Shown one piece after another: positions 1 to 64,000 of a stretch of 64,000 nucleotides of DNA (position 1 is its first letter; every line of letters begins with the position of its first letter). The position numbers were made by a program, and so were the translations under genes. The stretch comes from Antonospora locustae (lineage: Eukaryota; Microsporidia): the NCBI GenBank assembly GCA_007674295.1, contig CM017456.1, forward strand, positions 87,252 to 151,251, read 5' to 3'. The notes below the pieces were generated by a model that saw only the letters and a list, made by a program, of their open reading frames with translations, was not told the DNA's origin and did not search any database.

Positions 1-62
1 CTCAACAACCCAAGCACTCTCTTGCGCTACTCTGTGTCTGCATGTCCGCATATTTTGCATCT

Positions 63-749
63 CTATCTACTGAGGCTTATGAGCTCGTTCTGCTGATCAT
101 ACACAATGATCTCTTTCAGACATAGCTGATATACTAGCTTTAGCGCAACAATTCTATCCATTCCCATATCCTCCACGCTTCCAATACTTACATACTCGTT
201 TTCTATGAGCATTACAAACAGTCGTTTCAGGAGACTATCTTTCGACATATAAATTGTTTTTAAGAGTCTATCTCTTGCCATGAGCCTCTGTACTCGCTCG
301 TCGTGCTTCAGTATTGAAAAAAGTGTCACCTTGTCCAAGCTTGTTATTCTCTCTAGCCTTTCAACCTCCTTTACAATCTCCATTTGCTCTATGCTTGCAA
401 GCTCATAGTCGTTCTTCAAGTTTGCAAGCTTCACCTCAAGCTCGTCTATCTTCTCGTCCAGCCCTAAATATTCCTCTATGAGCTGGTTCTTCTTTATTAG
501 GCAGTCAAGATTCATCGGAATAAACGTAGAAATATTTACAAGATACACCAGCATGCTTCTGCAATGGTGTCTGGGGTCCAGCATCTCTTTGTCAATAACG
601 GGAAGGTCAAGTAGCTCGCATGTCTCCATAAATTCATCAAAGCTCCTGATTGCATCTATCTCTGGCAGCGTGTCTTCCACAAGACACACTGCTCTTACAT
701 GGTTTTTCACACATACTCTTACGTCTTCTATTATCTCTTCGAGCAACAT
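63..749 (-). CDS. Coiled-coil protein with winged-helix-like C-terminus, function unknown
   Basis: This 228-residue protein has no family I recognise. The middle (about residues 90-140) is a heptad-rich, charged coiled coil. The last 70 residues alternate short hydrophobic helices in a way that resembles a winged-helix domain. The frame is open upstream to 857, but that part is Cys-rich and overlaps the neighbouring start. I chose the ATG at 749, which has a CCC 11-14 bases upstream. It is transcribed divergently from the diflavin reductase, with only 60 bp between starts. A small kinetochore protein such as Nuf2 (CH-like head followed by a coiled coil) crossed my mind, but the resemblance is too weak to name it. 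Confidence 0.6.
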   Translation of the reverse strand: MLLEEIIEDVRVCVKNHVRAVCLVEDTLPEIDAIRSFDEFMETCELLDLPVIDKEMLDPRHHCRSMLVYLVNISTFIPMNLDCLIKKNQLIEEYLGLDEKIDELEVKLANLKNDYELASIEQMEIVKEVERLERITSLDKVTLFSILKHDERVQRLMARDRLLKTIYMSKDSLLKRLFVMLIENEYVSIGSVEDMGMDRIVALKLVYQLCLKEIIVYDQQNELISLSR

Positions 750-809
750 CGTGTTAGCGAGGGCTGCCTCGCATTCACAAAGAGCGCATGTACACAGCAC
801 ACAACCCTT

Positions 810-2690
810 ATGAGGATAGCAATTCTTTATGCAACACAGACAGGAAAGTCGGTTCATATATCGCGTATAATACAGCGTGCCATCATGTTTGGGTATGATT
901 CAGAAACATTGTACAATCTAGAAAGACAAGAAAGAAAGCACGATGTTATTGTCAGCGACATTAACAATGTCACAATTCGTCCACACAAGAGCCATATAGA
1001 AATACTATTTTACAACCATCTAGAAATAAGCTGGAATCTTGCAGCCAAGAGCTTTATAAAAGTAGAAGATTGTATCAAACTTGGCAATCTACACAGCAAT
1101 TGTAGGGAAAACGTGCGTATGTGTTTTGACTTTATCGTATTTGTAGTTTCTACACACGGGGATGGTGCACACCCATACTCACTCTCTCACTTTTGGAATA
1201 ACTTTGTTTCAATACCAAACTTTGCTGTGTTTGGACTTGGCGACTCAAGCTACGACAAGTTCAATTATTGCAGTAAAAGACTGTTCAATAGATTGTGCAT
1301 GAGCCACGGCGTCGGGTTTCGAAGAGGAGAAGGTGACGATCAGGATCCATGTGGTGTGTACACAGGATTAAGGGATTGGCTAGGTGACCTGTGTGCGTAT
1401 ATAGACGAGTTAGAGCACAACAAAGAAACTGAAGAGACAGACATGTGCAAAATAGAAAACATTCGCAGTATTACGGAAAACGTGCAAGACAGTCATATCA
1501 AAACTGACGCTGAAATTCCGAGTTTTCAAAACTCGGCAGAAAAGATGTATCAGTGCGCAGAGCTTGTAAACAAGGTGTTCCTGACACCCAAGGGCTATGA
1601 CAGACCCGTTCTAGAACTTTCTTTCAAGGTGGAAAAGTTCTGTGAAACTATAAGCATAGTTCCCAAAAATGGAAACGCAGAAGAGTTTGGAATGTTTTTG
1701 GGTGTGGAGAGCGAATGGCTAAGAGTTCTTGATTTTAACAGAGAGCCCTGTCAGCAGTTCTTTTTGCATCTGCACAAGTTTTTAATGCACAAATATATAG
1801 ATAGCTGCAATAATCGCATTTGTTATGCAACATCAAGAGACATAACAACCACAGACAGTAGCAGTACCATTGAACTACCATACAGCAACAATGTGCAACA
1901 TACGGAGATTTTGAACAACGCCGAACATTGGTTTCAGCTCACTGGTTGCAGCGTGCCTTTAACCACACTTCTTGCGCGTCTCTGGGATATTGGAACAGAC
2001 TACTCTTTGTATTTCAATTACGTAGTGAAGAGTAGGAGATCACTGTATAGCATTCTGAAGGAGCTAAACATAAAAGTAGACTTGCCGTTTCTTCTGGAGA
2101 ACCTGTCCTTGATTCATCCCAGGTACTATACAGCAATAAACACGGAAAACACATGCACCATTGTTGTGGCACTGCAAAAGAACGGGCTTTGTTCTGAGTA
2201 CTTAAAGTCTATGGCACTTGGACAGCGTCTGAGTATCGGATTACATAAAAGACATGTAGACATATCAGAAAAAATGTGTTTTGTCTGCACAGGCACTGGA
2301 ATAAGTGTTCCGCTTTCCATTCTACTTGGATTCACACGCAAGACTGCATGTTGCACTGCAGAAGAGCCGTCTGGGGTAAGGACATACGGACTGAGACATA
2401 GAGTACCGTTTCTAGAAATAAACCCGTACATAAAACTGCCAGTAATTGTGTATGGATTCAGATACAAAGAGAAGGACTTTCTCTACAAAGACATTTTGGA
2501 AAGACTGGCTACAGAGGGAAAAATTATTCTGCACACTGCTGTGTCTCGTGAGAACAGAGAGTATGTGCAAGACATTCTTGCTCGCTTGGACATAAAGCAC
2601 CACAGCGTGGTTGTTAGCGGGAACGCAGTGCTAAACAAGCACATAAGATGTGTGCTTTTAGACAAGAAGTTTCAATCTGAAACATGGTGA
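810..2690 (+). CDS. TAH18: NADPH-dependent diflavin oxidoreductase, Tah18 type
   Basis: This 626-residue protein has the full layout of the cytochrome P450 reductase family. A flavodoxin FMN loop (ATQTGKS) begins at residue 8. STHGDG (about 112) and FGLGDSSYDKFN (about 140) follow; the second is the signature of Tah18/NDOR1. The FAD-binding region has RYYTAIN near 437. The NADPH domain has CTGTGIS near 492 and a later VYGFRYKEKDFLY. In yeast Tah18 passes electrons from NADPH to Dre2 for cytosolic iron-sulfur cluster assembly. It fits with Isu1 in the same window. The frame is open back to 699, but the ATG at 810 starts the conserved flavodoxin strand and has CCC at 805-807. No membrane anchor is visible, which argues against a true P450 reductase. 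Confidence 0.88.
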   Translation: MRIAILYATQTGKSVHISRIIQRAIMFGYDSETLYNLERQERKHDVIVSDINNVTIRPHKSHIEILFYNHLEISWNLAAKSFIKVEDCIKLGNLHSNCRENVRMCFDFIVFVVSTHGDGAHPYSLSHFWNNFVSIPNFAVFGLGDSSYDKFNYCSKRLFNRLCMSHGVGFRRGEGDDQDPCGVYTGLRDWLGDLCAYIDELEHNKETEETDMCKIENIRSITENVQDSHIKTDAEIPSFQNSAEKMYQCAELVNKVFLTPKGYDRPVLELSFKVEKFCETISIVPKNGNAEEFGMFLGVESEWLRVLDFNREPCQQFFLHLHKFLMHKYIDSCNNRICYATSRDITTTDSSSTIELPYSNNVQHTEILNNAEHWFQLTGCSVPLTTLLARLWDIGTDYSLYFNYVVKSRRSLYSILKELNIKVDLPFLLENLSLIHPRYYTAINTENTCTIVVALQKNGLCSEYLKSMALGQRLSIGLHKRHVDISEKMCFVCTGTGISVPLSILLGFTRKTACCTAEEPSGVRTYGLRHRVPFLEINPYIKLPVIVYGFRYKEKDFLYKDILERLATEGKIILHTAVSRENREYVQDILARLDIKHHSVVVSGNAVLNKHIRCVLLDKKFQSETW

Positions 2691-3055
2691 CTGCACACAT
2701 GGCAACACGAAACTGAACACATACAGTGTATGCCAAGCTAATGATGAAGTAATTCTCTCGTACATAAAAATAAAGTTTTGATGTTCGCCTTGAGTTTGGA
2801 CTTTCAAGCATACTTTATTGAAAAGCAGGTAAGTAAAATATGTGTGTTTTGTGTCTCGTTGGCAGCCTCTATAAGTCACTTTTGCATGCACAAACCAATC
2901 CATGTACAGAATTTAGAACAGGCGTTATTACTTAGCTCACTTGTCATCGGAGCTTGTGTGGTGGCACAAAATGTCTTGGCAGGCCGCAAGACCTAACATT
3001 CTTTTCAGGTGTTAAACAATATCTCAGCACAAAGACATCACAAACCAACGCATCT
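2691..3055. other. Intergenic region containing one arm of an inverted repeat
   Basis: No gene is supported here. Bases 2934-3055 are the 3'-flanking part of a 195-bp segment that recurs, inverted and identical, near 17.2 kb. The rest is A+T-rich and contains AATAAA near 2769, possibly a poly(A) signal for the upstream reductase. Confidence 0.6.
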
Positions 3056-3128
3056 TTATTGAAGCGAAAAGAGCATGCTCGAGACAAACAGCAGCAGTCC
3101 ACTAAATGCCATCGCACTCACACCGTTT
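2934..3128 (-). repeat. 195-bp perfect inverted repeat, copy 1
   Basis: Read on the minus strand, this block is identical, base for base by eye, to plus-strand 17112-17306. It covers the last 24 codons of the small secreted protein gene, its stop codon and about 120 bp of 3' flank. Homology ends abruptly at both edges: coding sequence upstream and flank downstream are unrelated. This points to recent gene conversion or segmental duplication. Confidence 0.93.
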
Positions 3129-3301
3129 CTGGACTTTCTTGACCTCCTATTAGACGAATCATCTTTATTGTCATCATTTGATGAGGATTTATCATTGTCA
3201 TTTTTGTCAGGGTTTGAGCCGCTACCTGACTTTTCGTTGTCCTGGCAGCTAACTTTGACAAGAAGTGCAATCAGCAGTACTGCCCAAAACTCTCTCTTCA
3301 T
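3056..3301 (-). CDS. Small secreted or surface protein, mosaic family member 1
   Basis: This 81-residue protein has a clear signal peptide (hydrophobic AVLLIALLVKV, likely cut after the Ser-Cys region near residue 19). A short hydrophilic Ser/Asn/Asp/Lys-rich middle follows, ending in a basic patch. The C-terminal hydrophobic tail (SGLLLFVSSMLFSL) could be a GPI-attachment signal or membrane anchor. The start at 3301 is chosen because CCC lies four bases before that ATG and the same layout is seen in member 3. The N-terminal half matches member 3 (17458); the C-terminal half is identical to member 2 (16756). The function is unknown. Exposure on the spore or cell surface is inferred. Confidence 0.8.
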   Translation of the reverse strand: MKREFWAVLLIALLVKVSCQDNEKSGSGSNPDKNDNDKSSSNDDNKDDSSNRRSRKSRNGVSAMAFSGLLLFVSSMLFSLQ

Positions 3302-3684
3302 TGAGGGCATTCTGCACAACTATTTATACTTTTGAAAATCAAACTTCTGTTTTCGAATTTATTAATTTTTGTTCTATTTTCAAAAATAGAATCAATATGA
3401 AATGTTTGTTTGCCCAAAATAAAGCAATTTAAATTAAAGTAAGAATTAAATGTAGAACACAGATGACAATGTAAATTAAAATGATGCAAAACAATAAGTG
3501 TTGAAAGTGTCAGGTCAGGGTGATACTATGGTGCAGCCTTGCCTTGTGTTTCTAACATAGGTAAATGGTTTATACCACTAGACTCAACTTTCCAAGTATT
3601 TGCATTGCAATTGGTCTGTAATGTGTGCTAAAAAGTCTGTCATTCTTTTCACCAAATAAAATATGTGTCCTTACTCAAGATTAG
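3302..3684. other. Intergenic region with family promoter block
   Basis: The first 70 bp hold promoter elements shared with the other two family members: a TATAAATAG-like box at about 3316-3327 (minus strand) and an A+T block at about 3351-3369. The remainder up to the Utp21-like gene is A+T-rich with no supported gene. Confidence 0.55.
3316..3369 (-). promoter_or_regulatory. Shared promoter of the mosaic secreted family (copy 1)
   Basis: On the minus strand a block close to AAATTAATAAGTTC lies about 68 bp before the ATG, then TTTGATTTTCAAA, then TATAAATAG about 20 bp before the ATG. The same three blocks at the same spacing precede member 3. The first block also precedes member 2 at 64 bp. 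Confidence 0.6.
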
Positions 3685-5760
3685 CTAGACAAGTTCTCGA
3701 ACTCTCTTGTGAAACTCGACTATTCCAATGGTTTCAAGACACATTTCTTCCACCTCTTCCCACTTTTTGCTGTAGAAATCTATAAATTTCTCTATTTGTT
3801 TGTAATCCTTCTTGTCTATACCAACCTCTCCTAGCACTTTTTGTGCCCTAAAGAAGTCCTTGTCAAAAATCTCAATCAGGTAATTCTGGTCGTCGCACTT
3901 TCTGAACTCAATGTTCTGTGCAGGAAGAGAAGCAGGTTGTGCAAGGTAGTCATTGAGCATTGCATTGTTGTAGTAAGTGCATACGGTGCCATCATTGAAA
4001 AGCACAAATAAAAAGTCATGGTTCACAGAAAACAAAGCTGAACGTGGTGTCTTTTCAAACTGCACTCTATCCAGTACATTTCCCGATGCAATATCTATCA
4101 GTAGAAGCTCTGGAGTAAGAATTCCAACCATTCTCAGGTCTTTAGTAACAAAGTAGTCAATCGCCTGGTACTCGAACTTTCGCACTAGTTTCAACGAATT
4201 TACATCGACCATAACCACCTTTTTGTCTGTGTTTATGAACAACATGTTTCCGTACCTTTTCATCTTTTTACCGCCAGCTACATCTATCTCGCCAAGCATA
4301 TTACCTTCAAAGCTCAAAACCAAAACTTTCTCCAGCACTGCCACATATATCTTTTGTTGAATTATTGCAATGTCCAAAATGCACAGACCACTAACTGCTA
4401 TATTGGCCTCTTCTCTGGACTGTTTGTTGCAGTTCTGCATGTATGCACAGCGAATCATGCCTATTCTGGACACCACACGCCGCGATACTACGTTAAAGAC
4501 CTTCAATTCCTTCCTTCCATATGCACAAAACGGATGTTCAAATCCTAGATGCTCGAATTCAAAGTCGCTGCTAGTGTTTACAAGTCTTCCATTTTTTTTA
4601 TCAAAGTCAAGAAGAAAGATGTTCGAATATCCTGACACAACAACCTCTTCTTTGTCCACTCTTATCTTGTTTATGTTTCTCATGTCTTTGCATGAAAAGC
4701 GAAATGTTAGATCGTCCTTGTAAATGTTAATTCCTATTACACTGTTTTCCTCCATCAGAACCATGTGTTTTGTGCTTATAATGTCCATACACTCAATTTT
4801 ACTGTGCAGAACTCTCCTATGAACCAATATTGGTTTGTAGCCTTCCATGGAATAGAACTCGAGGTTCTGCCCCGCAGATATAAGATCTTTTTGTCCTGGC
4901 AGAAAGCACGCCCAGTGAATATCTTTTAGCTCTGCAACACACTTCAGCCTGGAAAGCTCGAAAATGTATGTGTTTTCGTTACAGCATATCATGTATGGTT
5001 CTGTGTCTGTTCTGAAGGATACGTGCCTCACTCCAGAGACCCTTATTATAAACATCTCCTTGTTCTGCCTTAGATTGAAAAACACAATATCGGTCTCGCG
5101 CAACAGGGCCACCACATCTATCAACGGTGTCTGCACTGCCTGTCTTACATTGCATATGTTAAATGTATAAATGACCTTTCGAGACACAACATTGTAGATC
5201 TGCATTTTGTTGTCATATACAATGAGAACCTTGTTGATGTAGGTTGCTGGATGCATTATACAGCGTATTCTATTTGCATCTTTTTCATTCCTCACATCAC
5301 CTTCTATCACATACAAGATGCTGAAATGGTCCATAACGATCACTGCATTCGTACTCATGGCTAGAACAACAAAAGGCCCTACAAACAGCATGCACTCTAT
5401 GACCAGTCCGGCATACTCGTTCTTATACACCTCGTTGCCCTGTATCAGAGACACTGTGTATCCAACGCCGTCATACACAATCTTATGTGCACTTTCTGTT
5501 TCTCCCCTGTTTACAACATATATTATATTATCGCTTGTCACATACAAGCGATTGTCGCGATGCAAAATCTGTTTTGTTTTTCTTCTGAAGCTGGGTCCTT
5601 CAAAAATGAGGTTAAATGTCTTTGCATTGTAAACTCTAACGGCACTTGAAACAGCTGCCATGTAGAAGACACCTCCCATTTCATAAACTACAAAGTTGTC
5701 TGGGTTTTCAAGAAGCGTGCGCGTGTAAGTGAACAATCCGTTCTTTGTGCTCTTGATCAT
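3685..5760 (-). CDS. UTP21: WD40-type SSU processome protein, Utp21/WDR36-like
   Basis: This 691-residue protein is built of repeated beta-strand blades. Its opening (a start motif, then YNAKTFNLIFEGP) resembles the beginning of Utp21/WDR36. The last 90 residues form a charged helical domain ending KRVRELV, in the place of the Utp21 C-terminal domain. In yeast Utp21 belongs to the UTP-B complex, which binds pre-rRNA during small-subunit assembly in the nucleolus. Few canonical Trp-Asp dipeptides remain, so the propeller is divergent, and the protein is about 250 residues shorter than yeast Utp21. CCC lies immediately upstream of the ATG (CCCATATG). Another double-propeller Utp protein is the main alternative. 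Confidence 0.6.
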   Translation of the reverse strand: MIKSTKNGLFTYTRTLLENPDNFVVYEMGGVFYMAAVSSAVRVYNAKTFNLIFEGPSFRRKTKQILHRDNRLYVTSDNIIYVVNRGETESAHKIVYDGVGYTVSLIQGNEVYKNEYAGLVIECMLFVGPFVVLAMSTNAVIVMDHFSILYVIEGDVRNEKDANRIRCIMHPATYINKVLIVYDNKMQIYNVVSRKVIYTFNICNVRQAVQTPLIDVVALLRETDIVFFNLRQNKEMFIIRVSGVRHVSFRTDTEPYMICCNENTYIFELSRLKCVAELKDIHWACFLPGQKDLISAGQNLEFYSMEGYKPILVHRRVLHSKIECMDIISTKHMVLMEENSVIGINIYKDDLTFRFSCKDMRNINKIRVDKEEVVVSGYSNIFLLDFDKKNGRLVNTSSDFEFEHLGFEHPFCAYGRKELKVFNVVSRRVVSRIGMIRCAYMQNCNKQSREEANIAVSGLCILDIAIIQQKIYVAVLEKVLVLSFEGNMLGEIDVAGGKKMKRYGNMLFINTDKKVVMVDVNSLKLVRKFEYQAIDYFVTKDLRMVGILTPELLLIDIASGNVLDRVQFEKTPRSALFSVNHDFLFVLFNDGTVCTYYNNAMLNDYLAQPASLPAQNIEFRKCDDQNYLIEIFDKDFFRAQKVLGEVGIDKKDYKQIEKFIDFYSKKWEEVEEMCLETIGIVEFHKRVRELV

Positions 5761-6076
5761 ATGGGTACTTATGTTTTAAGAGTAAGACTTTCTCTCAATA
5801 TATAGATGCATCTGCAGTTGGGTCTGCAGAATTTCAACCTAACTATTTTGAACAATTCGCCTTTTCTTTACCGATTACGTTGTTACAACAAAAAAAGGTA
5901 AAGTTTGTAGCATCACTACACATCGTCAAACGATATGTTCAAAATCACATAGCAGCTGCTGGTTTTACTGCAGACAACTTCTGGTGCAAAAGTGTACCTC
6001 TGGTGCATTTCAGTTATTGGGATACCCTATGTCCTCTCACTACTACTGTAATAAAAAGGACAAAAAGAAAGCCCCA
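5761..6076. other. Divergent intergenic region
   Basis: This is the shared 5' region of the Utp21-like and Arf-like genes. The plus frame is open from 5984, but no start before 6077 carries the CCC signal. No gene is supported. Confidence 0.5.
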
Positions 6077-6586
6077 ATGGGGTTCGTCTACTCGTTTTGC
6101 TACAAGGAAAAGAAGTACTTTCTTGTTATACTTGGAATAGACAAGAAGTTCAAAAAGAAGGTATTTGCAAGGCTTACTGGATCAGAACCTGCCCTTGAGA
6201 GTAAGTCGCGGTATGAGGAAAAAAAAGTGTATGTGGGTGGTCTTAGTACAATAGTGTGCTGCCTGGATGACGACAACATAACACACGAACTTTGGACTGT
6301 GCATGTGAACTGTGCGAATGCATGTGTATTTGTATGCAATCCAGACCTAGAAAGCCAAGAGCACATTGAAAAGACATTTGAATGGCAGTTTGGAAAGAAG
6401 TTAGACAAACAAGACTTCTGTGTTCTGATCATTGTCCATTCCAAATCAAGGTTCACGGGGCCTATTCTGAACAACTACAACAACCTAAAGAACGTCTGCA
6501 TGCTGCGCATAGATGAAGGTTGCACGAAGCAGGACGAGCAGATTGATCAGGGCGTTGAATGGCTGGTAAACAACATGCAAACTTAG
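6077..6586 (+). CDS. Degenerate Arf/Arl-family GTPase-like protein
   Basis: This 169-residue protein lines up with Arf along its whole length. It has a Gly at position 2 for myristoylation (MGFVYSF), a first strand YFLVILGID, an LW dipeptide where Arf has PLW, the strand CVFVCNPD where Arf has the LIFVVDSND strand, and an ending VEWLVNNM like Arf's LDWLSNQL. The nucleotide-binding motifs are eroded. The P-loop GxxxxGK[ST] reads GIDKKFKK, the WDVGGQ switch II is missing, and NKxD reads HSKS. It probably cannot bind GTP normally. CCCC directly precedes the ATG at 6077, which also supplies Gly2. It lies next to a GRASP gene, so a Golgi or vesicle role is plausible. Confidence 0.65.
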   Translation: MGFVYSFCYKEKKYFLVILGIDKKFKKKVFARLTGSEPALESKSRYEEKKVYVGGLSTIVCCLDDDNITHELWTVHVNCANACVFVCNPDLESQEHIEKTFEWQFGKKLDKQDFCVLIIVHSKSRFTGPILNNYNNLKNVCMLRIDEGCTKQDEQIDQGVEWLVNNMQT

Positions 6587-6808
6587 TAAAGATGTTTCTT
6601 ACCCTACAAAGCCATTGTCTCAGTATGTGTGACACGAGGATTAGAAAGTATTTGGTATTTTGCAAGGTGTTTCTATATTGCATTAGCTGACATTTGTGCA
6701 GTGAAGATGGAAAACTGCTGAGTGTGTTTGCTTGAGTCCAAGAAGTGAATCAGACTCAAGTTCTTAAAAGGCAGCAGGTGCGATACAAATAATTAATAAA
6801 AAACCCCC

Positions 6809-8143
6809 ATGGGAACCACACAATCATCTGTGAAAAGGTGTCTGGTTGTTCTGCGTGTGAATGACAACTCTAGATGCTTTCCGCACATCTCTCCATTCAT
6901 ACATGCGATTGTCAAGTACAATTCCATTCCAATTCAATCTGAGGACGATATCAAGAAAATGGCAACACAGCGTTATCTGGACCTGGAAATACTTGACCTC
7001 ATAAACGGAACAACGAAGAACCTCGCTGTGGAAACGCCTCTCGGCATCGGCGTTAAGTTCTGCGTACCACGGCTGCTTGAGCTAAAGGTTCTTGAGATAG
7101 AGAAGGGGTCTCCTGCGGAGAAAAGGATCACCGAAGGTGACTTTGTGGTAGGCATCGAAAACTTTTATTTTGAAACAAATGACGAGTTTTTCTACGCCAT
7201 TTACAGAAACAGAGGCGCTATGCTCAACTTTATAGTATATAGAGAGGGACAGGTAAGACGCGTTCCTATAAAGCTGAACACAAGTGAGCCCTTTTTGGGT
7301 GCAGTATTTGGTGAAGGAATACTCATGACAGCAGTGAGGTCTGGGAACGTGGTAAACATTGGCACACAGAGGGAGTACCAGCTTTGTGTTAGCGGAGCGG
7401 CATCTGAAGACACAAGCGATGTGCAGTACAACACAGAAAAAATGGCAAATGGAAAACTGCAAGGTGCAGAAGGCGAGGCACCTGACAGCAGTAATGTAAC
7501 TTGCAGTCAAGGAAGCAATAGCAAAGTGGAGTGCGCTGAAGAGCGGGTTCAAGAAATGAAAAACAATGGTAACACAAATACAGAGACATATGTACAGGTC
7601 AATAATATTCAAGAGACAAAGTCCACAAATGAAGGAAATGCTGAGTGTATCGCGGAAGGAGAACACCGGTTTTCAGGTGCAAACAAAGGTCAAGGTGCGA
7701 ACGAGACGCCATGTGACAGCGAACCATCCCAGAGAAGCACGTCCATGTGTAAAACTACTTGTCCTGAGCATGCAGAAGTTACATGCAGTGTTGTAATGCA
7801 CGAAAATTACTTTTCAAAGTCTAAATATAATGAGTCTATCAGTGTCCTTGGCACGCACCAGCTGAATATTTCCACAGAACATATTGAATCTCAAAAGGAT
7901 ATCTTTACTGACAGAAATGAAGTCATTAGTGATCATGTACATGCAACCAATGAAGTGTCTGATCTGGACACCAGTCAAGCTACGTCTGCAGACCATGTAT
8001 ACTCTCTTTGTAATTCAGAAACAACTCTAGAGGATGGTATGCGTACCTGTCCTATAATTGGTGAATACTCAAATGAGGATAAGATAAGGCTTCTCGAAAC
8101 ACTGACTGGATCCAAAAGTGAAAACACGTCTGAGCCAGAATGA
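6809..8143 (+). CDS. GRH1: Golgi reassembly stacking protein homologue (GRASP/Grh1)
   Basis: The first 180 residues of this 444-residue protein match the GRASP domain: MG with Gly2 for myristoylation, LRVNDNS, a first PDZ-like fold, then LGIGVKFC and a second PDZ starting LKVLEIEKGSPAEK, ending with FLGAVFGEGIL like the LGCGIGYG segment of GRASP55/65. The remaining 260 residues are Ser/Thr/Asn/Glu-rich and disordered, like the regulatory tail of GRASPs. In yeast Grh1 sits on early Golgi and ER exit sites and acts in unconventional secretion. Five C residues immediately precede the ATG. The upstream neighbour also begins MG and is Arf-like. Confidence 0.78.
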   Translation: MGTTQSSVKRCLVVLRVNDNSRCFPHISPFIHAIVKYNSIPIQSEDDIKKMATQRYLDLEILDLINGTTKNLAVETPLGIGVKFCVPRLLELKVLEIEKGSPAEKRITEGDFVVGIENFYFETNDEFFYAIYRNRGAMLNFIVYREGQVRRVPIKLNTSEPFLGAVFGEGILMTAVRSGNVVNIGTQREYQLCVSGAASEDTSDVQYNTEKMANGKLQGAEGEAPDSSNVTCSQGSNSKVECAEERVQEMKNNGNTNTETYVQVNNIQETKSTNEGNAECIAEGEHRFSGANKGQGANETPCDSEPSQRSTSMCKTTCPEHAEVTCSVVMHENYFSKSKYNESISVLGTHQLNISTEHIESQKDIFTDRNEVISDHVHATNEVSDLDTSQATSADHVYSLCNSETTLEDGMRTCPIIGEYSNEDKIRLLETLTGSKSENTSEPE

Positions 8144-8244
8144 AATTTGGACTACCTCTGCTGCAAACAATATATAAAAAATGTCGTCAACAAAGAGCAA
8201 GACATGGTTTTGCATGGCATCTAGCTCATCAGAAACAGCGCAGT

Positions 8245-8517
8245 TTACTGCTGTGCATTGAGACTCTCGCAAATTTTCTGAAATGCATTTGATATTCTGG
8301 ACTGTATGTAGGGAGACCCACCGTTGCTGGGGGAATTTCTATTATAATGCATTTCAAAAGCATTTCGAGCCAATACAAGGTCGTTTTCTTTTATGTTCAG
8401 AATACTCAACGATTCCTGCATTGTTATTGCTCTAGTGGCTGGGAAGAAATGGCACACAGTGTTCGTAAACGCTCTTGCTAAAACCTGAATGCTGTCTAGA
8501 ACTATTTCGCGCAGCAT
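8245..8517 (-). CDS. PAM16: Mitosomal import motor subunit Pam16/Tim16
   Basis: This 90-residue protein matches Pam16 (Magmas). It has an N-terminal hydrophobic helix (LDSIQVLARAFTNTV), then ITMQESLSILNI, then a J-like domain ending GGSPYIQSRISNAF. The J-like domain has no HPD tripeptide, as expected for Pam16. In other eukaryotes Pam16 pairs with Pam18 on the inner membrane and controls Hsp70 at the TIM23 channel. The frame is open to 8586, but CCC abuts the ATG at 8517, giving a protein of the usual start point. A Pam18 gene is found at 40.4 kb. Confidence 0.85.
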   Translation of the reverse strand: MLREIVLDSIQVLARAFTNTVCHFFPATRAITMQESLSILNIKENDLVLARNAFEMHYNRNSPSNGGSPYIQSRISNAFQKICESLNAQQ

Positions 8518-8959
8518 GGGCGGTGTCATTTTTTGTTTATCTTTGCAAAGCACGAGATGCCAGTAATTGTGATAGTATCTGAACAAACATAGACCAAGGC
8601 TTTCTTGTTGAGTCGTGCTGCCTCAACAACGATAGCGAACTGTCTTAATGTTATATAAAAAGAACTCTCTACTCTGCATGTCCAACAAGCCACGAAAAAC
8701 ATACCTCTTGTATTTGTTGTATGAAAATCTTCTAAACACTAAGTATCAACTATACAAAAACATAGCGATGTCTCCACATTAATGCATACAACAAAGCAAC
8801 GGCTCTTTGTGGTTTCTATCAAAGTCTTATTGCTATTTCCGTGCAGACATATGGTGCCAGGCAGCTTTTTTACTATCTTGCAGCTTAAAACACAAACGGA
8901 ACAGCTCTCAAACAAGAACGTTTTGGATTAAAATAAATAAGATAGACTACTTGAAAGAC
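8518..8959. other. Intergenic region
   Basis: This A+T-rich spacer lies between two divergent genes. The plus frame is open from 8807 into the next gene, but that extension lacks a CCC signal and breaks the signal peptide. Nothing else is seen. Confidence 0.5.
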
Positions 8960-9742
8960 ATGATGCAGCAAAAAATTATGGCAGGCTTATTAAAAGCAAT
9001 ATGGCTATGCAGTGTATACTTACAGCTAGCTGAAATGGCCGTAGGTGCTCACAATTACGACTATGGGAGCAGGCCAAATCCTGCGACTAGCAACTACTAC
9101 TACACACCCAGCTATTACACACAGCCCACTTTTTTAGGGAATATACAACCACAAGCCATGCCACTGCAAAAGCCCTTAGCGAACGAGAATCTTCCGCAAA
9201 AAACACTCGGACGCGCCCCTACTACCGTCCCCAAGATAAAAAGCACCACCATAAAAGTAAGTGAAAAGCGAGAATCGCCTCTAGACATATTAATTAAGGA
9301 CCATCCTGAAATTGGCAACAAGCTGAAGAAGATATTTGAGTATAATGGAATAATGCCCCCGTGGAACCCACTCAAGGACCTTTCAAGCCTTGAGCAGCAA
9401 CGTTTGCCTGATTCATGCATGCTTTATGTGAAGATGAAGGACATTCTAAAGGTGTTCGAAAGTCTCAAAGAGATGATAGCAGATGAGCTTTTGAAGGTGG
9501 AGACATATGTAAAGAGAGCAAAGGCATATCTCCGCGAGAAGCGGGAAAAACTCGAGCGCAACCTTGACAGAATGAAGCGATACATGAAAAAGATCAAGAA
9601 GTCGAAATCAGACTCTGTCAAAGCAGAGTATGCTCGAAAGTTTAGAGAAATTCAAGCTGACACAAGAAAAACAATGGAGGAGTATCAAAGTCTGAAGAAG
9701 TGGATGGTAAGTACGCTCAACAACTTCAAAACGTTGTTTTAG
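8960..9742 (+). CDS. Secreted Tyr-rich, coiled-coil protein
   Basis: This 260-residue protein starts with a probable signal peptide (AGLLKAIWLCSVYLQLAEMAVGA). A Tyr/Pro/Asn-rich stretch follows (YDYGSRPNP, SNYYYTPSYYTQP). The C-terminal half is a long, very basic coiled coil dense in Lys/Arg/Glu. Tyr-rich heads with Lys-rich tails occur in extracellular structural proteins, so a spore-wall or polar-tube role is possible, but no known family was recognised. I placed the start at the first of two adjacent ATGs (8960 and 8963); 8978 is also possible. Unusually for this window, no CCC lies near any of them, which may mean a different expression programme. Confidence 0.65.
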   Translation: MMQQKIMAGLLKAIWLCSVYLQLAEMAVGAHNYDYGSRPNPATSNYYYTPSYYTQPTFLGNIQPQAMPLQKPLANENLPQKTLGRAPTTVPKIKSTTIKVSEKRESPLDILIKDHPEIGNKLKKIFEYNGIMPPWNPLKDLSSLEQQRLPDSCMLYVKMKDILKVFESLKEMIADELLKVETYVKRAKAYLREKREKLERNLDRMKRYMKKIKKSKSDSVKAEYARKFREIQADTRKTMEEYQSLKKWMVSTLNNFKTLF

Positions 9743-10121
9743 ACGCAAATGCCTACTAACGAGTCTTGTAAAAGCGAGTACAAAGCATTTTATATATTAT
9801 ACACACCACCACGACAAAAATACACAGTTTTCCTGTAATTCAATGTTGACCTGAAAAATCTGCAGAGAAAGGATCTAATCATAAAACAGACATAGCAGTT
9901 GTGAAAATCGTGCCTGTTATGAGTATTTGACGAAACATCACTCTTCTCAGACAATATAGAGCCAAAAGAATCACAAAATACTAGACGTTCAGCTAAAAAC
10001 GTAAGCAAGTTATTACTTAAGGTGTTACCTCACATTTAGAGAAGGACCTTGTGTTGAAGAAGTCTTCTAAATAAAGCCTAAGTCGTGACTGTTTACACAG
10101 TAAACTAAGGTGTGTTTTTCT
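9743..10121. other. Convergent intergenic region
   Basis: This is the shared 3' flank of the Tyr-rich secreted gene and the DEAH helicase. It is A+T-rich with several short open frames in unrelated phases and no supported gene. Confidence 0.5.
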
Positions 10122-12500
10122 CTACATAAACTCACGTGCATCGATAGAGAAATCCTTGCTGTCCAGTGCCATACACCATCTCATGTATCCTTTTTTTGTC
10201 ATGATTAGGTCGTTGAACAGCACATATTCAGGTGCCCTACCATGTAAAACACTTGAAGGATGTATGTAGCATATCTTTCCCTCTGTAATTGTCATGTATG
10301 CATCTCCTCTCTTCCTTGCTACATTATGCTTGAAACCTTCTAAGAACGCCTGAAATACACCATCATGATTGCTCTGCAAGTCTTCATGCTCGTTGTGCCT
10401 CTGGATGTTTTCGTCATTCGAAAAACCGATGCAACTTCTCTTGTAAAAATCGCCATTCTCTGTGCCAGCGTCAATGAGAAACTCTGCACGTCTTCTGGAC
10501 TTCGCATTTGCGCAGCCTCCATTTGGCAAAAAATGCTCAATCAGCTGGCCTATTACCTTTTTGACGTGCTCCATATTCTTGATGTTCATTCCGTTTGCTT
10601 CAAGGAACTTGTGCGAGTATTGCTCATTTTTCCACCTTCTATAAATGTTCAGAAGCGTGTAATGGTCTCCCCGTGCATCTTCGTACTTTCTCATAACATT
10701 TATACCCATATCGGATTGAAACCCACTGAGATCTCCTTTTATAATGTTTGGCACAGACAACATGGAAATAATAGCTGCAGTATCTACGAGAACACCAAGC
10801 CGGCTTGCAACTAACAAGGTCTTGGCACACTGAACGTGTACTGGTAGCGTGCTCATTTTTTTTCCTTCCACTGTTAAAGCATTGTTTTTAAGTGCACCAA
10901 TGCTTTCCAGAAAACTCTGGGCTTCTTCAAGTCGATCTTCAGGCAGTGAGGTAACTAAGTTTGTATAGCGCACTCCTAGAGAAGTAAGAAGAAGCACAAC
11001 ATTACACAGATTAACTCTCAGCATTTCTGGATCAATGCATTCTTGAAATGCTTCAAACTCCTTTTTGGTGTAAATCCTATACACAGTTCCCTCTCTGACT
11101 CTGCCAACTCTTCCGGCTCTCTGTCTTGCCTGTGACCTCGATATTTTTGCCACAAAAAGCGTGTCTATCTGCATAAATGTCTTCTGCTTGAAATACCCGC
11201 TATCTATGACGTAGTCTACATCCAAGGTGATTGATGTTTCTGCTATGTTGGTCGCTAAGATGATCTTGGGCTTCGCTGAGGGTAAAAACACACGTGGTGA
11301 CTGCAAAGAGCTGTGAAGCGGTATGATCGTGTGAGACGAGGACAAAGACCTCTTCAGAGATCTGTATGCATAGCTTATTTCCTCCTGACCCGGCAAAAAC
11401 ACAAGAATGTCTCCTGTTTTGCATGATGTATATGCACAGACGCCGCTGTCTCTCGTGACATTTGCACTGCTGTTGCCAGCATCTACATCCTTGCTGCTTT
11501 CAACAGCAGTGTTTCCACTATGCATTCTATTTGCTACAATTTCTCTGTACTCTGCACCAGCACACAGCATTTCTGTTGTTTCGATGGTCTCCTTCAAATA
11601 GTCGTCTGCCTCACACCTGAGATAATACACTTCTACAGGAAACCTCTCCACTTCAATGCTTATCAGAGGACATTTGAAGAAATCGACAATGTCTTCGCTG
11701 AGTGTTGCACTCATTACGACCATTCTTCTCCTCATTGCTAGCAGCACATCAATATTAACTGTACGCTCGTGTGCTTCATCCACGACCAGCACGTCACTTC
11801 TGATCTTGTTTCGCAGCAAAATTCCATCAGTGACATAAATAAGCCGTGTCTTGTCACTAATATCCTCCTCAAATCGGACTTTGTACCCCGCCTTCTCTCC
11901 TAGTGTCCTTTTTACGTACTTTGCAATTGAAATTGCTGCTAGGCGCCTGGGCTGCGTGCATACGACTGTACGGAACTTCTCCAGCAAAAACTGCGGTATA
12001 AGCGTGGACTTTCCGCATCCTGTGTCACCTCGTATGCATATCACATCATGTGACTCCATGAGAGATAGAACAAGCTCCTTTATTTTGGTGATTGTTTCTC
12101 CTCTTGTGAGTTTAAAGGTGTATTCCTCTCGCTTTTGATCACGCCCTCTGTGAAAGTTTGCCTGCGCATATTTTGAACTAGACGTAAGTTTTACATTGTG
12201 CGTCTCTTTGGTATGTACCTGGACTTTCTTGTGAATGTCGGTGTCTATTGCACATATTCGCCTGTCGTGCTCTGAGTTCTCTTTGGACTCTGTGCAATGG
12301 CCATCAGATTTGACTTGCATGCACTTCTTATCTGCATAGCTTTCAACCGCAATACACAATTTCAAGTACATATCCTCACCTAAATAGCTCTTGAGCCTTT
12401 CAAGTTTATTGTCAATGTGCAGAGCCATTACATATTCTCTAAACATCTTTTCGGAAAGATTTAAAGCTTTTGAGAGCTCGGCTATTTTGTCTGCTGTCAT
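10122..12500 (-). CDS. DEAH-box RNA helicase (Prp2/16/22/43 group)
   Basis: This 792-residue protein has all the motifs of DEAH/RHA RNA helicases: GDTGCGKST (about residue 158), TQPRRLAA, DEAH (about 238), SAT (about 265), TNIAETSIT and QRAGRVGR (about 460). The winged-helix, ratchet and OB-fold C-terminal domains follow, ending with HPSSVLHGR and an FNDLIMTKKGYMR strand. Members of this group drive spliceosome remodelling or ribosome release. The short N-terminal region (SKALNLSEKMFREYV) recalls the helical start of Prp22/DHX8, but no S1 domain is present, so I do not assign one member. The ATG at 12500 has CCC two bases upstream and is preferred over one at 12563. Confidence 0.85.
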   Translation of the reverse strand: MTADKIAELSKALNLSEKMFREYVMALHIDNKLERLKSYLGEDMYLKLCIAVESYADKKCMQVKSDGHCTESKENSEHDRRICAIDTDIHKKVQVHTKETHNVKLTSSSKYAQANFHRGRDQKREEYTFKLTRGETITKIKELVLSLMESHDVICIRGDTGCGKSTLIPQFLLEKFRTVVCTQPRRLAAISIAKYVKRTLGEKAGYKVRFEEDISDKTRLIYVTDGILLRNKIRSDVLVVDEAHERTVNIDVLLAMRRRMVVMSATLSEDIVDFFKCPLISIEVERFPVEVYYLRCEADDYLKETIETTEMLCAGAEYREIVANRMHSGNTAVESSKDVDAGNSSANVTRDSGVCAYTSCKTGDILVFLPGQEEISYAYRSLKRSLSSSHTIIPLHSSLQSPRVFLPSAKPKIILATNIAETSITLDVDYVIDSGYFKQKTFMQIDTLFVAKISRSQARQRAGRVGRVREGTVYRIYTKKEFEAFQECIDPEMLRVNLCNVVLLLTSLGVRYTNLVTSLPEDRLEEAQSFLESIGALKNNALTVEGKKMSTLPVHVQCAKTLLVASRLGVLVDTAAIISMLSVPNIIKGDLSGFQSDMGINVMRKYEDARGDHYTLLNIYRRWKNEQYSHKFLEANGMNIKNMEHVKKVIGQLIEHFLPNGGCANAKSRRRAEFLIDAGTENGDFYKRSCIGFSNDENIQRHNEHEDLQSNHDGVFQAFLEGFKHNVARKRGDAYMTITEGKICYIHPSSVLHGRAPEYVLFNDLIMTKKGYMRWCMALDSKDFSIDAREFM

Positions 12501-12622
12501 GAGGGCACTGCCTGTAGTACAAAGAATCTCGGCTATCAGTCCTTTGCAGAAATACCAGGACATTGAGCATCTATGCTAACGTGATATTATAACGTGTGCA
12601 GCACATACTGAAATGTATACTT

Positions 12623-13792
12623 TTATTTTTCTGGTTGTACTATGTCTGTAAAACATAGCTTCTTAGGCACCTCCCAAGGAAACATCTCTCTTCCAAAATG
12701 TCCGTAGGATGCTGTTTTTCTAAATATGGGGTTTTTGAGACCTAGCTTGCGCGCAATCATGCTAGGCCTCATGTCAAAATTCTGATTGATGATTTCAACT
12801 ATTCTGTCGCTACTGATGACACTTGTGTTATATGTATCTACGTATATAGACAGTGGCCTTGAAATGCCAATTGCATACGATATTTGAATCAAAACACGCC
12901 TGCATATTCCAGAACTTACCAGAGATTTTGCTATCCACCTTGCCATGTACGCACCGCTTCTATCAACTTTTGACCAGTCCTTACCACTAAAGCATCCACC
13001 GCCATGGCATCCAAAACCACCGTAAGAATCAACTATTATTTTTCTTCCTGTCAAGCCTGCGTCTGCAGCAGGCCCCCCGTGCACAAAACTGCCGCTTGGC
13101 TGTATATAGTATATGGTGTCCCTCAATAGCGACTGTGGAACGACAGCCTTGACTACGTTTTCCATAACAAAAGATCGGAGTTCCTCTGTACCAACCTTAT
13201 CAGAGTGCTGAGTAGATATTACAATTGTGTGTACCCTCAGAGGTACTAGCCTTCCACTATCTTCGAGATATTCTATGGTCACCTGCGACTTGCAGTCTGG
13301 CCATATGAAGTCATTGGTTTTCCTTAATTCGGAAAGTCTTCTCACTAGATTGTGTGCAAGAACCAAACTCATGGGCATTTTCTCGATAGTTTCGTCAGTT
13401 GCATATCCAAACATCATTCCCTGGTCTCCGGCGCCAGTCTCCCCATAACCATTGTTCTCTATAGCACTTGCTATTTCATTGCTTTGCTCTTTTAAGCAAA
13501 CAGACACATTTACTGTCTTGTAGTCAAATCCCTTTCTGCAGCAATCATACCCAATATCCTTCAAGACGCATCTCACCAATTTTTGATAGTCGACAGTTGC
13601 TCTAGAAGATATCTCTCCGCACAAAAGCACCATTCCTGTGCTTACAACTGTTTCTACAGCAACACGGGCATTAGGATCCTGTCTAAGATGTTCGTCCAGA
13701 ATTGCATCACTGATCTGGTCACATATTTTGTCTGGATGTCCTTCTCCTACGCTTTCTGACGTGAACAAAAAAGTACGAGCACCGCAGTTCAT
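12623..13792 (-). CDS. SAM2: S-adenosylmethionine synthetase
   Basis: This 389-residue protein makes S-adenosylmethionine from ATP and methionine. It has the expected length. Family motifs are [18 protein letters not shown] near the start, [16 protein letters not shown] near residue 117, and the loop [22 protein letters not shown] near 265, which carries the metal- and phosphate-binding residues. It should be fully active. CCC lies two bases before the ATG at 13792. The stop codon is embedded in an AAATAAAAG string that could double as a poly(A) signal. Confidence 0.95.
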
Positions 13793-13989
13793 CAAGGGTG
13801 CATAATTTAGACGGAAATGAGCTCACAGAAGCTTATATACACCAAACACCGAGCTTCTACTAGAATAAGCCAAACGTGACAGAGCCGAAAAACTGCCTCA
13901 TTTTTCTTGCTGTAAAGCTCAATGACTGTGCTTATGTCTCTTATTAACTAGCATTACGTGTGTGAATTCTGCTTGCTAACTTGTGACAC

Positions 13990-14523
13990 CTAGCTTTCAT
14001 AATATATGTCCAGCTTATATATAAACCCCCTGTCAAATGTTTTTCGCACAATTGGTGGGTCTGTGTTCATAAGGGCATTGAGAATATCAACACATCTATA
14101 CTTCGATACACCTGACTTCCTGAGAATGTCTTCGTAGAGAATGCCGCTTTTATTTGCAAATAGGAATCTTACTAGCTTATCTGCATTTGAACGATATAGA
14201 GCATTGTCAGGTATCACTTTGTGGACTTTTTCCAAAACATCCTGTATTTGCATGCTTTTACTTGTCATCACCTCTTTTTCCAGTAGCTGCTCGTGCACAT
14301 GGTGTATCTTTGATACTGAAAATTGCGTATTGGCCACGCCAGTTGAGTCAACGTTTTCATCATTTTGAAGAGCTTTATCTGACATCTCATCCATCGATAG
14401 CAGCAGTGCCTCAAGCTTAAAGTTGAAAATGTTTATCTGCTCGTTAAGCACAAGCACTCTCTCAATCTTCGTCTTTATATCCCTAATTGCAAGGTGAAGT
14501 CTCTCAATTTTCTCCTCATACAT
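13990..14523 (-). CDS. Small coiled-coil/winged-helix protein, function unknown
   Basis: This 177-residue protein has an N-terminal coiled coil (about residues 1-45) and a polar linker. The C-terminal 70-residue domain has the hydrophobic pattern of a winged helix (DKLVRFLFANKSGILYEDILRKSG, then DILNALMNTDPPIVRKTF). Such a layout is seen in kinetochore, septin-associated and RNA polymerase accessory subunits, but I could not place it. CCC touches the ATG at 14523; an in-frame ATG at 14580 lacks the motif. It is divergent from the Dph3 gene with about 150 bp between starts. Confidence 0.6.
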   Translation of the reverse strand: MYEEKIERLHLAIRDIKTKIERVLVLNEQINIFNFKLEALLLSMDEMSDKALQNDENVDSTGVANTQFSVSKIHHVHEQLLEKEVMTSKSMQIQDVLEKVHKVIPDNALYRSNADKLVRFLFANKSGILYEDILRKSGVSKYRCVDILNALMNTDPPIVRKTFDRGFIYKLDIYYES

Positions 14524-14671
14524 GGGCAGGGATTCTATTCCAGCAAATAATGCAGTTTTGAAGCTCTCAGAAAGACTCATTTTCCATGAACCTGCCGTTA
14601 TGTCTTTCTATGCCCTATAAAGCCTCTTGCTGCTTGCTTCGGAGTAAACAACAAGCATGCACCCCTAGTCT

Positions 14672-14983
14672 ATGGACAGAAGAAGCGACATTGAGCTAAA
14701 ACTCCTTGAGGAACGAATATATCGCGATGAAAGGTACAACATCATAAAGTATTACGACGAGGTGGATATAAAGGACTTTGAGTACGACGCAGCAAATCGT
14801 GTATTTACTTTTCCGTGCCCTTGCGGTGACCAATTCGAAATATCTCTTGAAGAGCTACTAAATGGAGAAGAAATAGCAATGTGTCCCAGCTGTCCTTTGA
14901 TTGTGAAGGTTGTTTATGAGGACGAAGACATAAACAGAGTCAAGGAAGTCATAGAATCGAGCGCAAGGTCGTTATATTCATAA
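14672..14983 (+). CDS. DPH3: Diphthamide biosynthesis protein Dph3/Kti11
   Basis: This 103-residue protein contains the CSL zinc-finger domain: [13 protein letters not shown], then [16 protein letters not shown] and [14 protein letters not shown]. The four Cys (CPC...CPSC) bind one metal ion. In yeast Dph3 is an electron donor for diphthamide formation on elongation factor 2 and also supports Elongator-dependent tRNA modification. It carries about 28 extra charged residues before the usual start, which is odd because other family members begin close to the YYDEV motif. CCCC lies six bases upstream of the ATG. Confidence 0.92.
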
Positions 14984-15173
14984 CAAACTTTTGTGTTTGT
15001 ATCTAATTGCAGCTGCCGACAACGCCTCAGGCTCTGCAAATGCAAAGACAATGCGGGGCATTTGGCCCCTTTTGTGGTTGAGCTTTGTGGTAAATTTACT
15101 TTATTCTGTGTGTGTCAGCGATTGCAAAAGTAGTATAAAAAAATCAGAGAGCAGGGTTACGCAACGCTATATC

Positions 15174-15974
15174 ATGGAGAAAGAACAGTATTTCTACCTG
15201 TCACTTCACTACGATAGTCTGAAAGACACTGAGAAGTCGCTTGAGTATTACATAAAGGGCTTTGAGACGATGATGAGCAGCCACGAAGCCATCACAAAGC
15301 AGGTTTGTCTGAACTTGGAAATTCTTCTGATGAAAAGAGTTAAAAGGCTGCAGGAAACTTTGGAAAATCTAGGAAAGATGAGGTCAAACGCACTTAATCC
15401 CACCGAAATACGCTTTCTAGAGGATCACGAGGAAGGTATTCAGAGTGATATTCTCTTGACGTTCAATCGCGCCATATCCATATTTCAGATAATCAAAGAC
15501 AGTGTTGGTGTATCCGACCACAAGCTTCTGGCATACGTAATGAAGACAAAGGCAGACTTTCTTAGAAGAAAGGCCATCTTCTACGAGGACTCCGGGGACA
15601 CACATACAAAGGCTGAGGCAACTGCTCTTTATGAATATGCTCTGGTGCTCTTGATAAGCACGCCAGTACAATGCCCATACAAACTAGATGTCATGCTGAA
15701 CTATGCAAAACATGCACTTGAATGTTATGGCGACGAATCCAAAATAAAAAGCCTACGAGAAATATTCTACGGGGCTCGCAGATTTTTCATGCATGATCAA
15801 GGTGAGGATACAAGATACTACCTCTACATGCTGAAGTACATAGGACTTTACCTAGATAACAAGCAAAACATTCGCAACTTGACATTCGATAGATGGATAC
15901 TTGAAGAAGACGATCCAAACGCAGCCAACATCATTGTACATGAAGACTTGTACACTCTGTATGTTAATACGTAG
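15174..15974 (+). CDS. Divergent 14-3-3-like protein, possibly with signal peptide
   Basis: From 15174 the 266 residues follow the all-helical 14-3-3 layout. The start (MEKEQYFYLSLHYDSLKD) resembles the usual 14-3-3 beginning. Later pieces, MKTKADFLRRKA and ATALYEYALVLL then a KLDVMLNYAKHALE helix, match the YLKMKGDYYRY and LGLALNFSVFYYE helices. Several phosphopeptide-binding residues look changed. The frame is open upstream to 14991 and includes an ATG at 15051 followed by WPLLWLSFVVNLLYSVCVS, a good signal-peptide pattern, which would give a 307-residue secreted form. No CCC precedes either ATG; a GGG lies 18 bases before 15174. Which start is used is undecided. Confidence 0.6.
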   Translation: MEKEQYFYLSLHYDSLKDTEKSLEYYIKGFETMMSSHEAITKQVCLNLEILLMKRVKRLQETLENLGKMRSNALNPTEIRFLEDHEEGIQSDILLTFNRAISIFQIIKDSVGVSDHKLLAYVMKTKADFLRRKAIFYEDSGDTHTKAEATALYEYALVLLISTPVQCPYKLDVMLNYAKHALECYGDESKIKSLREIFYGARRFFMHDQGEDTRYYLYMLKYIGLYLDNKQNIRNLTFDRWILEEDDPNAANIIVHEDLYTLYVNT

Positions 15975-16755
15975 AAGTAGCTTCTATATCCATATCTGCT
16001 TTTGCATCTTGCTGCCATAGTCAATTTAGAATGTTTTGTCTTGTTAAACCCCGTATTTTGCATTGCCCTCCTTTTGCTGAGACATTGCAATCCTGGCTGC
16101 AGATAGCAACATGCATTCCACTTTTGAATGCTTTCTGAGAATTCTTGTATTTCGTAATACTTTCTCTATGCATTGCTTGTCTTTGACGAGAAAATTTATT
16201 ACACTGTGGTGATTACTTATACTTCTTTCATTTCACAGAACTATACTTCTATGTTCATCACAACATTCACAAGCAGGTCAAATGTTTGACATAGCTATCG
16301 TATGCACATGTGCAAAATTCCTTTTATGCAAGTGCTCTTGCATACAGCAATTCAATGTCATCTGTACTGTGTATTTACTTTTTATTATGTGCTATCCTTG
16401 GTATTCCATATTTTCACGATCTCTGCATCTTTCATGTATATCTCTTTTTCCCACCTTTTTCAGATTGCATTTCGTCGTCTCATGTATTTACATTGTAATT
16501 CTAGAATGCCAACATGGTATGTGCACATCAGCTCCGTCCTACAATTTTCTATTTTTTTCAGGTCATATTGACAATGACAACAAGTAGTTACATGTGTTGG
16601 CATGGAGGTTGTAGTGTGTATTTGTTTAGGATTTAGAAATCACATTGTCATTGACCCAGCATAGTATATGCTTTTGTTTTGCAAATGGAGTAAAATTAAT
16701 AAGTTCAAGAAGGGAAGCTGTGTTCGAAGACAAACAAGCTACATGCAACGCCCTT
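15975..16755. other. 780-bp intergenic region
   Basis: This T-rich stretch contains short hydrophobic open frames (the longest about 100 codons from 16282), none with the start motif or recognisable similarity. The last 65 bp hold the shared family promoter block at about 16692-16708. I see no RNA gene. Confidence 0.5.
16692..16708 (+). promoter_or_regulatory. Shared promoter block of the mosaic secreted family (copy 2)
   Basis: AAAATTAATAAGTTCAA lies 64 bp before the ATG of member 2. The same string lies 67 bp before member 3, and a close variant lies 68 bp before member 1. Sequence between the block and the ATG differs from the other two members. Confidence 0.55.
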
Positions 16756-17184
16756 ATGAAAAAAAGGATTTGTATAGTTATTTTGTTATTTTCACATATC
16801 AGTTGCCAGGGAAATGAAAACGTAGGCAATGGTTTAAGCACTAACAAAGGCATCAGCAATAATGGCAGCTTTCCATTAACAAATAACAACGTATCCGCGA
16901 ATAACAACGCATACTTGAGTAATAACACATCTTCTGGCGAACAGTCCAACGCAGGCAGTGTTCCTTCTTCCGGCGAACAGTCCAACGCAGGCAGTAGTCC
17001 ATCTTCTGGCGAACAATCTACTGGAGACGACCAAACCTCATCAAACAATAGTACAGGTGATAGCAGCAATCCAGAAAATGGCAGCGAAGAGCCACCCTCA
17101 GAAACACCCGAAAACGGTGTGAGTGCGATGGCATTTAGTGGACTGCTGCTGTTTGTCTCGAGCATGCTCTTTTCGCTTCAATAA
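16756..17184 (+). CDS. Small secreted or surface protein, mosaic family member 2
   Basis: This 142-residue protein has a signal peptide (CIVILLFSHISC) and a long Asn/Ser/Gly-rich middle. Near residues 60-90 it holds three tandem copies of a unit close to SSGEQSNAGS. The tail, from NGVSAMAFSG to the end, is identical to member 1. Asn-X-Ser/Thr sites suggest possible glycosylation, although microsporidia have reduced N-glycosylation. The tail may be a GPI signal or anchor. The start at 16756 is set by CCC two bases upstream. The stop codon overlaps AATAAA. The function is unknown. Confidence 0.8.
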   Translation: MKKRICIVILLFSHISCQGNENVGNGLSTNKGISNNGSFPLTNNNVSANNNAYLSNNTSSGEQSNAGSVPSSGEQSNAGSSPSSGEQSTGDDQTSSNNSTGDSSNPENGSEEPPSETPENGVSAMAFSGLLLFVSSMLFSLQ

Positions 17185-17306
17185 AGATGCGTTGGTTTGT
17201 GATGTCTTTGTGCTGAGATATTGTTTAACACCTGAAAAGAATGTTAGGTCTTGCGGCCTGCCAAGACATTTTGTGCCACCACACAAGCTCCGATGACAAG
17301 TGAGCT
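17112..17306 (+). repeat. 195-bp perfect inverted repeat, copy 2
   Basis: This segment is identical to the reverse complement of 2934-3128. It includes the last 24 codons and stop of family member 2 and 122 bp of downstream sequence. Because even the non-coding flank has no mismatch, the event was recent or the copies are kept alike by conversion. Confidence 0.93.
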
Positions 17307-17390
17307 TGTGAGAAGTATTCTCGATACAATGTCTAACAGAATGAATCATGGTTACCATGAGCCATGTGCTTCCGTTTTTATAAAAGAGCA

Positions 17391-17440
17391 AAATTAATAA
17401 GTTCAAAAAGAAAGGTTTGATTTTCAAAGGTATAAATAGT
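17391..17440 (+). promoter_or_regulatory. Shared promoter of the mosaic secreted family (copy 3)
   Basis: AAATTAATAAGTTCAA begins at 17391. TTTGATTTTCAAAGG and TATAAATAG (about 17431) follow. Order and spacing to the ATG at 17458 match those upstream of member 1 on the other strand. Confidence 0.6.
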
Positions 17441-17457
17441 TGCGCATAATGCCCTCA

Positions 17458-17736
17458 ATGAAGAGGGGGTTTTGGGTAATGCTGATTGCACTTCTTGTCA
17501 AAGTTGGCTGCCAGTACAACGAAAAGTTAAGTAGTGATGGTTCAAACCCTGACAAAGGATGTGAAAGAGGTCAATTCTCTAATACAAACAGCAGGCTGCT
17601 CATAGATAGAATACCACTCAACAAAGGGGATGTTGCAGTTGATAGCAAGAACAAAAAACTACATAGTAAGCGAAAAAACGAAGAAGATTTTACAAAATCA
17701 TTTTTGTTTATATCAACCATGTTCTATTCACTTTAG
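17458..17736 (+). CDS. Small secreted protein, mosaic family member 3
   Basis: This 92-residue protein opens with almost the same signal peptide as member 1 (MKRGFWVMLIALLVKV versus MKREFWAVLLIALLVKV) and shares the next NEK...GSNPDK stretch. Its remaining two thirds are unrelated: basic and polar, ending in a short hydrophobic SFLFISTMFYSL. The tail resembles that of members 1 and 2 only in character, so it may be a decayed version. CCC lies four bases before the ATG. It follows member 2 in the same orientation after 273 bp. Confidence 0.7.
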   Translation: MKRGFWVMLIALLVKVGCQYNEKLSSDGSNPDKGCERGQFSNTNSRLLIDRIPLNKGDVAVDSKNKKLHSKRKNEEDFTKSFLFISTMFYSL

Positions 17737-17840
17737 GAAACAATAGAGAATATTATTTCTATGGCGGAAAGAGATGCAAAATAGCGGCATGGAGATGAGT
17801 TGGTTAATAAACAGCAGAAGATGGCTCTGCTCTCTATCAC

Positions 17841-18362
17841 CTACTGGTTGTTTATGTCGTATTCGTTCATCAGCTTAATTGCATACTGCAGTTCACTATC
17901 ATTTTCACAGTAAAGGTCCTCTTCATGGCTTTTTCTCCTGAATCCGTCTCTAATGTCAAAGGTGCGCCTTTCTCTATATAGATCCAAAGCGTTGTATATG
18001 TAAAAAAGAGCATTTGCCATACGAGTGCTGTATATTTTTTGGACTTGTGGTGCCTGGTAAATATAGCCATTAACTATGTAAAATACTGCTAGCACATCCA
18101 CATTTTTGCTCGAATGTCGATACAGCTTCTCTATAGCGATAACAGGGGTTGGCTTTCCTAGAGCATACTCGATACCAACCATGTTCTGTAGCTGGTCCTG
18201 TGTAACTTCACAAAACTTTGACTGCATCTTCAAAACCTCGTTATTGCATGTTTTTTCATAAAATGGAGAGCTTGAAAAGTACTCCAGTGCATTACTTCTG
18301 CTTAGAACATTCTGTGCAAGCCAATACGGGTCTACAAAACATATTTCTTCCATCTTTGTCAT
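17841..18362 (-). CDS. MED6: Mediator complex subunit MED6
   Basis: This 173-residue protein carries the MED6 head signature: FVDPYWLAQ, NALEYFSSSPFYEKTCNNE, then a GIEYALG segment, and AVFYIVNGYIYQAP followed by a helical NALFYIYNALDLY. MED6 is a head-module subunit that links Mediator to RNA polymerase II. The protein stops soon after the conserved domain, so the longer tail of yeast MED6 is missing. The start at 18362 has CCC seven bases upstream; the in-frame ATG three codons later is also possible. Confidence 0.9.
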   Translation of the reverse strand: MTKMEEICFVDPYWLAQNVLSRSNALEYFSSSPFYEKTCNNEVLKMQSKFCEVTQDQLQNMVGIEYALGKPTPVIAIEKLYRHSSKNVDVLAVFYIVNGYIYQAPQVQKIYSTRMANALFYIYNALDLYRERRTFDIRDGFRRKSHEEDLYCENDSELQYAIKLMNEYDINNQ

Positions 18363-18533
18363 GATTGCAGGGTTCTACTCTTTTAACTTGCTAGTTTCGT
18401 TAAATGCATATTCTTTGTCTTGCATTCACTAGGCGAGATTGCAGCACGGTCTTTCAGAGGGCATCATTGAACATTGGTGTTGAGATTGACATTAGAATCT
18501 TGATAACAACTTCTTGTAACCTCCCCTTCATAA

Positions 18534-18941
18534 ATGAATAAGCTCGAAAAGGTCGTATCAAAGTATCACTCAAATGTTGTCGACCACTTCAGCAAGCCCA
18601 GAAATGTCGGATCTTTTGATAAAAATGCAAGCGATGTAGGCACTGGAATTGTTGGAGCACCGGCATGCGGTGACGTAATGAAGCTTCAGATAAAAGTTGA
18701 GGACAATATCATAAAAGACGCTGTGTTCAGAACATTTGGTTGTGGATCTGCTATAGCATCATCAAGCCTGGCCACTGAGATGATAAAGGGAAAAACAATT
18801 GACGACTCTCTGAAGCTGAGTAATATTGAGATTGCTAAGAAACTCTCTTTGCCACCTGTTAAGCTTCACTGTTCTATGCTGGCAGAAGATGCAATTAGAT
18901 CGGCTGTTATGGACTACAAAAGCAAGAGAGCCAATAAATAA
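18534..18941 (+). CDS. ISU1: Iron-sulfur cluster scaffold Isu1/IscU
   Basis: This 135-residue protein has the three scaffold cysteines in GAPACGDVM, FGCGSAIASSS and VKLHCSML, and the LPPVK motif that binds the dedicated Hsp70. It assembles [2Fe-2S] clusters, in Microsporidia within the mitosome. The N-terminus is short and only mildly basic, so a classical targeting presequence is not obvious. CCCC lies eight bases upstream of the ATG. With Pam16, Pam18 and Tah18 it forms the iron-sulfur/mitosome theme of the window. Confidence 0.95.
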   Translation: MNKLEKVVSKYHSNVVDHFSKPRNVGSFDKNASDVGTGIVGAPACGDVMKLQIKVEDNIIKDAVFRTFGCGSAIASSSLATEMIKGKTIDDSLKLSNIEIAKKLSLPPVKLHCSMLAEDAIRSAVMDYKSKRANK

Positions 18942-19282
18942 ATGATCAGGCTTGTGATCACTCTACAGAACTTGTGAGCAGCCCACAACGAAGAGATCAT
19001 AGTGCTTTCTATGTAAAATTTGTGCGCGGCTCAGCTTTTGGTGAGGAGTGTTGTTGTGGAGACGCCATGCGGAGTAGGCAGGAAAAAGAACATGTGCATA
19101 GAAAAATTTGCTCTGCGCGATGAGGATTTATCATACAAACTTACAAAGTAAAAGTCAACTCACAACAAAAAACATTTACTGCAATGTGCTAGTGCAAAGA
19201 CATACACAGCTCATACATAGCAATAACAACTGTGTGTACATCAAGCATACCAAACGGCATGGCTTTTTGAATTTGAATCTAT
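18942..19282. other. Convergent intergenic region
   Basis: This 340-bp stretch lies between the 3' ends of Isu1 and the forkhead gene. Several short open frames occur, none with a start motif or similarity. No RNA gene is seen. Confidence 0.45.
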
Positions 19283-19939
19283 CTATAGAAATTTGAACAT
19301 GTTGTTTCCACCAAAGGAGTCATCACTGTAGTACTGAGTAGCTTGTTCACCAGTGATATCAAAATACAGCTCTGGGTCCTGTAGATCGCCATTAAATACA
19401 GTTGGACTTACTTTTACATTGCTGTATTCAAAAAGATGGGGTTCCTCCTTTTGTGTAAGAATTTCCCTCACAGAGCCCATACCTCTGTGTGTCTCAAGGT
19501 CTAGGTTCTGTGAGGTGCTTTTTGAAGATTTTCTGGGTCTGCTGGTCTTCAGCTTTGAGGAAACATCGAAGACATCTTGATCAAGACACCAGAAAGACCC
19601 CTTTCCGGGATTGTTTGCGGATCTAGGTACTTTGTAAAATGCCTTGTTCAGCGAAAGGTTGTGTCTGATTGAGTTCTGCCAGTTTCCTTTCTGGCTTTGA
19701 TAGAAAGGATACTTTGCCATGATCCACTCATATATTTCCTTTAGTGTTAGCTTCTGCTCCGAGCTTTCAAGTATTGCCTGGGCAATGAGTGTAGAATATG
19801 ATACATTGGGCTTGTGGTAGAACGTCGACTTATCTTTTTTTGTACCACTGTGTGTCTTTTTTGAACCCTGCATCAGGGTAGCTCTACCATACGCATATTC
19901 TTCGGAATCGCTTCCATGCCCTCGGAAAAACTCAGTCAT
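19283..19939 (-). CDS. Forkhead (winged-helix) transcription factor
   Basis: This 218-residue protein has one complete forkhead domain at about residues 46-140: KPNVSYSTLIAQAILES, LTLKEIYEWIMAKYPFY, then GNWQNSIRHNLSLNKAFYKV, which is the recognition helix with its Asn, Arg and His, and GKGSFWCLD. The flanks are low complexity. Fungal relatives such as Fkh1/Fkh2 and Hcm1 control cell-cycle genes; no FHA domain is visible, so it is nearer the Hcm1 plan. A perfect forkhead recognition string lies directly before its ATG, and the usual CCC is missing. Confidence 0.92.
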   Translation of the reverse strand: MTEFFRGHGSDSEEYAYGRATLMQGSKKTHSGTKKDKSTFYHKPNVSYSTLIAQAILESSEQKLTLKEIYEWIMAKYPFYQSQKGNWQNSIRHNLSLNKAFYKVPRSANNPGKGSFWCLDQDVFDVSSKLKTSRPRKSSKSTSQNLDLETHRGMGSVREILTQKEEPHLFEYSNVKVSPTVFNGDLQDPELYFDITGEQATQYYSDDSFGGNNMFKFL

Positions 19940-19947
19940 TGTAAACA
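19940..19947 (-). promoter_or_regulatory. Candidate forkhead binding site abutting the forkhead start codon
   Basis: The minus strand reads TGTTTACA directly in front of the ATG of the forkhead gene; the plus strand is TGTAAACA. This is the classic forkhead core (GTAAACA). It occupies the place where neighbouring genes carry CCC. Autoregulation is an inference. Confidence 0.45.
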
Positions 19948-20199
19948 AAAAGATATTAATTATATATTTATTGACGATGTGTACCTATGAAATAGGCTTC
20001 TTTATTGCGTATACATGATGTATGGCCACTGAAGTCTTTATGAACGTCTATCAGCTAGGCATTCCTGCAATCGCTGCAATTCCATGATGTGCATGTTCCC
20101 AGAATGTAGTGTGTAATAATCTGCGTTATCAACAGGTCTCCTTGGACAAAAGTGCGGCTCATAGCATACACTGCTGGAATGTGCAATAAAAACGCTGTA

Positions 20200-21519
20200 T
20201 CACAAGTGACTCTCCGCTATGGATTGCTTTTTAAGCTCTTCGACCAAGCTCTGAACGCATTTTTGTAGCAAATCGTGACAATCCAGCTCTGGCTCTGCCT
20301 TTTTCAATATATTCTCGCATTCAGTCTGGTCATACGACATCAGCAAGAAGAACGCTCTGAAAATCTCGTTCCTCAGACATTCTGATTCAAGCAGAAGGGG
20401 GTTTTTTTCCAGTACCGATAGTTGATCTATAAAGTGCTGAAAAAATTTCTCGTGCAAGACCTTGTAATTCAAAACACAACAGAGAATCAAGAGCTTCGCC
20501 TCGCAGTGGCTATAGTTGCTGTAGTAGCATCGCTGCAGAAGCCGGAATGCCAAGATGTACTTCTTGGCATAGAAGGCCCAGTTTCCCAGCATGAGCAAGG
20601 CATCAAGCACTGGTGTTTCCTCAGATTCAAAAAGATAGCTTTCATTATTCTCAAAGTACTGGAGAGCACTATCATACATTCCATTCTTTGTCAAGTAGAG
20701 CAGCTTGAAGTTGCTATCCTCATTCTCAACAAAATCATGGAGATGGAAGTATTTGAACTCTAGTATCTTTCGGTCGACATACTCTTGGTCGTGTATTCTT
20801 AGTGTACATGCAATGTCAGCAAATATAGACTGCTCTTCCCTACTTACAAAGGACAGTAGCGTTCCCAAATGAGTCCTTGCTTGCTGAACAAAAAGCTTTT
20901 TGAGATCTACACCATCCAAAAAGAGACTACTGCATTTTTTGTACATGTCAGAAAGCTGGCACACGAGATCATGTATTTGTTCTAGATACCTTTTCTCTGA
21001 CGTGTGAACAAGCACCATAAGTTCTGACATTAACACCTTGAATTTTTCTGCATCTCCTGTAATGTGATTGTGAAGGTTCACCAGTTTTCTATACTTATCG
21101 TCTACGTCTTTTAAGCTCATGATTGCCGCTATCTCGTCTCCAACAGATACTTTTCTCTTCACGTTTACTCCGTGTCCTACATTTTCCTCTTCTTTTTCAA
21201 ATCTCTCCATGAATGCCATACATTTGCTTTTCGCAGCTTGACTGACTTTTTTGTTTGCCAAGACTTTTTCAAAAAAACTCTGAACAAGTGGCTGCACCTC
21301 GCCCCAAAACCGGTTGCTTTTCTGAAGAAGACGCAGAACCTTGTCCACCGATTTATTATTGAGATTTTCTTCTGCATGCTGTATTTCTTGTTTGATCGTC
21401 TTTATTCTGCTATCTTTCTTAGAAACAACATCCTCTTCGTCAGATGCTTCCTTCTTGAATGTTGGTTTTTTTCTCACTTCGCTCTGCTCTACATCAATAT
21501 CTGCAAAAAATTGCGACAT
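20200..21519 (-). CDS. NIP1: Translation initiation factor eIF3c-like (Nip1), truncated form
   Basis: This 439-residue protein starts MSQFFADID and continues with an acidic/Lys-rich stretch, then KVLRLLQKSNRFWGEVQPLVQ, in the manner of eIF3c N-termini (MSRFF...). A helical repeat region follows with LLMLGNWAFYAKKYILAFRLL and CEAKLLILCCVLN. eIF3c binds eIF1 and eIF5 and forms the core of eIF3 on the 40S subunit. The C-terminal PCI domain of the usual 800-900-residue protein is not visible; the frame ends 40-50 residues after the helical region. CCCC lies seven bases before the ATG at 21519. The open frame reaches 21624 without better starts. Confidence 0.6.
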   Translation of the reverse strand: MSQFFADIDVEQSEVRKKPTFKKEASDEEDVVSKKDSRIKTIKQEIQHAEENLNNKSVDKVLRLLQKSNRFWGEVQPLVQSFFEKVLANKKVSQAAKSKCMAFMERFEKEEENVGHGVNVKRKVSVGDEIAAIMSLKDVDDKYRKLVNLHNHITGDAEKFKVLMSELMVLVHTSEKRYLEQIHDLVCQLSDMYKKCSSLFLDGVDLKKLFVQQARTHLGTLLSFVSREEQSIFADIACTLRIHDQEYVDRKILEFKYFHLHDFVENEDSNFKLLYLTKNGMYDSALQYFENNESYLFESEETPVLDALLMLGNWAFYAKKYILAFRLLQRCYYSNYSHCEAKLLILCCVLNYKVLHEKFFQHFIDQLSVLEKNPLLLESECLRNEIFRAFFLLMSYDQTECENILKKAEPELDCHDLLQKCVQSLVEELKKQSIAESHL

Positions 21520-21838
21520 AGGAGAGGGGTATTTTGTACAACTACTAACAGTGGTACCATGTGCGTGCATATCAGAGTGCTGAAAAGCTAGCTTCAGAAT
21601 TGTCCACATGGTTGCTATACACAAATGGTTATGGTATCTTGAGTTGTACTGACCTCACTTTATTATAATAAGACCCTGTTGCTGCATATAGCTAAGCGTA
21701 CCTGGTGTATGCAATCTATTTATGCATGCAAACACACCTGCTAATGGGGCTCGCACAGAGAACATCTGTGTCTTTTCTAGGTGCTAAAAAATTTTATCAT
21801 ACAAACGTAAACATGAATACTAATTTTTTTTTTACCCC
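21520..21838. other. Divergent intergenic region upstream of actin
   Basis: This is the shared 5' region of the eIF3c-like and actin genes. A run of ten T lies directly before ACCCCATGG of actin, an arrangement that may reflect strong expression. No gene is supported. Confidence 0.5.
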
Positions 21839-22963
21839 ATGGCAGACGACGTACAGGCACTCGTTATTGACAACGGCTCTGGCATGTGCAAGGCAGGGTT
21901 TGCGGGAGACGACGCACCAAGAGCAGTATTTCCAAGCATTCTTGGCATTCCCAAGCACAAAGGTGTCATGGTAGGAATGGGCCAAAAGGATCGCTACGTA
22001 GGCGATGAGGCTCAGTCTCGACGGGGAATTCTTTCGCTCAGATATCCCATTGAACATGGCGTAGTTACAAACTGGGATGATATGGAGAAAATATGGCACC
22101 ACACGTTCTACAACGAGCTGAGGGTTGCTCCCGAGGAACATCCTGTTTTGTTTACAGAGGCTCCTCTCAATCCCAAAGCAAACAGAGAGAAAATGACTCA
22201 AATATCCTTTGAGACATTTAATGTACCCTGCTTCTACGTTGCGATTCAGGCTGTTCTGTCTCTGTATGCAAGCGGGAGGACAACAGGAATCGTCCTGGAC
22301 TCTGGGGATGGCGTCACTCACATTGTGCCGATCTATGAGGGGTACTCACTTCCGCATGCAATTAAAAGAATCGATATTGCAGGAAGAGACCTAACAGACT
22401 ACATGATGAGAATTCTCACTGGAAGCGGATACTCTTTTACAACAACTGCTGAAAGGGAAATTGTCAGGGATATAAAGGAAAAGGTATGCTATGTGTGTCT
22501 TGATTACAACGAAGAGGTGAAGAAGTTCTCATCTGGCGATAATACAAAGTCTTACGAGCTTCCTGATGGACAGGTCATTAAGATCGGAAGTGAGAGGTTT
22601 AGCTGCCCGGAGATGTTGTTTAATCCCTCGATGGGCGGTGTTGAAACCAAGGGCATTCACGAGGCGTGTTTCGAATCCATAATGAATTGCGATCTGGACA
22701 TCAGGCGTGATTTGTACGGAAACGTTGTTTTGAGCGGAGGAAGCACAATGTATGCTGGAATGAGTGATAGGATAACAAAAGAACTGACTGCCCTAGCCCC
22801 GTCATCAACAAAGGTTAAGGTTGTTGCGCCACCCGAGAGAAAGTACTCTGTATGGATAGGTGGATCAATACTTGCATCGCTGTCCACGTTTCAGCAGATG
22901 TGGATAACAAAGAAGGAGTACGATGAGGACGGGCCTTCTGTGGTTCACAGAAAATGCTTCTAA
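21839..22963 (+). CDS. ACT1: Actin
   Basis: This 374-residue protein has the standard actin length and motifs. [23 protein letters not shown] comes near the start, the ATP-binding [17 protein letters not shown] lies near residue 153, and KCDxDIR-like [13 protein letters not shown] comes later. It ends HRKCF as actins do. It should form filaments used in motility and vesicle traffic. CCCC abuts the ATG. Changes from the animal sequence are moderate, as in other microsporidia. Confidence 0.98.
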
Positions 22964-23193
22964 CTAAAATTGGTCGTAAGTTTTTTTTGCGGACATCACC
23001 GCCTTTTTGTTAATGAAATTCTATACTTCTAAGCATGGATACTTCCTGGAGTGCAAATTGTGTCTCCTCTAGCTATAATTAGTAAGAAACCAGAAAACAC
23101 ACTAGAATATATCTCTGTGCTTTCGCAAAAACCCATTTTTGCTTGTATAGTGCACTGCACACTATTTTATAAAATAAAAATTTGACGCAGCCC

Positions 23194-24102
23194 ATGATGG
23201 ATCTAACTGTCTATAAGCCGCTAGAGGGCAACGACTACAAAAGAAAGGTCGAGTACGACAGAAGTAGAGACATATGCAACAAATACACAGTAGATGAGCT
23301 TCGAAATTGGAAGCATCTGGATCTTTACTTTGTACTGGGAATTGACTCCATGCGCGAGTGCCACATACCACCGCATGTCTTGAAGTTTGTATACTATAAG
23401 CAGACAATGAAATACCATCCAGACGTGTCTGGCTATCCAAGCGAGGCTCTTTTGGCTGTACAAAAGGCCTACAAAGTGCTAAGCGACCCGACACAGAGGC
23501 GAAAGTATGATTCCATACACTTTGATGAGGCACTGCCTGAAGATAGAGAATATAATATGGAAGAGTTTTTGAGAGTGTTTTCAGACGTGTTCATTCGAAA
23601 TGCTAAGTTCAGTAAAACACAACCCGTTCCTATGTTTGGAGATGCAAACACACCCAAAGAGGACGTTGTCTTGTTCTACAAGTTCTGGAACGCATTTGAA
23701 TCGTGGCGGAGCTTTGAGTTTCTGGACGAGGAGGACGACGTCTTGATGTCGAGAGACGAAAGAAGACATATGGAAAAGGCGAATAGAGCAAAATGGATAA
23801 AGAGGAAAAACGAAGACACACTACGAGTAAGGCGCCTTGTTGAAATTGCCATGAAACGAGATCCGCGAATAAATAGCAGGCCTGCACCCAGTGACAATGT
23901 AGATCCAAAGCTTACAAGCGATGGATGGACAAACAGTGATATTTCTTTACTCATTAGGCTTCTAGACGAGATAAAGGCACGGACAAAGTGCAGGTTTGAT
24001 GTGATAGCTAAGAAGTTTAACAGCACAGCATCCACCAAGAGAGACGCAAAGAGCCTATTTCTAAAACACAAGCAGATCAGCGCCAGCAAACAAGATGTCT
24101 AG
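23194..24102 (+). CDS. ZUO1: Ribosome-associated J-protein zuotin (Zuo1/DNAJC2)
   Basis: This 302-residue protein has a J-domain with HPD (MKYHPDVSG) near residue 76, preceded by DLYFVLGI. The zuotin-specific RRKYDS and WRSFEFLDEEDD region and a Lys/Arg-rich helical stretch follow. The last 60 residues (GWTNSDISLLIRLLDEI...RFDVIAKKFN) look like one SANT domain, as in animal DNAJC2 but not yeast Zuo1. Zuotin sits at the ribosome exit tunnel and stimulates Hsp70 folding of nascent chains. CCC touches the ATG at 23194. Confidence 0.88.
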   Translation: MMDLTVYKPLEGNDYKRKVEYDRSRDICNKYTVDELRNWKHLDLYFVLGIDSMRECHIPPHVLKFVYYKQTMKYHPDVSGYPSEALLAVQKAYKVLSDPTQRRKYDSIHFDEALPEDREYNMEEFLRVFSDVFIRNAKFSKTQPVPMFGDANTPKEDVVLFYKFWNAFESWRSFEFLDEEDDVLMSRDERRHMEKANRAKWIKRKNEDTLRVRRLVEIAMKRDPRINSRPAPSDNVDPKLTSDGWTNSDISLLIRLLDEIKARTKCRFDVIAKKFNSTASTKRDAKSLFLKHKQISASKQDV

Positions 24103-24316
24103 TGCTCATTTCTTCATAAATATGTACGTGAAGAATGAGCATGAAGTATCACATCATATAGACACCGCTTTGACCAACAGACAATCCATAATAAAAAATG
24201 ACACAATAGCATGGTTTCTACGGTTACATAGAAGACTCACAGCTGCTGCCTGCAAGAGTTCTTCTAGCCTTGCGTAATCAATCCAAAAGCAGAGCCAGCG
24301 CGCGAGCAGACGGCAC

Positions 24317-26404
24317 TTATACATCGTAGTTAGGGTGTATGAAAATCATTCCATCGTTCTCATAGAAAACTCCTTCGTTGCACATGAGGTGATACAGAAT
24401 GTTTTCAACTCTTTTCTTCTCACTAAAGTATTGGTCTTCGTTCTCAATACACCGTTCGTTCTCTTCCAAGTACGCGTTGACAAGTTCATCTGCAGTCATG
24501 CTTTCGCGTGTCTTTATCAGATACACGAGCGACCTTGTAATTTTTTCATAGTCTATGGACTTGACATTTACAGGCTCGGACTTCCCTACTCTAAACACAA
24601 CATCGTCTTTGCTTACCTCGATCATGCTGGACTGTATAAGGCGAAAAGCCTCATCAACATGCTCTGGTCTGACCTCCTTGTCGCAGTGTACCTTTGCTAG
24701 TGCCTCGCTAAGCCTTATCATGCTCTCAAGATGCCTAACTGTCATTCTGTAGTTCTGCGTGTGAATCAGTGTGTCTTGCCGCAGCTTCACGTAGTTTTTA
24801 ATCAGCAGGGCATGAGCCTCCTTGCCTATACGTGGTTCTATTTCTCGGACATGTCGAATGTATGCCTTTACATCCTCGATTCGAAAGTATCCCTCCTTTT
24901 CTATGTTCAGGTGGTTGTTTAGAATGTGATTGGCTATGTTTGCATCGCTTTCATAGTCCACATCGTCTATAAGCACAAAGTAGAGGTCAAATCTGGACAT
25001 AATCGGCGCACTTAGGTTTATGTTCTGTCGCAGTGTCTTTCTCTTGTCATATCGCCCGTTTACTGGATTTGCTGCTGCTAGAATCGAACACTTTGCGTTC
25101 AGTGTGGCGTGAATCCCTGCCTTTGCTATTGTGATTGTCTGCTGCTCCATCGCCTCGTGTATGCTGACCTGGTCTTTGTAGTTCATCTTGTCAAACTCGT
25201 CAATACAGCACACACCATTGTCTGCAAGCATAAGTGCACCAGCCTCTATAGTGAACTCCCCTGTCTCTACATCCCTCAGCACAGATGCAGTGAGACCGGC
25301 TGCGCTGCTGCTTTTTCCGCTCGTGTATACGGACCTGTCAAGGAGAGTGCTGCACTGCTTAAGAAACTGCGACTTTGCAGTGCCCGGGTCACCAACAAGC
25401 AGTATGTTTATGTCTCCTCTTAGCTTCATGTTCTCTTCTGTTCTTTTTGAGACACCGCCAACAAGCATCAGGAGAATTGCGTTTTTTATGGAGGAGTGTC
25501 CGTGGATATTTGGAAATAGAGACTGGCTCAGCCTGAAGTACAAGTCGCCGCTGCACTTTATGTGCTCAATGACAGACACACTGGCAAAAGGCTCTGTTTT
25601 TTTGTCTGTGCCAATGCAAACGAACGCAAACTTGTAGTTCAGGTTCTTTACGTTTAGAGAAGGCTTGCTTCCCTTTGACACTCCACTCAGAAGCGGTACT
25701 GACTTTGACTGCGGCATCATCAGCTGAATGATGTCCGGAATAACCGCTAAGTATCCTGTGAATATGAGTGAGTCTCCTGCCTTTACAGACTCAACAAGAT
25801 CGTTTCGTACTATGACGTCGATGTTCCGCGGTAGTGCTCCAGGCGGAATTTCCAGACTCACCTCTTGCACATGCACTCTCTGCCAGTTACAAAAAGTCGA
25901 CTGCTTAAGACGAATATTCCATTCCTTTCTGTTCGTGCACAGATGGTTTGGGCACACCAGAGGCGTTGTGTATTTGAACTGCTGATGCACACTCGATACA
26001 ACGCTCTTGCAGTTCTTGCATTCAAATGCACCAAGGAGAAGTTCCGGACGCACGTGCGTTGTTCTTGTTGCAGTGCCTCTAAACGACACTAGAGACCCAA
26101 GCTTTGCAGACTTCAGGTCTCTTAGACGCAACACATAGCCAAGGTTGTAGAAAGAAACATCGATGTCGATGCTCTTATCGAAGTTAGACATCACAAACAT
26201 CTTCGTTGCCCTTGATATCTCATCTGCATAGAGAATGTACTTAGAGACAACATCCACATAGAGGTTTGAAGAGTACTCCTTCAACTCCTCTAGGTTTATT
26301 CTGATGAGGCGATCGTTTCTGTGGAGCATGTGCTCCAATTCCTCGCGATACTTGGGTGAGGATTCAAGAAAACCCTTGAAATTGGCAGAAAATGAGTCAT
26401 CCAT
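24317..26404 (-). CDS. MCM6: Replicative helicase subunit MCM6
   Basis: This 695-residue protein has the MCM AAA+ core: Walker A GDPGTAKSQ (about 338), Walker B CIDEFDKM (about 399) and the arginine finger in SRFDLYF (about 471). The zinc ribbon near 128-155 (CKNC...CPNHLC) followed by RVHVQEVSLEIPPGALPRNIDV matches MCM6 rather than MCM5 or MCM7. MCM6 is part of the Mcm2-7 ring that unwinds DNA at replication forks. It is shorter than yeast Mcm6 because the N-terminal extension is missing. CCC abuts the ATG. Confidence 0.88.
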   Translation of the reverse strand: MDDSFSANFKGFLESSPKYREELEHMLHRNDRLIRINLEELKEYSSNLYVDVVSKYILYADEISRATKMFVMSNFDKSIDIDVSFYNLGYVLRLRDLKSAKLGSLVSFRGTATRTTHVRPELLLGAFECKNCKSVVSSVHQQFKYTTPLVCPNHLCTNRKEWNIRLKQSTFCNWQRVHVQEVSLEIPPGALPRNIDVIVRNDLVESVKAGDSLIFTGYLAVIPDIIQLMMPQSKSVPLLSGVSKGSKPSLNVKNLNYKFAFVCIGTDKKTEPFASVSVIEHIKCSGDLYFRLSQSLFPNIHGHSSIKNAILLMLVGGVSKRTEENMKLRGDINILLVGDPGTAKSQFLKQCSTLLDRSVYTSGKSSSAAGLTASVLRDVETGEFTIEAGALMLADNGVCCIDEFDKMNYKDQVSIHEAMEQQTITIAKAGIHATLNAKCSILAAANPVNGRYDKRKTLRQNINLSAPIMSRFDLYFVLIDDVDYESDANIANHILNNHLNIEKEGYFRIEDVKAYIRHVREIEPRIGKEAHALLIKNYVKLRQDTLIHTQNYRMTVRHLESMIRLSEALAKVHCDKEVRPEHVDEAFRLIQSSMIEVSKDDVVFRVGKSEPVNVKSIDYEKITRSLVYLIKTRESMTADELVNAYLEENERCIENEDQYFSEKKRVENILYHLMCNEGVFYENDGMIFIHPNYDV

Positions 26405-26602
26405 GGGCTCTTAACTTTTTGATAAAAGACTTGTCGGCCTGGTCTTTTAGCGAGGCGTGCTAAAACTACTTGCTATAGGACTCATAGAAACAACTTTTTC
26501 TCTGTAAAAGCAGCAAGGGCTCTGTGGGGCATAAAGAGCAGAGTAGCGAAACAGCGCGCTATCCTTCTGTAAGATGTTATAGTTCAAATTTGGAAACATC
26601 CC

Positions 26603-27151
26603 ATGGACAGGGAGAGCATTCGCTTTGATTTTGAAGACTATGTTGAAAACGTGCTGGGTCTTCGAGAGGAGGAGGAGACGTACTGCACAGATTATCAAAA
26701 AAACAGATGCTTCAGAAAAAACTGCAACAAGCAGCACATCAAGCTCGAGAAGGCAGTTGTCTGTAAGCATTGGCTGAGAGGGCTTTGCAAGAAGAATAAC
26801 CAGTGCGAGTTTTTGCACGAGTTTAACCTTAAGAAGATGCCAGAGTGCTGGTTTTACAGCAAGTACGGCGAATGCTCAAATACCGATTGCATCTTTTTGC
26901 ATGTTGACCTGAACTCCGAGTACCGTGAATGTCTATGGTACAAAAGGGGGTTCTGCAGACATGGAAACATGTGTAGAAATAAGCACATCAAGAAAAAGCT
27001 ATGCTATAACTACTACTACGGATTCTGCCCTGCAGGCCCGAACTGCGATTTCGGACATCCAAAGGGCAGCATTCCTGACACCGACTTGCAAAGACTACAC
27101 AAGAGACAGGATGTTATTAAAAGACCTTCAAACCTCGTTAGAGACGAATAA
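26603..27151 (+). CDS. YTH1: mRNA cleavage/polyadenylation factor Yth1/CPSF30
   Basis: This 182-residue protein has five tandem CCCH zinc fingers: CTDYQKNRCFRKNCNKQH, CKHWLRGLCKKNNQCEFLH, CWFYSKYGECSNTDCIFLH, CLWYKRGFCRHGNMCRNKH and CYNYYYGFCPAGPNCDFGH. That number and spacing are typical of Yth1/CPSF30. Fingers two and three recognise the AAUAAA poly(A) signal in animals and yeast. CCC abuts the ATG. The gene is divergent from MCM6. Confidence 0.93.
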   Translation: MDRESIRFDFEDYVENVLGLREEEETYCTDYQKNRCFRKNCNKQHIKLEKAVVCKHWLRGLCKKNNQCEFLHEFNLKKMPECWFYSKYGECSNTDCIFLHVDLNSEYRECLWYKRGFCRHGNMCRNKHIKKKLCYNYYYGFCPAGPNCDFGHPKGSIPDTDLQRLHKRQDVIKRPSNLVRDE

Positions 27152-27528
27152 CATCTTTTCGCAAGCCTTTCTGCATTCCGGTGTGCCGTCCATCATGGCT
27201 GCAACCAAAGCAACATTGCGAGAATAGAGAGCATTGTAAATTTCAGCTTTCTGTGCGTATATTTGACTACTTTGCACCACGCAATTCTCTATGCGTAAGC
27301 GTGTGCCACCTACAAGAGGAAGTAGTGTTCTTTATACACCACGCGTTGTGCAGATACTACAGTCCCTATTGTAGTACATGAGTGTAGTGTAATGTTTACT
27401 TCTTGGCTTCTATGTTAGGTGTACCTTCTGTCACTTCATTCTGCACACATTATTTTTGTTTGCATTGGTCGCTTCTCCCATAAAGTAAACCTAGATTTAA
27501 CAAACTTTTGGAAAAATTTTACCCTTAG
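27152..27528. other. Intergenic region
   Basis: This 377-bp spacer lies between Yth1 and a secreted protein gene. No gene, repeat or RNA structure is recognised. ACCC lies close to the next ATG. Confidence 0.5.
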
Positions 27529-27954
27529 ATGAAGGTTGCAGGAATTGTTTTTTTAGCGTTTATAGCAATGATTTCAGCAAACACACTGGTTGACAAATTC
27601 AGTTGTGTTATCGAAGGCTTCAAGAAGAGATTCAAAACAGCGTCATGCAACATACATTCGGCATGTCAGAACAGGTTCAAGCGAGCTGTTGATTATTGCG
27701 GAACAAAGAAATCAGAAGCGATGGAAAAGGCATCGGGGCTGATGCGTAAATATATGAAGACTACTGAAAAAAAGGTCAAGGAGACTGCTGAAGAGACAGA
27801 AAACGATGAGAGCACGTTCGATTCCAACAAGGCTACGCCCTCTGAGATAATGGAGATGATTCGCCGCATGCTTGAAGAGCAGACTCAGCAGGAGGAGACT
27901 GCAGAGGAGGACAAGAAGAAAGAGGCAGAAGTGTCTGAGAAGAAAGAGCTTTAA
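27529..27954 (+). CDS. Secreted acidic Lys/Glu-rich protein, function unknown
   Basis: This 141-residue protein has a signal peptide (AGIVFLAFIAMISANT). A basic N-terminal region follows with four cysteines between residues 25 and 58 that could form two disulfides. The C-terminal half is highly charged and Glu/Lys-rich, probably helical, with no hydrophobic tail. CCC lies five bases before the ATG. It looks like a lineage-specific secreted protein, perhaps aimed at the spore wall or host cell. I recognise no family. Confidence 0.7.
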   Translation: MKVAGIVFLAFIAMISANTLVDKFSCVIEGFKKRFKTASCNIHSACQNRFKRAVDYCGTKKSEAMEKASGLMRKYMKTTEKKVKETAEETENDESTFDSNKATPSEIMEMIRRMLEEQTQQEETAEEDKKKEAEVSEKKEL

Positions 27955-28012
27955 ATAAAGTTACTATGTTTTAATAACAAATATGTTGTTTGCAGCCTTT
28001 GAAAGCCCACTG

Positions 28013-31000
28013 CTAGATATCAAAAACGTTTGGCGTACCGGTTCTATACTTCTGAAGAACATCGTCAAGACACGAGAAAACCGAAGTATCTGCCACGTCG
28101 TAGTCGCACATTGTCTTGACAATGTCTATTGATAGCCTCATGATGCCTTCGTGATTGCAGTTTTCCATGCATACTGGCTCGCCATTTATCACTTTCTTCA
28201 TGCGAGATACCAGAATCTTTGAGATGGACAGAAGCAACGTCTTGCTTCTTATCTGCAGAAGCAGTCCAAAGTTTCTTCCAAGAAACCCAGAGATAAGCGG
28301 TAGTGACGCAGAACAGAGATTGAAGATCCAGACACAGTACTTCTGAATCTCCCTATCTCCAAAGGTGTCAGCTTTCATAAATAGGTAGATTAGCTTGTTA
28401 TCAATGTTCTGTGATATTTCAGATTCCATGATGCAGGTGCCATGGTTTTTTCTAAAAAACTTTGATAATACGTTGGTATTGATTATCGTGGGTGAAGACA
28501 TCATAAACTTTAGAAAGTTAGCTTTCTGGTTCAGAATATCCTTGAACTTTTCTTCTATTGAGTATGCCATGAACACATCTCTCCTCTTCACAAGCCTGTT
28601 TTCTCTGTTACCATGCGGTCCTTCTACATTTGAAGACGCAATGTGCAACTTGTCTGAACATACAAACTCCATGTCTTCATTTTTCACCTTTGCACTGCTG
28701 TCGCTTTCTCTGCAGTGAAAGACCACCTTCTGAGATTCAACGCTGCAAGGTGTGTACTGTGCATCGCTTTCAATGTGGGTATCTTGCATTTCATCCTCCT
28801 TCACGGTGCGAATACAAGAATCATTACTCGTCAGATGAAATGCTGTATTTACCTTCTCGTACTTTTCAGAGCAAGGTAGCTGCGTCTGATCCTTGCTCTT
28901 GGCTATGCTTTTTTCAAGTGCGGGATTGTCGTCGCCATAACTAAATGTGCAAATTATCTCGCTCTTGGATACACAGATAATGAAATCAAACATATCCTGT
29001 ATTGCTTGAAGCGCAATAATCAGATTGAAGGATGCTATGTCTTGTACTTTTTCGGTAAATCCAAGCACAAAAGACAACATTTCGCTGTCGTAGAACTCCT
29101 TGTTTTCCTTCAGAGAGCTCTCCAGAAAAGAAAAGAGGTTTTCTGTAGACATGAATTGAGTGACAAACTTGAAACGCTCTTTGAGGCCGAGCTCTATCGA
29201 TCTTTTTGCTAGAACAGCAAGGTTTTCCTCTCCAAACTCGGAAATATCACATAAATTCACTCTGTGGCAGTTCTGCAGTGTAATGTCAAAGAAAATGTCA
29301 AGCACGAAGGGCGATCGAAGTCGAATATCCTTTGTGCACCTAACCATCTTTACAAAGTTGGAGTCCGACAGTCTTTCAGTGGATTTAATAAAGCCTAGAT
29401 ATATAGACTCGTAGTTCATAAGTATCTTTTTGTATGAGCTTCCGCTTATGACCTTCATTATAGTGTACTTCTCGCTTGTCTTAAAATCAAGAATTCTATT
29501 GAAAACAAGGAAAGGCAGGGAAAGCGGGCTTGCTTTGAGGGAGTTTTCAGTAACACCGCTTTCTTTCTGTTTTTCAGCATCCGTACTTACGGAATTAAAG
29601 CCAAAAAGATCTTTTTCACAGTGAGGAAGAATGTCTCCTATGACATTGCAGTGTTTTGAAAACACCTCGAAAAAGAGAATAATCTTTCGTTTGTCCAGTC
29701 CAGGCGTTTCCAGCACGTCCTCTCCCAGGCGAAGTACCACGTTGTAAACAACCTCGTCCAGACCTAGCATAGTACATAGCTCACACAGGAGATTAGTGCT
29801 GTTTCCTGGTATCTGCGTGTAGTTTCTGAGAACGATCTCTCTGTAAGCCTCTACAAAACACGATTTGCACATCTCTGTCTCATACTTAGTTGGCAATTGA
29901 AGGTCCGAACAGAGCGAGCAAAATACTCTGTAATGCTCTATAGAACACTCATTGTACTTAGCATATCGCAGAGGCATGTCCTTGATGGATGCATACGAAT
30001 CTCTGAGAAGCTCGCTGCTGAGTTGCTGCGGCTCCAGGCTTGCCGCAAATTGGCTGAAAGTAGGTCTTATATGAGCTGCTGGGTTGTGAAGCTGCGTGTT
30101 CAAAGCAACCAATGCATATATAAAGACAAACATAGCATCCTTTTGTGAATCAGAACAGTATTTCTGCTTGATATTGCAAGTGGTGGTATTTTGAATGTCG
30201 TTGCATTCTTGCACAATGTTGCCTGCACATTCGGAGCCTGCATCTTTCTCCACAAGTACAGATCCCATGTCAACGGATTTGTCTCCATTCTCAGCACTAG
30301 CATGTTCACTTTTGCGTCTGCGTGCCCCTTCTTTGGCATCTTGCGATCCGTCTTCTGTGTATGGAGGAAGGTCTTCTACGATATGGTGCATTTGAGAATC
30401 CATTCCCCTAGCATTGTCTGTACTTTGGGCTCTTTCTGCATGCATTTTGCGCTGGCTGCTTGTAGACAATGCACTACTTGTGATGTCTACTTTTGCATAG
30501 TGCTCGAAGTACTGGCTCAGTCCAGCCTGGTCTCTGCAGTACTTTTCGTTAAACATCTCTATTATTCTGTATATAACTTGGCTCTCTCCAGGCAGAACAA
30601 AGGAACTGAGAAACAGTCTCAGAGCTTTTAGAGGTGTCAACGAACTAAAGTCAAAGGTACTAAGAAAAGCCCTCATGGCACCAGCACTCTTTTCCTTTGA
30701 CAAAAAGCACCCTAGATTTACTAGATTGGTTTTTCTGCTGTATCGCAAAAACTTGAGTGTAAGAGTGTCGCAATTCTCTAGGCAACCCAAATTGTTGATG
30801 TCGACAAGTGCGTTTTTGAGTTTCTTAAAGTCTTTCTTCTTTACACAGAACAAACACGTCTCTTTTTCATTTTTACAGGCACTAAGGAAGTCAATTACAT
30901 GCTGAATTAGAACAGGACCATAGTGACGACTGAAGTAGCTGCTGCTTACACCACTTTCTAGCAGAAAATGCTTATCAATGTTTTGGTACAAAAAAGCCAC

Positions 31001-31717
31001 GTTGGTAAAGACGGGTGTTTGCCTTAGAAACGTCAGGTCGTCGATTGTGGACAGACAGTAGCTTAAAATGTACATTGACTTGCTAAATGCTATCAGCATG
31101 GATGCTAGGTGAACCTCGCCGTTATTGACTAGATAGAAGCATAGTTCCACAGCCTGCTCGTTCTCCAGAAAACCGCCAAACTTCGAAACGAATTCGTATA
31201 GAAACGGAAACTTCACGTAGCACCGCTCACTTAAAAACAACGAAAGAAACCTCAGGTCCGTCAGAAGCTTTTCAAACAGCATATATATCATCTCCCTCAC
31301 GGATTTCCTGATATAATTGTCAACACATGCAAAGTAGAACTTGTAGAACACATCGTCTCTACTTTCCTTTATTTTAAGCTCCTTTAAAAGTAAAATTATA
31401 TCAAAGTAGACCAGCAAAACAACCTCAACATCCTTGTCTGACTTTGCAAACTTCATGTCTAGTATTTTGTTGGCCAGCATCTCAAAGGTATTTTTAAGAA
31501 CGCCATCTCTTTCCGCAGCCCTTATAATGACATCTCTGATCGCTTTCAGTATACCTGCAACCTCAGTATTGGAACACGTATTCAGAGCAAGCAGGTCACA
31601 AAACACGGAGCACACATCTGTGTCATGTCTTATTCCTTGAAGAATGCTGTCAATTTCGCTATTTTTGTATCTTTCAAGGGCAAGTAGCCTCAACATTGTT
31701 TGTTGGTCTGAACTCAT
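28013..31717 (-). CDS. Sec7-domain ARF guanine-nucleotide exchange factor (Gea/Sec7 type)
   Basis: This 1234-residue helical-repeat protein has a Sec7 domain. LRLFLSSFVLPGESQVIYRIIEMF carries the catalytic 'glutamic finger' at about residue 378. The second signature, FVFIYALVALNTQLHNPA, comes at about 530. Between them, where family members have a short link, lie about 125 hydrophilic residues of low complexity (about 398-522). The flanks are HEAT-like helices as in Gea1/2, GBF1 and Sec7. The enzyme loads GTP on Arf at Golgi membranes. CCC abuts the ATG at 31717. I cannot tell Gea from Sec7. Confidence 0.72.
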   Translation of the reverse strand: MSSDQQTMLRLLALERYKNSEIDSILQGIRHDTDVCSVFCDLLALNTCSNTEVAGILKAIRDVIIRAAERDGVLKNTFEMLANKILDMKFAKSDKDVEVVLLVYFDIILLLKELKIKESRDDVFYKFYFACVDNYIRKSVREMIYMLFEKLLTDLRFLSLFLSERCYVKFPFLYEFVSKFGGFLENEQAVELCFYLVNNGEVHLASMLIAFSKSMYILSYCLSTIDDLTFLRQTPVFTNVAFLYQNIDKHFLLESGVSSSYFSRHYGPVLIQHVIDFLSACKNEKETCLFCVKKKDFKKLKNALVDINNLGCLENCDTLTLKFLRYSRKTNLVNLGCFLSKEKSAGAMRAFLSTFDFSSLTPLKALRLFLSSFVLPGESQVIYRIIEMFNEKYCRDQAGLSQYFEHYAKVDITSSALSTSSQRKMHAERAQSTDNARGMDSQMHHIVEDLPPYTEDGSQDAKEGARRRKSEHASAENGDKSVDMGSVLVEKDAGSECAGNIVQECNDIQNTTTCNIKQKYCSDSQKDAMFVFIYALVALNTQLHNPAAHIRPTFSQFAASLEPQQLSSELLRDSYASIKDMPLRYAKYNECSIEHYRVFCSLCSDLQLPTKYETEMCKSCFVEAYREIVLRNYTQIPGNSTNLLCELCTMLGLDEVVYNVVLRLGEDVLETPGLDKRKIILFFEVFSKHCNVIGDILPHCEKDLFGFNSVSTDAEKQKESGVTENSLKASPLSLPFLVFNRILDFKTSEKYTIMKVISGSSYKKILMNYESIYLGFIKSTERLSDSNFVKMVRCTKDIRLRSPFVLDIFFDITLQNCHRVNLCDISEFGEENLAVLAKRSIELGLKERFKFVTQFMSTENLFSFLESSLKENKEFYDSEMLSFVLGFTEKVQDIASFNLIIALQAIQDMFDFIICVSKSEIICTFSYGDDNPALEKSIAKSKDQTQLPCSEKYEKVNTAFHLTSNDSCIRTVKEDEMQDTHIESDAQYTPCSVESQKVVFHCRESDSSAKVKNEDMEFVCSDKLHIASSNVEGPHGNRENRLVKRRDVFMAYSIEEKFKDILNQKANFLKFMMSSPTIINTNVLSKFFRKNHGTCIMESEISQNIDNKLIYLFMKADTFGDREIQKYCVWIFNLCSASLPLISGFLGRNFGLLLQIRSKTLLLSISKILVSRMKKVINGEPVCMENCNHEGIMRLSIDIVKTMCDYDVADTSVFSCLDDVLQKYRTGTPNVFDI

Positions 31718-32086
31718 GGGTAACATTTCTTATGTTTGATGGTCACAAAGAAGGCATTGGAGCTTTTCGATGTCACCAAGAGGGTCTTCTGTGCATGCCA
31801 ACCTGTTGCTTTGCCTACAGAAATAGTATGCTCTTGCTCTAAAGTTAAAATGCGCTCCTCAGAAAAACTTCATAATCACGTGTATCAGCGAGATTCCCAA
31901 TTTGTTCATCACAAGAGCTATTGATAACTGTTATTCAGTGCCTGCAGTCTACTTTGTGTTGGCAAAGCAATCTGCATACATTGCTGTCTAGCAAATTGTA
32001 TTCTGGCGCTTTGGAGTGAAGAGCACACTAGTTATTCTCACCAGAGCTGTGTCTGGGGTAGGAAACACCACAACCCTTTTGGTTTG
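31718..32086. other. Divergent intergenic region
   Basis: This is the shared 5' region of the Sec7 GEF and DNA polymerase epsilon. ACAACCC lies 17 bases upstream of the polymerase start. Short open frames here have no start motif. Confidence 0.5.
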
Positions 32087-35000
32087 ATGGACGACGAGCA
32101 GGAGAGTTTGCTGATTAGGCAGTTTGGATACACACCGTATTACGAGTCAGAGCAGCGCAGGGGATGGCTGCTAAATTACCAGATCACCAACGACACAACA
32201 AGCGCCCTGTTCTCTCGACTGTACTTTATAGACGAAAAGGGCGGGTTTACATGCACAGTTCCCTACTTTCCGTCCTTTGTGGTCGAGGCAAGCAGAATCG
32301 ACATGGTCGAGGAGTATTTGAAAAAAAGGTTTGAGGGCGTGTATCTGACTGAGGTTGTGGAAAGAATAGACATGTCAACATTTAACCATCTGAATACACC
32401 AAAAAAAACATTCATAAAGATATACTTCTACACCGAGAACGCATTTTCAAAGTGTCTCGCTGAGATTAGAAACATTTTACGCAAGAGGAAGGGAGCAGAT
32501 GCCGATGAGACAATATACAACGACTTCTTGTCTGAAGACATAGTCCAGCGGAGCAATGTGGAGGCACTAATAACAGGCATATACGAGCATGACATATCGT
32601 TTGAGATATCTGTGCTCATTGACATAGGTCTCAGATGTGGAAACTGGTATCTTGTCAGGTACGAGGAGGAGACATATTTTTTCAGCAAAGAGGAAAGCAT
32701 GGCAGACTATCCAGACATGCGTGTGTTTGCTTTTGACATTGAAACAACAAAAAAGCCCCTAAAGTTTCCAAACCCGGAGTACGATGAGATAATGATGGTG
32801 TCCGCCATGTGCAACTGCCAAGGATATCTGATTGTGAACAGGGCCATCGTCTCGGAGGACATCGATGACTTTGAGTATTCACCCAGCAACGAAATAAAGG
32901 GGTGCTTCAGAATATACAACGAACCCAACGAAGAATCCCTCATCATTCGGTTCTACGAGCTTTTTCAGAGCTTTCGGCCAAATCTCGTGACCACATACAA
33001 CGGATCATTGTTTGACTTCCCCTTTGTCGAGAAACGAACAGCGAAATACAATCTCAACCTTTCGGATCTAACAGGCTTTGTCAGCCTTGATGACACTTTT
33101 TCGTCGCCGTTCATAGTGCATCTTGACTGCTACAAGTGGGTGAGGCGAGACTCGTACCTGCCAATGGGCTCACAGGGTCTGAAGAGCGTGGCAAAGATCA
33201 AACTTGGATACTTTCCTGACGAGATTGATCCTGAGATGATGATGGAGTATGCCTTGCACAATCCGCACAAGCTTGCGTCGTACTCTGTCTCAGACGCAGT
33301 GGCAACATACCACCTTTTTGTTAAGTATGTGAAGCCGTTTATATTTTCTCTGTGTACGCTGATTCCATACAGCCCTGTTTCTGTCTTGAGTAAAGGGTCC
33401 GGGACTCTGTGCGAAGCATTATTGATTGCAGAGGCATTTAGAACAGGCATTCTCATTCCAGATAAAAAGAAAGAAAGCAGCCTCAAAAGCTACAAGGGAC
33501 ATGTTGTAGAAAGCACCAGCTATGTGGGCGGCCATGTAGAATGTCTGAGGACAGGAATCTTTAGGTCAGACTTTATGTACAGGTTTAGAATCAATGTTAG
33601 TGCCCTAAGGAGGCTGCATGTAGATGGTGTGATTACACAAAAGCAGCTCAGCAGCATCGAAACCATGCTAGGTGTCAGAGATCAGATAGACGGGATTCAG
33701 TTTGGAGAGAGCAAGCATGACAAAGAAACGGAGTTCGACGAGTACCTGACAATAGAAGACAGGCCTGTCATATACCATCTTGATGTTGGTGCTATGTATC
33801 CAAACATCATTTTGACAAACAGACTGCAGCCAGTATCAATAAAGACTGAGGAAGACTGCATGCGCTGCGACTACTGGTCAGACAGAGTCTGCCAGAGAAG
33901 AATGGATTGGGAGCTCAGGACAGAGTACTATCCGCCAACAAAGGAGGAGGTTGCAATGATCAGGAGGCAGCTTGAAAAGGAGTATTTTGTGCCCAGCAGC
34001 ATTCGCACCACAGACAACACAAGATACACTAGATACAGAGGCTGCGACGGATATGCGTCACTCGAGAATGATGTAGAAAGAAAAATAAAGTTTGAGAAGC
34101 TAAGCAGACATGAGCAAGATGCTGTTTTGAAAAAGAGACTGGCAAGGTACTCTCAAAAAATATACCGGAGATCTTATGTGGTTGAAACTACAACACAAAA
34201 CAACATAATTTGCCAGCGGGAAATACCTTTCTACCTGGACACGGTTCTGAAGTTCAGAGATCAGCGATACAACTACAAAAAGCTCAGCAAGATAGAGTCT
34301 CCGTTCAGGCACATCTACGAGTCGCTACAAATTGCGCACAAAGTCATTCTCAACTCATTCTATGGATATACAATGCGCAGAGGAAGCAGATGGTACTCTA
34401 TGGAGATGGCGGCGATTGTATGCCACAGCGGAAAGAACATTATAATGGAGGCAAGGAGGTTCGTAGAGCAGGTGGGAATTGCCCTCGAAGTGGACACAGA
34501 TGGTATATGGTGTATGCTTCCATCTTTGTTTCCAATAGAAATGGATGGCACTAACATTTTTGTTATGATGTTGAACAAGGTAGTCGCAAACAAGTTCACA
34601 AACCACCAGTACCAGGTTGAGGACACAAGTACCTACGAGAATCTGCTGTATGAGAGGAAATGTGGAAATGCAGCAGAAGCTGCAAAAACAACATGCGCAA
34701 CAGGAGAGCCTGCCTATAAGAACAAAATCAAGCGCAATGAAGAAGAATGCTCAGACAAAAATGATGCAGAAAGATCGCATGCTGGAAATACAATCAGAAA
34801 GAAATACAAAGTGATGAGCTACAACTCCATTTTTTTTGAGATTGATGGGCCATATAAAGCAATAGTCCTTCCTGCATCGGTTGAGGAGAACAAGCTGACA
34901 AAGAAGAAGTATGTTGTATTTAACTTTGACGACAAGATCTCGGAGATAAAGGGGTTTGAAACAAAAAGAAGAGGAGAGCTGAACTTTATTAAAAAATTCC

Positions 35001-37816
35001 AGGAAGACCTCTTTCGTAAGTTCATTGATGGCGAGAGCCTGGAGTCGTGTTACAAAATACTGGGAGATGTGGCAAACTACTGGCTGGACATAATTCAGTG
35101 CAAGGCGGAGGGCCTCAACGATGAGGAGATATTTTACCTGTTTTCAGAGTCAAAGAACATGGCAAAGAGCTTTAATGCATATGAGGGAAGAAAGGCTCTG
35201 AACACTTGTACTGCAGAAAAAATCGCAGAGCTTGGTGTAGACATGGAGCCTGGCATGAAGTGCGAGTTCATCATAAGCGCGTATCCTGAGAGTGAGCCTG
35301 TTGTCTTACGAGCAATTCCAACGAGCGTGTTTCGTATAGAAAAGGAAAGAATGAAGATATTTCTCAGAAAGTGGCTTAGAAGAGACGTCACAGATGTCAG
35401 ACAAATTCTTGATTGGGGGTATTACGAGGAGAGGTTCAGAACTGTGGTGCAGAAGCTGGTGTGCATACCAGCTAATGCACAGGGTGTGCAAAACCCAGTG
35501 GCAAGAATTGAATTGCCTAAGTGGACTCGCCACGGGGCACAGGTAGAAACAATGGAACAGTGGTTTGTTGCAGGCTCGAAGGAGCCGCAGAGAAATGGCC
35601 TTGTCTTACCAAGAGATATTGAGGAGGCTCCCACTAAAAGACCATGTCCTGACACCCCTCATGGAGACTATTACAGCTATCTGAGTACGAAGAAACAGGA
35701 GTGGATGCTTGGATTGAAGGGCCAGGAAAAGTCCACACATGTGGAACTGCTAGAGATTGACTCTGAAGGACATCAAGTGTGGTTTAAACAAAACAACCTG
35801 CTTGGTTCTAGACCACTTGTATTCAGGTGCGAATACTTTTTGATACCTATACACACCACGCCTGTAAACAGACGGGGTGGCGGGTGCGATGCCCCCATTC
35901 AAGACAACAATTTCTGTGCAGAAATGGAAAGTGACTACATGGAGATAAATGGCAAGCATCTTGTAAGGAAAAAGCTGTATATGGCGAACACAACAAACCC
36001 TGTTTTTGTGTATCTGTCCTTTGTGCACATAGATCATCCAGGATTCATTTTATACGAGGAAAACACATACAAGCTTATCTACGAAAATCCAAGAATCTTC
36101 TCTTCGCGCACGCAATGCCTGTTTGTGACAGCCTTTTCCTTCAAAAAGACGGTTTTTTACGCAATAACCAATGAAGAACACAACATATTTTATTTGGAGG
36201 GAAGGGACACACAGTACACGAGCAGCGTGCACAACATACGCCACACTGACGATATATGCAAGGTTCTCAACGCATACTCGTCTACACATATTCTTGTGCA
36301 CAACGGCTCATTTAACAAGCCGTACAAAGGTCTTACATACAATTTGAGGATGGCCAGTCCGTTACCTCTCGCTGGATTTAGCCAGCTTTTGGAGTATCAG
36401 GTAAAGCTAAATGTACAAATGAAAAAAAGATACGAATTCATGGACATGCTGAGCATATACACACAGGTGCCTCTCGCCAACGTCGATGAAAACATTCTAG
36501 ACCATATGTATTTCAGAATTCTGAAGGATAGAAATATTCTGTGTATCGATAAGAGCTGGAATGCAGGATGCGAAGACACACCAATCGGTAATGCTGTGAA
36601 TAGTTGCAGCGTGCAGGAAGCTCCATACACAGACAGGGCTGTCGTTCAAGGGCCTCTTGAGCCACTCTCAAACCTAAAGGTGCTGAAGGATAGCTACTGT
36701 GTGCCTGGATACTACAACGCTTTGTGCATTGACATTGAGTGCATTGGATCACTTGTACTGGGTGTTCTGGAGCACGAATTTGTTTTGGGAAAGGACTCCT
36801 TGTACGACGGAGTCAAGAGAAATGATTTTAGGGCTCTTTTTTCCCTTTTTCGAAGGTTGTATGTTGACTCGGCAGAGAACAGCAGCGCCATGTACCTGCT
36901 GAAAGGCGCTGAAAGATGGGTAAGGTCGTCAAGGCTCACGAGAAGCCTCCTTCCCGTGCTGAGCTTGTTAAAAACAAGATATCTTATAGGGCTGGTCAAT
37001 GTTCTGAAAGGGCTGAAAATTGATATTGTAGCCGTCAACAAGGACATCATATGCCTAAAGTTGGGAAAAAAATGGATGCTAACATACCTTGAGGAGAAAA
37101 TTAGAGAAAGCGAGGGTTACTCTATGGTAAGGCTGGGCATTGTGAGAATGTACAAGAAGCTGATATATGTGTCGCCTGTTGAGTGGTTCTTCATCGAGGA
37201 CAAGAACACAGGGGTTTGTGGATCTCACAAGAACCATGACGAAGAAGACAAGGATGGCGGTCTCTGTGATGAAGCTGGAATCGGTACTGAATGCAGAATT
37301 ATGTGCTTTTCGCGTGACAAGGTTCCCTTTGACTTTTTGCGGCAGTACTTCTGCGGCCAGAAAATATCTCCAAATTACTTTTATTCGCTAGCAATTAGAA
37401 AGGCAGTTTCAAGCGATAGCATTGTCCTCATGCTAAAAATCATGGAGTTGAGAGAGGATTGCTCTGTGCTGAGAGCTAACAGTTTCAGGCTGATGAAGAT
37501 GTCAGAGTTTGAAAGGAAGAATAGAGTTATCACCAGAGACATCATATGCAGAAAGTGTGGTTTTGATAACGTTTTCAGAGTCGGCATGCTCAACATGTGT
37601 TACAAGTGTTTTAGAAGATTCACTGTAGAGGAGACTGAGGAGGTTCTAATGGAAATTGTGCGTGAGATGTCATCCCAGTGCACCTGCTCCACCACACTCT
37701 CTGTATGTAGATGCTTTTTACAGCGACGAGATGATTGGATGGCGCTACAAAACGGATGCAAAACAAGCAGGTACGAGCGATTTCTACGTGGGTTTGCACC
37801 CATGTACGAGGAGTAG
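32087..37816 (+). CDS. POL2: DNA polymerase epsilon catalytic subunit
   Basis: This 1909-residue protein is the leading-strand replicase. The proofreading domain has FDIETTK (about 216) and YNGSLFDFPFVEKR. The polymerase domain has DVGAMYPNI (about 565), NSFYGYTMRRGSRWYSMEMA and the catalytic DTDG (about 803). The C-terminal half is the decayed second polymerase fold. It ends with zinc-finger Cys pairs (CRKCG...CYKC at about 1820) and a second Cys cluster (CTCSTTLSVCRC) that binds metal or a [4Fe-4S] cluster in yeast. Several hydrophilic inserts occur near 870-905. It is about 300 residues shorter than yeast Pol2. Confidence 0.95.
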   Translation: MDDEQESLLIRQFGYTPYYESEQRRGWLLNYQITNDTTSALFSRLYFIDEKGGFTCTVPYFPSFVVEASRIDMVEEYLKKRFEGVYLTEVVERIDMSTFNHLNTPKKTFIKIYFYTENAFSKCLAEIRNILRKRKGADADETIYNDFLSEDIVQRSNVEALITGIYEHDISFEISVLIDIGLRCGNWYLVRYEEETYFFSKEESMADYPDMRVFAFDIETTKKPLKFPNPEYDEIMMVSAMCNCQGYLIVNRAIVSEDIDDFEYSPSNEIKGCFRIYNEPNEESLIIRFYELFQSFRPNLVTTYNGSLFDFPFVEKRTAKYNLNLSDLTGFVSLDDTFSSPFIVHLDCYKWVRRDSYLPMGSQGLKSVAKIKLGYFPDEIDPEMMMEYALHNPHKLASYSVSDAVATYHLFVKYVKPFIFSLCTLIPYSPVSVLSKGSGTLCEALLIAEAFRTGILIPDKKKESSLKSYKGHVVESTSYVGGHVECLRTGIFRSDFMYRFRINVSALRRLHVDGVITQKQLSSIETMLGVRDQIDGIQFGESKHDKETEFDEYLTIEDRPVIYHLDVGAMYPNIILTNRLQPVSIKTEEDCMRCDYWSDRVCQRRMDWELRTEYYPPTKEEVAMIRRQLEKEYFVPSSIRTTDNTRYTRYRGCDGYASLENDVERKIKFEKLSRHEQDAVLKKRLARYSQKIYRRSYVVETTTQNNIICQREIPFYLDTVLKFRDQRYNYKKLSKIESPFRHIYESLQIAHKVILNSFYGYTMRRGSRWYSMEMAAIVCHSGKNIIMEARRFVEQVGIALEVDTDGIWCMLPSLFPIEMDGTNIFVMMLNKVVANKFTNHQYQVEDTSTYENLLYERKCGNAAEAAKTTCATGEPAYKNKIKRNEEECSDKNDAERSHAGNTIRKKYKVMSYNSIFFEIDGPYKAIVLPASVEENKLTKKKYVVFNFDDKISEIKGFETKRRGELNFIKKFQEDLFRKFIDGESLESCYKILGDVANYWLDIIQCKAEGLNDEEIFYLFSESKNMAKSFNAYEGRKALNTCTAEKIAELGVDMEPGMKCEFIISAYPESEPVVLRAIPTSVFRIEKERMKIFLRKWLRRDVTDVRQILDWGYYEERFRTVVQKLVCIPANAQGVQNPVARIELPKWTRHGAQVETMEQWFVAGSKEPQRNGLVLPRDIEEAPTKRPCPDTPHGDYYSYLSTKKQEWMLGLKGQEKSTHVELLEIDSEGHQVWFKQNNLLGSRPLVFRCEYFLIPIHTTPVNRRGGGCDAPIQDNNFCAEMESDYMEINGKHLVRKKLYMANTTNPVFVYLSFVHIDHPGFILYEENTYKLIYENPRIFSSRTQCLFVTAFSFKKTVFYAITNEEHNIFYLEGRDTQYTSSVHNIRHTDDICKVLNAYSSTHILVHNGSFNKPYKGLTYNLRMASPLPLAGFSQLLEYQVKLNVQMKKRYEFMDMLSIYTQVPLANVDENILDHMYFRILKDRNILCIDKSWNAGCEDTPIGNAVNSCSVQEAPYTDRAVVQGPLEPLSNLKVLKDSYCVPGYYNALCIDIECIGSLVLGVLEHEFVLGKDSLYDGVKRNDFRALFSLFRRLYVDSAENSSAMYLLKGAERWVRSSRLTRSLLPVLSLLKTRYLIGLVNVLKGLKIDIVAVNKDIICLKLGKKWMLTYLEEKIRESEGYSMVRLGIVRMYKKLIYVSPVEWFFIEDKNTGVCGSHKNHDEEDKDGGLCDEAGIGTECRIMCFSRDKVPFDFLRQYFCGQKISPNYFYSLAIRKAVSSDSIVLMLKIMELREDCSVLRANSFRLMKMSEFERKNRVITRDIICRKCGFDNVFRVGMLNMCYKCFRRFTVEETEEVLMEIVREMSSQCTCSTTLSVCRCFLQRRDDWMALQNGCKTSRYERFLRGFAPMYEE

Positions 37817-38000
37817 CACCGCTCCATGTGGCTGGCATTGAAATCGTATTTTAGACGATCTGCATGAAGGCAATGTCAAACCTAGACTGTTTCCGCGTTC
37901 GCCGAGGCTGTACTCTTGTGGCAGCTTTCTATGCACAATGCATGTACCACAAGCAACTAAGCCCCAGTCCTATATTGCAAGCTATGAGACCCACACAACG

Positions 38001-40199
38001 ATGGAAGATGAAGAAAAGATAAACAATGAAATACAAAGCTTTCTTGCCAAGACAACAAGACCAGCTGTAGAAGGCCAGAGCAAAGTGGAGAGCACACAAG
38101 AAAGCACGGGTGCAGGTGAATTGGTTGAGATGCTTTCTAGGCTCCAAAGAACGTACTCCAGAATACAGGAGGCTCTTGAAACGAATGACGAGGGGGGGGT
38201 CAAAAGCGAGATACTTAAGAGCGATGTCAAGATGTCTCTTGTCTGCGAGTCGCTAGTGCGTGTCCTAAGAGAAACATACATTGAACGCAACGAGTTTGCA
38301 AAGACCATTGAAAGACTCGAGGCAAAAGAGACATCGCTAGCAAAGGAAAAGAAGCACCTCGAGGAGAGAGTCATGAAGCTCGAAAACGAAGTAAAGTACG
38401 CAGCACAGGCATCTAGTGAGATGGAGAGGTTTATTAAGGATCAGAAACAGAGTCTGGAGGCTATAAAAGGCAAGTTCGAGTCGCAGAGAAAAGCACTGGA
38501 AAACATGAAACTTGTCAACGAAGAGATCGACGCAAGTAGAAGATTGCTTATCGAGAAATGCGAAGTCAGTTGCATGGAGATTGAGACGCTGAAGGGACAC
38601 ATAGAGGACAGGACACGAATAATAGATGAACTCAAGGAAAAACTCAAAGCACAGGAAAAATTGAAAGAAAGTCTTCAAGCGGCCAACAAGAGTCTTTTAT
38701 CCAAGACAGAGGCGCTTAGCAAGAAGCTCGAGATCAAGGAAAAAAGCCTAGACGTTGTGAATTCCGAGTTGGCCAAGCTGCTGAAGCAGAGAGGTGCCAA
38801 ATCTGATGCGGACATGCACTTGAGTGCAGAAGAAAATGTAAACTTCCCAGCAAACGAGTCTGCACACAACGACGACACTGTTCTAAGGTACCAGAAGATA
38901 AAGGAAAAGTACCGTAGAACGCGCAAGAAGCTGCTGAGGAAGGTGCGAAGTTACGAGGAGCAGAGGAAACTAAACGAGCAGGACATTCTTGAGATCGATA
39001 AGCTCCAGAGATCAGTTAAGAACCTTAAGAGCGAGAGGGCTCTGGAAAGTGAAAACAACAAGCAGCTGGTTGAGTGTCTGATCAAAAAGATTGAAAATCT
39101 AATTGAACAGAACCATAAAACTCAGGATGAGCTGTACAGGATAAAGATACGGGAGTTGGATAAGGAAAGACATCCGAACCTTTCTTTCAAGTCATGCATT
39201 GGCGATGAAATAGCTAGTTCTACAGGCATTGGAAACCCCGAGAAAAGAAAGCCCTCAATAAGTCTAGGCATAGGCTTGCACGGTGACGCCAATGCTGAAA
39301 TCACAAACACAGCAGAGAGAATGAGAGAACATGCATACAGAACAGCGCAGGAAAACAGAGACAGAGATCACATGCAGGAACTAGATAAGAGAGGGGACGA
39401 GAAAGCACACAGCTATGCAAGGGACAGAGATGCTGTGATTAAGAACTTTACACAGGGCCCGCTCTGTGCAGACGCACACGGAAACATGCCAGGCATATTT
39501 GATCTAAAAAAGCCCGACGAGGATGCAAATGCAGACGAAAAACAGAGATACTACAGCTTTGTAGATGATGACGCGTGGAAAACCATAGAAGAGCATAATA
39601 AGGAAGATGTGTCTGCAGATGAGTACAGAAGCCTCTACGATGCATACAACGACTTTGTGACTCTGCCAAGAAACACATACTCTGAATTACGCTTATCAGG
39701 AGATCTAGAACATCATCCTGAATGTAGCACAGGGCTAGAAGAGCAGAGAATCACTGGAGTAGATGGGAGGCCGAGCGCAGCCGAAGGAGCAGACAGAGAT
39801 AGAAAAAGCGAAGACCACCCAAAGATGGAAAGCATTGCAGGAAAGCATGATACAGAACACAACCAATTTACTTTCCTTGACGATACAGGTGGTTGGGGTA
39901 AGGAGCAGTATGGAGAACAGCAGAGCATGCGCGAAAGCGCACCGAGGGAAGATGAAAGTATCAATGCAGATCGCCTTTCCGAGACATCTGCCATTACTGT
40001 GAAAACTGCATCGACAACACAGACGCTGAGGGACATGCTGAAGAGGACAGAAAAGCTTAAGGGAAAATTTAGCGATCTGGAAAACGAGCTCCTGAACATA
40101 AAAAAGATAAACACCGAGCCTGAGATTACTGCAAAAAGCAATCTAGGGTATTACTATCCTGATGTCAATGACATATCCAACGATCCTGACTTTTTATAG
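38001..40199 (+). CDS. Long coiled-coil protein, function unknown
   Basis: This 732-residue protein has almost continuous heptad coiled coil from about residue 60 to 390 (Lys/Glu-rich, with many Leu at a/d positions). A disordered, charged middle follows, and a short second coiled coil (TLRDMLKRTEKLKGKFSDLENELLNI) comes near the end. The last residues are acidic and aromatic (GYYYPDVND, DPDFL). Golgins, spindle-pole and nuclear-basket proteins share such layouts; none could be matched. CCC lies eight bases before the ATG at 38001, preferred over 37938. Confidence 0.75.
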   Translation: MEDEEKINNEIQSFLAKTTRPAVEGQSKVESTQESTGAGELVEMLSRLQRTYSRIQEALETNDEGGVKSEILKSDVKMSLVCESLVRVLRETYIERNEFAKTIERLEAKETSLAKEKKHLEERVMKLENEVKYAAQASSEMERFIKDQKQSLEAIKGKFESQRKALENMKLVNEEIDASRRLLIEKCEVSCMEIETLKGHIEDRTRIIDELKEKLKAQEKLKESLQAANKSLLSKTEALSKKLEIKEKSLDVVNSELAKLLKQRGAKSDADMHLSAEENVNFPANESAHNDDTVLRYQKIKEKYRRTRKKLLRKVRSYEEQRKLNEQDILEIDKLQRSVKNLKSERALESENNKQLVECLIKKIENLIEQNHKTQDELYRIKIRELDKERHPNLSFKSCIGDEIASSTGIGNPEKRKPSISLGIGLHGDANAEITNTAERMREHAYRTAQENRDRDHMQELDKRGDEKAHSYARDRDAVIKNFTQGPLCADAHGNMPGIFDLKKPDEDANADEKQRYYSFVDDDAWKTIEEHNKEDVSADEYRSLYDAYNDFVTLPRNTYSELRLSGDLEHHPECSTGLEEQRITGVDGRPSAAEGADRDRKSEDHPKMESIAGKHDTEHNQFTFLDDTGGWGKEQYGEQQSMRESAPREDESINADRLSETSAITVKTASTTQTLRDMLKRTEKLKGKFSDLENELLNIKKINTEPEITAKSNLGYYYPDVNDISNDPDFL

Positions 40200-40395
40200 A
40201 CGACACCTCGCACAAGCGCGTTCTGTCGCGGGCTTCAATACACTCAACTGCATGTATAATTGAATGAGAGATGCTGCAACTTCTGCTGCTCATTTAGCTA
40301 TTCATGCCAGGTGAACAAGTAATACAACGCCCGTGGTTTTCTACATGTATTGAACGAATAAACTGAAGCTAAGCAAACACACCTTCCGCGCATTT

Positions 40396-40653
40396 CTAGT
40401 ATCTCGTCTGCTTTAACAAAAGATTCCTTGCATCGTTTATTTTTGTAGCTATATACTCACTTCCATTGCGATCCGGATGATTCATCAACATCATGTTTTT
40501 GTATGCTTTGTCAATGTTATTCCTGTTTATTTTTCGAATGTTCAGAATCAGCTTAGCCTCGCTTATGTCCATTCGTGGCTTAAATCCCGTGAGAAGCCTT
40601 TCAGACGGTAATAACCATGACGGCAGAAAGACAGCAACATACCTCTGCAGCAT
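40396..40653 (-). CDS. PAM18: Mitosomal import motor J-protein Pam18/Tim14
   Basis: This 85-residue protein ends in a minimal J-domain typical of Pam18: ISEAKLILNI, then KAYKNMMLMNHPDRNGSEYIATKINDA with the catalytic HPD. Pam18 stimulates the mitochondrial Hsp70 ATPase at the inner-membrane channel and works as a pair with Pam16, also in this window. The N-terminal part (VAVFLPSWLLP) is only a short hydrophobic stretch, so the usual membrane span is reduced or absent. CCC lies two bases before the ATG. Confidence 0.88.
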   Translation of the reverse strand: MLQRYVAVFLPSWLLPSERLLTGFKPRMDISEAKLILNIRKINRNNIDKAYKNMMLMNHPDRNGSEYIATKINDARNLLLKQTRY

Positions 40654-40892
40654 TAGGGCTAGAAATAGGGTCCCAAAACTTTCTCTACCTATACATGGAG
40701 GTTACATGTAGAAGTAATAGACACACAGTTACAAGAAGCATGTGTGGAAAGAAATGCATCTTAGTTGCAATCACACCAAGCTCTTATGTAGAGACAAGTA
40801 GCAAACGGGATGTAGAACAAGCGATATAAATACAAAAACAGCAAAACATACGGTTTACTTCTAGGATACAGATCGAGCAGAAAAAGACGAAA

Positions 40893-41576
40893 CTATTGTA
40901 TATTTTTCATTCTCTCGTAGCATGTTTTGTTGAACTCATAGTGTGCCTTTTTGACATCACACACAATTTCTTCTATTCCCTTGTCGCTGATAAATGCCTT
41001 CATAGATGCAAACACCGACTGAACAAGGCTGTTGAACCTGTTTTCCATATCACTGACGATGTCTTGATTCTCTCCGGGCTTATGCATAAGCTTTTCAAGA
41101 TCGTATCTCTTGTTCTTTACCTCAATTCGTCTGCTGTCGATGTTCTGCGAGTCCTTTTCAAATCTCTGTATTGCAACTATGGCCTGCTCCAGCCTTTCGT
41201 TGAAGGTGCACTTCGCTTTTTCCATATCCCTCATAGCCTCTGAGTATCTTCTGCAAGCATCACCTTTTGTGCAGTATTGCGACATGCTTTCAAGAACAAT
41301 TGAGGCCTGCTGAAACATGCTGTCATTTTTGAAGTAGTCTTCCTTAAGTCTCCTGCCTATTGTTGAGAGACCCTCTTTGATTGTCTTCATCGTTTTTCCC
41401 CCGTGCTCGTAGTTCACAAAGTCAACAAGATTTGACTTGTATATGCAGAGAATGTCCCTCAATTTTCTGTAATTTTCCTCTGTATCCTCATATCCCTCCA
41501 CTAGATGGGTTTTTGTGTAGTTGATGTTGTGGATTCGTCTCTGAATACTTTTGAAGTTTGTTGCAAGGTCTACCAT
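40893..41576 (-). CDS. BAR-domain-like membrane-shaping protein
   Basis: This 227-residue protein is almost entirely long amphipathic helices. The pattern fits an amphiphysin/Rvs161-type BAR domain: a first helix with EENYRKLRDILCIYKSNL, a second with FNERLEQAIVAIQRFEKDSQNI then RRIEVKNKRYDLEKLMHK (compare the 'K..DYD..R..LE' region of BAR proteins), and a third ending in KKAHYEFNKTCYERM. BAR dimers bend membranes during endocytosis. No SH3 domain follows, as in Rvs161. CCC abuts the ATG. Confidence 0.5.
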   Translation of the reverse strand: MVDLATNFKSIQRRIHNINYTKTHLVEGYEDTEENYRKLRDILCIYKSNLVDFVNYEHGGKTMKTIKEGLSTIGRRLKEDYFKNDSMFQQASIVLESMSQYCTKGDACRRYSEAMRDMEKAKCTFNERLEQAIVAIQRFEKDSQNIDSRRIEVKNKRYDLEKLMHKPGENQDIVSDMENRFNSLVQSVFASMKAFISDKGIEEIVCDVKKAHYEFNKTCYERMKNIQ

Positions 41577-41618
41577 GGGCAGGTCTTGGATTCTATTTTT
41601 TATAACTCTTGTCTCCTT

Positions 41619-41876
41619 TTAGAAAACGAATGAGTAGTATCCTGTGTAAAGGAGGAGATCTGCATCTTCATACTGAGAGGTTGAGTCTATTCTGATGATC
41701 CGGTGTGGTGCATCCTCTACTGCAGTCTTCCTTTGGCAATCCCTGCTGTTCTGGTATGCACAAATAGCCGGCTTCAAGAAGTATGCGTTTGTATACAGCA
41801 CTAGGTGCTCTCTGTACGTTTCTAATTGGTGTGGCATCATCGTTACATTGGTATTCGGTATCGGTGTGCCATTCAT
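41619..41876 (-). CDS. Possible small protein, function unknown
   Basis: This 85-codon frame has balanced composition (LETYREHLVLYTNAYFLKP) unlike the overlapping frames, and occupies a gap between two genes on the same strand. The start is unclear: ATGs at 41876 and at about 41840 exist but no CCC lies nearby. It could be a small conserved subunit or a chance frame. I recognise no family. Confidence 0.3.
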   Translation of the reverse strand: MNGTPIPNTNVTMMPHQLETYREHLVLYTNAYFLKPAICAYQNSRDCQRKTAVEDAPHRIIRIDSTSQYEDADLLLYTGYYSFVF

Positions 41877-41954
41877 GCTGGCAAATTGCTCTGCACGAGC
41901 ATGATTGCATGCCACGCGATGGGCTAGTGCAGGCGGGTTGTTTAGTTGACACAA

Positions 41955-41992
41955 TTGCTCGAATCGGTGTTAGCTCGCGTTCGCGCGAGCAA
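41955..41992. other. Strong hairpin with TTCG loop, 3' of the acyltransferase gene
   Basis: GCTCGCG (41973-41979), loop TTCG, CGCGAGC (41984-41990) form a perfect 7-bp G+C-rich stem. An alternative 7-bp stem pairs TTGCTCG (41955-41961) with CGAGCAA (41986-41992); the two exclude each other. It lies 34-69 bases past the acyltransferase stop codon. Confidence 0.55.
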
Positions 41993-42023
41993 TGCATCAA
42001 ACTGAAGAGACATGTTGCGAATG

Positions 42024-42650
42024 CTACGTTCTGTGGGACACAAGCTCCATAAACCTCTTCTTGTCAGATGCACCTAGTGCAACCTGCTGCAGGCCCGTAA
42101 CGCACACCAGCTTTGATGCGCTGTTTGTCTTCATCACATCCACCTTCACATAGTTCTTTGTGGCAAGAAAGCTCAGCAAGAATCTCCAGTAACTGCCGTA
42201 CATGTATATGCACTCGGAATTGTATCTCAAGCCCAGCACATAGTCCACACGAATAGGCCTTACGAATTGCAGAATCGACCTGTTGTTCGAAGAACACCCT
42301 TCTACAAATACAACTGCATTATCGGGCAGACACTGGACATGTCTACCGCCTTCGCCTAGAAAGCCATCCATCTTGAGATGAAAAAGAGGAATGTTCCCTA
42401 GCACTTCTCTCACTACATACTTGTCAAATACACTTGACGAGTTGCAGGCAACCACGCCCCTAAGTCTCTGCTTCTTGCCTTTGATGGATATCAAAAGAGG
42501 CAATGTGTTGACTCCCATGTACATAAGAAGTACGAGAGGAAGCCTCAGTAACGCCACCACAACACAACCCATGGAAAGATTCTTGAGAGGCGGGCTTATG
42601 AATGGGTTTATGCCTGTAAATGGATCGTTAAAGTGTGAATACTTCTCCAT
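42024..42650 (-). CDS. Lysophosphatidic acid acyltransferase-like protein (LOA1/Vps66 type)
   Basis: The start MEKYSHFNDPFTGINPF closely resembles the opening of the yeast Loa1/Vps66 family (MEKY..., TGI.PF). A hydrophobic hairpin follows (VVVALLRLPLVLLMYMGV). Acyltransferase motif III appears as VEGCSSNNRSIL, in place of the usual EGTxSNGR. Motif I should be NHxxxxD; here it reads NSSSVFD, so the catalytic His is replaced by Ser. The 208-residue protein is shorter than yeast Loa1. The family acylates lysophospholipids at ER and lipid droplets. CCC lies three bases before the ATG at 42650; the open frame to 42851 lacks similarity. Confidence 0.65.
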   Translation of the reverse strand: MEKYSHFNDPFTGINPFISPPLKNLSMGCVVVALLRLPLVLLMYMGVNTLPLLISIKGKKQRLRGVVACNSSSVFDKYVVREVLGNIPLFHLKMDGFLGEGGRHVQCLPDNAVVFVEGCSSNNRSILQFVRPIRVDYVLGLRYNSECIYMYGSYWRFLLSFLATKNYVKVDVMKTNSASKLVCVTGLQQVALGASDKKRFMELVSHRT

Positions 42651-42774
42651 GAAGGGCAAGTGTTGGAAAAGATACCAGCTTCGGCGCACAATGGGCAGTG
42701 GCAAAGCGGCTCTCGTTTGCAGCAGGCAAAGACACAGCGTGCTTCTCATATAAGCAAAATTGCAAGAACCCTCA

Positions 42775-43332
42775 ATGAAGACACTAGCCCTCTTCTCCAA
42801 GAAAGCAAAGTCAGCTATACAGTCCATATGCAAAGACATGGTGCAGCTCATGGATTGGACGAAGGAGTCAAAACTCGATTCGAGATCGCGGATTCACGAG
42901 ATAAGAGAGCTAATGGAAATGAACGATTGCACAGGGGCGTTTTACTGTGAGAACAGCCGCAAGGGGCCGTGTGTGTGGATCGCACACGAGGAAGGGCCCT
43001 CTATCAAGACAAGTGTTCTCAGCATGAAGCCGATGCGCTTTTTTGCAGGAAATGTATTCAAGGAGTGTGGTGCACATCTGCTATTCACGCCGAACTTTGA
43101 CAATGGACCCTTTTTGCAGTTCAAAGAGGTTGTGCAGAAATTGTACTCCACAGAAAAGCCAAAGGATAGAATTGTGTGCTTCTATAGGCGCAAGGACCTG
43201 ATATGGATGAGATGCTACCAGCTGGAAACGATGGAAGAGGTAGGACCCAGGCTGACTCTTAGAATCGAAAAGATACTGGAGGGATGCTTCTGCGGCAAAA
43301 GCACACCCAGCCATGAGGAAGAGCATAAATAG
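42775..43332 (+). CDS. BRX1: Ribosome biogenesis protein Brx1 (Brix domain)
   Basis: This 185-residue protein matches Brx1: MDWTKESKLDSRSRIHEIREL, CTGAFYCENSRKG, then GPSIKTSVLSMKPM, and the closing IVCFYRRKDLIWMRCYQLE and GPRLTLRIEKILEGCFCG. Brx1 acts early in 60S subunit assembly in the nucleolus with Ebp2. It is about 100 residues shorter than yeast Brx1, because both ends are trimmed. The ATG at 42775 has CCC three bases upstream. The gene is divergent from the acyltransferase (124 bp between starts) and convergent with the next gene (20 bp). Confidence 0.88.
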   Translation: MKTLALFSKKAKSAIQSICKDMVQLMDWTKESKLDSRSRIHEIRELMEMNDCTGAFYCENSRKGPCVWIAHEEGPSIKTSVLSMKPMRFFAGNVFKECGAHLLFTPNFDNGPFLQFKEVVQKLYSTEKPKDRIVCFYRRKDLIWMRCYQLETMEEVGPRLTLRIEKILEGCFCGKSTPSHEEEHK

Positions 43333-43352
43333 AGTGCACACTCAATGTTCTT

Positions 43353-44830
43353 TTATTTGACCTTGCCTTCTTGCTGTCTGGGGCAATCAGGGGAGACGGT
43401 TGCGGCTAGCTGGTGGCCGCAGTTTATTCTTACATACTCAAAGTGTGTTTTCACCAGCGTGACGTTGCACAGAAGCGCGGGGCTTATTCCAGGCTTGCAC
43501 TTGACCATAAGAAGTTTCAGTGGAACTGAATAAAAGAAATAGCCAAGATGTTTGAGCCTTTCTACCTCCAGAGAAACAACAACATTTCGAGGCTTGCGGC
43601 GAACTCTTCGAAATCCCGTCTTTCTGACTTTGCACAGAGCGAAGTCGTAGTCTCTGATGTTTGGAATCAGAAGCTTCTCGGTATGAAGATTAAGACTGAC
43701 ATCAAATAATTTGAATGTACCTTTTCTAAAGTAGCTGCAGAGAGCACCAAATCGTCTCTGAACCGCTGTCTCTGGAACGGGCAGCCTTAGTGTTCTGCCT
43801 TCACATTTCAGAACAAACCCATCAGAATCTTCTGTGATGAATGTTTCCAGCGAAAAGCAGCAATTCAGATTGTGTCTTCTCGATACAAACTCTGCAAAGA
43901 AAGATGCCGAAAACCACTCATGTATGTGGAAACACATAAACTCAACTAGGTAGTCGTTGTAGTAAACAGGATAGAATCCGTGGTACCCAAGAAATCTCTT
44001 TATCATTCTGACGTTTTGCTTCCATGTTTCATTTTTTGCACGAACCTTCTCTCTAAACAACGTGAGAGGACTTTTGGGCTCGTTTATTCGGACAAGAAAC
44101 ATCGACCCCTTGTACTTTAGCACCAGAAACTTCCTTTCAAGCAGAAACCTATGCGGACTTCTCCTGTAAAGAAAGCAGTAGAACGCAGTCTTTGCACACT
44201 GGACAGCATCTCTGCTCTTGGGCCATTCTCTGTCCTCTAGCTCCAGGTTACACTCGTTGTACTCGCATGGGCCTTCGACGCCACATCCGTTTACAAACTC
44301 GTCGTCTATGATATGAATGGGAAGGTTAACTGTTCTGAGACTTTCTACAAGCTCAGTGTATTTCTGGGCTTCGTACGAGGAGCCAATGTCAAAGACCACG
44401 TCTTTGGACTGCACCTCCTCTGGGATATATAGGGCACTATTCTACCGTATATCATCTGTAAAATGGATATCTGTGGGAAGATACCAGACTCGGCGCTTCT
44501 GCCCGGGCTTCGCAGTTTAATTCCTACAAAACCGTCTGACACAAAGCAGTACTCACACTCTGCCATCTCCTCCACCTTTTTTCTTACATCGCTAAGGGAT
44601 CTCCTGCACATTCTTGCAAGAAGTCTGATGTCAAACGGCCTCCGGTCCTCGAGAAGATTCTTGTAGACCGGATGGCTTTCTGATTGCAAAAAGACTCTGT
44701 AGGCTAAGTCCAGCGGCATCTTGTCATTTATTTTCTTTTCGAAGAATAAGGCATTCACTTCTTTCTCGACATTCAAATTTATACAATGGTATGCAAGCTT
44801 CGAACGTACGTAGTCTCCAACTTCTTTCAT
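43353..44830 (-). CDS. UTP22: Utp22/Nrap-like protein, gene in two frames joined by a putative 26-nt intron
   Basis: Two overlapping minus-strand frames appear to be one gene. The first runs from the ATG at 44830; the second is open from about 44440 to the stop at 43353 but has no ATG for its first hundred codons. Removing 44420-44445 (GT...AG) joins them in phase to 483 residues. The second part has EWPKSRDAVQCAKTAFYCFL and WKQNVRMIKRFLGYHGFYPV, which resemble the C-terminal modules of Utp22/Nrap (SS.WP...AIQ..K.AF; VRLAKRWL). Utp22 belongs to the SSU processome with Rrp7. The protein is far shorter than yeast Utp22 (about 1240). GGGG rather than CCC precedes the ATG. Confidence 0.5.
44420..44445 (-). 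other. Putative 26-nt spliceosomal intron or frameshift site
   Basis: On the minus strand the segment begins GTAGAATAG and ends ATATCCCAG. Its length is 2 modulo 3, exactly what is needed to join the two frames, and it removes the only stop codon (TAG) in the downstream frame. The 5' site GTAGAA is not the usual microsporidian GTAAGT, so a frameshift or assembly error remains possible. Confidence 0.4.
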
Positions 44831-44926
44831 GGCCCCTTGCACAGACAACTTTTAAAAAACTACGAGGGCGTGTGCACTTTATCCTTTCAGCACGAAACTG
44901 GTTGTGGAAAAAGAAAGAAAATGCAT

Positions 44927-46495
44927 TTATGCTTCAATAGTGATGTCATCGATTTTCAGAATTATTGTAACAAGTTGTGTTGCCATCTGCATCATGTGAG
45001 TTTTTGATCTCAGCGCATCAAAGACGCCGCTCTCTCTCATATTGATGCCGCTTCCCAGACAGTCTACGCCCAATGTGCAGTCTCCAGACGCACACTGCAT
45101 GCCCTTCAGCTCAGCAACGTACCGCATGGCATTGTACCCGCTGTTCCTTGCCAAGTTGAGAGGAATCTCCTCCAGTGCTCTGCTATATGCAAGCAGAGCC
45201 TCCGCATCCTCGCCCCTGACCTTCAGCGACTCTTCCTGGAGAAATATAGAGACAGCCAGCTCGCTTGAGCCACCTCCGTAGACTACTCTTGGATCAACTA
45301 GCACATTCCGTGCAGCACAAAGTGCATCTCTGACGCACCGCTTTGCCTCTTCCATTGCCATCTCCGTGCCACCCCTTATCAGAATTGTTCCTGCCTTGGA
45401 CTCGGATGTTACTATGATGACCTTTTCGTCCTCAGTGCCCAGCGAAAGCTCACGAACAGTCCCACGTCCAAGATCACCCTCTCTCAGGTCCTCAAAGCGC
45501 GCAACAATCGATCCGTTTGTGTGCAGAGCTATTGCCTCCAGGTCGCTTCCTCCCACCCACCTGATTGCAGGCAGATCGTTGTCCATAAGAAGTGAGTTGG
45601 CCTCGTCGTCAAATCCCCATTGCGAAATAACCACATCTGCACCCACCCTCTTCACGCACTCGATCATTTCCACAAACTTCCTGCTCTCGTACGCCTCGAG
45701 ACTCTTATAATCCTCGACCGTGGAGATTAGCAGGTTGTGCTTCGTCTTAACCTTTGGGGGCTCAAAGGGACAGCTCAGAATAGCTATCCGCGCATCTCTA
45801 ACCTCCTTCCGCATCTGTGGATGGCTGAACTCCTTGTTTATGACAACGCCCTTTATAAGGGCTGTGTCGCCAAGATCGAGCCCAATTTTCTTCTCTATCT
45901 TGATCAGGTCAAAGTCCATGTCCTTTCTTTCTCGGTCGCAGACGGATAGTACTGCCTCGGTGCATATCTCCGCAAACTTGTCCAGAGCCTTGTTCACAAT
46001 CTTCGACCCCAAGCTTGTCTTTGCAGCCTTTATCATGAATCCGCGCAAATCTTCCGCAGGCTCGCTGATGCTTTCAAGATACTCACACGCCCTCCTCACA
46101 GCTAGCTCGTACCCCTCGGATATCTTTACTGGATGGATGCCCTTCTGAATGAGAATGCGTGCTTGTGCAAGCAGCGCAGACGCCAGAATAACTATGCTTG
46201 TTGTTCCATCTCCAATCTCCTCGTCCTGTGCATTGCTCAGCTCCACTACAAGCTGCGATATGGGATTTCGGGTCATTTCCATGCCATTGAGAATCGTTGC
46301 CCCGTCGTTTGTCATGGTTATCTCGTTGTCGCTGCTCAGTATGACTTTGTCCATGCCGTTGGGTCCCAGAGACGTCGACAGCAGCGATGCTATTGTCTCA
46401 AGCACGTGTGCATGTGCTGCAGACACGTCGCTTCCAACAAGCTGTTGGCTGTCTGGAACCTCAAAGGCTCGTCCCAGCTCATCGGTCTTCATCAT
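44927..46495 (-). CDS. CCT5: Chaperonin CCT subunit epsilon
   Basis: This 522-residue protein is a group II chaperonin. It has TSLGPNGMDKVI, TMTNDGATILNGM and the ATPase motif GDGTTSIVILASALL, followed by GIHPVKISEGYE. The N-terminal half and the FEVPDSQQLVGSDV opening point to CCT5 among the eight subunits. The complex folds actin and tubulin in the cytosol. The ATG at 46495 (two adjacent ATGs) has CCC two bases upstream; an ATG at 46534 lacks the signal. Another CCT subunit is possible but less likely. Confidence 0.85.
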   Translation of the reverse strand: MMKTDELGRAFEVPDSQQLVGSDVSAAHAHVLETIASLLSTSLGPNGMDKVILSSDNEITMTNDGATILNGMEMTRNPISQLVVELSNAQDEEIGDGTTSIVILASALLAQARILIQKGIHPVKISEGYELAVRRACEYLESISEPAEDLRGFMIKAAKTSLGSKIVNKALDKFAEICTEAVLSVCDRERKDMDFDLIKIEKKIGLDLGDTALIKGVVINKEFSHPQMRKEVRDARIAILSCPFEPPKVKTKHNLLISTVEDYKSLEAYESRKFVEMIECVKRVGADVVISQWGFDDEANSLLMDNDLPAIRWVGGSDLEAIALHTNGSIVARFEDLREGDLGRGTVRELSLGTEDEKVIIVTSESKAGTILIRGGTEMAMEEAKRCVRDALCAARNVLVDPRVVYGGGSSELAVSIFLQEESLKVRGEDAEALLAYSRALEEIPLNLARNSGYNAMRYVAELKGMQCASGDCTLGVDCLGSGINMRESGVFDALRSKTHMMQMATQLVTIILKIDDITIEA

Positions 46496-47173
46496 CAGGG
46501 TTAAAATTTTTATGTGATGCTTATCACCGGACACCTAGCAAGCATATGCTTACGATGTTCACATAAAGTCTTCGAGAAAGCAAGCTCACAAACATTCTAG
46601 ACAAACTTGCATGGCTTCGGAGTGCACAAGCCCAAGACATGTCCAGGAAGTAGGCCAATGGCAAAGCGCATGCAGAACATGTGCCGAAGGGTCTTATTGA
46701 AGAGGCAGCACTTCTCGCAGTGATGCGTCACATTTGATTCTCGTAAAAGCATTGCATGGCCATGCCGCTGTAAGCCACAATTCATTGTCGACATGAGAAG
46801 CCATAGAAGCACGAGCAAAGCACCAGAAAGCAGGAAGACGCGGAGAGAATTGATGTATTGCAGTTTGCAAAGTGAAAGCTCGCACAATTTTCTTCCATAT
46901 ATGGAAGTAAAAATAAACTAAATATAAGGTGAAGGTTGTAACTGAAAAGCAATATGACGGGAGCTAAAAAATGATTTGAGAGGTGCTGAGTCGCGTTGAA
47001 GACACGCTGCTGCATTTAGTTACAGTTGAACAGTCTTTGGAAATATAATACATTTTCAAAGCTGGGCACCTCGGAGGACATCTGCAGGACTCAAGAGGAA
47101 ATGTGGGCAGATGTGAGACGCATAATCCTTTCTTTACAAAAAATTTTATTGGAAAAAGAACCCATCGAAAATA
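46496..47173. other. Divergent intergenic region
   Basis: This 678-bp spacer lies between CCT5 and CHD1. It holds a hydrophobic minus-strand frame (46597-46887) that begins with GTG and lacks a CCC signal, and a 75-codon plus frame overlapping the CHD1 start. Neither is convincing. Confidence 0.5.
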
Positions 47174-50100
47174 ATGAAGTCAAAAGAAAACGAAGAAAGC
47201 TCGACAACCACGTTCGACTCGTCTTCGGAGCCCATGATATCGTCGTCGTCTGAATCGCAGGAAAAGCGAAAGCGAGGGCGGCCAAAAAAGACGGAGTATC
47301 ATCCGCAGCCGCAATACAATCCAATATACAATACCCCGCTAGGATACCAGTATGCGCCTCCGCGTACGTTTCCAATCACAATAGGGTACAACAACTCGTT
47401 GTATAGGCCGCCCATGTTCAGGCAGTATCCAGAGTTCAACCCATACCGCATTCCACCTGGATATCCGGGGACATACATACACAACATAACAATGCCCTAC
47501 AGCTACAGTGTTGCACATAAGCCCCAGCCAAAGCCTGCCCGAAAGATAGAGGAGCCTCGCCGAAAAAGAAGAAGTGCGGCAATAGCAAAGGAGCTACCAG
47601 CGCCCAAAGAGGAGCTTGAGGAGACTGGAGAGAGCGAGGAGTTTGACAGAATAGAGAGGCTTCTCGACTACAATGAAAAGGATGACACGTACTACGTGAA
47701 GTTCCGGCAGAAAAGCTATCTCCACTGCGAGTGGCTGAAACGAGAGGAGATTGCGCAGACCAGGGCAGGATCGATCAAGATAAAGCGATTCAAGCCCAAG
47801 CCTGAGCCTTTTGACCCCGAGTTTCTGAAGGTGGACAGGGTGCTCCACGAAGACATGGATGAGGAGGGGCGCTTCTTTCTGATCAAGTGGAAGAACCTCG
47901 CATACGAGTTCTCCACATTTGAGTATGAGGAGGTCATAAAAGATCTAGAAAACTTCAGGGAGGAGCTGAATGCATACTACGAGAGAAGAAAAGCCAAGCC
48001 CATGAAAATGTCTCTTGAATGGAGGCCTAGCCGCGAGTACTTTCTGAAGTTTAAGGAGTCGCCAGTCTTCAAGGGCGGGAACATGCTGCGTGCGTACCAG
48101 CTCGAGGGACTCAACTGGCTGCTAAGCAGGTGGTACTACAAGCAGAGCTGCATCATGGCGGATGAGATGGGTCTTGGCAAGACGGTACAAAGTGTGACTT
48201 TTATAAATACTTTGTTCGAATGCTACAACTACACTGCACCTGTGTTAATAATTTCGCCCCTTTCAACACTGATACACTGGGAGCGCGAGTTCAAAAGCTG
48301 GACGAACCTGCGAATTCTGACGTTTCACGGAAGCATACAGGGAAGAGAGAGAATATGCGAGTATGAGTTTTATCTCCAGAAAAACGGCGTGTCCACAAAC
48401 ATAAGGCTTTTTGATGTTTTAATCACCACGTACGAGACAGTCATGGCCAGCATCAGGCAGCTGCAGGAGTTTGATTTCTCTGTGGGCATTTTTGACGAGG
48501 CGCACAGGCTGAAGAACTCCAGCTCCAAGGCTGTCTCAGCAGTAAAGAGCCTTAACTTCGAACACAAAGTGCTTCTGAGCGGAACGCCTCTGCAAAACAA
48601 TCTAAACGAGCTCTGGTCTCTTTTGAACTTCATAAACCCTATACAGTTCAGTTCACAGCAAAACTTCCTTGAAGAATTCAGACTTGAGAAGACAGAGGAT
48701 GTGGAGCGCCTCCAGAACCTACTGCGACCGCTGATGCTTCGGAGAATGAAGGAGGATGTCGAGAAGAGCATTCCGCTGAAGGAGGAGACCATCATCGAGG
48801 TTGAGCTGACCATGATACAGAAGAGGTACTACAGAGCCATTCTGGAAAAGAATCTGGAATTTCTAAAGAAGGGCGGGAGCGAAGTTGCGCCAAACCTCCT
48901 CAATGCGATGATGGAACTGCGAAAGTGCTGCATACACCCGTATCTTATCAAGGGCGCAGAGGAGTCGATCATCAGCGACTATCTGAAAAGAAAGACAAGT
49001 GTTCTGCACCAAAGCGACAACACCGGTCTGCAGGAAGCACAAGGGAGCGCCTCCGAGGCACAGCTGGCGCAGAGCGGCGGGAGCATTGTGGATGCAGTAG
49101 AAAGCAACACCACATCGCACGAGAGCATCAAGATCGTGGACAGCAACGTCGGTGTTTCGTTGCCCATTGAGGAGTACTACAAGATACTAATACAGAGCAG
49201 CGGAAAACTGGTTCTTCTGGACAAGCTTCTGCAGAAGCTGAAAGACAACCACAAGGTGCTGATTTTTTCGCAGATGACACGGTGCCTGGACCTTCTCTCT
49301 GACTACCTCAGCTTCAGAAAATATAAGTACGAGAGAATCGATGGCGCTGTGAGAGGAGAGAACCGGCAGGCAGCTATCGATAGATTCAGTACCACCGATG
49401 TGTTTGTGTTTCTGCTCTGCACCAGGGCTGGTGGGGTTGGAATCAATCTCACGGCTGCAGACACGGTTATAATCTTTGACTCAGACTGGAATCCCCAAAA
49501 CGACCTGCAGGCACAGGCACGGTGCCACAGAATAGGGCAGACATCCGAGGTAAAAGTGTATCGTCTCATAACAAGAAACACATACGAGCGGGAGATGTTT
49601 GACAAGGCAGGGCTGAAGCTGGGACTCGACAGGGCCGTGCTGCAAAAGATGAGTTACGACAACAAGGACCACAAGATGAAGAAGAAGGACGCAGTGGAGA
49701 TTCTTTTGAAAAAGGGCGCGTATGGCGTGCTGATGGAAACCGACGAGGCGTCTAGGAAGTTCTGCGAAGAGGACATAGACCAGATTCTGGAGCGGCGCAC
49801 AAAGATTATTAGGCACCAAGACGGTGGAAACGTGTTTTCAAAGGCAAGCTTCCAGGTTGAGGAGGAGATAGACGATCCTGACTTCTGGGAAAACCTACTG
49901 AGCAAGAAGGAAAAGGCTGAGAACGAGGGGCGAATCAAGCGGCAGATGCGCAGAGTAGCCCGCGAGGGTGTGCTTTCGAAGGAGGAGTGCGAGCGTGTGG
50001 ATGCCCTGATATCTCAACTAACAGAGGCCATAGATGCAAGGGAAAGAGCCGACGATACAAAAAATACGGTGCCGGCTGAGGGAGACATGCACAAGCAGGG

Positions 50101-50287
50101 TACTTCAGACAACGCGGAAGTCTCTGATGATCTTTTGCGAGACAAATGCCTTCTTGTTTTTCTGACTCTCCTGAGAAAAGGTGTCAAGGCTCTAAGCTCT
50201 TTGAAGTTTGACACAAAGAACATCATCCTTATGGTGTATCAACACTGCCTGAGCCATGTATCCAACAAAAAGCAGCAGAAGACATGA
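47174..50287 (+). CDS. CHD1: Chromatin remodeller CHD1, main part
   Basis: This 1037-residue protein has an AT-hook (KRGRPKK) near residue 34 and a Tyr/Pro-rich stretch. Two chromodomains follow (about 155-270; YVKFRQKSYLHCEWL and LIKWKNLAYEFSTFE). The Snf2 ATPase has DEMGLGKTVQ (about 333), FDEAHRLKN (about 440), LSGTPLQNN and the helicase C-terminal end ARCHRIGQT. CHD1 slides and spaces nucleosomes and binds methylated H3 Lys4. The frame ends before the DNA-binding SANT-SLIDE region, which is found in the next, overlapping ORF. CCC lies 10-12 bases before the ATG. Confidence 0.93.
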   Translation: MKSKENEESSTTTFDSSSEPMISSSSESQEKRKRGRPKKTEYHPQPQYNPIYNTPLGYQYAPPRTFPITIGYNNSLYRPPMFRQYPEFNPYRIPPGYPGTYIHNITMPYSYSVAHKPQPKPARKIEEPRRKRRSAAIAKELPAPKEELEETGESEEFDRIERLLDYNEKDDTYYVKFRQKSYLHCEWLKREEIAQTRAGSIKIKRFKPKPEPFDPEFLKVDRVLHEDMDEEGRFFLIKWKNLAYEFSTFEYEEVIKDLENFREELNAYYERRKAKPMKMSLEWRPSREYFLKFKESPVFKGGNMLRAYQLEGLNWLLSRWYYKQSCIMADEMGLGKTVQSVTFINTLFECYNYTAPVLIISPLSTLIHWEREFKSWTNLRILTFHGSIQGRERICEYEFYLQKNGVSTNIRLFDVLITTYETVMASIRQLQEFDFSVGIFDEAHRLKNSSSKAVSAVKSLNFEHKVLLSGTPLQNNLNELWSLLNFINPIQFSSQQNFLEEFRLEKTEDVERLQNLLRPLMLRRMKEDVEKSIPLKEETIIEVELTMIQKRYYRAILEKNLEFLKKGGSEVAPNLLNAMMELRKCCIHPYLIKGAEESIISDYLKRKTSVLHQSDNTGLQEAQGSASEAQLAQSGGSIVDAVESNTTSHESIKIVDSNVGVSLPIEEYYKILIQSSGKLVLLDKLLQKLKDNHKVLIFSQMTRCLDLLSDYLSFRKYKYERIDGAVRGENRQAAIDRFSTTDVFVFLLCTRAGGVGINLTAADTVIIFDSDWNPQNDLQAQARCHRIGQTSEVKVYRLITRNTYEREMFDKAGLKLGLDRAVLQKMSYDNKDHKMKKKDAVEILLKKGAYGVLMETDEASRKFCEEDIDQILERRTKIIRHQDGGNVFSKASFQVEEEIDDPDFWENLLSKKEKAENEGRIKRQMRRVAREGVLSKEECERVDALISQLTEAIDARERADDTKNTVPAEGDMHKQGTSDNAEVSDDLLRDKCLLVFLTLLRKGVKALSSLKFDTKNIILMVYQHCLSHVSNKKQQKT

Positions 50288-51078
50288 CGTTGAACATGGA
50301 AAGCTTCACCAAGAAACCAAGGGCCACTGAGGAAAGTGAAAATGCCAGCACAGCCCTCGCGCCCATACTTGACAATTCCTTGTATACCGAGTTTGGCGTC
50401 AAAATGCTTCTGAGGGTTCAGGTTCCATTTATACTTCAAAGTCTCCTGAAGGTTGCAGACATCAACCTGGAGAGAACGCGTGGCTGGAGCACGGAGGACG
50501 ACAAGCGGCTTGTTAACTGGGTGCTAAGCTACGGGTACGACAACTACCCAACGGGTTTGGGCACGGAAAAGGGTCTTTTTCGCGGCAAGACAAGTGAGGA
50601 CCTGAATCAGCGTGTCAGAAAGATTATTTTGTCTCTGAAGCAGAAGTCAGAGGAAAGGCAAAACACAGAAGATCCTGCTCTGATTTCCGCCATTCTGTTG
50701 TTTGGGCGTGTCACAGAAAAGAATGGTGCGAAGCTGGCCGAGCTCCTAGGAAAGGAGAAGGTGGAGGAGATGAAAAACCTCGTCAGCAGGATATGCGTTA
50801 AGAAAAGCAGGCGGAAGCGGGAGAACGATAACGAGCTTCTTATGTACGATAGAATTGTGCTTTTCGACAGATTCAACAGCCTGGAGGTGATGCCAGCAGT
50901 AAAGCGGCTCCAGGGCATGCCCAGAAAATGGAAGGTGGATGACGACTTGAGGCTTCAAGAGCTTGTGGAGACTCAAGGCTTAACCGAAGATGTTTTGAAG
51001 GAGCTGGGAATAAACGAAGAAATTGCAATCAAGCGGATTGAGACTCTTGTGAATACAAATGCAGAGGACGACGATTAG
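50284..51078 (+). CDS. CHD1 C-terminal SANT/SLIDE-like domain in a separate frame
   Basis: This 264-codon ORF begins with an ATGA overlap with the CHD1 stop codon, in the -1 frame. Residues 65-115 (RGWSTEDDKRLVNWVLSYGYDNYPTG...DLNQRVRKIILSL) match the SLIDE part of CHD1 (DWG.EDD..LL.GI..YGYGSW...L..R...LI..L), which normally sits on the same polypeptide. A second charged, Lys/Arg-rich part follows, with WKVDDDLRLQELVE near the end. Possible readings are a split gene translated by reinitiation, ribosomal frameshifting, or a sequencing frameshift in one 1300-residue CHD1. No CCC lies directly before this ATG. Confidence 0.75.
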   Translation: MTLNMESFTKKPRATEESENASTALAPILDNSLYTEFGVKMLLRVQVPFILQSLLKVADINLERTRGWSTEDDKRLVNWVLSYGYDNYPTGLGTEKGLFRGKTSEDLNQRVRKIILSLKQKSEERQNTEDPALISAILLFGRVTEKNGAKLAELLGKEKVEEMKNLVSRICVKKSRRKRENDNELLMYDRIVLFDRFNSLEVMPAVKRLQGMPRKWKVDDDLRLQELVETQGLTEDVLKELGINEEIAIKRIETLVNTNAEDDD

Positions 51079-51309
51079 TTTTATTGTTTCAGAAGCATAC
51101 ACAGTTCAGACAGGTTAAGTCTGTTTTGCCGTAATATAAATTCTTTGTGTTTAGTGTTTTGCAGCTCTGCACAAGAAAACCACCAGGACTCTTCGTGGTA
51201 CAGTCTACGGTGTAGCAGAACATATTCTTACTGCATTCTTAGCGTGGTCTTCTTGGCTCATCTGCTGCGGCAAGTGTTACTCTCAAGCGTCTCGCACGCG
51301 CAGCACCTG

Positions 51310-52644
51310 CTATGGAATGCAGCGTGTTGTGAACCTTGGATAAAGGCGTGCCTTGTTAACAGTCTTCCATCTCAAAATACCCGCTAGTAGCCTCTCAAAT
51401 CCAATCCCAAACCCGCCGTGGCTAAATGCACCGTACTTCAGCATGTCGGTGTACCAGTAGTACGGGGCAGGGTCTATTCCCTCGCGTTTGAACCCTTCCA
51501 GCAGCTCCTTGTAGTTGTCGCACCTCATGGAGGCGCCTAGAATCTCGCCGATGCCTGGAAACAGAATGTCAATGCTTTCTGTCTCATCAATGCATGATGT
51601 GTCCTTCTTCATGTAGAACGGTTTGTGTGCTGCAAGAAAGTTATGCAAAATGACGGGACCTCCAAACTCGTCGCATAAAAACTTCTCTGCTGCATTTGAA
51701 ATATCATCTCCTAGACTGTATGGTGTGCCATCCGCCTTCACCTGCCCTCTCTTAGACAGGTACTCGATTGCCTCTGCGTACTTCATCCGTTTCATCTTCC
51801 TTGGAACCGCATGGAACAAAAAGTCGGGATACAGCTCCGTTATGTCGTCACGCATGTCCCTGTAAAATGTGCTCACTGAATAAAGAATGAGCTCCTCACA
51901 CAGACATATCAGGTCCTCAAACCCTATGTCTGCCATCTCTCCCTCGACATGTGCATATTCACTCAGGTGGCGGGGGGTGTTACTTTTTTCAGCCCTGTAC
52001 GACGGCATTATGCAGAACGCCCTGTGGCAAACGGGAACGACGGTTTCGAGATACAGCTGCGAAGATTGCGTTAGGTACGCGTCCTCGCCGTAGTACTTCA
52101 TCTTGAACAGCGTTGAGCCACCCTCTGTCTGTGTCTTCACAATAGTAGGCGGCATTGTCTCTATAAACCCTCTTTCGTAGAAGAAGCCACGTATTATTCT
52201 GAGGAGATTGGAGTGCGCACGGAGAAAAAACGCACGCTCCGGGGTTCTAAGCGCTAGATGGCCCAAATCCAGCATTGTATTCGGCTTGGTTTCACTGTTT
52301 ATCGGAAAAGCAGGTGCGATGCTTAGGATCTCACATTTTTCAATGAAAAACTCAAACATGTGCTTGTCCCTGCTCTCGTTCATGTTTTTGTTTACTTGTC
52401 CAAAGACTCTCACTGAAGACCATTGCGTAAGCCCCTTGTACTCCTTTCTGGTTCTGGCCACGCACTTCAGCGTCTTGAACTTGGCATACAGGTCTATGAA
52501 CGTCATTCGACCCTGTGTGCGCACACGCTCCACCCAGCCAAATGTCTCCAATCTGGATCCTATGTCAGACGATGATATGTTGTAGAGATCGACCTTCTTG
52601 TACGCTTTTTCTATGCTCAGCTTTTCTACATCCTCGATAAGCAT
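51310..52644 (-). CDS. DED81: Asparaginyl-tRNA synthetase, cytosolic
   Basis: This 444-residue protein is a class IIb synthetase: an OB-fold (RLETFGWVERVRTQGRMTFIDL), then motif 1, EGGSTLF and YLTQSSQLYLE (Asn-type signatures), motif 2 with MPSYRAEKSNTPRHLSEYAHVEGE, and motif 3 GGFGIGFERLL. AspRS would have a different flipping-loop region. The extra N-terminal domain of other eukaryotic AsnRS is absent. CCCCC lies three bases before the ATG at 52644; the upstream open frame begins with GTG. Confidence 0.9.
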   Translation of the reverse strand: MLIEDVEKLSIEKAYKKVDLYNISSSDIGSRLETFGWVERVRTQGRMTFIDLYAKFKTLKCVARTRKEYKGLTQWSSVRVFGQVNKNMNESRDKHMFEFFIEKCEILSIAPAFPINSETKPNTMLDLGHLALRTPERAFFLRAHSNLLRIIRGFFYERGFIETMPPTIVKTQTEGGSTLFKMKYYGEDAYLTQSSQLYLETVVPVCHRAFCIMPSYRAEKSNTPRHLSEYAHVEGEMADIGFEDLICLCEELILYSVSTFYRDMRDDITELYPDFLFHAVPRKMKRMKYAEAIEYLSKRGQVKADGTPYSLGDDISNAAEKFLCDEFGGPVILHNFLAAHKPFYMKKDTSCIDETESIDILFPGIGEILGASMRCDNYKELLEGFKREGIDPAPYYWYTDMLKYGAFSHGGFGIGFERLLAGILRWKTVNKARLYPRFTTRCIP

Positions 52645-52744
52645 ATAGGGGGTTTTGAGCTTTGTTATGCTTAAGCCATGGTGGAGCAGATCCACGCGAT
52701 GCTATGACACCCTGTTTCGACCAATCAGGCAGCTGTACAACCCT

Positions 52745-52945
52745 ATGAACACTGTGTCCGTTTTGCCTCTGGAAGCTATTTACAGGTTTGTGATTGAAAA
52801 AAGAGACGTTGAGATATGGTTTGAAAAAACCAAAGTACACGCACGCATCATCGGCTTGGATGAGTACATGAATCTCGTTGTTGAGCAGAAGAGCACAAGA
52901 ATGATTGTAAAAGGCGAGTGCATCTTTGCAATCGTGCCTAAGTAG
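52745..52945 (+). CDS. SME1: Spliceosomal Sm protein E
   Basis: This 66-residue protein has the Sm1 motif (VEIWFEKTKVHARIIGLDEYMNLVV, with the DEYMNLV typical of SmE) and Sm2 (MIVKGECIFAIV, where the family has IMLKGDNITLL). SmE is part of the ring around U1, U2, U4 and U5 snRNAs. It is shorter than yeast Sme1 (94) because the N-terminal helix is trimmed. CCC lies one base before the ATG at 52745; the frame is open upstream to 52655. It is divergent from AsnRS with 100 bp between starts. Confidence 0.85.
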   Translation: MNTVSVLPLEAIYRFVIEKRDVEIWFEKTKVHARIIGLDEYMNLVVEQKSTRMIVKGECIFAIVPK

Positions 52946-53252
52946 CCTTGCCAAAGTGGGTCTCCGAGCAATCAGAGTTCATCTGTGTGCCAGTAGCGCT
53001 GCATACTCGAAACCAGGAAGCCTACCCTTCTCAAATATCAAGAGTCAACGCTACAGTGGCAGTTCATGCGATCCATTCATTCACCTGACAAAGATTACGG
53101 CGTGCGTGCACGCTGGGATGCAAAATGCTACTGCACACACATTCTGAGAGCTACCATGCCGAGCTCCCTTGCAGAGCAGGCACGGCTCAAAAGTCTTGAT
53201 GGCCCTGTCTGAATCGAGTGCTGCAAATAAACAAAGGACATCTAGCCCATAT
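52946..53252. other. Intergenic region
   Basis: This 307-bp spacer contains short open frames in several phases and no supported gene. GCCCATAT leads into the next ATG. Confidence 0.45.
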
Positions 53253-53813
53253 ATGACTGCAATCACCGCACAGCTTGTTCAGATCATCTCAGCATGCCAG
53301 ACAACAATATTTGTCTTTCTACTCCTGCCTATCAACATAAATATCAGAAAAAGAGTTCTGGGTCTCCTCAGGTCAAAGCAGGCCATGTCTTTTTTCAGAG
53401 TGATGCTCGCTGTTTACACAATGGTGTTCATTCTCTTTCTGGACAGCATATACAGGATCACCTACGACGACATAATTCTCAGGTATCTATACGAAAGCAA
53501 CATGTATCTGACAGGCTTCACACTGTTCAATGGACTGGTTCTCTATAGGTTTGTGAACGTGTTCTCCGAGCTCATGCTCGAGGCAGAGAGGTCGCAGGCA
53601 CTGAAGAAGCAGTGTGTGAACCAGAAAGACTTTGTAGACGGCATTATGAAGGAACTGGACGAAAAGGACTGTGAGATAAAGAGGTTGAAGGAGGAAAAAA
53701 ACAAGTCTGACGTTCTTCTGAGGCAGCACAAGAACAACGAAAATGCCTTTTTCGAGCTTTTGGACAAGTATAACAATCTCAAGAGCACACTTGAGCCCAA
53801 AAAGGCACGATAG
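53253..53813 (+). CDS. ER membrane protein, BAP31/Yet family
   Basis: This 186-residue protein has three hydrophobic spans in the first 110 residues (TTIFVFLLLPI, FRVMLAVYTMVFILFLDSIYRI, MYLTGFTLFNGLVLYRFV) with the BAP31-like arrangement of a YDD loop between spans two and three. A cytosolic coiled coil follows (KKQCVNQKDFVDGIMKELDEKD). It ends in KKAR, a KKxx dilysine ER-retrieval signal as in BAP31 and yeast Yet proteins. These act in ER sorting of membrane proteins. CCC lies four bases before the ATG at 53253. Confidence 0.8.
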   Translation: MTAITAQLVQIISACQTTIFVFLLLPININIRKRVLGLLRSKQAMSFFRVMLAVYTMVFILFLDSIYRITYDDIILRYLYESNMYLTGFTLFNGLVLYRFVNVFSELMLEAERSQALKKQCVNQKDFVDGIMKELDEKDCEIKRLKEEKNKSDVLLRQHKNNENAFFELLDKYNNLKSTLEPKKAR

Positions 53814-53911
53814 TGGGCTGGTGCAAAATAGGCCATATCACACTCATGCCTGTACCTGAGGGTTTGGTCTGCTGTGCAAGTAAATGCAGGGAAAAAGAGT
53901 TTGCAAGCTGT

Positions 53912-55630
53912 TTACTTCATGTCGTGCAGAAAGTGCTTGAGAAGAAACATACCCTGTTGCTTTGTGTCCAGCCTTGTCTCCGTGCACTTGCAGTTCTTGT
54001 GCTTTTCGCGGTGATACCTCTCGAGCCTTCCCAGGGTTTCTACATCTACATCCATGTCGTTACGCACAATGTCGCAGCACACAGAATAGAATCCCTTGCA
54101 GTTTTCTGTCTCAGTGCAGACACCAAGCATGTTGCAGTAAATCTTCTTGTCCCATGTGCCTCTGCTTCCACCAAAGAAGAAGCTCCTCGTCTTCTTCTTT
54201 TGTACCTTCCACTCTTCGTAGAACTTGTTTGCATACTCAACGCACATCTCGCAAGTTCCCGCACTCTTGCAGTTTGTACACAGCGTCAAAAACGCATGCA
54301 GAAGACAGCACACAACTTCCTCGTCGTTGCTCATTGTCTTAAGACCGTCTATTATGCTTTTTAGTATGACCTTACGCTTCTCCTCAGATACATTGCTAAT
54401 TATCTGCACGGCGCTATTTGTGATCTCACAGCATGCGCTCTTCATCTTGTTGCATCCAGCAAGCCTGACAACGTCAGAAACGCGCTCAATCCACTTGGGA
54501 TCGCCCGTGTGCTTCAGGGCCTTCAAGCACAAAAACGCAATCTTTGCAACACAGCCTTCTTGCTTGATGCTGCTGGTGTATATCAGCCAGCCCTGCTCAA
54601 ACTTCCTGTGCTCCGTGCATATAGATATCATGGCCTCGTCGACGAGGCCCGTGCCGTCTTCTCTATTCTTGGACCACATCTCCACGCACACATGCCAGCT
54701 CATCTGCTCCTTCTTTTCCTCGTGCCACTGCCTTAGCTGCACAAAGTCCGAGACAACGCCTGACATCAATGAGCTTATCTCGCTGCAGATCTCGTGGTAT
54801 GCTCTGCAGCGCCCCAGAGATGCGGTGCACTGGACAGTACCTACAGCCTCAGGCGCACACGCTGGCGCAAGTGAGCTATTCTTGGACAGCGCCTGGAGCG
54901 GACTGTCAAATTCGCAGCAGCAGTGGATGCCGCTTCCGTCCAGATCCTCCGGAGACAGTCTTCTTTCTATCTCATTCAGCAGCTGGCTTGGTTCCATGAG
55001 ACAATCCTTTTCGAGCGTGGTGAGCAGTGCAAGCTTGTATGTAAATATGTTTTTCTTCTCCATCTTTTCGTAGACCCTAAAAAATCGATTGCTCTCGCCT
55101 CTCTTGAACAGTATCCACAGAAGCATGTTGTAGTCCTTGGCTGAGGAGAAGATGCCCTCTCCCTTTTTGTAGAACTTGTAGAAGAGAGACTCTAACTCCT
55201 GCTCACAGTATATCTTGATATTCTCTTCTGCAAAGAATGCTAGGGCTCTAGCAACAAGCTGGTTTGCAAGCATCCTTTTCATGCCGACAACCTTGCGGTC
55301 TGAGAGCACGTTCTCTACGGTCTGCTCCTTGTTCTCCGTTATTAAGCCCAAAACAGAACTGTCCAGAATGAATAAGTCCAGAAATGGAATATAAGAAATG
55401 CTGGATACATGAAATGTCACGCAGAACAGCAGCTTCCCGTAAATGTCGAACAGATCACAGAGTGTATGCACACCCTGGCTGCTGCTGCTGCTGCACAAAA
55501 TACATGCCGTACTGGTCTTTTCTGAGCACTTTGCGGCATTCAGCACATTTTGGCAGCACTCCGCTACAGCACTATCCACCAGCTGGCACTCGTCTCCATC
55601 GTGCACCGTTACACTTTCTTCTATTTCCAT
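53912..55630 (-). CDS. Helical-repeat protein with PPR/TPR-like units
   Basis: This 572-residue protein has no clear family. Several 35-residue helix pairs look like pentatricopeptide repeats: YNMLLWILFKRGESNRFFRV followed by YEKMEKKNIFTYKLA, then EAMISICTEHRKFEQGWLIY, and YCNMLGVCTETENCKGFYSV near the end. Cys content is unusually high (about 45 residues), concentrated in the C-terminal half. CCC lies 13 bases before the ATG. No presequence or membrane span is seen. PPR proteins usually act on organelle RNA, but microsporidian mitosomes have no genome, so a cytosolic or nuclear role would be expected. TPR or HAT repeats are alternatives. Confidence 0.6.
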   Translation of the reverse strand: MEIEESVTVHDGDECQLVDSAVAECCQNVLNAAKCSEKTSTACILCSSSSSQGVHTLCDLFDIYGKLLFCVTFHVSSISYIPFLDLFILDSSVLGLITENKEQTVENVLSDRKVVGMKRMLANQLVARALAFFAEENIKIYCEQELESLFYKFYKKGEGIFSSAKDYNMLLWILFKRGESNRFFRVYEKMEKKNIFTYKLALLTTLEKDCLMEPSQLLNEIERRLSPEDLDGSGIHCCCEFDSPLQALSKNSSLAPACAPEAVGTVQCTASLGRCRAYHEICSEISSLMSGVVSDFVQLRQWHEEKKEQMSWHVCVEMWSKNREDGTGLVDEAMISICTEHRKFEQGWLIYTSSIKQEGCVAKIAFLCLKALKHTGDPKWIERVSDVVRLAGCNKMKSACCEITNSAVQIISNVSEEKRKVILKSIIDGLKTMSNDEEVVCCLLHAFLTLCTNCKSAGTCEMCVEYANKFYEEWKVQKKKTRSFFFGGSRGTWDKKIYCNMLGVCTETENCKGFYSVCCDIVRNDMDVDVETLGRLERYHREKHKNCKCTETRLDTKQQGMFLLKHFLHDMK

Positions 55631-56438
55631 ATCTTGACACAGGGGCTCCTTATATTTTTGTTTATGAAAGTATTGGTCAATAAACTTATCTTATGTTTCA
55701 GGAGTTGCTGCTGTTTCACAGAACAATGCCCCTGCACTGTGTTGCTTAGTTGCAACAAAGCAGGCAAAACAGGGCAAGATTGAGGCATGTAAAGAGACCG
55801 CCAGGAGCACTGCTTATTTTGCTAATACCATGTCTCTTTGAATTCTTCACCGACAGTATATTGCCAGCATGTGCCCTTTCTTGTCTATGCAACTTGTTTT
55901 CCCAAAAACAGGAGCATGTTTCCATATCCGCATTATTTTTCTGCCATGAATTTCTGTTTATCTGCACAGGTGATTTCAACGTGCCGTGCTTCTGCATTAA
56001 TGTGAACACTGCAATGCGATGGCGAAAAGTGGCTGATTGAGACAACTACCAATTTAAAGCGATAACAGCAAATGTTTGCGAGACCAAGCTTTTTTCTCCG
56101 CAGCAGGTTTCATAACTAAAGCCTGTCAGTACACTGTTGATTACTTTCCTCAAAAGAGACATGCACGCTAAAAGGTAAAGAGAAAATCCATAATACTATG
56201 AACTAAAAATACGTACACAGAGCTTTTGTATCATATGCAGTCTGTGAATACTAAGTTTTGGAAATGAGTGTAGTGCTGATAGTACAATGTTCAGGATACT
56301 TGGGCGCCTGTATGCCAGCATGGCGTGCCGTGAGTGGCTGCTAGCCTGAAGACGAACGGCAAAAGTGCCAATCTGATCCGCTGCACACGCATGGAAAAGG
56401 CGGTAGACACAATGTGAAGAGTCGTTTATTGGTACATG
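55631..56438. other. 808-bp intergenic region
   Basis: No gene is supported. A hydrophobic plus frame (55750-56040) lacks a start signal. Local base composition begins to shift to higher G+C near its right end. I looked for tRNA and snRNA signatures and saw none. Confidence 0.5.
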
Positions 56439-56780
56439 TCACTGGCCGTCCTTCTTGCCAGAGTTGCTGACCTTGTCATATGCCTGGCCTGCAACATCTT
56501 TCGTCTTGTGGTATGCGCTTGCTGCACCGCTCTTCGTCTTCTCGCCGGCCTTCTGTGCCATCTCCTTGCCCCGCTCGTATCCGTGCTTCATGTTGTCGCT
56601 GTTTGCCTTGTTCTTCATATCCTCTCCGGTGCTCTTTGCACGCTCTCCGGCACTGCCAGCACCATGCTTTGCACTTTCGCCATACTCTCTTGTCTTCGCA
56701 CCCATGTCTTTGCCTCCATGGCCGCCAGAGCAGGACGCGTCGCCGTTTCCCTTGCACTTGCACTTCTCGTTCTCGCACAT
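56439..56780 (-). CDS. LEA-like hydrophilic protein with Cys-rich head
   Basis: This 113-residue protein starts with a metallothionein-like patch: MCENEKCKCKGNGDASCSGG, with four Cys. The rest is entirely hydrophilic, rich in Gly, Ala, Lys and Glu, with repeated 11-residue-like units (ERAKSTGEDMKNKA, KAGEKTKSGAASAYHKTKD, AGQAYDKVSN) as in group 3 late-embryogenesis-abundant proteins. Such proteins protect dried cells, which would suit an environmental spore. No signal peptide and no CCC before the ATG. All of this is composition-based; no exact family was recognised. Confidence 0.6.
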   Translation of the reverse strand: MCENEKCKCKGNGDASCSGGHGGKDMGAKTREYGESAKHGAGSAGERAKSTGEDMKNKANSDNMKHGYERGKEMAQKAGEKTKSGAASAYHKTKDVAGQAYDKVSNSGKKDGQ

Positions 56781-57308
56781 TCAGAAGCAGGTGCAGTCCT
56801 TTTTATGTTTTCTTGATGCGTTATGATTTGTCGAAAAGCTGAAAATCCATCTACGCGAGAGCCCATTTGTTGCATTGGAGATGCACGCGTGTGCGGGCAA
56901 CCAATGGACTCGTCGGGCAGGGGTCTCTCCGCTCTGCACATCGAAGCCCAGTGTGCATCAACAGCAGCTTTACTTGGTGTAGAGGCACAAAAGACACAAG
57001 GCAGTGACCGAAAGACAGAAGCCCTCTTTTTATGTTTCTGGCTTTGGCTCTGCACCAGGTCTCGCCACAGCGTCTCAGTGCAGCGAGAAAGGCTCTGCGT
57101 CCATCACAAATGCTTTCAGATTCAGGAGGAACCTCGCAAAACTACGGCAAGACGAGAACTGGACCAATACCGCACGTAAGGCCAGCTCGCCAGATTCCAG
57201 CAGCGTGCAGTCTCTATCGTCACAAAGGCTGAAGTACACAGAGGTTGTGTGTTCGCCCAGAAGGGAAAGACGTCTGTGACACAACTGGCAATGGTCTTGC
57301 AAATCCCC
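56781..57308. other. Intergenic region
   Basis: This 528-bp stretch has several overlapping open frames on both strands, none with the start motif or recognisable similarity. I see no gene. Confidence 0.4.
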
Positions 57309-57668
57309 ATGAGATATTCGTTGCTTTTGCATGCTGTGTGTGGTGTGCTGTGTGCAGACGCCAGTGCTGCAGAAAGCGCGAAAAGGCGAGACAGCGACTC
57401 TGTGCAGAGCAGCAGCACGTCATTTGTGAGGTGCCACCGGCGCATGGACAGCATCGGGCGTCGCGAGGACTTTGGAATTATCGGCATGGCATGTGCGCAG
57501 GAAAAACAGATGGGGCTGGTGCTGCAGCATGGACAGCATCGGGCGTCGCGAGGACTTTGGAATTATCGGCATGGCACGTGCGCAGGAAAAACAGATGGGG
57601 CTGGCGCTGCAGAAAAGCAAGACGACCGTATAAGCACCCATGCACATGCAGCAGTGCTACACAATTGA
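57309..57668 (+). CDS. Small secreted protein with frame altered by an 85-bp duplication
   Basis: CCCC touches the ATG at 57309 and a signal peptide follows (YSLLLHAVCGVLCADASA). The 119-residue frame then passes through two tandem 85-bp units. Because 85 is not a multiple of three, the second unit is read in another phase, and the C-terminal 45 residues are out of the original frame. With a single unit the protein would stop soon after. It is a possible recent length variant, or an assembly artefact. The function is unknown. Confidence 0.5.
   Translation: MRYSLLLHAVCGVLCADASAAESAKRRDSDSVQSSSTSFVRCHRRMDSIGRREDFGIIGMACAQEKQMGLVLQHGQHRASRGLWNYRHGTCAGKTDGAGAAEKQDDRISTHAHAAVLHN
57442..57611 (+). 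repeat. Two tandem 85-bp direct repeats
   Basis: Units at 57442-57526 and 57527-57611 differ by only two bases that I can see (GGCATGTGCG/GGCACGTGCG and GGTGCTGC/GGCGCTGC). They lie inside a small secreted-protein frame. Confidence 0.85.
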
Positions 57669-57683
57669 AGCTGCACACAGTGC

Positions 57684-59162
57684 TCACTTGCGGTAACGGC
57701 GAATGTAGCAGCCAACGTCAAACTTGCGCAGGCACCCGCTGTAGCTCATATAACGCACCTTGCCAAAGACAGGCCGCTCGGCCCATGCCCTGTCGTGGAC
57801 ACCGCATATCGACCACATGCACCCAACATACCCGTTGGGGTCTCTTCCGTCGAGCTCGTACCTGTCGTTCAGGTAGATTGCATGCCGAAGCGCCTCCTCG
57901 GGAGACACAGACCACTCGAGAATCTTCTTTGCCCAGTACATGCGCATGAATCCGTGCATCTTTCCATCCCTCGTCATCTGCGTCTGCGCTGCGTTCCAGA
58001 GCTCGTCGTGCGTCTGCGCATGCTCTAGCTGCTCGAGCGTGTACGTGTGCTCGCGCCTGTCCGCCCTGTGTGCGTCCAGCGTGCCGCGTGCCCAGCTGCT
58101 TGCACCCTCCACACTGTCGTAGTTTCTGTTGTGCAAGCAGAAGTTGTCTGCAAGCTCCCTCCTCACGACCGCCTCCTCGACGAAGACGTCGACAGACACG
58201 CCATGCGTTCTGCGGAAGCTGCAGACAACGAGAACCGCCCTCTGCACAGCGATCTGCCCAAAGTGAAAGTACGGGGACATGTTGGAGAGCCCGTCCCTTG
58301 CAGGATCGTTTCGCACATCCGCATACGCATGCAGCCGCTCGCTGCAGAACACATCAAGCACCTCAAACGCGGCACGCGTCCCGGAACGAATCCAGCTGCA
58401 GTCGCCCACACCCGTGTCTGCACGGACGCTTGCCTCAAGCGCAGCCCAGTCGACGCGCACACTCGCGGGCCCGGAGACAGGGTGTACGGCAACAGGCGGA
58501 TACTCCGTGAGAAACGCAGGGAGGTGTCTGTGGATCTTGGGACGCATCGTCCGCGCGCCAGCCTCCTGCTTGTCTGACACAACCCATGCAGGGACGATGT
58601 TGTGTGCGTCCACCTGGACAACAGACACGCGCATGCCTCGCAGTCTTTCGCAGAGCAGCGAGCACCACTCGCGCACAACACGCAGGGGATTGAAGTCTGC
58701 AACAACACACCCGATCTTGTGGTGCTCAACAAAGCGCGGAAGTGCCTCCGGCGCGCTGCCCTTGAGCACGTGAAACGCAATGCCAAGCTGCAGGGCCTCC
58801 GTCTCGACCTCCCTCAGGCCGGCAAGCATGAACCTGAATTGGCGGGTTGTCGCGTCGAGAAAGCGCGGGACAAGGCAGAAGCATATGAAGAGGGGCAGCC
58901 CGTGTCTTACAGCGATGCCCTGTGCACAGAGCAGCGCCCAGTTGTCCTGGACTCTCTGATCTCTTGACATCCAGTAGACAACACCGCCGGAGCCCGCTGC
59001 CCCATCTGCACCGGTGCCTGCGAGCACTCTTGCCCTCCGCCCGTCGAAAGCGGGCTCCGCTCCACACACACCATGCAGCGCCCTCTCTGCGGCAACGCGC
59101 TCGTGGAGCGGCACGCGGGTCTTCCTCTCTGGCCCTGGCAAAGAAGCATCTGTGTCACTCAT
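57684..59162 (-). CDS. phr: Class II CPD photolyase
   Basis: This 492-residue protein repairs UV-made cyclobutane dimers using light and FAD. It has the class II signature VYWMSRDQRVQDNWAL near residue 60 and the FAD-binding C-terminal region: LSNMSPYFHFGQIAVQRAV, FVEEAVVRRELADNFCLHN, MHGFMRMYWAKKILEW and the closing DPNGYVGCMWSICGVHDRAW. Length and motifs suggest activity. CCC lies one base before the ATG at 59162; the open frame continues to 59270 without similarity. The gene is notably G+C-rich. A class II photolyase is, to my knowledge, known in A. locustae and is the best taxonomic clue here. Confidence 0.93.
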   Translation of the reverse strand: MSDTDASLPGPERKTRVPLHERVAAERALHGVCGAEPAFDGRRARVLAGTGADGAAGSGGVVYWMSRDQRVQDNWALLCAQGIAVRHGLPLFICFCLVPRFLDATTRQFRFMLAGLREVETEALQLGIAFHVLKGSAPEALPRFVEHHKIGCVVADFNPLRVVREWCSLLCERLRGMRVSVVQVDAHNIVPAWVVSDKQEAGARTMRPKIHRHLPAFLTEYPPVAVHPVSGPASVRVDWAALEASVRADTGVGDCSWIRSGTRAAFEVLDVFCSERLHAYADVRNDPARDGLSNMSPYFHFGQIAVQRAVLVVCSFRRTHGVSVDVFVEEAVVRRELADNFCLHNRNYDSVEGASSWARGTLDAHRADRREHTYTLEQLEHAQTHDELWNAAQTQMTRDGKMHGFMRMYWAKKILEWSVSPEEALRHAIYLNDRYELDGRDPNGYVGCMWSICGVHDRAWAERPVFGKVRYMSYSGCLRKFDVGCYIRRYRK

Positions 59163-59564
59163 TGGGATTGTTTTTTGCAGAAAATACCTGAAAGAGGCCT
59201 TCTGCAGCAGCAACCAGATGAGGCTGTAGAGAATGCACTGTGTCGCACATACAGAAAGAGAGTGCCTCATTCAGGCAGTACAGTGAGCAGGTGCACGACC
59301 TCCTCTTGCAGTAGTGTCAAGCCCGGCACAAGAAACATTTCTGCACCTGAATGGCCTTCTAAGAGCAATCTGTTTCGAGGACATGCGACAGAAAGAGCTC
59401 CAGGCCGACCTTCGCCTTCACTTAATAAAAGTTGCCAGCACTTCTCTCTTGGCTTTTGTGCACAGGCATCGCGCAAGCTGCTGGAAACAGAAAAGAACAG
59501 TCACGTTTACTCATCAAAAGCAACAACTGTCTTGCCAGCAAGCCCCATCTGAGCAGATACCGGA

Positions 59565-60305
59565 GGGTTCTCTAACACATGCTGTGTGCATGCAGGCAGG
59601 TCCTCTGGCACAGACAGAGTAGACACCAGAGGGTTCTCTGGCACATGCTGTGTGCATGCAGGCAGGTCATCTGGCACAGACAGAGTAGACACCAGAGGGT
59701 TCTCTGGCACATGCTGTGTGCATGCAGGCAGGTCCTCTGGCACAGACAGAGTAGACACCAGAGGGTTCTCTGGCACATGCTGTGTGCATGCAGGCAGGTC
59801 CTCTGGCACAGACAGAGTAGACACCAGAGGGTTCTCTGGCACATGCTGTGTGCATGCAGGCAGGTCCTCTGGCACAGACAGAGTAGACACCAGAGGGTTC
59901 TCTGGCACATGCTGTGTGCATGCAGGCAGGTCCTCTGGCACAGACAGAGTAGACACCAGAGGGTTCTCTGGCACATGCTGTGTGCATGCAGGCAGGTCCT
60001 CTGGCACAGACAGAGTAGACACCAGAGGGTTCTCTAACACATGCTGTGTGCATGCAGGCAGGTCCTCTGGCACAGACAGAGTAGACACCAGAGGGTTCTC
60101 TAACACATGCTGTGTGCATGCAGGCAGGTCCTCTGGCACAGACAGAGTAGACACCAGAGGGTTCTCTGCACATGCTGTGTGCATGCAGGCAGGTCATCTG
60201 GCACAGACAGAGTAGACACCAGAGGGTTCTCTGGCACATGCTGTGTGCATGCAGGCAGGTCCTCTGGCACAGACAGAGTAGACACCAGAGGGTTCTCTGG
60301 CACAG
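59565..60305. repeat. Minisatellite: 11 copies of a 66-bp unit
   Basis: Eleven head-to-tail units, anchored on GCATGCAGGCAGGTC at 66-bp steps from about 59588 to 60247, are nearly identical. Variants are GGCAC/AACAC and TCCTCT/TCATCT. One step (units 9 to 10) is 65 bp owing to a lost G near 60168. On the minus strand the unit encodes 22 residues (ENPLVSTLSVPEDLPACTQ plus HVP). Since 66 is divisible by three, nearly every frame is open on both strands. It lies at the 3' end of the hydrolase gene. Confidence 0.95.
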
Positions 60306-61152
60306 TCATGTCACTGCAGGACACAAACTCAAAGACGTGTCTCCAGACCTCAGGGTCGCCAATCGTGTGGTTGTGGTCTCCCTTCGTGATCACAAGCTTC
60401 GCACCAGACTTTCTGCTGAGCTCCTCTGCCTCCTCCATCGGGCTTATCTCGTCAGCATCGCTGTGGACAATGAGTACTTCCTTGGCGTCCACGCATTCGA
60501 TGGCCTTCATGTTGTCGTAGCTGAAGTACCTCTCAAGAGTTCCGCTAAAAACAAAGTAGTAGAGTGCTCTCGCAAGGTGCTCCTCAAACACCCAGCTCCT
60601 GATGGCCTCGCAAACTGCATTCCCAAACCTCATGAACGTGCTCACCAGAAAGATCCTGTCGTAGAGAATCTCGCGCTTCTCCGACTGCACGTCGCACACA
60701 TACTTCAGAATCACCGCAGCACCCAGCGCGTGTCCCCAGAGGTGGACCTTTTCTGCCCTCAGCGTCTCTCTCATGTATCTGAGGTACGCGTCGATGTCGT
60801 GCGAGGCTCCGTCCATGCTGAACTGCCCCTCCGAGGAGCCAAACTCTCTGTAGTCTGCAAACAGCACGCATACGTTCTTCCCGGCCAGAGGCCCGCTCCT
60901 GCTGCATATCGGCGAGTAGCTGTACTGGTTGCAGCCGGTACCGTGGCATACAATGAAGAAACGTGTGTCCCTGTTGATCTCCAGGGGCTTGACGAGATAT
61001 GCCCTCAGCACAACCTTGTCGCCCGTTGTGACATTCACGTCGCTGTACTCAAAGCCAGGGTCCCTGTCACTCTCTCTCACAGCGATGTCGCTGACTCGTC
61101 CTATTCCAAGGACAACGAATTTGAAGAGCTTCATGATGATCTCAGGCAGCAT
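60100..61152 (-). CDS. Alpha/beta-hydrolase-fold protein (ABHD12/13-like), probably inactive, running into the minisatellite
   Basis: The first 280 residues are an alpha/beta hydrolase: FIVCHGTGCNQY (oxyanion region), FADYREFGSSEG, a nucleophile elbow, HSDADEISP with a candidate Asp and KGDHNHTIGDPEVW with the His. The elbow reads GHALG (60721-60735) instead of GHSLG, so the nucleophile Ser is Ala; TCG to GCG would be one base. After FVSCSDMTV the frame enters the 22-residue repeats, reads two units and part of a third, then is thrown out of phase by the 65-bp unit and ends at 60100. In the original phase it would go on to 59507. CCC abuts the ATG at 61152. Confidence 0.7.
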   Translation of the reverse strand: MLPEIIMKLFKFVVLGIGRVSDIAVRESDRDPGFEYSDVNVTTGDKVVLRAYLVKPLEINRDTRFFIVCHGTGCNQYSYSPICSRSGPLAGKNVCVLFADYREFGSSEGQFSMDGASHDIDAYLRYMRETLRAEKVHLWGHALGAAVILKYVCDVQSEKREILYDRIFLVSTFMRFGNAVCEAIRSWVFEEHLARALYYFVFSGTLERYFSYDNMKAIECVDAKEVLIVHSDADEISPMEEAEELSRKSGAKLVITKGDHNHTIGDPEVWRHVFEFVSCSDMTVPENPLVSTLSVPEDLPACTQHVPENPLVSTLSVPDDLPACTQHVQRTLWCLLCLCQRTCLHAHSMC

Positions 61153-62921
61153 GGGGCTACGGTGCTTTTCTAGAAAGTCACAGAACACTGATCGTTCCCA
61201 AAATGGAAGTCCGCTGATAAAAAGGAGTGCACTCGAAAGCACTTGCAGAGAGCCATGCGTACTTGCAGTCGCCGCTGCACACTCCGAAGAGCACTTTTAA
61301 GCCCGTTCTGCACAGAATCACGTCCGTGTAGAGTCCGGTCATCTTTGCCCATATGATGTCTCAGCAGCCTGTATAGGACCCTGCATCACAGGCCGCTGCC
61401 ACATGCTCTGCAATTGCTCGGACGTCTTGCGCGCTTGCCAGGCACACAGAAAGCATTCTGTGTGCCGCGCCGTCATATCCAGCCCACCAATGAGCGCGTC
61501 TCTCTCTGCTCCTGTGGGCAGAAGACCCCAAGCTTCACGCTACCTCGCACCGCCACAGCCATGTTGTGTCGGCACGTGCATGCGTATCCCCGTGCTCTCC
61601 TCAGATGCCGCACGCTGCTAGCTGCTGTGCTTGAGCTGCGGCCTGTTACCGATGCAAGCGCATGCACCAGTAACAAGACCTCATGCAGCCACACAGGCAG
61701 AAAGCACACAGCCTCTTGTTCAATGCGGCCGTGTCGGCACCGCACTGCGTTCGATCCCGGCGACCTCTCTGTCTCTGTGCCGTCTGCAGAGACAGCCACA
61801 CCAGGCACACGCGTGCACAGAGACATGCAGCAAATAAGATCCCACTCCTTTCCCATTCGCAGAAGCATTCCATACTGGCCTCTTGTGCGCGAAAGTGCGC
61901 TGGTGGTCTCTACAAGCACCGCAGGGTTGCAGAAAAGCGATAGGACTCGGCAACATCCACAACATACGCACCGCCAAGCACTCTTGTCCACACTATCGCA
62001 GCCTGTCAAGCAGTGGCTTCACAGGCGATGCACAGTCCGTGCCGTCAGACACGCAGCACAGCTGCACGCAAAGTGCTTGCAGCAGGGCTCTCGGACATGT
62101 GCTACATTCTCCAGAGACAATCGCCAGCTCCTTGCACAGTCCCGCGTCCTGCAACAGGTGCCATCTTACGGAGAATCCAGCACAAGCACGGGGAGTACTT
62201 CGACCAGTCGTGGAAGACTCGTCAGCAGGCTGCTCGTCGCGCAAAACACATGGGTATCAAAGAACATGCGCAAACCATCAGCTTGTGGTGCGCAAAGTGC
62301 TCGCAGCACCAGCCACAGACCAGCTATGCCTCTGCAACTGCCCGGCCGTTCAGGTCTCATGAACTTGTGCAAGCGTCTCCTCCACACACATGCGCAGCAG
62401 TTGTGCGCCACGATGCTGCCTCCAACGCACTCCATGTTGTCTGCAAATGCCGTGTGTTCGCGCTCGAACACGGCATTGTTCTCTCCACCGGCGGGCACAC
62501 ACAGAGACGGAGCATTCTTGTCATCGCCAGAACAGCAGCAGCCTGTGTCTCCACCCAAATTGCGATGCCGTGGCAGCAACATCTGCAATCCGATGCCCGT
62601 TGGGCCCTGGAAATCCACACAAGCTTGTAGCGAGGCAAACACCAGTCATGGTTGTTGTGACACCAATGTCCAACAACAATGGCTTTGAAGCATAAACTAT
62701 CTTGTTCATGTCTTACACACCAGCACGGCAGCACTCCGTCAGGCAGAAGAACAAGTTTTGTACAGCAATCGCATTCAAACGCAAATCTCCAGCACTCCCT
62801 GCCAGTCTGCAGTCCAAAAGAGTGCCAGCATTGCTAGGTACATCATCGAGTCTGTGGAAGTCTGTGCACGAATGAAGTGACAGCATCTTCACCACACTTT
62901 CAGACCATGAAGAAGCAGCCC
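61153..62921. other. 1.77-kb region with no convincing gene
   Basis: This G+C-rich, CA/TG-rich stretch has long open frames on both strands. The longest, 424 codons on plus (61414-62688), has a Ser/Arg/Thr/His/Cys/Pro/Gln-rich composition without domains, no signal peptide and no CCC. It is most likely a chance frame in biased DNA or a remnant. No rRNA, tRNA or transposase was recognised. Confidence 0.5.
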
Positions 62922-63990
62922 ATGTATCTGCAGAGAGTGTTATGCATGGGAATGCATGTGCTGTGTTGTCTTGGCACACAGGGCAGCAGCACGCCACCAG
63001 ATGAGAGTGCACTCACCGTGCACCTCTCCAATGAGCGTGCAGTCATGTTTATGGACCAGGAGAGAAACGTGGTTGCGGAGAAAACGTACAGATTCGACAC
63101 GCGTGTCCGGTGGGACAGAGACATGTTTGGCAGGGCAGTCTGCATGCTTGGAAGAGAGCAGGGAAACGTCGATGTAGAGGATATGGAGACTATTCTGAGA
63201 GCAAATGGCCAGTCTGAGCACAGACACAGAGAGTGCACACGTGCACGATACAAGATGTGCAATAGTGGTTCTTTGGGACAGAGACACGCTTGGCAGGGTA
63301 GTCCAAACGCATGGAGGGAGACTGCAGAGCAAGGTCGATGCCGAGAAGATGGAGGCGATTCTGCATGCAATGGCATACCAGAGCACAGGGAAAGTCGACA
63401 TGCTGCATGTGTCTGAGAACATGAAGAAAATTGCAAATCACAATGGGAAGAGTTACAAGATCAAATGGAATACAGAGATCTTTGAGAAGACATACAGCAT
63501 ACTGGTCGAAAAGGAGCGGGAGAAAGTGGATGCAGACGACATGGTGAAGATTCTGCATCTGATGGAGCATCTGAAGATAGAAAAGAAGTGGAAAGAGGCG
63601 TGCTATAGCAAGCTGGCAAGAAAGACAAAAGAGGACTACAAAAAGGCCGCAACAGGATTGGTGCAGAGCGCAAAAGGACAGAGAGCTTCTCGTTATACAT
63701 GCAGCATCTTCTGAGGCTGTATGCAGAGGATCACGGAATGAGTTTGACAGTTGACGAGAAGAGAAAGACACTATATCTTCGGCACAGTCATAGCAAGAGA
63801 GAACGGAGAGAAAACAAGACAGGAGAGTGGATACTGAGAGTGGAGGTGAGCGAGGAGTACAGAAGACAGACAGAAGTGCAGCAAATTGTGGAGACGCTGA
63901 TGGGTGATGGGCATAGCGGTTGAGGTGGACATAGAGGAATTGAAGCCAGAAGACAGAGGGGTGCTGGAGAGGATCATTTCCAAGGGAAAG
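62922..63990 (+). pseudogene. Secreted modular protein, broken into alternating reading frames
   Basis: CCC touches the ATG at 62922 and a signal peptide follows (LQRVLCMGMHVLCCLGTQG). The frame holds module 1 (VRWDRDMFGRAVCMLGREQG then VDVEDMETILRA). At about 63240-63265 coding switches to a second frame with module 2 (LWDRDTLGRVVQTHGG then VDAEKMEAILHA) and module 3 (IKWNTEIFEKTYSILVEKE then VDADDMVKILHLM), ending at 63714. It continues in the first frame (63699-63923, LRLYAEDHGMSLTVDEKRKT) and again in the second (EVDIEELKPEDRGVLERII) to the window edge. The modules are clearly related. It is a decayed gene, or it contains sequence errors. The family is unknown to me. Confidence 0.5.
63205..63714 (+). 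CDS. Second-frame fragment of the modular protein (modules 2 and 3)
   Basis: This is the longest intact piece (169 codons) of the broken modular gene. It has two of the roughly 50-residue modules, each with a WDRD/WNTE start and a VDAE/VDAD-x-M-x-x-IL end, then a Lys-rich helical segment (KKWKEACYSKLARKTKEDYKK). It has no start signal of its own, so independent translation is doubtful. Confidence 0.4.
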   Translation: MASLSTDTESAHVHDTRCAIVVLWDRDTLGRVVQTHGGRLQSKVDAEKMEAILHAMAYQSTGKVDMLHVSENMKKIANHNGKSYKIKWNTEIFEKTYSILVEKEREKVDADDMVKILHLMEHLKIEKKWKEACYSKLARKTKEDYKKAATGLVQSAKGQRASRYTCSIF

Positions 63991-64000
63991 AAGACAGGAT

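Follow-up and report, generated by a model that had tools for sequence, protein, structure and literature searches.

Three short secreted-type open reading frames (m1, m2 and m3), found between positions 3,056 and 17,736 of the window (the whole 64,000-nucleotide stretch of DNA that was analysed, from the locust-infecting microsporidian Antonospora (Paranosema) locustae), are a new lineage-restricted family. At their 3' ends, m1 and m2 share 195 bp without a difference, and the sequence points most readily to recent ectopic gene conversion between these paralogs, which lie 14 kb apart in inverted orientation. The A. locustae catalogue thereby gains a small secreted family, lineage-restricted and accompanied by two divergent homologs, and the m1-m2 pair offers a clean candidate case of such conversion in a compact microsporidian genome. 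A simpler history would replace the tempting picture of microsporidian antigen shuffling.

The three ORFs and their copy number

The m1 ORF (3056..3301, minus strand) has a stop codon and encodes 81 aa, or 84 aa from its first ATG at 3310; its head is like that of m3 and its tail identical to that of m2. The m2 ORF (16756..17184, plus strand) encodes 142 aa with tandem repeats in the centre, and m3 (17458..17736, plus strand) encodes 92 aa, or 95 aa if read from 17449, with a degenerate tail. These are the three short ORFs with signal-peptide-like N-termini named in the original prediction, and all of them exist at the positions given there; the strand of m1 had been left unstated. Read by eye, each N-terminus has an M-K-K/R start and a hydrophobic core followed by S/G-C-Q. 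Past this motif the sequences contain no cysteine in m1 and m2 and one in m3, and none of the three is cysteine-rich.

The prediction was right to describe a small family of secreted proteins whose ends are fairly constant and whose centre is of low complexity. The centres of m1, m2 and m3 are unlike in length and composition, and the predicted tandem units of m2 (16930..17037, plus strand) are built on a 36-bp (12-aa) unit in frame, counted as 2.4 copies by TRF and, in another comparison, as three copies at 100, 89 and 61% identity. Five Pfam matches were returned for m1, all below cut-off, and neither m2 nor m3 had any at E values up to 0.1; against ETRAMP (PF09716), m1 scored 18.7 bits, under the cut-off of 29.1.

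The whole genome (3.17 Mb) was searched with the m1 protein, two DNA queries and the proteins of the homologs P0003 and P0002. Only m1, m2 and m3 were found, each count being a lower bound, and the searches found no donor or pseudogene array. This genome-wide search for the family modules had been proposed with the original prediction; it gave three loci, each with one exact match to the upstream motif AAAATTAATAARTTC. The finding of three copies only is one half of the outcome that the prediction itself had named as counting against it.

A search of 5.8 billion proteins returned three, namely m3 itself, P0002 and P0003, and a repeat search, in which scoring was limited to the 7,991 candidates that had the most words in common with the query, returned the same. 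The reach of the search was tested with the neighbouring Utp21-like protein, for which only four proteins were obtained (A. locustae 100%, lgn 79%, a Menopon gallinae record 67%, lgn 46%); since the method misses distant microsporidia, the three-protein result says nothing about absence of the family elsewhere. P0002, from another lineage, shares 80% identity with m1 along its length (27/33 in the head and 23/24 in the tail), and P0003 keeps 20/24 of the tail. P0002 thus already shows the supposedly mosaic layout of m1.

Upstream blocks and tails

The 5' block of m1 (3203..3385, minus strand), which comprises the upstream region and the signal-peptide codons, matches its m3 counterpart (17375..17556, plus strand) at 85% identity over 186 alignment columns. 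The promoter block proposed as common to m1 and m3 is real; the corresponding block before m2 had been overlooked. This block aligned with that of m1 at 32/41 identities and with that of m3 at 37/47, and in neither case did any of 1000 dinucleotide shuffles do as well, so that the 5' flanks are significantly similar in all three pairs. The motif AAAATTAATAARTTC lies before m1 (3355..3369, minus strand), m2 (16692..16706, plus strand) and m3 (17390..17404, plus strand), and these are its only exact matches in the genome.

At the DNA level, the first 60 coding bases of m2 showed no significant likeness to those of m1 (199/1000 shuffles as good) or m3 (508/1000), a point against full co-linearity of the three genes. 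The likeness of the m2 head to those of m1 and m3 is a protein similarity alone, scored in low-complexity sequence with the composition correction off.

The hydrophobic tail is related in all three ORFs, with m3 carrying a degenerate form. The m3 tail ranked third among 405 open-frame C-termini, behind m1 and m2, and for its last 12 residues 16 of 20000 shuffles scored equally well. The original prediction had made m1 a union of the m3 head and the m2 tail. Both matches are real (85% in the head and 195/195 bp in the tail), but m3 also has a tail.

By eye, the C-termini of m1, m2, P0002 and P0003 fit the GPI type (small residues, a spacer and a hydrophobic end that nothing follows), and that of m3 is without the small-residue segment. 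Profile searches of the genome placed a Peptidase_C13 (GPI8-type) gene at 65.9 bits (cut-off 22.8) and a PIG-A gene at 87.2 bits (cut-off 27). Gaa1 was not found by a profile search that also detected it in 0 of 14 controls. The products of m1 and m2 are likely small secreted proteins with GPI-type tails, putatively GPI-anchored, and that of m3 is likely a small secreted protein. The family may act at the cell surface or in the spore coat.

Identity of the m1 and m2 3' ends

The tail, stop codon and 122 bp downstream of m1 form the left arm (2934..3128) of a perfect inverted repeat, of which the right arm (17112..17306) holds the same parts of m2. The arms lie 13,983 bp apart and are identical at 195/195 bp, of which 73 bp are coding and 122 bp downstream, with zero differences even at synonymous sites and in the downstream bases. 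This identity is confined to that part of the two genes. Similarity breaks off at both arm ends, and the outer flanks are without visible homology. A sharp-ended tract with unlike flanks, in genes whose upstream blocks match at only 32/41, is the pattern looked for in ectopic conversion. Set against the 14/91 differences of the m1-m3 upstream block, the absence of differences in the 122 noncoding bases has P of about 1e-9, or 6e-6 using the upper 95% identity, in a calculation that compares different gene pairs and assumes equal rates for them. Sequence exchange between m1 and m2 probably occurred.

Similarity that stops abruptly at both arm ends, with no homology visible in the outer flanks, would also arise had the 3' block of one gene been placed onto the other by a recent event of duplicative insertion or template switching. 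We consider such an event unlikely, because the tail protein is conserved in P0002 and P0003 and a homologous tail was probably present in both genes already; for the same reason, conversion needs no insertion.

It is more doubtful still that the identity stems from an assembly artefact, or from purifying selection acting on the tail together with a functional 3' region. The tail protein is strongly conserved (23/24 in P0002), and AATAAA overlaps the stop codons of m1 and m2, as selection on this region could explain. Against selection stands the identity at synonymous sites and through 122 downstream bases, and the AATAAA overlap is not special, as it occurs at the same offset in 1 of 29 other listed ORFs (12623-13792). 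A structured 3' RNA element was rejected, the predicted fold of the block being ordinary (z -0.58, with 51/200 shuffles as good). An artefact is opposed by the differences between the arms in the flanks on either side.

History of the family

We favor, as a probable account overall, a history in which a small old paralog family encoded short secreted proteins with a signal peptide, a low-complexity hydrophilic stalk and a C-terminal hydrophobic GPI-type tail. The m1 layout is probably canonical, since P0002, at 80% identity, already has it. In m2 the 5' half and the centre would have diverged and the stalk gained tandem repeats, and m3 would have retained its 5' end but suffered decay of the tail. 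A later step, recent ectopic conversion, would have made m1 and m2 identical in their last 73 coding bases and in the 122 bases downstream. The copy number found, the homology of 5' flanks and tails, the difference in age between 5' and 3' portions and the m1 layout in a second lineage are established; gene conversion as the process, and the order of events, we infer. A single unequal crossover of tandem m2 and m3, which would join an m3 head to an m2 tail, was rejected as the origin of m1, because it would have given m1 a head and a tail of equal age, yet they are 85% and 100% identical to their counterparts.

Tail and 3' flank might, as an improbable and speculative extension, act together as a functional cassette whose identity is maintained by repeated conversion of the inverted copies, with the stalks free to diverge. 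If true, this would be a minimal two-copy case of concerted evolution, acting in a very compact genome on the end by which a surface protein attaches to the membrane, and silent inversion of the intervening 14 kb would be a side effect.

The surface-antigen or coat diversification system of the original prediction, in which new proteins arise from 5' and 3' cassettes combined around a variable centre, appears very improbable. It draws on the different groupings given by head likeness (m1-m3) and tail identity (m1-m2), on centres that vary in length and composition and on the tandem repeats of m2. Against it, the genome yielded three loci (a lower bound) rather than many copies or silent donors, and the m1-m2 exchange raised likeness, not diversity. 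Swappable modules are not needed either: the combination seen in m1 is already present in P0002, and the ends thought missing are there in diverged form, as the upstream block in m2 and the decayed tail in m3.

A recombination switch flipping the 14-kb segment 3129-17111, which so perfect an inverted repeat could mediate, appears extremely improbable. The segment contains the promoter and 5' end of each of the two genes, whose tails are the same, and a flip would leave the sequence and promoter of every family member unchanged. The perfect arms do allow a simple PCR test of the inversion among isolates.

Comparison with known families

Among the literature matches listed, there was no described microsporidian family of this layout. 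Gene conversion as known from parasites, microsporidia among them, likewise involves exchange among repeated copies within one genome, but here it is deduced from a single assembly, in which two short genes form one inverted pair. The lineage-restricted paralogs with secretion signals resemble the species-specific secreted microsporidian families described in passages of PMC4435813, and A. locustae has LRR multigene families according to the portion of PMC3976299 that covers them. Unlike the families in those accounts, the present one has three members found, is unexpanded and has no Pfam domain above cut-off. TcTASV of Trypanosoma cruzi, as outlined in parts of PMC3726618, has conserved N- and C-termini flanking a variable core and a GPI-anchored surface product shown for TcTASV-C; it has about 40 members against three, and the two families are alike in architecture alone, not by homology.

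AlocSWP2 of A. locustae is presented, in the sections of PMC5697631 concerned with it, as a cysteine-rich, GPI-type spore wall protein of 222 aa. For such proteins the paper lists an N-terminal signal peptide about 15-20 aa long and a location in the spore wall or membrane. The present family resembles it in a putative signal peptide, a serine- or glycine-rich body and, in m1 and m2, a predicted GPI-type C-terminus, but its members are of 81-142 aa and not cysteine-rich, and the likeness is one of features. The stretch NRRSRK of m1 fits, by eye, the heparin-binding form XBBXBX quoted in the same sections.

Relationship of the three genes

The family comprises three short ORFs for secreted-type proteins: m1 (3056-3301, extended to 3310 when its first ATG is taken as the start) on the minus strand, and m2 (16756-17184) and m3 (17458-17736, or from 17449) in succession on the plus strand. 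The starting position of m2, of P0002, a homolog from another lineage, and of P0003, a further divergent homolog, coincided with the second Met in both m1 and m3, and a CCC triplet was found upstream of that ATG (-6 in m1, -5 in m2, -6 in m3), so the shorter forms of m1 and m3, as originally predicted, are likelier. By our own count, CCC or GGG occurred within 25 bases upstream in 17 of the 29 other ORFs listed.

The upstream and signal-peptide DNA of m1 and m3 was 85% identical over 186 columns, and the protein match was full-length (E 7.5e-19, composition correction off). The aligned heads (signal-peptide ends) contained 23 identical codons, 3 silent differences and 6 residue changes, too few to judge selection. 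The upstream block of m2 matched those of m1 (32/41 identities) and m3 (37/47), and in each case 0 of 1000 shuffles scored as well. Since the DNA score of the first 60 coding bases of m2 was equalled by 199 of 1000 shuffles against m1 and 508 of 1000 against m3, its signal peptide is alignable as protein only (E 5e-6 to m1 and 0.001 to m3, with low complexity as a caveat).

At the other end, the last 23 residues of m1 and m2 were identical, and the m3 C-terminus, SFLFISTMFYSL, reached a score of 32 when compared with the m1 tail. Across the window's 405 open frames with 60 or more codons, the C-terminal scores were 54 for m1 and m2, 32 for m3 and 18 for the next; 16 of 20000 shuffles of the last 12 residues of m3 reached 32. 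Given this region-by-region homology, the preferred reading of m1, m2 and m3 is paralogy along their entire length, with centres that change quickly.

Homologs and genome copy number

The three-member alignment, searched against 5.8 billion proteins, retrieved three: the m3 sequence itself, with a longest contig of 4,485 bp and so seemingly from another assembly, P0002 (89 aa, on a 7,952-bp contig) and P0003 (76 aa, on a 1,283-bp contig). P0002 was 80% identical to m1 overall, with 27/33 identities in the head (m1-m3, 26/33) and 23/24 in the tail, and thus carries the very head-tail combination that had been taken for a chimera in m1. P0003 followed that plan too; its stalk is Gly/Ser and its tail has 20/24 identities. 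As a yardstick, the Utp21-like protein adjoining m1 (3688-5760) had its best non-self match at 79% identity, which may or may not share its source organism with P0002. Another relative of this protein, P0006 (67%), carries the mark UNVERIFIED_CONTAM and is filed under a louse, Menopon gallinae, on a 1.9-Mb contig; it probably reflects a microsporidian within that assembly. The sequence facts of the original prediction were mostly right; its mosaic of swappable modules is not needed, given P0002 and whole-length paralogy.

The window, C10:87252-151251, belongs to Antonospora (Paranosema) locustae: the uL14 protein of its genome matches chain LV0 of PDB 6zu5, from the Paranosema locustae ribosome (PMC7644102), at 140/140 residues, and the Utp21-like ORF has a 100% identical counterpart labelled jgi/Antlo1. 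In the 3,170,203-base assembly (17 contigs), where repeat counts are lower bounds, the m1 protein matched three places, and the m1 and m2-m3 DNA queries found no further loci. All four P0002 rows at E ≤10, and both P0003 matches, fell within the three genes. The upstream motif AAAATTAATAARTTC had three exact matches, one before each gene; with up to one mismatch it had 11, versus 8 for the reversed control. A surface-antigen or spore-coat diversification system, as proposed, is improbable, which leaves a small family of secreted proteins that is new within the portions of the literature consulted.

The 195-bp inverted repeat

The 3' ends of m1 (2934-3128) and m2 (17112-17306) lie in identical, reverse-complementary 195-bp arms, each with 73 coding bases (including the stop) and 122 downstream bases; similarity was not visible beyond either end. 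From the m1-m3 upstream divergence (14/91), the probability of zero differences in 122 bases was ~1e-9, or 6e-6 using the upper 95% bound on identity, presuming equal neutral rates. Because its head and tail differ in age, m1 was not the product of one event. The two 3' ends make a clear-cut candidate case of ectopic gene conversion, and a recent conversion between m1 and m2, in either direction and in one or more events, is the simplest reading. The arms could also permit inversion of the intervening 13,983 bp, which would alter no product because both 5' ends and their promoters are inside the segment.

Besides the arms, self-comparison of the window (blastn, E 1e-3) gave only the m1-m3 5' block, a 73% pair (63111-63223/63274-63388) and two tandem arrays, of an 85-bp unit (57442-57612, two copies, 97%) and a 66-bp unit (59551-60304, 11.4 copies, 97%). 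The latter array, with a 22-aa repeat open in several frames, overlaps a minus-strand alpha/beta-hydrolase ORF (60103-61152) at its 3' end. G+C was 54-55% in 56001-64000, which includes a DNA photolyase ORF (57687-59270, minus strand), versus 39-49% across the remaining window.

Predicted products

Judged by eye, the proteins have a signal peptide, a hydrophilic stalk in which either S, N, D and K or S, N and G are abundant, and a hydrophobic end with nothing behind it, a plan that suggests putative GPI-anchor attachment. The m3 tail is without the conserved small-residue segment, and its product may be soluble or decaying. A Peptidase_C13 gene and PIG-A were present in the genome; Gaa1 was not found there and was equally unmatched in every control. 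According to PMC4435813, Edhazardia aedis has the complete set for GPI synthesis, and Vavraia culicis a heavily reduced one.

A 307-aa ORF with a hydrophobic N-terminus (15051-15974, plus strand) weakly matched Pfam 14-3-3 (24.1 bits, under the cut-off of 33.2) and PDB 3efz (E 0.009). The fold that best matched its low-confidence structure model (mean pLDDT 52) was a 14-3-3; most of the 50 matches listed named 14-3-3, but none of the 50 reached E 0.001, and TM was ~0.25. The product is possibly an exported 14-3-3-like protein. Pam16 is expected in a reduced mitochondrial organelle, and a 94-aa ORF (8248-8529, minus strand) matched it over the cut-off (37.9 bits).
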